Source of the DNA: a virus
IMG/VR virus record: IMGVR_UViG_3300001683_000058
Coordinates: 1-23,533 of that record
DNA length: 23,533 nucleotides
Direction: 5' to 3' (one strand)
In this document: positions 1 through 23,533 of the stretch, in pieces
Numbering within the stretch: position 1 is the stretch's first letter
How the letters are laid out: the number at the start of each line of letters is the position of its first letter
Notes under the pieces: generated by a model
Told to the model about the DNA's origin: nothing
Seen by the model: only the letters and a program-made list of their open reading frames with translations
The model's database searches: none
Made by a program: the position numbers and the translations under genes

Positions 1-694
1 TTTGATCTGCGGTTGCGCCGGATTCAACAGAATCTAATAAAGTTTCTTGAGCATCTGTCATTAATCTTTTATTTGATGCATCTGTAAAATTAGTGGTTGT
101 GAATGTAGGTGTTGCCCCACTAACAACTGATTGGTTTAATGCTTTAACATCTGCGATACTTGTTAATTCATTATCCATTAACGCGCCAGCATCTTCTACA
201 TTTGTTGCATCAGTTACGTCTGCACCTGCTTCAACTCCTGTAGTAGCACCAACTGTCAAATTTGCGGCCGTTCCACTAATGTTTGTACCAACTAATGTAC
301 TTGGTGTTCCTAAATTTGGTGTTGTTAAAGTAATTCCAGCAAGTGTTAATGCAGCATTTGCTCTATTAAATGCAATTGAAGTTGTGCCAACATACATTGT
401 ATCCGCTGGTTGAAGTGCGGAATCTGCTGTTGATCCTTGTGCTGAAGTTGCGTATGCAGTTGCTGCCGTTATTGCGGCTGTGCCTAATCCTAAAGTTGTT
501 CTTGCATTTGAATTAGCCACATCATCTATAAGTGATGCCCCAAATGTGGAGATTGTTGTACTTGCAGGAAGTGAGAGTGTCTTAATATCTGCATCTACTT
601 CATCATCCATCAAAGCTCCTGCAGATCTGACATTATCTTCATCAGTTACGTCTGCGCTAGGTTCTATTGCGTATAGATAATCAAACATCTCATC
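1..694 (-). CDS. C-terminal continuation of the giant tail fibre, in a shifted frame; runs off the window edge
   Basis: Downstream of the apparent fibre stop, a leftward frame (codons beginning at 694, 691 and so on) is open without a stop to base 2. It encodes fibre-like sequence starting DEMFDYLYAIEPSADVTDED. It repeats modules found upstream in the fibre: S-LQPADT-YxGTTSIA-NR and LTLAGITLTTP recur here at about 320-430 and upstream at about 1310-1420. ADVTD-NV-AGALMD also occurs twice within this stretch. This is therefore the missing C-terminal part of the same fibre and not a separate gene. No start codon with a good ribosome binding site was seen at its beginning. It is joined to the main ORF by the frame break at 694-698. 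The true C-terminus lies outside the window. An assembly error, a real frameshift mutation or a split fibre are all possible. Confidence 0.75.
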
Positions 695-3600
695 CCCCAA
701 TTATCCGTATCAGCTAGTGGTAGAACTGCATTAGTACCATCAGAAGATACTATATCTAGTTTTGTGCTATCCCTACTTACAGAAAGATTAGTAGTGACAT
801 TGTGGTTTATATCCGAGACCTTAGCATTGTTAACCTCATGCTCATCGAACATCTCATCCGACATCACGCCCCAGTTGTTTGTGTCAGCTAACGGCAGCAC
901 AGCGTTAGTCCCGTCACTTGAAACCACGTCTAACTTAGTGCTATCACGGCTCACGCTTAAATCGGTGGTGACGTTATGATTTATATCTGAAACTTTGGCA
1001 TTGTTAGCCGTATGCTCATCGAACATTTCATCAGACATTACGCCCCAATTATCTGTATCAGCTAGTGGTAGAACTGCATTAGTTCCATCACTTGAAACCA
1101 CATCGATCTTTGCGCCGTTACGACTCACGCTGAGGTTAGTTGTTACATTGTGGTTTACATCTGAGACTTTAAGGGTATTTGCTGCTACTGCGGTGTTATT
1201 AGCTACCTCAGTATCAAAATCACTAACAGCTGATGCGGCTATTTGTCCGCCAGTTGTAGAACCTGCGTGTGTATGATTTGCATTTGCCCAACCAGCTGCA
1301 GCAATAGATGGTGTTGTTAAAGTAATTCCTGCAAGTGTTAGTCCAGCTGACCCTCTATTGTGTGCAATAGATGTTGTGCCTATATAAAATGTATCTGCTG
1401 GTTGAACTGCGGAATTTGCTGTAGTTGTTGTCGATGTTAAAACAGCATCTCGTGTAAATATGTCTACTCCATCTACTGTACCTGAAAGTATTATATTGCC
1501 AGCAAATGTAACGTTTCCACCAATATCGATTGTAATGGCAGTTGCATTTGCATTATCGTCTATTCCAGTAGATGTAAAACCTGTTAGCGTCCCAGTGCCA
1601 ATTACATCATTCAATGTGTCGAATGGCAATATATGTGCGTGATTACCCCTTGCGTACTCATCTGTATTACCTGCGAAAGCGTATGCTTCTACTGTGTTTG
1701 GATCAGCGTCATATGCTTGTAATTTTGGTGCTGCAAAACGGCCGAAAACTCCTGCACCTCCCATTGCAGATCTTCCTGTTACAGACTTTCCAAATGCCAT
1801 CCCACCTTCATTAGAGCTTCTCATATCCATGCCAGCAGGCGTCATTTTTAAATATGAATTTTCTGACTGGTATAATAAGAATCCTGTTTGTGAAATTTGG
1901 ATTCTTGGTTGATCTTGAACTAATCTAAAATTATCAAAACTTAATTCTGTGTATGGGTACTTTGCGCTTTCTGGTTTGACATTTGCAGCGCTTCCTGTGA
2001 CTGGTTCTGGAAGAAGACCTGCATCTTTCATATATTTGAATACAGGATCTAATTCTAGTTCTTCATATAAATCTTCTGATGTTTTAAATTCTATGTCTGA
2101 GTTTATTGAGCCCGATAATACTATTCTTAATTTATGTGTGCTTTCAGGGAGCTGATTTGATGATTTTACAGATGTATACCTTGTTGCTAAGTCATATGAG
2201 CCGAACCCATCAGATCCTGTTTTTGCTGGTATAAATTGTTTCCACTCACTATCTCCTGTTGACCAATAATCAACTTTGTATTTTTGAGATTCTAAACCCC
2301 TATCATATCCACCCCCTGATAATGAGTGTGACATTTTGCCAACAAATGCAAATGAGATTACATTACCACCGATCCAAGTTTTTGTAGCTTGACTACTAGC
2401 ACTCACTTCTTGTGACAAAGTATATTGATTTTCATCAATATCAGATACTTTAGCAGCAGCGTATGAAGCAGAAATACTGGCGTCACTTGAACTAAGTGCT
2501 GCAATAGGCGCTAAATATCCGGGACGTACTATATCAAAAGTATAATCTCCCACAAGTGCTTTATTAAATTGTGTAAAACTTGTCCCTGACCTCCTTGTTA
2601 TAGAATGAGAAACAGGTCCAATTGCACTAAATGACCAGCTATGTATTGTTAGGGGCGATGCTGAGTTTCCTATATGATAGCCATCTGATTCCCAACCTGA
2701 TTCTATTACTTCAAAGCTATCATTCTTTGCTTCATCAGTTGCTGCGCCTATTTCGTATAATGATCCTGAAACAATTGAAACGACATCATTTTGGTATTGA
2801 TCACGTATAATAAATCCTGGCCCGCCGGATCCATCAGATTTTGCTAATCTATCTGCAAATATTTGAATATCTTTATTGGAAGATTCAATTGATGCAGATG
2901 TCATTGACCACCCACCAATAGTTCCTGCTGATGCTGTTATTTCACCAGCAGTTGAAACAAAGAAATTAGATGCAGATATTTCTCCACCGTCTAATTTAAT
3001 AATTGGGACATTATTTGTACCACCTGTAGCATGTAAAAGTAGCTCTCTAGAATTTCCCAATGACATTGAAGCCTCTGGGCTAGACAATGTAAATCCGGAT
3101 GCTGAAATATTTAAATCAGTAACATCTATTTCTATGTCTGATCCTGCCAATGTAAAGGCATCATTAACAAATGAAAGATAGCTACTTGGATCACCTAATC
3201 TAAACTCTCCAGATGATGACATAAACACACCCGTCCCACCAGTCAATGTTGGTGTAGTGCCTAAAGCAACTGTCCCAATAGTAGAATTAATATCAAAATT
3301 ATCTGTATCTAATATAAATGATGGTGCCGCAATTTCAACACCTGACCCAGATATTTTTGCAGCAGATGCTGTTATTTGACCACTTGATTTTAGTCTTAAT
3401 TTATTATTTGAAGATGCTATCTCTATAGAATCGATATCAAAATTAGCTATTGTTCCTGTAGTATTAGCAGTTATAGTATTTGCTACAATATCACCTGTAA
3501 TATTTGCCGCAGATGCAGTAATCTGTCCTGCATGCGTCACACTAAATGCCGGTGTTCCACCTGTCCCTGCTGTGAAAGCATGAGCTTGTCCTGCTGGGTG

Positions 3601-6600
3601 CATTCCGACACCTGTTGATGTTAAGCCTGTACTTGCTACAGTAAAATTAGCTATGTTCCCTGCTGTAGTTGCAGTAATTGTGTTAGCTGTAATGTCACCT
3701 GTAATATTTGCTTCAGACGCAGTAATCTGTCCTGTCGGTGTAACTTGAAAATCAGATGACGATATGAAAAATGAGCCATCTGACGCACCATCTAAAAAGA
3801 ATGATGTTCCTTGTTTTAATTGTGTACCATTAATCTCAAATCCAGCTATTTTACCTGCTGACGCAGTCATTTCACCTGCTGAAGAAACCTGGAAATTAGA
3901 TGATGATATTATATAGGCTCCAGCTGGTTCAAGCTTAACAATATTATTGTCATCAACAATACTAGTTGCTGATATTGACCAACCTGCTATTCCTCCTCCG
4001 ATGATATCGCCGCCAACTGTAGTACCGCCGGATACATAAATGTCAGAAGCTGATACATCTCCTTTTGCAGATACATTAAAATTTGAAGCAGATATAAATA
4101 AATCATCATTGGTTGCTGATGCACTTATAAAAAAAGAATCTGTATAAAGAGCATCATCTGATATGTTGAATGCAGCTATTTTTCCTCCCGTAAATAATAC
4201 CTTAGAACCAGTAATATCTCCCGATGCTTTAACATTAAATGGGGCACTTCCTGACGCAGCTAATGATGTAGCACCAGCAAAAAATCTTGTATCCCCTGCT
4301 GATGATAATCCAGTATACGTTGGATCTGTAAAATAGTGTAATGTATTTGGTGCTATTGTCCAATTTCCTATATACCCCTCAGATGAAGTTAGCACACCCT
4401 CTATTTTTGCACCACTTGCAAATAATTGGCCACTTGAAGATACTGCAAAATCTGTGCCAAACCTTACATAATAACTTCCGGGGGTGAAATCTATATAATA
4501 TCCGTCTAGAGGATTGCTATCAGGGCCCGCATCTGATTTATATAGAGCTGCTCCGTCTGCATCTAATGTAGCATTAGAACCACTTAATTTGCCCTCAATA
4601 ATTTGCCAATCACCGATATATCCTTCTGTTGCTGTGACAGATCCTGACATAATAACATCACCAGCGGGTGTAAGATGAAAAGCTGAAGAACTTATTTCTA
4701 TATTACCACCTGAACCAGATATAAATTGTGCATTTGTGGATCCGACAAAAAATGCGTCTGCAATAACTTCAAATCTTGATGGATTAGTGCCAAATCTAAA
4801 ACTACCAGACTCGCCAACCAATTCCAAGCCAACGCCAGAATAGTCATCACCAGAGTCTGGTAATACTGACCCACTATATATCATAAAGCCAGTATTTGAA
4901 TTATCTTGACTAGCAGATGTGAATCCTTGATATTTTACTGATCTTATAAACCCAGATGCTATTGCACCAGACCCCCCTGTTTCCGGAATTGTTGAATTTA
5001 CGCCGCCAAATTGTATGCCGGCGCCAATTGAATCCCCGCCAATGTATACAGAACCACCAATTAAATTATCGTTACCTAAAATATTCATATTTTCACCATC
5101 AAACTTTACGCCATCAGGATTATCAGGTAGGGAAGTAACAACTGTTTGTGATTTATTATTGTTTATATCATAAAATTCAAAAGCAAAATCCAAATAATCT
5201 GGTCTTGTTTGCAATGGGGGTACAGGTGCAATTAATCTAATGTATTCTGGAGAAAAATTTGTATCAGAATTTGGTTTTACAGATATTTCAGATACTGACC
5301 AGTATCCACCTGTAAATCTTAATTGTAAAACTGCTGTTCCATCGGAGTCTGGTGTAAATACAGTTTCGTATTGAGGACTTGCTGCTCCCATAACATTGCC
5401 AGCAGAATTATTATGGGTAATCATACCGATAGCTCTTCCGTAACCTTGTCCAGCAAAAATATTATTTTGTGACATACCAAATGCAGATCCGGACATATGT
5501 GCTACTGCTTTAATTGTATTTTGTTGGCCCTCAGTATTGTCAGCAACTAATTTTATTCTTAGCTTATACTCTGTATCTGCCATAAAGTCTAACTTAAATG
5601 CATCTTTTAATTGTAACTTAATCCATTCTTCATCATCATCTGAAATTAGGTCAACATTTGATCCTGACATAAAAATTGAATCTGTTAAATACTCATTTGA
5701 AGAGTACGTTTGAACAGTAGTGGCAGATTCTACGCCAAACTTACCACCTGTTGCTGTCCAATACGTTGTTGCTACTGTATCAGAATTAAAGAATCCTATA
5801 CGAGATGTTCCTGTTATTGATAGCGGATCAAGTAACAGCTCTGGCGATTCTACGGGTGTATCTATTATTTTTGACCAGTTACCAAATGGGCCATTATTCT
5901 TTACATAGCCAGCTATTCTGTGTACATCTCCAGAAAAATTTCTTAATTTAGATAATCTAATATCTGCAAATGACTTAAAATTTATGCTGCTAGTATCATA
6001 CTCATGAAATTTTGGCCAATTAACTTTATAGCTACTTGGTCCTAATTCTGCTATACGATAAAAACCACTTCCTGAATCATAAACACCATAAGGCTTCTGT
6101 ACTTCTATTGTTTTTTTGTTAACAACATTCGAAATTCTAGATGTATATTTAGGTATAACAGTGTTACTTCCTGTAGAGAATGATAAATTTACATTCGGTG
6201 CGTCAATTGTAATAGCACCCCCAACAATAGATGAAGAAAAATCAGCATCAGCTATTGTAATAGTATATCGCGGATCTGTTGAGTCATACTCTTCATAATT
6301 TCCCATTGGATTAAAGCCGTAAACCTGATCTGCATAGGTTTGTACCTCTTGATAGTTGTCACCATCGATAGAAAAATTAGATCCTTCTGTATTCTGCACA
6401 GGTGTACCAATAATAGTTCCAACAGTTTGTTCATTTGAGCCTGTTGTTGATGCTGCCAGGGATACCTGACCTTTGATAATTTCAAAAACTTGTAATCTTG
6501 GTCGCTTAAAAAATCTTATCGGTCTATCATTCGGTATACTCTTATTAATTGTAAGAGTTCTAGTATACTTTACATTATAAGTTCCTCTCCATTGATCAGG

Positions 6601-6954
6601 TATATTTTCATCAACTTTATCTGGATCTAATTCTCCTAATATTGTAAGTGTTGCAGCACCAGCAGCTGTATCTTTGTATACTTCTATACCGACCCTTACT
6701 CCGCCGCTCTCTGAATAATTGTAAACTGGTTCTATATAAACTGGTTCTCCTAAGCTATCTACTAACTCAATTTTTAGTATAACACCATCAAGTAATGCAG
6801 GAGATCCCATTATTAACATTGAAGACTTGCCCATTGGCAGCTCAAGTGGCAGATCTGTTATATTAAAATACTTAGATAATAGTCCTTCTTCAGTTATTAA
6901 TGATTGAATTTCATCTAAATCTTGTAAGAACGCTATTTTTTGTAGTTTGGCCAT
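664..6954 (-). CDS. Giant repetitive tail fibre / host-recognition protein (about 2096 aa before the frame break)
   Basis: A very large virion adhesin. The start is set at the ATG of MAKLQKIAF (6954), because GGAG lies 7 nt upstream at 6965-6962; an in-frame ATG ten codons further upstream has no such signal. The N-terminal ~600 residues are non-repetitive and probably anchor the protein to the tail. The middle is built of many degenerate units of the form F-VS--G-ITASA--I-GxW-I (for example FQVTPTGQITASEANITGDI and FFVSTAGEITASAGTIGGW), rich in G, S, T and A as in beta-structured phage fibres. The region around residues 1720-1900 resembles marine-phage fibre tips. The C-terminus has three 58-aa repeats (KVSDINHNVTT-LSVSRDSTKLD-). 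The ORF ends prematurely in GMRCLIIYTQ, caused by a shift of frame within the last repeat; the true protein continues in the next frame. The receptor cannot be read from the sequence. An ATATTTAT box precedes the gene. Confidence 0.85.
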   Translation of the reverse strand: MAKLQKIAFLQDLDEIQSLITEEGLLSKYFNITDLPLELPMGKSSMLIMGSPALLDGVILKIELVDSLGEPVYIEPVYNYSESGGVRVGIEVYKDTAAGAATLTILGELDPDKVDENIPDQWRGTYNVKYTRTLTINKSIPNDRPIRFFKRPRLQVFEIIKGQVSLAASTTGSNEQTVGTIIGTPVQNTEGSNFSIDGDNYQEVQTYADQVYGFNPMGNYEEYDSTDPRYTITIADADFSSSIVGGAITIDAPNVNLSFSTGSNTVIPKYTSRISNVVNKKTIEVQKPYGVYDSGSGFYRIAELGPSSYKVNWPKFHEYDTSSINFKSFADIRLSKLRNFSGDVHRIAGYVKNNGPFGNWSKIIDTPVESPELLLDPLSITGTSRIGFFNSDTVATTYWTATGGKFGVESATTVQTYSSNEYLTDSIFMSGSNVDLISDDDEEWIKLQLKDAFKLDFMADTEYKLRIKLVADNTEGQQNTIKAVAHMSGSAFGMSQNNIFAGQGYGRAIGMITHNNSAGNVMGAASPQYETVFTPDSDGTAVLQLRFTGGYWSVSEISVKPNSDTNFSPEYIRLIAPVPPLQTRPDYLDFAFEFYDINNNKSQTVVTSLPDNPDGVKFDGENMNILGNDNLIGGSVYIGGDSIGAGIQFGGVNSTIPETGGSGAIASGFIRSVKYQGFTSASQDNSNTGFMIYSGSVLPDSGDDYSGVGLELVGESGSFRFGTNPSRFEVIADAFFVGSTNAQFISGSGGNIEISSSAFHLTPAGDVIMSGSVTATEGYIGDWQIIEGKLSGSNATLDADGAALYKSDAGPDSNPLDGYYIDFTPGSYYVRFGTDFAVSSSGQLFASGAKIEGVLTSSEGYIGNWTIAPNTLHYFTDPTYTGLSSAGDTRFFAGATSLAASGSAPFNVKASGDITGSKVLFTGGKIAAFNISDDALYTDSFFISASATNDDLFISASNFNVSAKGDVSASDIYVSGGTTVGGDIIGGGIAGWSISATSIVDDNNIVKLEPAGAYIISSSNFQVSSAGEMTASAGKIAGFEINGTQLKQGTSFFLDGASDGSFFISSSDFQVTPTGQITASEANITGDITANTITATTAGNIANFTVASTGLTSTGVGMHPAGQAHAFTAGTGGTPAFSVTHAGQITASAANITGDIVANTITANTTGTIANFDIDSIEIASSNNKLRLKSSGQITASAAKISGSGVEIAAPSFILDTDNFDINSTIGTVALGTTPTLTGGTGVFMSSSGEFRLGDPSSYLSFVNDAFTLAGSDIEIDVTDLNISASGFTLSSPEASMSLGNSRELLLHATGGTNNVPIIKLDGGEISASNFFVSTAGEITASAGTIGGWSMTSASIESSNKDIQIFADRLAKSDGSGGPGFIIRDQYQNDVVSIVSGSLYEIGAATDEAKNDSFEVIESGWESDGYHIGNSASPLTIHSWSFSAIGPVSHSITRRSGTSFTQFNKALVGDYTFDIVRPGYLAPIAALSSSDASISASYAAAKVSDIDENQYTLSQEVSASSQATKTWIGGNVISFAFVGKMSHSLSGGGYDRGLESQKYKVDYWSTGDSEWKQFIPAKTGSDGFGSYDLATRYTSVKSSNQLPESTHKLRIVLSGSINSDIEFKTSEDLYEELELDPVFKYMKDAGLLPEPVTGSAANVKPESAKYPYTELSFDNFRLVQDQPRIQISQTGFLLYQSENSYLKMTPAGMDMRSSNEGGMAFGKSVTGRSAMGGAGVFGRFAAPKLQAYDADPNTVEAYAFAGNTDEYARGNHAHILPFDTLNDVIGTGTLTGFTSTGIDDNANATAITIDIGGNVTFAGNIILSGTVDGVDIFTRDAVLTSTTTTANSAVQPADTFYIGTTSIAHNRGSAGLTLAGITLTTPSIAAAGWANANHTHAGSTTGGQIAASAVSDFDTEVANNTAVAANTLKVSDVNHNVTTNLSVSRNGAKIDVVSSDGTNAVLPLADTDNWGVMSDEMFDEHTANNAKVSDINHNVTTDLSVSRDSTKLDVVSSDGTNAVLPLADTNNWGVMSDEMFDEHEVNNAKVSDINHNVTTNLSVSRDSTKLDIVSSDGTNAVLPLADTDNWGMRCLIIYTQ
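694..698 (-). other. Frame break inside the fibre repeat (G5 run, net 10-nt loss)
   Basis: The other repeats read TGG GGC GTG ATG TCG GAT GAG ATG TTC GAT. Here the sequence is TGG GGG ATG AG, which equals loss of ten bases or an in-frame 9-nt loss plus one missing G. The frame changes by -1 at the five-G run. It is not a canonical X-XXY-YYZ slippery site. Confidence 0.8.
697..1194 (-). repeat. Three tandem 174-nt (58-aa) repeats in the fibre C-terminus
   Basis: The segment with VSDINHNVTT-LSVSRDSTKLDVVSSDGTNAVLPLAD-NWGVMSDEMFDEH is present three times. The GAAC/AAAC marks at 1021 and 847 are 174 nt apart, and those at 847 and 683 are 164 nt apart because of the 10-nt loss. The middle copy (about 847-1020) is nearly 50 percent G+C, clearly richer than its neighbours, although the protein is almost unchanged. 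Confidence 0.85.
2850..4700 (-). repeat. Array of degenerate ITASA/GEITAS beta-repeats in the fibre
   Basis: At least eight units follow the pattern F-V(S/T)--G-(I/V)TAS---I-G(W/F)-I, spaced roughly 40-80 aa apart. Two neighbouring units near 3450-3550 and 3650-3735 are almost identical in DNA and protein (ITGDI-ANTITA-T-G-IANF), indicating recent duplication or gene conversion. Confidence 0.75.
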
Positions 6955-6971
6955 AGAATAACTCCGTGTAG

Positions 6972-6979
6972 ATAAATAT
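6972..6979 (-). promoter_or_regulatory. ATATTTAT box upstream of the fibre gene
   Basis: Sense-strand ATATTTAT lies 17 nt upstream of the fibre ATG, just before the GGAG ribosome binding site. The same box occurs at a similar distance before four other genes in the window. It is a candidate -10-like element of a phage (late) promoter; this is inferred from recurrence only. Confidence 0.4.
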
Positions 6980-6990
6980 TTCACAGTGTA

Positions 6991-7000
6991 GATTGCAATC
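6991..7000. promoter_or_regulatory. Perfect palindrome GATTGCAATC between divergent genes (candidate operator)
   Basis: A 10-bp perfect palindrome sits between the start of the leftward fibre gene and the promoter of the rightward ribbon-helix-helix gene. Its place next to a DNA-binding-protein gene makes it a candidate operator, but no binding evidence exists. Confidence 0.3.
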
Positions 7001-7007
7001 CAAATAT

Positions 7008-7036
7008 TTAACTAAGTTATATAAAAAGTATATAAT
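7008..7036 (+). promoter_or_regulatory. Sigma-70-like promoter for the ribbon-helix-helix gene
   Basis: TTAACT (7008-7013, 4/6 to TTGACA) is followed after 17 nt by a perfect TATAAT (7031-7036). The -10 overlaps an inverted repeat TTATATA-AAAAG-TATATAA (7017-7035), so a protein binding that repeat would block the promoter. It precedes the only rightward gene of the window. Confidence 0.55.
7017..7035. repeat. Inverted repeat overlapping the promoter -10 (candidate autoregulatory operator)
   Basis: A 7-bp inverted repeat TTATATA / TATATAA with a 5-nt spacer lies over the -10 element of the 59-aa gene. Arc/MetJ-type proteins bind short symmetric half-sites, so this would suit autorepression. 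It is very AT-rich, so chance occurrence is possible. Confidence 0.3.
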
Positions 7037-7040
7037 GCTT

Positions 7041-7048
7041 ATATTTAT
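7041..7048 (+). promoter_or_regulatory. ATATTTAT box upstream of the rightward ribbon-helix-helix gene
   Basis: The box appears on the plus strand 15 nt upstream of ATG 7064, in the same orientation relative to its gene as all the leftward copies. It lies downstream of the sigma-70-like TATAAT, so the gene may have two promoters, or the box may act in the transcript leader. Confidence 0.35.
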
Positions 7049-7063
7049 TTAAAAAGGTGCTAT

Positions 7064-7243
7064 ATGAAAAGAGCTAGAATGTGTGTCTATTTGGATGTTG
7101 AATTATCTAAATGGATAAAAGATAATGCCATCGTCAACTATAGAAGTTTTTCTTCATTCCTTAACAAGCTAATGCTTGATTATAAGAGTGGAATGGAATT
7201 AAATAGTAATGTTAAAATACTTAAAAGCGAGACTAGAAAATAA
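7064..7243 (+). CDS. Small ribbon-helix-helix DNA-binding protein (59 aa)
   Basis: This is the only rightward gene in the window. It starts at ATG 7064 with AAGG six nt upstream (7054-7057) and ends at TAA 7243. The protein begins MKRARMCVYLDVELSKWI and continues through a turn NYRS to helix FSSFLNKLMLDYKSG. That is the Arc/MetJ/CopG pattern: a short beta strand of alternating residues (RMCVYLD), helix A, a turn, and helix B beginning near S-F. Such proteins act as dimers or higher oligomers and bind DNA with the strand. It has its own sigma-70-like promoter and flanking palindromes, suggesting a repressor of itself and perhaps of the divergent fibre gene. Its end overlaps the end of the convergent Mre11-Rad50 fusion by 11 nt. 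The family call is from pattern only. Confidence 0.75.
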   Translation: MKRARMCVYLDVELSKWIKDNAIVNYRSFSSFLNKLMLDYKSGMELNSNVKILKSETRK

Positions 7244-10200
7244 TCTTACTATGATTGTTTTCTTGTTTTATCTCAAGTAGAATATCTGTGAAATCACGCA
7301 TTGTGTCAATATGTGATATTATAAGAGAGAATTGGTAGATATTCTTTAAATATTGGAATAGTTGATACAAAGAATTAAGATTATCTGAATCCATTGTTCC
7401 CCATCCCTCATCGATAGCTATAAAATTAGGTCTTGGAAGATTTGATATATTGGTTAAAGCAATTCTAATGGCTAATCCTGAAATAAATTTTTCCATACCT
7501 GATGCCATTTCTAATGCCCACGATTTATCATTATCGTAAGCAATATAATTGTTTATATTTTTTCCGTCCATATCAAAGATAATTTGGAAATCTACAATTT
7601 GTGATAGTATATTGTTAACCTCTGATTCAACCTTAGTTAAAACCTTAGATATTAAATCATAACTTACACCATTTTTATCTACAGCCATTAAATAGTATTT
7701 GTATGCTTCATATTTCTCTTCAAGATCCTTGACTCTATTAATAACCTGTACTATCTCTTGCTTTTTCGTTTCTAAAGCTGATTTTTTGCCAACATACTGA
7801 TGAATATCATTTACTACTGCTTTTAATTCAGTCTCGACAATTGATTCAGATGATTTTTGATCATTTATCTTTAATTGTACTCTATCATTATGCTTAATAT
7901 CTTTTTGGTAACCTTTGCTTCTTTTAATCTCATTTTTTATAGAGGCAATGTATGACTCAGTACTTTTAATAGCATCATTAATATCTTTTGTTCTAATCTC
8001 ATACTGCTCAAAATACTTCTTATTATTTTCTAATTCTTTTGTTAAATCTAAAAATTCGCTATAAGACTTCGGCACGTCCTCATTAATTTGTATTTTATTC
8101 TCTAGTGTTTTTAATTTTGCAACTGTTGATGTTGCTCTTGTCTTATCCTGTTCTAGATCTGCTTTTGTTTTTATTGCATCTTTAACAAATACATTATTCA
8201 TACAATACGAACATCCGGGATCATAATCCAAATTTCCCAGCTTATCTATTTTATCTAATTTATTTCTTACTTCAATCTTTAGATTATCTATTGCCCTTTT
8301 TGCCTCATCCCTTTGAGATACAATTAACTCATATTCAACTGTTCTATTTTCAATATCCTTGTATTTTTCTGATTTAATTCTATTAGCGAGGATTTCATCA
8401 TTTCTTCTTGTTTCACTTAGTTCATCTTTTGTATTATTAAGTCTTTTTAATAATTCTACTTTTTTTCCTTCCTCTAGCTGCTGATTATCTTCTAACTCTT
8501 TTAGATCCTTAATTGTAGCATCAATGGGTTTCATTGTTCCCATTAAATCTAAAGTTTTATTCTTATATTTGTCTCGATCAATTTCTTTTTTGCTTTGAGA
8601 ATCTTCAAGCTTTGTTATGACTTCTTTTACTAGATCTAGTTCAGTTTCAATATCACTTATTTGCTGATCATAATCTATATCTAAAAAATTCTTTAGCATT
8701 GACTGTAATCCACTAGATTCTTCTCTTGCTAGTTTGTATAATTGGTCAAAAATAGATAAGCCTAAAAATTTTCCTAATATCTCTTTCTTTTCAGTTTGAT
8801 TTTGTTCTAGAAATATAGAAGAATTCCCTTGTGCTGAAAAACTGGTCATTATAAAGTCATCATATGTGCCGATCAATTTCCTAATATTTTTATTAGTTGA
8901 ATTTCTTTGATCACCATTTAATGATACTTTCTTTCCATCTTCTAATCTGTAAAAATCAACATCTACACGAGTAGAACCATGCCTTAAAATTTTTCCGACA
9001 CGCTTAATAACATATGAATCATTACCAACATCAAATTCTAACTCACAGCTAAAGTTTGATTTAGAATGGTTCATCACATTTTCTGCCTTATAAGCTCTTG
9101 TTGACTTATCAAATAAGCAATATGTTAATGAATCTAAAACACTTGACTTACCGCTTGCATTGGGACTAAATAAACCAGCAATTCCATTACATCTTTCAAA
9201 ATTAATTACATTATTCTCACCATAAGAAAACATATTACTAAATGTAAACTTTTTTGGCTTCCAGCTGATATTTCTAGAAATTTCTTCCCCTACTATAGAG
9301 CTGCTAAGCTCTTTATTGATTTTCTTTACCTTCTCAATAATTTCTTCACTAGCTGTTGTATTATTTATTAAATATTGTTCTATTAATCCATTCTGGACAT
9401 CAGGATCAAATACATCGCCGAAATCAACTATAGATGAATTGCCTGTATCAACCCTATACTCATCTTCTCGTACTATTGATACCTCTTTGATATTGTGTCT
9501 ATGCTTGATTATTGTTAGTGCTTTTTTTAAATCAGAACTAGATGTATTCTTTACTTTAATTCTCAATCTAGCCTTGCTTGGTAAATCATCAACTTTTGGA
9601 ACAAGCCCGTCCTCTATATAGAGAGTATAGTAACCGTACTCATTTTCAATTTCTTTATGTGTAAACTTTCTATTCTTAACATCCCAAACAGATACACCGT
9701 GCCCTTTTAAAGTTTCCCCATGATTTTGTTGTACTAACGATCCACAATATCTTACAGCTGGTTTTTTTATTTTCCCTTGTTTATATTCTTGCATTGTTTG
9801 CATCTTATGAATATCACCCAACATAACCATATCATAGCCATTAAAATCTTTTAGTTTAACAGCACTGGGAAGATAGAATCCTAAATCAGTTTGTGATTTG
9901 TCTACTGTTCCATGATATAACAATATTTTTGTATTTGCATTTATTGTAGCAGGATCTGGCAAATTTGATTCGTCATCTCTAACTTCTAAAACAGCAAAAC
10001 CAACATCACCTATATAGTATACTCCTGATTCATTTAAATAATGTAAGTTTTCATTTTTAATATTCTCTACTATTGGCTGAAGCACATCTAATCGTGATGG
10101 ATTGTTTAAGTTACAATCATGATTTCCTGCAATCAATAATGTGGGACATAATTCAGATAATCGTTTAAATAATCTAGAAAGTTGATCAACTAATTCGGGT

Positions 10201-10391
10201 GACATATCAGTTTTGCTATGTGCTATATCACCACCAATGTAAACTATGGCATTTTCTGTATCTTTTTTTATAAATTCATATAAATTTTCAAATACCTTTT
10301 CAAACTCTTTATGACGTTGTAAATTTCTAATTTGTATATCTGAAATATGATATATCTTTTTTAGAGTTTTAAATTTAGTTTTTATTTTCAT
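7233..10391 (-). CDS. Mre11-Rad50-type (gp47-gp46-like / SbcD-SbcC-like) fusion recombination nuclease
   Basis: A single 1052-aa polypeptide joins a metallophosphoesterase nuclease to an SMC-type ATPase. Residues 1-~370 are Mre11-like: SDIQIR (D18), GGDIAHS (D55, H58), GNHD (89-92), YHG (159-161) and GDIH (192-195), followed by a capping region with GSLVQQNHGE. Residues from ~376 are Rad50-like: Walker A SPNASGKSS (409-417), a long coiled coil, a zinc-hook CSYC (C727, C730), a second coiled coil, a signature-like segment MASGMEKFISGLA, and Walker B IAIDEGWG (D994, E995). In T4 the corresponding gp47 and gp46 are separate proteins of about 340 and 560 aa that resect DNA ends for recombination-dependent replication. 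Motif I has Q20 where His is usual. The start ATG overlaps the primase stop (ATGA), implying translational coupling. Confidence 0.92.
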   Translation of the reverse strand: MKIKTKFKTLKKIYHISDIQIRNLQRHKEFEKVFENLYEFIKKDTENAIVYIGGDIAHSKTDMSPELVDQLSRLFKRLSELCPTLLIAGNHDCNLNNPSRLDVLQPIVENIKNENLHYLNESGVYYIGDVGFAVLEVRDDESNLPDPATINANTKILLYHGTVDKSQTDLGFYLPSAVKLKDFNGYDMVMLGDIHKMQTMQEYKQGKIKKPAVRYCGSLVQQNHGETLKGHGVSVWDVKNRKFTHKEIENEYGYYTLYIEDGLVPKVDDLPSKARLRIKVKNTSSSDLKKALTIIKHRHNIKEVSIVREDEYRVDTGNSSIVDFGDVFDPDVQNGLIEQYLINNTTASEEIIEKVKKINKELSSSIVGEEISRNISWKPKKFTFSNMFSYGENNVINFERCNGIAGLFSPNASGKSSVLDSLTYCLFDKSTRAYKAENVMNHSKSNFSCELEFDVGNDSYVIKRVGKILRHGSTRVDVDFYRLEDGKKVSLNGDQRNSTNKNIRKLIGTYDDFIMTSFSAQGNSSIFLEQNQTEKKEILGKFLGLSIFDQLYKLAREESSGLQSMLKNFLDIDYDQQISDIETELDLVKEVITKLEDSQSKKEIDRDKYKNKTLDLMGTMKPIDATIKDLKELEDNQQLEEGKKVELLKRLNNTKDELSETRRNDEILANRIKSEKYKDIENRTVEYELIVSQRDEAKRAIDNLKIEVRNKLDKIDKLGNLDYDPGCSYCMNNVFVKDAIKTKADLEQDKTRATSTVAKLKTLENKIQINEDVPKSYSEFLDLTKELENNKKYFEQYEIRTKDINDAIKSTESYIASIKNEIKRSKGYQKDIKHNDRVQLKINDQKSSESIVETELKAVVNDIHQYVGKKSALETKKQEIVQVINRVKDLEEKYEAYKYYLMAVDKNGVSYDLISKVLTKVESEVNNILSQIVDFQIIFDMDGKNINNYIAYDNDKSWALEMASGMEKFISGLAIRIALTNISNLPRPNFIAIDEGWGTMDSDNLNSLYQLFQYLKNIYQFSLIISHIDTMRDFTDILLEIKQENNHSKIIF

Positions 10392-11305
10392 ATAATACTC
10401 TGTATTATTAGATCGTAATCTGTTATTGCAGATTTTTTAGCTAATGCATGCTGCATATTTTTAAAACCAACATCAGAAGGATCGCCTTCTTTTAATTTAA
10501 CACAAGAAACATTTAAGTTCCACTTTAATAATTTTTTAGATATTTTTGTCATCATTTCACTAGCATCAGCATCTAATGATAAAATAACTTCAGGAACTTT
10601 GTTAGATACTAATTTTGCCAGTAAAGAATCCTGTATTGTTTTCCCTAAAAGAGGTATTGCATTTCGTTTTATTGCAATTGCATCAAAAACACCTTCACAT
10701 AATATGATAGGCATATTCCAGTTAATATAAAGTTCAAATATAACTGTATCTTTGGGCGCGGGTGGATTTTTATATTTTAGTTTTGAATTATAGAAAGACC
10801 TTGCAATAAAATAATTTAAATTTCCATAGCTATCATATGAGGGTATAATAATTCTTCCTCCGTACTCACCATCAATACAATATCCTATATTATATTTTAT
10901 CATATCAGCATTTGTAATTTTTCTGTTATGTAGGTAATGTAATGCTTGACGACGAGAGATGCTATTAGTCTTTACTGAAGTGGATATGAATTCTTTAGGC
11001 AGCTGTACTATTTTGTGTAATTCTTTTTGATTTGCTGAATATCTACTAGTATTCTTAAAGATCTGACTTAGTTCTGAGAAAACTGCTTTTGATGCTTTTA
11101 GTTTTTTAGCAAGAGAAAATACAGATTTCCCTTTAGCATCACATACCCAACAATGCCACTGTTGAGTTACTACATTTACTTGTAACTTTTTCTTATGATG
11201 ATCACAAAATGGACAATAATAAACTATTTCATCACGTCCGCCATCAGAACCTTGACTATTAAATGCTGTGTTTAGTATACTAAGTAATCTTTGTTTTATT
11301 TCCAT
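10388..11305 (-). CDS. DnaG/T7-type DNA primase (CHC2 zinc finger plus Toprim)
   Basis: This 305-aa protein should make RNA primers for lagging-strand synthesis. A zinc-ribbon near the N-terminus has CPFC (C31, C34) and HCWVC (H51, C52, C55), the CHC2 arrangement. A Toprim core follows: the ILCEG motif carries the catalytic E204, and SLDADA supplies D245 and D247. The GGRIIIP segment (149-155) is typical of the primase catalytic region upstream of Toprim. No helicase domain is attached, so a separate helicase gene would be expected elsewhere in the genome, as in T4 (gp61 is 342 aa). It overlaps the upstream nuclease by 26 nt and the downstream recombination nuclease by 4 nt, forming a DNA replication/repair operon. 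Confidence 0.9.
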   Translation of the reverse strand: MEIKQRLLSILNTAFNSQGSDGGRDEIVYYCPFCDHHKKKLQVNVVTQQWHCWVCDAKGKSVFSLAKKLKASKAVFSELSQIFKNTSRYSANQKELHKIVQLPKEFISTSVKTNSISRRQALHYLHNRKITNADMIKYNIGYCIDGEYGGRIIIPSYDSYGNLNYFIARSFYNSKLKYKNPPAPKDTVIFELYINWNMPIILCEGVFDAIAIKRNAIPLLGKTIQDSLLAKLVSNKVPEVILSLDADASEMMTKISKKLLKWNLNVSCVKLKEGDPSDVGFKNMQHALAKKSAITDYDLIIQSII

Positions 11306-11636
11306 CTAGTAAGTCTAAAAAATCTGTGATTTCTACAGTAGCATAGATTTTTGATTTGTTTCTTTTGAATATTAGCAAAGGTGTCAATCCTTCACAATTA
11401 TTTTCAGCCTGTTCTAAGCTTTTCCATATATTAAGTGCTTCTTGATTTTTACATTCAATTGCAAATGGAAATACCTTTCTAGCTGAAGGGGATAGTTGAA
11501 CATCCATACCATGCTCGCCCATTGTTGTTGATTTAAAGTCGCCTTCTTCTAAGACTGAAGAATATTTTTCTTGTAAAAGTTTTGTAACTTTATTTTGTAA
11601 CCGTTTACCTTTAGCTTTAGCGCTTCTTGGTCTCAT
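11280..11636 (-). CDS. PD-(D/E)XK-type nuclease, possibly resolvase or VRR-NUC-like (118 aa)
   Basis: This small protein has a RecB-like/Holliday-junction-resolvase-like core. A basic N-terminal helix with R/K and Q residues (SAKAKGKRLQNKVTKLLQ) is followed by GMDVQLS (acidic D), then ECKNQ (E-x-K) in a strand, then a helix with W-SLEQAE and a strand LLIFKR. The order helix - GxD - ExK - Q is characteristic of PD-(D/E)XK endonucleases that recognise branched or damaged DNA. It lies immediately upstream of the primase and the Mre11-Rad50 fusion, so a role in resolving recombination intermediates is likely. AAGG lies about 11 nt before the ATG. The exact subfamily cannot be assigned by eye. Confidence 0.75.
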   Translation of the reverse strand: MRPRSAKAKGKRLQNKVTKLLQEKYSSVLEEGDFKSTTMGEHGMDVQLSPSARKVFPFAIECKNQEALNIWKSLEQAENNCEGLTPLLIFKRNKSKIYATVEITDFLDLLDGNKTKIT

Positions 11637-11676
11637 TTAGTTTTAAACCTTAAGTTTAAGTTATTATAAGAAGTTA

Positions 11677-11769
11677 TTATTTTTTCTTATTAGCTTTAGC
11701 TTTATTAGCAATTTTAGTTAAAACATGCTTTTCAGGAGGAACACTAATGCCTCTTGAGCTAGCGTTCAT
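11677..11769 (-). CDS. Possible tiny basic protein (30 aa)
   Basis: The stretch between the metalloprotease-like gene and the nuclease contains one short ORF, ATG 11769 to TAA 11677, encoding MNASSRGISVPPEKHVLTKI and then a Lys/Ala-rich tail ending NKKK. The basic tail and codon use fit other small phage proteins. The ribosome binding site is poor (only ACAAG adjacent), so expression is doubtful. If it is not a gene, this is a spacer of about 180 nt. No function can be assigned. Confidence 0.35.
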   Translation of the reverse strand: MNASSRGISVPPEKHVLTKIANKAKANKKK

Positions 11770-11788
11770 CTTGTGATAACTAAAACCT

Positions 11789-11800
11789 TGTACATGTACA
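11789..11800. repeat. 12-bp perfect palindrome TGTACATGTACA
   Basis: A perfect self-complementary 12-mer sits between the end of the ParB-like/HExxH gene (11817) and the tiny ORF, next to an alternating TA run. It may be an operator or a processing hairpin; there is no direct evidence for either. Confidence 0.3.
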
Positions 11801-11816
11801 GATATATATATACTTC

Positions 11817-12659
11817 TTAATTTAGAAAAGGCTGTATTTTTTTCATATATTTTTTAGAATTTTTCTCAGCATACTTTTCTGCTTGCTTTTCGAATGGATT
11901 ATCCCAGTAGAAATCCTTACCCTTATCAACCATATTTTGTCCTGCTATAGTATAAGTTTCTTCATAGCCATCAGCACCTAATTTTTTTCTCATTAATGCA
12001 TGATCACATTCATGCAAAATAGATTCTACAAAATCTTCTATAGAATCCTGTTGTGGATTAATTGTTATTGTATCAGAAATCCACTCATAATCTGCCTTAT
12101 TGTTTGATCGATCTATTTCTACTTTAGATTTTAATCCATGCATTTTAATTATTGCCTTTGTTACATCTATCATAACACCTTTTTTCATTTTAAAACCCTC
12201 TGTAATAAATGACTCTTTATAGTCTTTAATTTTAACCGGCATATTAAATCCAAGTGCAATACCCATCATCATTCTACTATTACCTGACATTAGATACATA
12301 TCACTATTTTTATCACGTATCACTAGCGCAGGCGGTAGATTTTTACGATTAACAAAACCATCTAGCAATCGTTTCCAATCTCTCCCGTAATGTTTCATTA
12401 ACTTAATACATGCAGATAATCTTAATCCCTTAGAGCTATAACCTAATATCTCACCAATATCAGTATTTTTTATTTTTACTAATTCATTAGCAGATAATAT
12501 TTCAACTTTTGAATCCTTAATAAAAGATGTTATATCTTCTTCATTGGAAAATAATTTTGGTGCTGCTTCTAAAGTGCGGTCGTTATCAAAGTACTCATCA
12601 TGTTCTGAATCAATCTCTTCATCAGAATATTCTCTGTAATACTTGTAATTACTTAGCAC
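11817..12659 (-). CDS. ParB-like domain fused to a HExxH metallopeptidase-like domain (280 aa)
   Basis: Residues ~50-145 look like a ParB/sulfiredoxin-type domain: LPPALVIRD (109-116) followed by YLMSGNSRMMMGIALG, where the GNSRM segment (126-130) matches the G-x-x-R box. The C-terminal half contains a zinc-protease motif HECDH (216-220) in a helix, followed by NPFEKQAEKYA (254-264), whose Glu would be the third zinc ligand as in gluzincin-type peptidases. No signal peptide is visible, so it should act in the cytoplasm or in the virion and not as a typical exported lysin. The start is GTG at 12659, overlapping the preceding lysine-rich gene by 11 nt, with a weak ribosome binding site. The two-domain combination is unusual. 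The ParB call is less certain than the HExxH call. Confidence 0.65.
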   Translation of the reverse strand: MLSNYKYYREYSDEEIDSEHDEYFDNDRTLEAAPKLFSNEEDITSFIKDSKVEILSANELVKIKNTDIGEILGYSSKGLRLSACIKLMKHYGRDWKRLLDGFVNRKNLPPALVIRDKNSDMYLMSGNSRMMMGIALGFNMPVKIKDYKESFITEGFKMKKGVMIDVTKAIIKMHGLKSKVEIDRSNNKADYEWISDTITINPQQDSIEDFVESILHECDHALMRKKLGADGYEETYTIAGQNMVDKGKDFYWDNPFEKQAEKYAEKNSKKYMKKIQPFLN

Positions 12660-12840
12660 CTTTAAATTTGCTAAAGAAGCCTTTTTTCTTCTTTTTGCCT
12701 TTTTTAATCTTCTTCTTCTTACTTTTTTTCTTTTTCTTTATTTCTTCCATACCAGCTTTATCGCTATACTCCATAGCGGGTGCTGGTGTAACAGATAGAA
12801 ATATAAAAGCAGAGAGTAGTACTTTAAGTAGATTTTTCAT
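12649..12840 (-). CDS. Secreted, extremely lysine-rich small protein (63 aa)
   Basis: A clear signal peptide (MKNLLKVLLSAFIFLSVTPAPA, with likely cleavage after APA) precedes a mature peptide of about 41 aa: a short acidic start followed by a lysine block (residues ~35-55, interrupted only by S, I and G) and an aromatic end GFFSKFKGAK. The mature part is therefore a polycation exported across the inner membrane. It might bind LPS, peptidoglycan or DNA, or help disrupt the envelope. The ATG overlaps the stop of the preceding gene (TAATG), and the gene overlaps the downstream ParB-like/HExxH gene. The lysine codons form a long purine-rich strand. No known family is recognised. Confidence 0.7.
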   Translation of the reverse strand: MKNLLKVLLSAFIFLSVTPAPAMEYSDKAGMEEIKKKKKSKKKKIKKGKKKKKGFFSKFKGAK

Positions 12841-13055
12841 TATAGTATCTCCTTCATTTTCTTATCAATGGCACCTATTATGCCACTAAAATCTTTATAT
12901 GCTTTTTTAATTACCCCAGGTTTCTGTTTTTTAATACCTTGAAGTAGTCGTTTAAAATTTGTAACCATGTTGCTTCCATATATTTGTAATAATACATAAG
13001 CACGCTCGTCATCATCCATTTCGCGAAGCTTTTGTATTGCTTCAGATCTTTTCAT
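12840..13055 (-). CDS. Small helical hypothetical protein (71 aa)
   Basis: An unrecognised, probably all-alpha protein beginning MKRSEAIQKLREMDDDERAY, with a basic C-terminal helix (IKKAYKDFSGIIGAIDKKMKEIL). It joins both neighbours by TAATG overlaps (stop A is the next start A), so it is translated as part of a chain with the 218-aa protein upstream and the lysine-rich peptide downstream. It has no signal peptide, membrane segment or cysteine, and lacks the ESVNEA linker seen in its upstream neighbours. Confidence 0.65.
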   Translation of the reverse strand: MKRSEAIQKLREMDDDERAYVLLQIYGSNMVTNFKRLLQGIKKQKPGVIKKAYKDFSGIIGAIDKKMKEIL

Positions 13056-13711
13056 TATCTATCTTTATAATAATCTTCGAAATCTTTTAAGGCACTCCGC
13101 ATATCAAACTTTTGTGTTTGTGTATTGATATTCTTTTTAATTGCATAAAGAAAAGCAACACGCAAACCTGGAGCATTAAAACTGGACATCATGCGATTAA
13201 TATTATCAACAGCATTTGAAACTCCCTCAATAGTATTTCTTAATGGCTTTCTAAGTTTTTTAGCTGTCTTCATATCAGCATCAGCAACACCATCTTCCTC
13301 TTCCATTCTCAAAACGTTCCTTTTAAGCTCAGCTTTAATGCGATCCCGTATTGCAGATCTAAATTTACTTTCCTTCATTTTAATTTCCTCTGTCATGCCA
13401 ATTAAACGATATTTTTCAAGAGTGCTCACCACTTCGTCATCAGTTATTGATAAGTCTTGTGATAATGATTGAATAATCTCATAACCCCTAGCACCTGCCT
13501 TTTTAGCACGTTTTATCATGCCCTTTAGTTGTGATTTTGATAATTTGATCCCGGGCTTAGGAAGCGCTTCATCTACAGATTCATTCGCTTTTTTTATTAA
13601 TTTTGCAATTTTAAGAAGTGTTTCTTTATCTTTTTTAGAGATCATATCAAGTTGTCGATCTTTTGCAATTGTTTGTAATGCTTTTTCGTATGCTGCTGTA
13701 GATTCTAACAT
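13055..13711 (-). CDS. Modular basic protein with an ESVDEA linker (218 aa), candidate packaged internal protein
   Basis: An all-alpha, Lys-rich protein with no known domain that I can name. Residues 1-43 form a helical module ending KKANESVDEALPKPG (ESVDEA 44-49). The linker type recurs in several neighbours (ESVNEA, NESVKEVA). The remaining ~170 residues (SKSQLKGMIKRAKKAGARGY onward) form a second module, with a predicted coiled region containing many R and K. If the linker is a prohead-protease site (V-D-E|A), the protein would mature into two pieces. It lies 2 nt from the upstream gene and overlaps the next by TAATG. Confidence 0.65.
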   Translation of the reverse strand: MLESTAAYEKALQTIAKDRQLDMISKKDKETLLKIAKLIKKANESVDEALPKPGIKLSKSQLKGMIKRAKKAGARGYEIIQSLSQDLSITDDEVVSTLEKYRLIGMTEEIKMKESKFRSAIRDRIKAELKRNVLRMEEEDGVADADMKTAKKLRKPLRNTIEGVSNAVDNINRMMSSFNAPGLRVAFLYAIKKNINTQTQKFDMRSALKDFEDYYKDR

Positions 13712-13713
13712 TA

Positions 13714-14133
13714 TTATCTCACCTTCTTTAATAATTTGTCTACTGCCATAAGCAGCTTCTTTGACATTTTAGGATTCTCAAAAGCATCTTCAGATTCATT
13801 AGAATAGACAGCATCTATTAAATAATTTACATCTTGCTTTGCGTGATTTAAATGACTTATAAGAGGTGAAGCAACTTCTTTTACAGATTCATTTGCAGCT
13901 TGAAGTGCTGCTTTTACTTTAGGATCATTAGATAAACCTTTTTTAATTTTATCAATAAGCTTGACGGCTTTTGTCATATTACCAGCGTGTTTCTCAGCCA
14001 GTCCAATTGCATACTTAATCATATTTTTAGAAAAGCCTTCATTAGTTACAAAAGCTTTAGCAGGGTGATAATCAGAGATATGACCTTTTTGTTTTTTGCT
14101 ATACAAGTGTGTATAAAATTCTTTTAATATCAT
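13714..14133 (-). CDS. Modular hypothetical protein with a NESVKEVAS linker (139 aa)
   Basis: Begins MILKEFYTHLYSKKQKGHIS; the early I-L-K-E matches the L-X-E type leader of the neighbouring proteins, though the following residue is F and not A/G/S. A helical module (residues 30-80, LAEKHAGNMTKAVKLIDKIK) ends in AANESVKEVAS (79-89), the block's recurring linker, followed by a second helical module (PLISHLNHAKQDVNYLIDAVY to the C-terminus). It has no membrane segment or cysteine. The function is unknown; by context it is a member of the candidate packaged-protein set. Confidence 0.65.
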   Translation of the reverse strand: MILKEFYTHLYSKKQKGHISDYHPAKAFVTNEGFSKNMIKYAIGLAEKHAGNMTKAVKLIDKIKKGLSNDPKVKAALQAANESVKEVASPLISHLNHAKQDVNYLIDAVYSNESEDAFENPKMSKKLLMAVDKLLKKVR

Positions 14134-14137
14134 GGTG

Positions 14138-14533
14138 CTAGTCCTTGTCTTTTTTGCGATACTTAGTGCTTATTTTATTCCAAACTTTATAAATTTGATT
14201 CATATCATGAACTGTAGAATTTAATCGCATTGCAATCTTATTCATATAGACATTATATTCTTTTTTGGCAGACTCATAATTACTTCGGTCATTCCAGTCA
14301 TAGCTATCTGTTTCTCTTGGGCCGTAATCTATTATAGAACCATGTCCTTTGGCCAACTCTTTAAAACCAGCCACAAAACTTCTTTCTGTTTGATCCGGAT
14401 CTGAATGTACTTCAAATTTTACACTTGAAGCCTCATTAATTTTTTCTTTACGCGTTGGAAATGGATTATTTAATGCACCAATAGTTACCATACCACCGAT
14501 ACTTTCTTTTAACAAATCTTTTAATTTGATCAC
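14138..14533 (-). CDS. Hypothetical protein with a MIKLKDLLKES leader and an internal INEAS (131 aa); GTG start
   Basis: I place the start at GTG 14533 and not at the upstream TTG 14560. GGAG lies at 14543-14540, six nt before the GTG, and the resulting N-terminus (M)IKLKDLLKES matches those of the proteins starting at 17492 and 18550. A second motif, EKINEASS, follows near residue 35. The T4-type prohead protease cuts after L/I-X-E, so LKE|S and INE|A are both plausible sites, the second releasing a mature domain (SVKFEVHSDPDQTERSFVAG onward). That mature domain is mixed alpha/beta, with no recognised family. It begins just after the stop of the 190-aa gene. Confidence 0.7.
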   Translation of the reverse strand: MIKLKDLLKESIGGMVTIGALNNPFPTRKEKINEASSVKFEVHSDPDQTERSFVAGFKELAKGHGSIIDYGPRETDSYDWNDRSNYESAKKEYNVYMNKIAMRLNSTVHDMNQIYKVWNKISTKYRKKDKD

Positions 14534-14535
14534 AT

Positions 14536-15108
14536 CTAACTCCAGTGTCTCATAATCCAATCATGAACTTCTTTTGCTTCCTTATCAGACAATGCTCTAA
14601 ACACTTCTTCCAATACTTTTTTCTCAGATCCAAGCTGATCAATAAGATCATCCATCCAACCTAGCCTTTTATTTGCGCCTTCTTTTATAGTTCCTTCTAT
14701 GGCTTGACCAGATTTTATTTTATTTACCATTGATACTATTTTTCCTGGTTCAATATCTAATGCATCTATTATACCGGCTAAAACTGCCATTTTTCTTTTA
14801 CGATTTAGGCCTGTTTGCTCTAAGGCATCGACAAACTTTTCCATAAATCTCTTTACATTTCCAGGTAACGAAGTTCCACCTTCATTTACGGATTCGGATT
14901 TCCATCCTTTTTTATCTGCCATTCTTTGCAGCTTAATCCAAGAATCACGAAACTGACCTTTCATTTTACTCCATTGGGTTGGATCGGTTTTCTCTATGTA
15001 TTTAAAAAATCTCCACACACCTTCCCAATTAGGTTCTACATTAATAGTTCTAGCTTCATTTAGCTTCTTTATGATAATGTGTTTTGCTCTTTTAAAAGTA
15101 TTATTCAC
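14536..15108 (-). CDS. Three-module protein with LNEA, ESVNEG and IKEG junctions (190 aa)
   Basis: Start GTG 15108 with a weak GAG-type ribosome binding site. After a basic leader ending KKLNEAR (16-20), there are three apparent modules. Residues 22-70 are Trp-rich (NWEGVWRFFKYIE...WSKMKGQFRDSW). Then ESVNEG (72-77) leads to a helical module with LPGNVKRFMEKFVDALEQTG and ALDIEPGKIVSMVNKIK. Then IKEG (141-144) leads to LGWMDDLIDQLGSEKKVLEE...WIMRHWS. The DNA at the ESVNEG junction (14880-14895) is identical over 16 nt to the two ESVNEA junctions of the 341-aa protein. This is a strong candidate polyprotein or modular capsid-packaged protein; function unknown. Confidence 0.7.
   Translation of the reverse strand: MNNTFKRAKHIIIKKLNEARTINVEPNWEGVWRFFKYIEKTDPTQWSKMKGQFRDSWIKLQRMADKKGWKSESVNEGGTSLPGNVKRFMEKFVDALEQTGLNRKRKMAVLAGIIDALDIEPGKIVSMVNKIKSGQAIEGTIKEGANKRLGWMDDLIDQLGSEKKVLEEVFRALSDKEAKEVHDWIMRHWS
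14880..14895. repeat. 16-nt linker repeat, copy C, in a different gene
   Basis: Coding-strand GAATCCGTAAATGAAG at the ESVNEG junction of the 190-aa protein, identical to the core of the two copies in the 341-aa gene about 1.7-1.9 kb away. Confidence 0.9.
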
Positions 15109-15121
15109 TATATAATCTCAA

Positions 15122-15394
15122 TTAAGTTACGTTTAACTTTTGAATTTCTTCTTTAGCTATACCCTTAATAATGCCTCTAAGCTTATTGAGTTTTGACTCC
15201 TTAGCATCATCACCTTTATAATTCTTTTCTATATAATTAAAAAATTCTTTTTTCTTATCAGTGTCAAGTTCAGCAGGAGACTTTGCATCAAACTTAGCTA
15301 ATGCGTCTTTAAAGAATTTTTGATATTCCTCTGCACCACCCTCTGCGATGTTAGTAACAATATGCTTTATGATTGCTTCGTTATAATAGGACAT
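15122..15394 (-). CDS. Small phage hypothetical protein with an IAEGG leader (90 aa)
   Basis: Good ribosome binding site (GGAG, 8 nt before ATG 15394) and a preceding ATATTTAT box, so this gene probably begins a transcription unit. The N-terminus MSYYNEAIIKHIVTNIAEGG carries I-A-E|G at residues 16-19, another potential prohead-protease site. The rest, AEEYQKFFKDALAKFDAKSP-AELDTDKKKEFFNYIEK, is a compact helical module of a kind I associate with small marine-phage proteins (FF--L-K---KSPAEL---KK-FF). No catalytic residues are seen. Confidence 0.7.
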   Translation of the reverse strand: MSYYNEAIIKHIVTNIAEGGAEEYQKFFKDALAKFDAKSPAELDTDKKKEFFNYIEKNYKGDDAKESKLNKLRGIIKGIAKEEIQKLNVT

Positions 15395-15414
15395 ACTATA
15401 ATCTCCATTTTCTT

Positions 15415-15422
15415 ATAAATAT
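15415..15422 (-). promoter_or_regulatory. ATATTTAT box upstream of the 90-aa gene
   Basis: Sense-strand ATATTTAT lies 20 nt upstream of ATG 15394, in the only real gap (15395-15443) of this long gene block. It recurs at similar distances before other genes and is a candidate promoter -10-like element. Confidence 0.4.
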
Positions 15423-15443
15423 CACGACATTAAAAATATATGC

Positions 15444-15770
15444 TTAATCATCAGCGTGTTCTAACAATTTCGTATCATCTTCTGCATTATTGAACCAAAA
15501 ATCAATTACCTTAGCAAATGAACCAACAAATCCACCTAACATCAATAATAAAATTTCTTTCCAGCCACCCTGTACATCAACTCCATTACTCATAAAATAA
15601 ATCATAAGTGCAAGAATAACAGCAAATAAAGCGACAACAACAATACTGATGTACCACTTTCTTGACTGTCTAAACTTAATAATCCCAAGCAAATCTAAAT
15701 TAATTTCGTGCTTCCTATCCTCAGTTGAGGCTCCCTCTTTTATTTTTGATACTGTTTTTTCTATAGCCAT
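15444..15770 (-). CDS. Two-TM holin-like membrane protein (108 aa)
   Basis: A cytoplasmic N-terminus (with IKEG at 10-13), a first transmembrane helix at about 39-61 (WYISIVVVALFAVILALMIYF), a short loop with VDVQGGW, a second helix at about 70-92 (EILLLMLGGFVGSFAKVID) and an acidic C-tail. Size and layout fit a phage holin or small envelope protein; the family is not certain. It overlaps the upstream 92-aa gene by one nt (TAATG). A separate 3TM-family-like holin is encoded at 17489-17914, so this could be an antiholin or a second pore protein. Confidence 0.6.
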   Translation of the reverse strand: MAIEKTVSKIKEGASTEDRKHEINLDLLGIIKFRQSRKWYISIVVVALFAVILALMIYFMSNGVDVQGGWKEILLLMLGGFVGSFAKVIDFWFNNAEDDTKLLEHADD

Positions 15771-16048
15771 TATTTGTCTCCTACGTAATCACTATCATAC
15801 ACATAACCAAACCAACCACCATAACTTCTATCAACATCACGAGTTAAATCTTCCCAATCCTTAAACGTATTATAGAGTGATGGCTCACTTGAGCTTGGAT
15901 CATGTGTTTTCTTAAACATTACATTTAATTTTTTCATCCTCTTGACAACATCATCGGCCATCGCTTCCATTTTTTTGACATCACTTTTTTTCGCAATACC
16001 CTCTGACAATGACTTGATATTTCCTGATAAAAAGGTTTTTAATTTCAT
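15770..16048 (-). CDS. Small hypothetical protein with an MKLKTFL...LSEG leader (92 aa)
   Basis: Starts MKLKTFLSGNIKSLSEGIAKK; the leader is similar to the MIKLKD leaders of nearby genes and contains L-S-E|G (14-17), which fits a prohead-protease site. The rest is a helical, basic segment (VKKMEAMADDVVKRMKKLNV) followed by an aromatic C-terminus (WEDLTRDVDRSYGGWFGYVY). It overlaps the 341-aa gene by 4 nt (ATGA) upstream and the membrane protein by 1 nt downstream. The function is unknown. Confidence 0.65.
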   Translation of the reverse strand: MKLKTFLSGNIKSLSEGIAKKSDVKKMEAMADDVVKRMKKLNVMFKKTHDPSSSEPSLYNTFKDWEDLTRDVDRSYGGWFGYVYDSDYVGDK

Positions 16049-17070
16049 TTCAATTCTCTCTCAGCATACGGAATTGCGTTAGGTTGCCAGACATAATCTT
16101 TACCATCCTTCCAGCCAATCATCTCTCCGGACATACCATTAATAATATCGTATTTTGGTGTCTTTCCAGCTAATATCTCTTTCATACTTTTTGCAATAGC
16201 ATCTTTAAGTTCTTTCTTTGTTTCAGCATGGACTTCATTACCGCGCTCTATTTTTTCATTAACAAATACTGATTCGTTTGCTTGAAATACTTTTTCAAAA
16301 TCGTTAAAGCTACGAATCTTTTTCTTATATAATTTTATTTCACCGCTAGTGGTATCATAATGAATTGCGGCATCTTGATGTTCAATGTCCAACACAAGAG
16401 TATTGTAATTCTTTCCAATTGCAACCCCACCAGAAATTTCATGGCCTGTAAGCTTTTTTACCCACTTACCAATCATCTTAACATCCTTACTAGGTTTTGA
16501 TCCTCGATCCATAACCCATTTTTGAATATTACTAGGCAAGCTAGCTTCATTTACGGATTCTTCTGTAACAAGACTAATCATTTTTTTAATTGGAAGTTTT
16601 TCAAGTTTCTTTCGATTAGATACACTTGAATTTCCATAGTCTAAAATTGCTCTAGCAGTTTGAGGATTTATTTTTACTCCATCCATATTTTTAGCTCCTG
16701 ACCTTGAAACACTTATTAAAAATGTTTTCAATTGTCCCCAAGAAATAGCTTCATTTACGGATTCTGCCCACGGAGCATTTCTAATTATTGCTTTCATCCA
16801 CTCTATTATCTTACTTTGTTTATCAAGTCGCCCAATATTCACAGATTTATTGCCAGCGTGATAAAATACACTGCCATACTTGTCAACACTCATTGAGAGC
16901 GTTGCATTTTTAGTTTTAAATTCTCCGGACCAAATTTCATTATGACCTTTTTTAGTAGCCTTGAAACTCTTTACTCGTAAGCCAGCTTTTTTCCACATCT
17001 GCATAAGCCCAGCATTAATTTTTAAATCCTGATTTGGAGTTAATTCTTTGGCTTCTTTTGTATTATTCAT
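16045..17070 (-). CDS. Four-module protein separated by ESVNEA linkers (341 aa), candidate packaged polyprotein
   Basis: The largest member of the block. Module 1 (1-102) is a mixed alpha/beta domain (WKKAGLRVKSFKATKKGHNE, IWSGEFKTKNATLSMSVDKYG). ESVNEA (103-108) leads to module 2 (109-170; ISWGQLKTFLISVSRSG...PQTARAILDYGNSS). ESVNEA (171-176) leads to module 3 (177-263; LPSNIQKWVMDRG, then NYNTLVLDIEHQDAAIHYDT). ANESVFVNE (264-272) leads to module 4 (273-341; AETKKELKDAIAKSMKEILA, then MIGWKDGKDYVWQP). The two ESVNEA linkers share 20 identical nt. No module matches a family I can name. If V-N-E|A is cut by a T4-type prohead protease, four small proteins would result. It is joined to both neighbours by ATGA overlaps. 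Confidence 0.7.
   Translation of the reverse strand: MNNTKEAKELTPNQDLKINAGLMQMWKKAGLRVKSFKATKKGHNEIWSGEFKTKNATLSMSVDKYGSVFYHAGNKSVNIGRLDKQSKIIEWMKAIIRNAPWAESVNEAISWGQLKTFLISVSRSGAKNMDGVKINPQTARAILDYGNSSVSNRKKLEKLPIKKMISLVTEESVNEASLPSNIQKWVMDRGSKPSKDVKMIGKWVKKLTGHEISGGVAIGKNYNTLVLDIEHQDAAIHYDTTSGEIKLYKKKIRSFNDFEKVFQANESVFVNEKIERGNEVHAETKKELKDAIAKSMKEILAGKTPKYDIINGMSGEMIGWKDGKDYVWQPNAIPYAERELK
16542..16561. repeat. 20-nt linker repeat, copy A
   Basis: Identical to 16746-16765 (204 nt apart) and sharing 16 nt with 14880-14895. It encodes the ESVNEA junction of module 2/3 of the 341-aa protein. The core is GAATCCGTAAATGAAG on the coding strand. Confidence 0.9.
16746..16765. repeat. 20-nt linker repeat, copy B
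   Basis: Second identical copy of the linker DNA, at the module 1/2 junction of the 341-aa protein. Synonymous positions are also identical to copy A, so this is DNA-level identity and not only peptide conservation. Confidence 0.9.
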
Positions 17071-17492
17071 TTTAATTTTATGCCTGCTTTTTTAAGATGT
17101 GAGTGTATTCCTAACATCCAACTTCTAAATACAGCATCCATATCGGCTTTGCCATCATACTTATTCATAATTTTGAATATATCATTATTAACTTTATTTA
17201 AAGCCCTAAACATATCATTGTCAGGACTCTCTTCTATTGTTTCATCTAAAGCTGCATTACTCTGGTGCCCTTTATTCCAGCTACTCATTAATCCTATAAA
17301 CGGAATAACTTGTTTTTTAAAATTCTTTAAAATTATTTTTTCATCTACTTTTTCACCGCTTATCTCAGTAGCAGACTTAGCTACATCCATCGTTGCATTT
17401 GCAAACTTTTTATACTCACCATAAAACTTCTCGTAAGCTTCGCTATAATCTCTTTTTTTACCTTCTTTCATTATATCTTTTAATTTTATCAT
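17067..17492 (-). CDS. Hypothetical protein with a MIKLKDIMKEG leader (141 aa)
   Basis: The N-terminus MIKLKDIMKEGKKRDYSEAY carries I-M-K-E|G, matching the capsid-targeting-like leader of sister genes. The body is helical (YGEYKKFANATMDVAKSATE; VIPFIGLMSSWNKGHQSNAA; FRALNKVNNDIFKIMNKYDG; FRSWMLGIHSHLKKAGIKLK) with no cysteines and no recognised fold; a four-helix bundle is plausible. It is joined by ATGA overlaps to the holin-like gene upstream and the 341-aa gene downstream. By context it is a candidate injected or internal head protein. Confidence 0.65.
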   Translation of the reverse strand: MIKLKDIMKEGKKRDYSEAYEKFYGEYKKFANATMDVAKSATEISGEKVDEKIILKNFKKQVIPFIGLMSSWNKGHQSNAALDETIEESPDNDMFRALNKVNNDIFKIMNKYDGKADMDAVFRSWMLGIHSHLKKAGIKLK

Positions 17493-17914
17493 CTCGCTAC
17501 CTGTTTTACTTTTTCAATTGAACGACCAGCAAAATAAGCTGCATATACAGTCATTAATAAAGTTTGATATACAGGTACATATGCTGCACCTATTGTGAAA
17601 GCTTCCCCACCTATTTGTAGGTTACCATCAAAAATACTTAATACAGTAAACACAGCAGTCAAGAAAATTAATGTTAGCGGCCTGATATTTTTACTCAGCC
17701 AACTTCCGTGTTTCATATCAGCTTCCCATCTTGCAGATACTTGAGCTTGAGCAGCTTGTTCTGCTTCAGCTAATATTTTTGTAATTCTTTCTTTAGCTTC
17801 TGCTTTTTCTTCACCTGAAGTATGTAAATTATCAATAATTCCACCCACGTCTTTTAAAGTATCTCCTCCCAATAAACTTCCGGCAGCGCTAGTTAATGTA
17901 CTTAGTAATCCCAT
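17489..17914 (-). CDS. Holin of the 3TM / GTA-holin-like type (141 aa)
   Basis: A cytoplasmic amphipathic N-terminal half (LGGDTLKDVGGIIDNLHTSGEEKAEAKERITKI) is followed by SWLSKNIRPLTLIFLTAVF, a phrase typical of GTA_holin_3TM proteins, then hydrophobic helices at about 77-95 and 107-130 and a short basic tail (IEKVKQVAR). Such holins form the inner-membrane lesion that starts lysis. A strong AGGAG lies before ATG 17914. No endolysin gene is recognisable in the window, so the partner lies elsewhere or is unrecognised. It is followed by ATGA coupling to the next gene. Confidence 0.75.
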   Translation of the reverse strand: MGLLSTLTSAAGSLLGGDTLKDVGGIIDNLHTSGEEKAEAKERITKILAEAEQAAQAQVSARWEADMKHGSWLSKNIRPLTLIFLTAVFTVLSIFDGNLQIGGEAFTIGAAYVPVYQTLLMTVYAAYFAGRSIEKVKQVAR

Positions 17915-17925
17915 AACTTATCTCC

Positions 17926-18261
17926 TTAATACTCAAAACCAAAGGGTTCAGAATTGCTTCCACCCTTTATTGCATACCACACATCTTTAATTCTGTAGTA
18001 CCAAAATTTATCTGTTTCTAAAATCCAAAACTCACCCTTGGGTGTATTGAACGATTTATTGGGTCCAAATTTAACTGTCATTGGTGCACCATCATCCCAC
18101 ATCTTTTTAGTTATTTGTCCCTTGACATTTGAACCATCACCTGTAGCTTTATAAATACGTGACCCAGGATAATCTCCTTTCAAGCTTTCTAACCCTTCTG
18201 GCACGCCCTCTTTTAATACTGACTCAGCTAGCATGCCTATATTATCTCTTAGCTTAATCAT
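17926..18261 (-). CDS. Hypothetical protein with MIKLRD leader and LAES/LKEG motifs (111 aa)
   Basis: The leader MIKLRDNIGMLAESVLKEGV contains two L-X-E sites (LAE|S at 11-14, LKE|G at 16-19). The rest is a compact beta-rich domain (GSRIYKATGDGSNVKGQITK; PMTVKFGPNKSFNTPKGEFW; YYRIKDVWYAIKGG) with many aromatic residues. No known family is recognised. It starts one nt after the stop of the 95-aa gene. By leader and context it is a candidate capsid-packaged protein. Confidence 0.65.
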   Translation of the reverse strand: MIKLRDNIGMLAESVLKEGVPEGLESLKGDYPGSRIYKATGDGSNVKGQITKKMWDDGAPMTVKFGPNKSFNTPKGEFWILETDKFWYYRIKDVWYAIKGGSNSEPFGFEY

Positions 18262-18262
18262 C

Positions 18263-18550
18263 TTATTTAGGATTCTGCACGGGGTCTGGATAGAATCTAT
18301 CCAATTCGTCCCACCATTCTTTAAAAGCTTTTAGTGCGTTCCTATCACCGTGTTGTTTAATTGCCATGTGTGCCCCTTGTAGTGCATCATGTAACTTATC
18401 ATAAGCCTTATCTAAGTCTGAGGCTTCGTTTATTTCACCTTCTTTTAATTTTTTATAATCATTAAGGGTTGGCAATTTATCACCAAACTTTCTATTTCCC
18501 CAATATTTTGTAGTGAATGATTCTTTAAGTAAATCTTTCAATTTTATCAT
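18263..18550 (-). CDS. Hypothetical protein with a MIKLKDLLKES leader and internal INEAS (95 aa)
   Basis: The leader MIKLKDLLKES is the same as in the gene starting at 14533. A second leader-like stretch, YKKLKEGEINEASD (32-45), follows, containing LKE|G and INE|A. The last 50 residues (DLDKAYDKLHDALQGAHMAI...FKEWWDELDRFYPDP) form a probable helical hairpin. Two stacked candidate protease sites suggest a pro-region of about 43 residues removed on maturation. TAATG overlap with the upstream secreted thioredoxin-like gene. Confidence 0.65.
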   Translation of the reverse strand: MIKLKDLLKESFTTKYWGNRKFGDKLPTLNDYKKLKEGEINEASDLDKAYDKLHDALQGAHMAIKQHGDRNALKAFKEWWDELDRFYPDPVQNPK

Positions 18551-18921
18551 TAGAATACGTCTCCTGCTATACCTGCATCAATTGCTTTTTTAATATCTTT
18601 TGGTGTTATATCGATTATGCCGTCCATATCTGCTTTCCAAGTATCTGCCTTGTCACCGTTAATAAATAACGCAATAGAAGGAAAATTTCTCAATCTTAAT
18701 TTTTTACAAATCTTTTTAGTATTTTCAGACATAGCTTTTATTATAATTGCCTCTTCATGACCGGAAATACCTTCAACATACTCCATGCCATCGCTTTCTG
18801 CCCATTTAGATGTAAATACAACTATAACCACACCATCACTAATTTTTTCTTTAAAACTCTTATCATTAACCTGCCCAAATAAGACACCTAACAATAATAG
18901 AGACAAAATTATCTTTTTCAT
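18550..18921 (-). CDS. Secreted thioredoxin-fold protein lacking the CxxC (123 aa)
   Basis: A signal peptide MKKIILSLLLLGVLFGQ is followed by a thioredoxin-like domain: strand VVIVVFTSKWAESDG (31-45) sits where FWA-WCxxC is normal, and RNFPSIALFINGD (78-90) supplies the cis-proline (P81) and following strand. The active-site cysteines are replaced (W40 A41 E42 S43 D44); the only cysteine of the mature protein is C72. It therefore cannot act as a dithiol oxidoreductase and is more likely a binding or decoy protein in the periplasm. AGGAG before ATG 18921. Part of the run with the MshEN-like membrane protein upstream. Confidence 0.7.
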   Translation of the reverse strand: MKKIILSLLLLGVLFGQVNDKSFKEKISDGVVIVVFTSKWAESDGMEYVEGISGHEEAIIIKAMSENTKKICKKLRLRNFPSIALFINGDKADTWKADMDGIIDITPKDIKKAIDAGIAGDVF

Positions 18922-18930
18922 AACTAACTC

Positions 18931-19527
18931 CTATTTGTCCTTTTTACTTTTTTCAAGCGAACGAATTTCTTTAGACAGCTCTTTAATGACTTCTTTCATT
19001 TCATCTATTGCATCATACGCATCATCCATATCTTCTTGCAAAGAACCGACCTGATCTTTATATTGTTCAAAAGAACGTGGCCAGTTATATCCCTCTGGTC
19101 GTGATGGATATTCTTGTTGATATAAACTTTCTAAACTTGGCAGTTCTTTTGCTTCTTGTATTTCTGCTTGTAATGCATACCACATTCCAATCAATGAAGC
19201 AAGACCAGTACCAGCTGCTACCATAGTTTGAACTGATAGTGTGAATTTAGTATCCAATATTTTATCTTCGCTTAATTCAATTGGTTCTTTTGGGCCTTCT
19301 ATTTTTTCAACAATTGCATCATGATGTACTTCGTGACCATTCTCTTCAGTGCTTCTCATTATAACTTCTGTTATATCATCAATTGTACAAAACTGTTTAG
19401 CTACAAGTATCTCTCCAAGTGTTCGTTTATCCCCCTTGATTTGATCTTGTAGGGCTACATTCAATTGTCTCTTTGTGATTATGTCTTCATCACAAAGCAT
19501 TTTTCCTATTTTGATATCACCGTTCAA
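18931..19527 (-). CDS. MshEN-like domain plus transmembrane helix and coiled coil (198 aa); TTG start
   Basis: Residues 5-60 (IKIGKMLCDEDIITKRQLNV, LGEILVAKQFCTIDDITEVI) resemble two tandem repeats of the GspE/MshE N-terminal domain (IG-xL---I-xxQL--AL). A single transmembrane helix follows at about 97-120 (LSVQTMVAAGTGLASLIGMWYAL), then ELPSLESLYQQEYPSRPEGY-NWPRSFEQYKDQV and a C-terminal coiled coil (155-195). The start is TTG 19527, with GGGAG six nt upstream and a TTGA overlap with the 50-aa gene. A long coiled coil beyond one TM helix is spanin-like, but the N-terminal domain is not. In some proteins MshEN domains bind cyclic-di-GMP; the key residues cannot be confirmed here. Confidence 0.6.
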   Translation of the reverse strand: MNGDIKIGKMLCDEDIITKRQLNVALQDQIKGDKRTLGEILVAKQFCTIDDITEVIMRSTEENGHEVHHDAIVEKIEGPKEPIELSEDKILDTKFTLSVQTMVAAGTGLASLIGMWYALQAEIQEAKELPSLESLYQQEYPSRPEGYNWPRSFEQYKDQVGSLQEDMDDAYDAIDEMKEVIKELSKEIRSLEKSKKDK

Positions 19528-19676
19528 CGTTTACTCCCGTAAAAATTATTAGTTATATTATTACCTTTTTTTGCTAACCACTTTTTATGTTGTATAGCAG
19601 TTCTACCTTCTTCTGACCACTTCTTATTTAATGCAGCCCGTTTTCGTTTTCTGTCTTTTGCTGCTTTACTGGGCAT
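19524..19676 (-). CDS. Small conserved-type basic phage protein (50 aa)
   Basis: This short gene fills the gap between the outer-membrane-like gene and the MshEN-like gene. ATG 19676, preceded by AAGGAAA, runs to TGA 19524. It encodes MPSKAAKDRKRKRAALNKKW and then SEEGRTAIQHKKWLAKK. The combination K-RKRK--LN-KW--EGRTA-QHKKWL is a pattern I recognise from small proteins of many T4-like marine phages. It is very basic and probably nucleic-acid binding. The function is unknown. It ends in a TTGA overlap with the start of the next gene. Confidence 0.75.
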   Translation of the reverse strand: MPSKAAKDRKRKRAALNKKWSEEGRTAIQHKKWLAKKGNNITNNFYGSKR

Positions 19677-19690
19677 TAATATTTCCTTTC

Positions 19691-20977
19691 CTAAAATCCT
19701 ACGAATTGATAGTTAAGTCCAAATTTAAAATCATAAGCTGGCCGTTCCCAATAATATAAATATTTACCTTCTGCAAATACGCCTAAATTGTCTTGTATTT
19801 TTACACCAAATATGGCACCTAAATCATAATCATTCCAAGCCATTAGCATTGGCTCCATAAACATAAATTCATGCGGCTCCTTATTTTCGTTTAAATGTTT
19901 TTCATATGCTGCTCCATTATGATATGAATATTTATCATGTCCGTAATGATAGGGAAGATAATTACCCCAAGCATGCATCCACCAATTTTCTGCATAATAA
20001 TACCAGTCAACTCCTAATACTAATGATGTTTCTTTCTGAAATCCAATATTCTTTTGTACATCTTTAATATAATCTTCTAACATTCCAGGAAAATGGTACA
20101 CAAAAAACTCTCTGTCGGTATAAGCGAATACTCTACCATCAGCGTCTCTCCACAACCAGTCATGACCCCAATACTCTCCTTGACCATTCCAAAAAGGTCC
20201 TTCACCTTCAATCGGCACCCATTCACCATTTCTATATTCTAATAGTTCTGTATGAATCCAATCACCATTTTCATCAACGGCATTGGCATCACCCCATTGG
20301 TTATCATCAACACCAAAAGCATCCTCAGCAAAATCCCACCATGAACCTCTATACCATGTGGTATCCAATATCATAGCATCAAATCCATATACTGGATGTT
20401 GTCTATGTTTAGCACCAATACTGAAATTGACTTTGTTTCCTAATGCTTTAGGCGTCCATTTAAATCTCAAATCACCTTGACCATAATTAATATCTTCCAA
20501 TCCTAATTCTGTCCAGCCAAGCTTTGCAATGAACCAGTCACCAACATATCTTACCCAATATTCTTGATTTAAATATTCATTTCCCCATTGACGTCCTTGA
20601 GACCACTTGATTAAATATTCATAACCCTTAACAGGTCCAAATGTTGCCATCTCATTTGTTGCTTGCTCAGAACCATCATACCAAGTACCACCATTTCCTG
20701 CGTTCTTAACACCTCGTTTTGGCTCATATTTAAACCTACCAATTTTTCTCAATCCAAATGATTTTTGAAAATCGGGTTTTAATTCCCCATCAGTTCTTTC
20801 AACTTCTAAATCACCAGTAGACAATCCCCCAACGATAGCAAATTTATCATCTTGATATCTTGGTGCATTTAAGCTAAAGCTAGCATATGCTGTAGAATAT
20901 TTAAAAAACTTCCAAATTTCTGTTTCTGCAAACAAAGATGAGGTTAGTAGTAACCCAATACACATTTTCTTTAACAT
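19691..20977 (-). CDS. Phage-encoded outer-membrane beta-barrel-like protein (428 aa)
   Basis: The signal peptide MLKKMCIGLLLTSSLFA (cleavage before ETE) and the mature protein, rich in W, Y, F and G with alternating strand patterns and no hydrophobic helices, fit an outer-membrane barrel. It ends YDFKFGLNYQFVGF, with the terminal aromatic residue typical of barrels recognised by the BAM complex. Recognisable segments include WKFFKYSTAYASFSLNAP near the N-terminus and YLIKWSQGRQWGNEYLNQ, which I associate with a family in marine phages. It may alter the infected cell surface, for example by superinfection exclusion, or resemble a host receptor; the function is not established. AGGAG lies 6 nt before the ATG. 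Confidence 0.7.
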   Translation of the reverse strand: MLKKMCIGLLLTSSLFAETEIWKFFKYSTAYASFSLNAPRYQDDKFAIVGGLSTGDLEVERTDGELKPDFQKSFGLRKIGRFKYEPKRGVKNAGNGGTWYDGSEQATNEMATFGPVKGYEYLIKWSQGRQWGNEYLNQEYWVRYVGDWFIAKLGWTELGLEDINYGQGDLRFKWTPKALGNKVNFSIGAKHRQHPVYGFDAMILDTTWYRGSWWDFAEDAFGVDDNQWGDANAVDENGDWIHTELLEYRNGEWVPIEGEGPFWNGQGEYWGHDWLWRDADGRVFAYTDREFFVYHFPGMLEDYIKDVQKNIGFQKETSLVLGVDWYYYAENWWMHAWGNYLPYHYGHDKYSYHNGAAYEKHLNENKEPHEFMFMEPMLMAWNDYDLGAIFGVKIQDNLGVFAEGKYLYYWERPAYDFKFGLNYQFVGF

Positions 20978-20995
20978 CTGTTTTCTCCTATTATA

Positions 20996-21003
20996 TTAAA
21001 TAT
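20996..21003 (-). promoter_or_regulatory. Near-match ATATTTAA box upstream of the outer-membrane-like gene
   Basis: ATATTTAA, one mismatch from the box seen elsewhere, lies 18 nt upstream of ATG 20977 and covers the stop codon of the upstream gene. The distance matches that of the exact boxes. Confidence 0.25.
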
Positions 21004-22066
21004 CAAATCTTATTACAAAAGACAAAGCTAACTCAGGATCATTTCTAATTGGTCTAGAAGTTTTTGCAATAGCTAATAGATCTCCAAAATCATTATATAA
21101 GCCTACTGTTGTAATGTATGGTGCAAAAAAAGAATGTGTAACCATATTATCAGCCGCAGGTGCTGAAGTGTATCCTGATGTTTTGTAAGCAAACTCAGCG
21201 GGTGCCAAAATTTGTCGTAATACATCCATATCATGTGCTGAAGATGAAGGTATTGTTATACTACCACTTCTCTCCTTTGTAGCACTTATATTCATTGTTC
21301 CATTATATCTTTCACTTGGAATTGTACATGTATATTCATGTTCATAAATTGTTCTTGTTGAATCAAACTTTAATTTCCAGCCAGTACCTCCAGACCCACC
21401 TGCTACATTTGTGTAACGACTACCTGTTGTAGAAATCATAATTAAACCATGATCATATGATACGACACCAAGCGCAGAACCTGATCCATCTGCAGTCGGC
21501 GTACCAGAATTAAATTCTGTTTCGTATGCTGAATCATATAAGTTTCCGTAACCATCATCTTTAACTACTATAGCAGAACCAAAAGAGTAATCTGTAAGCT
21601 CAATTGAACCAGACATTACTCCTTCACCAAAAATTTTCTGCGGTATACTAATAACATTAACATCATTATAAATTTTTCTTAAACCAAGTTCTTCATAAGA
21701 CCCTGACCCAAATGTTGCTGGATGCCCAAATGGAATATGATTTGAATCTAAAACATGTTGTGGCTGAGGTGCATTATATAATCTATTATCTGAATGTGCA
21801 AATTCAAAGAAATTTAATTTTATTTGTCTGTATAACGGTTCTTTATAAACTTTAATAACTTCACCTTTAGAATTGGTGAATGTATTGACTGGTGATGTTG
21901 CTGTGCTAAATCCTGGATTCCCTATCATACTACCAGTAGTTGCATGCAAAGGCATAATATCTAAGTCTGTAGAAGTATCTACACCACCATAATACTGTAC
22001 TGAAAATTGTTTATGTACTTCGTAAGGTGTTACTGCTTTATCTTGTTGTCTAATTGGTGTGAACAT
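20996..22066 (-). CDS. Virion structural protein A, probably tail or baseplate associated (356 aa)
   Basis: Beta-rich and G/S/T-rich with no signal peptide, ending YITTVGLYNDFGDLLAIAKT-SRPIRNDPELALSFVIRFDI. The last ~40 residues align with those of the next protein upstream (YISTVGLYNGANELLAVAKL-SRPI...IKVRLDF), and both carry an aromatic/Cys segment of the type Y-C----YN-S before it. This ending is common in structural proteins of marine T4-like phages. The N-terminal half mentions no enzyme motif. An ATATTTAT box lies 18 nt before the ATG. I call it structural by this family resemblance; its exact position in the virion is inferred. Confidence 0.65.
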   Translation of the reverse strand: MFTPIRQQDKAVTPYEVHKQFSVQYYGGVDTSTDLDIMPLHATTGSMIGNPGFSTATSPVNTFTNSKGEVIKVYKEPLYRQIKLNFFEFAHSDNRLYNAPQPQHVLDSNHIPFGHPATFGSGSYEELGLRKIYNDVNVISIPQKIFGEGVMSGSIELTDYSFGSAIVVKDDGYGNLYDSAYETEFNSGTPTADGSGSALGVVSYDHGLIMISTTGSRYTNVAGGSGGTGWKLKFDSTRTIYEHEYTCTIPSERYNGTMNISATKERSGSITIPSSSAHDMDVLRQILAPAEFAYKTSGYTSAPAADNMVTHSFFAPYITTVGLYNDFGDLLAIAKTSRPIRNDPELALSFVIRFDI

Positions 22067-22084
22067 ACGTATCCCATGTTTACA

Positions 22085-22092
22085 ATAAATAT
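22085..22092 (-). promoter_or_regulatory. ATATTTAT box upstream of structural protein A
   Basis: Sense-strand ATATTTAT 18 nt upstream of ATG 22066, in the 61-nt gap between the two paralogous structural genes. Candidate promoter element. Confidence 0.4.
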
Positions 22093-22127
22093 TCTACAAC
22101 AATTAAAATAAAATGGTAACCTTTGAA

Positions 22128-23150
22128 TTAGAAGTCTAATCTTACTTTAATTAATGCTTCTCTACTAGATGATTTTAATATTGGTCTAGAAAGTTTAGCA
22201 ACTGCTAACAATTCATTGGCACCGTTGTAAAGACCAACTGTAGAAATATAAGATTGTGGATCAGTTCGAAATGAAGGTACTGTTAATGTATTATCTGATG
22301 ATGTAAAGTAAGTAGGATTCTGACTATGATTATACATGTTATGCTTAACTCTACAGAAATAATGTGTAGATCTTATTGATTCTTCCCTTCTAGATGAAAA
22401 ATAAATGCCACCTTGAATAGCTTGTACAAATCTATTTGTATTATTATCATCATTATCAGTACTGACAGCATAGCCACTTAAAAAAGTTGCCCCACCTAAT
22501 GCAGTAGCATCAAGTATAATTACTCCTGATTCTGGATAAAACTTACCGAATGAATTGTTACCAATGCCCGCTGGCGATGTTGCAGTACCAGAAGCAATAG
22601 AGCCAGAAATTACATTAAATTCTCTTGTTGTACTTTTAATTGTAGGATCACTTGTTGCACCACTATTATCAATCATCTTTTTTACACTGCCATCAGAGCC
22701 AGATAAATGTAGTTCCCAATTACCTGGATCCATTTTTTCTTTAAGTCGACTACGATTTACAGAAATTGCGAATACTTCTTGTGATGATGTAACTCCTGCA
22801 TCACCATCTAATTGAAAGTATTCTGTATTTTGTGGTAATAATAAATTTCTAAATTGTCTATAAATTGCTTTTGATGCTGCATAATCTGCGTCACCAGTTT
22901 TTGAACCGGATCCTGCGTAGTTACCGTAAGCAGCAGAAAATTGTACAGAAGCAGTAGCATCTGTGCCAACAGCTCCTTGATAGACATCTAAATAAAACTG
23001 TCCTGTGCTTCCGCTCTGAACAGAAGATGTATGAAAACTAGTTAGTGTTCCGACTCCGCCTGACCACATCCCTGAAGACACAATGCTTATCTGACTTGTG
23101 ATCTTGTCATTTTCTTCGATTGATGTAAATATACCTTGTTGTGTTGCCAT
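22128..23150 (-). CDS. Virion structural protein B, paralogue of A (340 aa)
   Basis: Starts MATQQGIFTSIEENDKITSQ, with AGGAG nine nt upstream. Serine/glycine-rich beta protein with a middle segment HYFCRVKHNMYNHSQNPTYF and the C-terminus SYISTVGLYNGANELLAVAK-LSRPI...ALIKVRLDF, shared with the downstream protein A. The paralogue pair probably arose by duplication and then diverged strongly in the N-terminal half. Placement beside a small basic protein and upstream of an outer-membrane-like gene suggests a late structural operon. An exact ATATTTAT box lies 21 nt upstream. Confidence 0.65.
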   Translation of the reverse strand: MATQQGIFTSIEENDKITSQISIVSSGMWSGGVGTLTSFHTSSVQSGSTGQFYLDVYQGAVGTDATASVQFSAAYGNYAGSGSKTGDADYAASKAIYRQFRNLLLPQNTEYFQLDGDAGVTSSQEVFAISVNRSRLKEKMDPGNWELHLSGSDGSVKKMIDNSGATSDPTIKSTTREFNVISGSIASGTATSPAGIGNNSFGKFYPESGVIILDATALGGATFLSGYAVSTDNDDNNTNRFVQAIQGGIYFSSRREESIRSTHYFCRVKHNMYNHSQNPTYFTSSDNTLTVPSFRTDPQSYISTVGLYNGANELLAVAKLSRPILKSSSREALIKVRLDF

Positions 23151-23171
23151 TCTAAGCTCTCCTATTCGCTA

Positions 23172-23179
23172 ATAAATAT
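23172..23179 (-). promoter_or_regulatory. ATATTTAT box upstream of structural protein B
   Basis: Sense-strand ATATTTAT 21 nt upstream of ATG 23150, in the 56-nt gap before the gene. Candidate promoter element. Confidence 0.4.
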
Positions 23180-23206
23180 TACCGAATTTAGTTTTTATTT
23201 TATATC

Positions 23207-23521
23207 TTATTTCGGATTTACCGTGACCTTAACTTCTTTAGTCACCCCAGAATTTATACCAGTTATTTTTATTGTTACTTCTTGTGCAGTTGCAACATAT
23301 TTTGATACCAATGTCACAGCATTACCTGTAATAGTTTGTGGACTTCCAATTGGTTTACCTAATCCTGGCTTTTTTGGTTTCCTAATAAAAGGCACATTTG
23401 GTTTTTTGCTTATTAGTCCAGGCGTTTTTCTTGCTTTTCTTTTCGCATTTGATATTAGAGCATCTGTATTTTTCTTAGATTTTGAAGATTTCCCACCTCG
23501 ATTTTTTAATGTTTTTGGCAT
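23207..23521 (-). CDS. Small basic protein with a C-terminal beta segment (104 aa)
   Basis: The N-terminal two thirds are rich in K, R, P and S (MPKTLKNRGGKSSKSKKNTD; KPNVPFIRKPKKPGLGKPIG) and probably disordered, with affinity for nucleic acid or acidic proteins. The last ~30 residues (VTIKITGINSGVTKEVKVTV) look like two beta strands of an Ig-like or fibre-attachment element. AAGG precedes the ATG at 23521, which is nearly at the window edge. No known family is recognised. It is the first gene of the visible structural run. Confidence 0.6.
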   Translation of the reverse strand: MPKTLKNRGGKSSKSKKNTDALISNAKRKARKTPGLISKKPNVPFIRKPKKPGLGKPIGSPQTITGNAVTLVSKYVATAQEVTIKITGINSGVTKEVKVTVNPK

Positions 23522-23533
23522 TATGTATCCTTA

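Follow-up and report, generated by a model that had tools for sequence, protein, structure and literature searches.

Precedent for proteins with a capsid-targeting (CTS) leader that ends in an L/I-X-E site, for their injection and for their action against restriction is found in phage T4 (PMC9026906, PMC12373910, PMC3012670), where Ip1-3 block GmrSD enzymes and have the leader as their sole common part (PMC12373910). Few injected anti-restriction proteins of phages are known; the T4 internal proteins belong to them, and knowledge of these internal proteins derives from enterobacterial phages. Here we analyzed a block of genes in a 23,533-base window, corresponding to bases 1-23533 of a 46,632-base IMG/VR virus record (~46.6 kb). 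The record is a fragment of an uncultured marine T4-like myovirus, a bacterial virus; T4-like baseplate genes are present in its remainder (L001, L002), among them one for a gp6-like protein with matches in Microcystis phage Mel-JY01 (46%) and Flavobacterium phage immuto (37%). At least 600 stretches of IMG/VR encode a relative, and phages related to this one are abundant in that collection.

The block, referred to as the island below, probably encodes precursors that are targeted to the capsid, consist of small and for the most part basic modules, are processed by a protease of the gp21 type and are packaged in the manner of the T4 internal proteins. Every gene of the island is located on the minus strand, and the features relevant to this reading are as follows, with ^ marking the predicted cleavage position.

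18263-18550, minus strand: leader protein of 95 aa, MIKLKDLLKE^S (leader PWM p=2e-5), followed by the sites KLKE^G and INE^A
17926-18261, minus strand: leader protein of 111 aa, MIKLRDNIGMLAE^SVLKE^G, followed by a single module
17489-17914, minus strand: holin (phrog_3427, E=6e-27) without N-terminal leader
17067-17492, minus strand: leader protein of 141 aa, MIKLKDIMKE^G (leader PWM p=3e-4)
16045-17070, minus strand: four-module precursor of 341 aa with the junctions ESVNE^A, ESVNE^A and ESVFVNE^K, its own N-terminal leader absent
16265-16543, minus strand: third module of the 16045-17070 precursor, an exact cassette replacement in the relative L003 (DNA alignment, sequence)
15770-16048, minus strand: leader-type protein of 92 aa, MKLKTFLSGNIKSLSE^G (SLSE^G)
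15444-15770, minus strand: small membrane protein with an N-terminal KIKE^G motif
15122-15394, minus strand: NIAE^G followed by a phrog_28651-like module
14536-15108, minus strand: three-module precursor of 190 aa with KLNE^A, ESVNE^G and TIKE^G
14138-14533, minus strand: leader protein with a GTG start, MIKLKDLLKE^S and, further on, KINE^A
13714-14133, minus strand: protein of 139 aa with an ESVKE^V junction
13055-13711, minus strand: protein of 218 aa with the junctions ESVDE^A and KMKE^S

The motifs on which a preliminary description of this DNA had based its proposal of packaged, protease-processed proteins were all recovered. MIKL(K/R)D starts are present at 18550, 18261, 17492 and 14533 and lead into LLKE^S (18550, 14533), IMKE^G (17492) or LAE^S and LKE^G (18261), while the N-terminal motifs SLSE^G, KIKE^G, NIAE^G and KLNE^A were found in 15770-16048, 15444-15770, 15122-15394 and 14536-15108, respectively. 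The internal junctions comprise ESVNE^A twice in 16045-17070, ESVNE^G in 14536-15108, ESVDE^A in 13055-13711, ESVKE^V in 13714-14133 and INE^AS in both 14138-14533 and 18263-18550. At the GTG start at 14533, L003 has ATG in the same position, and GGAG lies just upstream in both. A clear MIKLKD start is absent from 16045-17070, 13055-13711 and 13714-14133, and the gene directly downstream of the block (12840-13055) exhibits no motif. The gene-strand count in a test for the late promoter TATAAATA was not clearly over expectation. Not every gene of the block encodes cargo, because the holin and the small membrane protein are interspersed. The leaderless holin is an internal negative control within the island.

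For comparison of the leaders, 80 loci with Mel-JY01-like capsid genes were taken from IMG/VR and the N-termini of their capsid, scaffold and protease proteins were read. Many of the capsid proteins begin with MDLKNILNE^GSSH, MNTNSLLNE^SAGF or MSDIKSLLTE^TTNP and many of the scaffolds with MAKSDLLKE^AIADA, while a subgroup of capsid proteins begins with MNINSLLPHD, without Glu. A leader PWM was trained on the site-bearing N-termini among those of the major capsid and scaffold proteins, with no island sequence in the training set, and run on all ORFs of the record itself, Mel-JY01, the relative G001 and three relatives of 169-181 kb. With the p values listed above, MIKLKDLLKE^S and MIKLKDIMKE^G score as high as genuine head proteins do, and by sequence the island leaders belong to the type with which major capsid and scaffold proteins of this clade begin. 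Once capsid and scaffold proteins had been removed, the capsid loci of the relatives retained 13 leader ORFs, with 0.3 expected, several of them adjoining the protease gene, and the baseplate loci had none (0/764). Homologues of the island proteins carry similar starts, namely MKLKDFLNE for 17926-18261 (L004:4827-5138), MIKLKELLKE for 17067-17492 (L013) and MIKLKDILTE and MIKLKDILKE for 15770-16048 (L013 and L014, respectively), and the homologues in L013 and L014 are encoded close to terminase and portal genes. One leader type is common to mature parts of the island proteins that are unrelated by BLAST, and no paralogy was detected among these mature parts.

The motif [LIV][NKDST]E[AGS] occurs 14 times in the island proteins compared to 1.8 expected from composition-preserving shuffles (reached in 0/2000 shuffles), and ESV[NKD]E five times compared to 0.01 expected from the same type of shuffle. 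The clustering of motifs in the island is real and non-random. Had the motif been equally frequent in proteins unrelated to the head, the preliminary description would have lost its basis; instead it was at background level there, both in the rest of the contig (9 versus 10.5 expected in the 11,489 residues tested) and in the other loci of the relatives. Within the 80 capsid loci the enrichment was confined to ORFs upstream of the capsid gene (221 versus 60 expected, 3.7-fold), with 125 versus 112 for the other ORFs of the same loci and 260 versus 247 for baseplate loci. As a positive control, [LI].E[AGS] was counted in T4, where known gp21 substrates are enriched (20 versus 5.6) and other T4 proteins are not (19 versus 15.4), so that motif density marks real substrates. 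Capsid maturation sites of the clade read QLV[KST]E^A or close to that, and in many of its proteases INE^S is found close to the N-terminus and VNE^S/G close to the C-terminus; the island's SVNE^A and INE^A therefore fit the same specificity.

A gp21-like protease gene in the same genome had been named as a check. Searches for capsid and protease genes found none on the 46.6-kb fragment and none on the five contigs that encode a homologue of the 16045-17070 protein; these fragments are incomplete. In relatives, a gp21-type protease is encoded near the capsid gene; it matches the head maturation protease phrog_207 at E 2e-54 for Mel-JY01 and E 1e-51 for G032, whose capsid protein is phrog_138. 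The protease is thus seen through relatives only, and its absence from the fragment, like the island genes that lack a leader, counts against the reading of packaged cargo. In G032, the homologue of the 15122-15394 module lies within a 713-aa multi-site protein encoded between protease and scaffold.

Closer examination of the relatives revealed where the modules are exchanged. A DNA alignment of L003 with the window from 12.7 to 19.6 kb showed the two to be almost identical apart from two replaced segments, with a somewhat lower identity of 83-97% from about 16.26 to 15.6 kb. The first replacement extends from ESVNEA (16560-16543) to ES..VNE (16274-16254), while the second begins exactly after the Glu codon (14504) of the leader MIKLKDLLKE and ends at the gene end, leaving L003 with the leader of 14138-14533 and a different mature part. 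All three intragenic breakpoints between the window and L003 (3/3) thus coincide with predicted sites of cleavage. More distant relatives exhibit the same pattern. Between its ESVNE sites, L005 carries another middle module, and 13714-14133 has a segment in common with the middle module of L005:9980-10669. In L004, modules of the window proteins are re-joined in different orders: the N-terminal part of 18263-18550 is joined behind LNE^G to a module that the window has elsewhere, all three modules of 14536-15108 occur in other contexts, and the ALPxP.. module of 13055-13711 sits at SINE^A in L004:8562-9770. Breaks in the head operons of relatives occur at MRDNVNE^, MKLKDILKE^/MKLTDLLNE^ and LSEGVNE^. 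At the DNA level and with duplicates removed, 28 of 45 head-operon breakpoints, not all independent because related genomes have some in common, were within 3 codons (<=3) of [LIVM]xE compared to 7.7 expected, and 1 of 39 breakpoints in other proteins, capsid proteins included, was near such a site. A test on BLAST ends was only weakly significant (17 of 29 at sites, 10.5 expected) because these ends are fuzzy, and the DNA-level test was used instead. Leaders, motif density and cassette breaks, all obtained without the island in training, support the proposed capsid targeting and prohead processing well, so that the interpretation in the preliminary description is supported in part.

The following course of events would account for these observations. 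An amphipathic leader of ~10 residues (MIKLKDLLKE) would bring the precursors into the prohead core, where, judging from motif and placement, a gp21-type protease would cut after [LIVM]xE and remove the leader. Multi-module precursors would in addition be cut at ESVNE-type linkers, which would free modules of ~4-12 kDa, mostly basic, and these may remain alongside the DNA inside the head and then be injected, as in T4. Cleavage sites on either side of every module allow its exchange as a cassette, and the genome comparison shows that modules are swapped between phages with breakpoints at the sites. A likely use would be fast turnover of host-takeover or anti-defence proteins. We also lean, with less confidence than for packaging itself, towards a combinatorial cargo of marine T4-like phages, made up of packaged polyproteins of interchangeable modules in which the prohead-protease sites are both release points and swap joints; as the sites would serve release as well as swapping, new cargo could be inserted with packaging intact.

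The predicted modules are ~40-110 aa (~4-12 kDa) in size and most are basic (pI 8-10), with a few acidic ones. The statement that they belong to no recognisable family of known function was upheld: Pfam gave nothing above the family cut-off for any island protein, and Pfam, PHROG and PDB sequence searches yielded no confident functional assignment. In sequence searches no module resembled known anti-defence proteins, the scaffolds of reference relatives gave no match, and no sequence-family match to T4 internal proteins was found in the island; PF03420 had no match on the record, although the controls gave none either. The single-sequence model of 16045-17070 places coil at three of three junctions but is weak overall (pLDDT 49), and Foldseek with this 341-aa model returned no match at E<=0.001. 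The AlphaFold model of 14536-15108 is of low confidence (pLDDT 41). Since none of the modules could be assigned with confidence to a functionally known family, a role as effectors or anti-defence proteins is suggested by analogy to T4 and by some enzyme-like cargo candidates in relatives. A profile of leader and site allows direct listing of many candidate injected proteins, so that what marine phages inject, and against what, becomes directly testable.

Among the alternatives, the best surviving one, which we nevertheless consider unlikely, is that the island encodes disposable prohead-core proteins like T4 gp22, gp67 and gp68, which would help to build the core, be chopped by the protease and exit as pieces without being injected. 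In T4, too, the core proteins undergo cleavage at numerous positions and are for the most part removed (PMC9026906); island proteins also have many sites, and the multi-site proteins of relatives are located in the head operon. On the other hand, the pieces are conserved modules reused in different architectures, and they are replaced by unrelated ones with the leader kept, unlike a conserved acidic scaffold such as gp22; the island modules are mostly basic and variable and had no scaffold match. Furthermore, a large protein adjoining a leader gene in L014 has enzyme-like AAA/zeta-toxin-like and cytidylyltransferase domains. Less probable still is that the ESVNE repeats are DNA recombination joints between domains, short common sequences unrelated to proteolysis. 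The ESVNEA copies of the window have GAATCCGTAAATGAAGC almost exactly in common and breaks lie on them, so that short homology may drive the exchange. However, the protease and the capsid maturation sites have a like protein motif encoded by other codons, enrichment of the motif in relatives is confined to head-core proteins, and single-module leader proteins also have the site. The two roles of ESVNE can be compatible.

Given the holin and small membrane protein inside the island, and the lysozyme-like gene to which leader genes lie close in L013 and L014, the leaders could be amphipathic helices that bind membranes or take part in lysis, and the island an unpackaged late lysis and host-takeover cluster. 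This appears highly improbable, and a purely lysis-related role was rejected, since the same leader kind, ending in the protease motif, is found on capsid and scaffold proteins and is confined to the head gene clusters of relatives. Chance similarity or simple gene duplication, conceivable given short motifs, an AT-rich genome and several MIKLKD starts, is refuted by the shuffles, the background ORFs, the T4 control and the absence of paralogy between mature parts.

The reading of the island as packaged, protease-released cargo can be set against three described systems. Polyvalent proteins are similarly multi-domain, encoded near late genes and thought to be packaged, injected and processed into units, but their enzymatic domains are recognisable and their processing is attributed to zincin peptidases of their own (Iyer et al. 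2017, PMC5512222), whereas the island has small modules without assigned family for which processing by the head maturation protease is expected; several polyvalent-family enzymatic domains in one polypeptide were not found by Pfam above cut-off. In phiKZ and SPN3US, a gp21-related protease likewise cuts head proteins with propeptides, some of which are ejected, and the diverged gp53 and gp54 have identical N-termini (PMC5694885); propeptides there are mostly >100 residues, and cassette exchange at internal sites is not described in the text consulted. As in IPI, IPII, IPIII and Alt with their gp21-cut CTS, the leader has ~10 residues and ends in hydrophobic-x-Glu (PMC9026906, PMC3012670, PMC12373910), and it precedes unrelated small basic mature parts that are polymorphic between phages. 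The common leader, its prohead-protein type, the small basic mature parts and the swap with the leader kept are all features of T4-type CTS cargo, and on these sequence features the island would work like the T4 system, every testable feature except a protease gene on the fragment having been found. The leader sequence did not appear in print in the literature searched, nor did the limited literature searched hold a description of multi-module precursors or of exchange at protease sites, which together constitute the new part and of which cassette exchange would explain quick renewal of injected proteins. Unlike the T4 internal proteins, the island proteins share their leader kind with the capsid and scaffold proteins of relatives, and several of their precursors consist of 2-4 modules with internal sites at which these modules are exchanged.

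In L124, a stretch from a relative, leader proteins form a run that flanks the capsid gene on either side (3182-11963). Some of them start with MKLSQLKQLIREE or MIKLK, and the run also contains one HAD-like domain. A second leader type of the same run, LKQLIREEI, may represent an additional capsid targeting signal. A large multidomain protein and further leader genes were seen in two more stretches, L014 from another relative and L010 from Microcystis phage Mel-JY01:

L014:4142-9412, protein of 1756 aa whose domains resemble AAA_33/zeta toxin and cytidylyltransferase, adjoining a MIKLKDILKE gene
L010:20275-22717 (Mel-JY01 60276-62718), three leader genes starting MIKLKSLLQE, MIKLKSLLKE or MIKLMSLVTE, then ISDRVWH

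The Mel-JY01 genes apparently constitute a small cargo family of a cultured cyanophage. A leader like FDLKKFLVENKLTxNSxLL was common to three proteins of Flavobacterium phage immuto (L209, positions 103806-118931 of the phage record), which offer a cultured system open to testing.

Three further genes were noted in the window:

18550-18921, minus strand, directly upstream of the island of modular proteins; its product resembles thioredoxin (Pfam Thioredoxin at E=4e-4, short of the cut-off) and appears to carry a signal peptide
12649-12840, minus strand, protein of 63 aa in which a lysine-rich tail follows an apparent signal peptide
11817-12659, minus strand, adjoining the island; protein of 280 aa in which a ParB-like GNSR stretch occurs together with a zincin-like HECDH motif

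The 280-aa protein matched MPTase-PolyVal in the Pfam search at just E=0.027, and it looks like a packaged protein similar in type to DdrB of phage P1.
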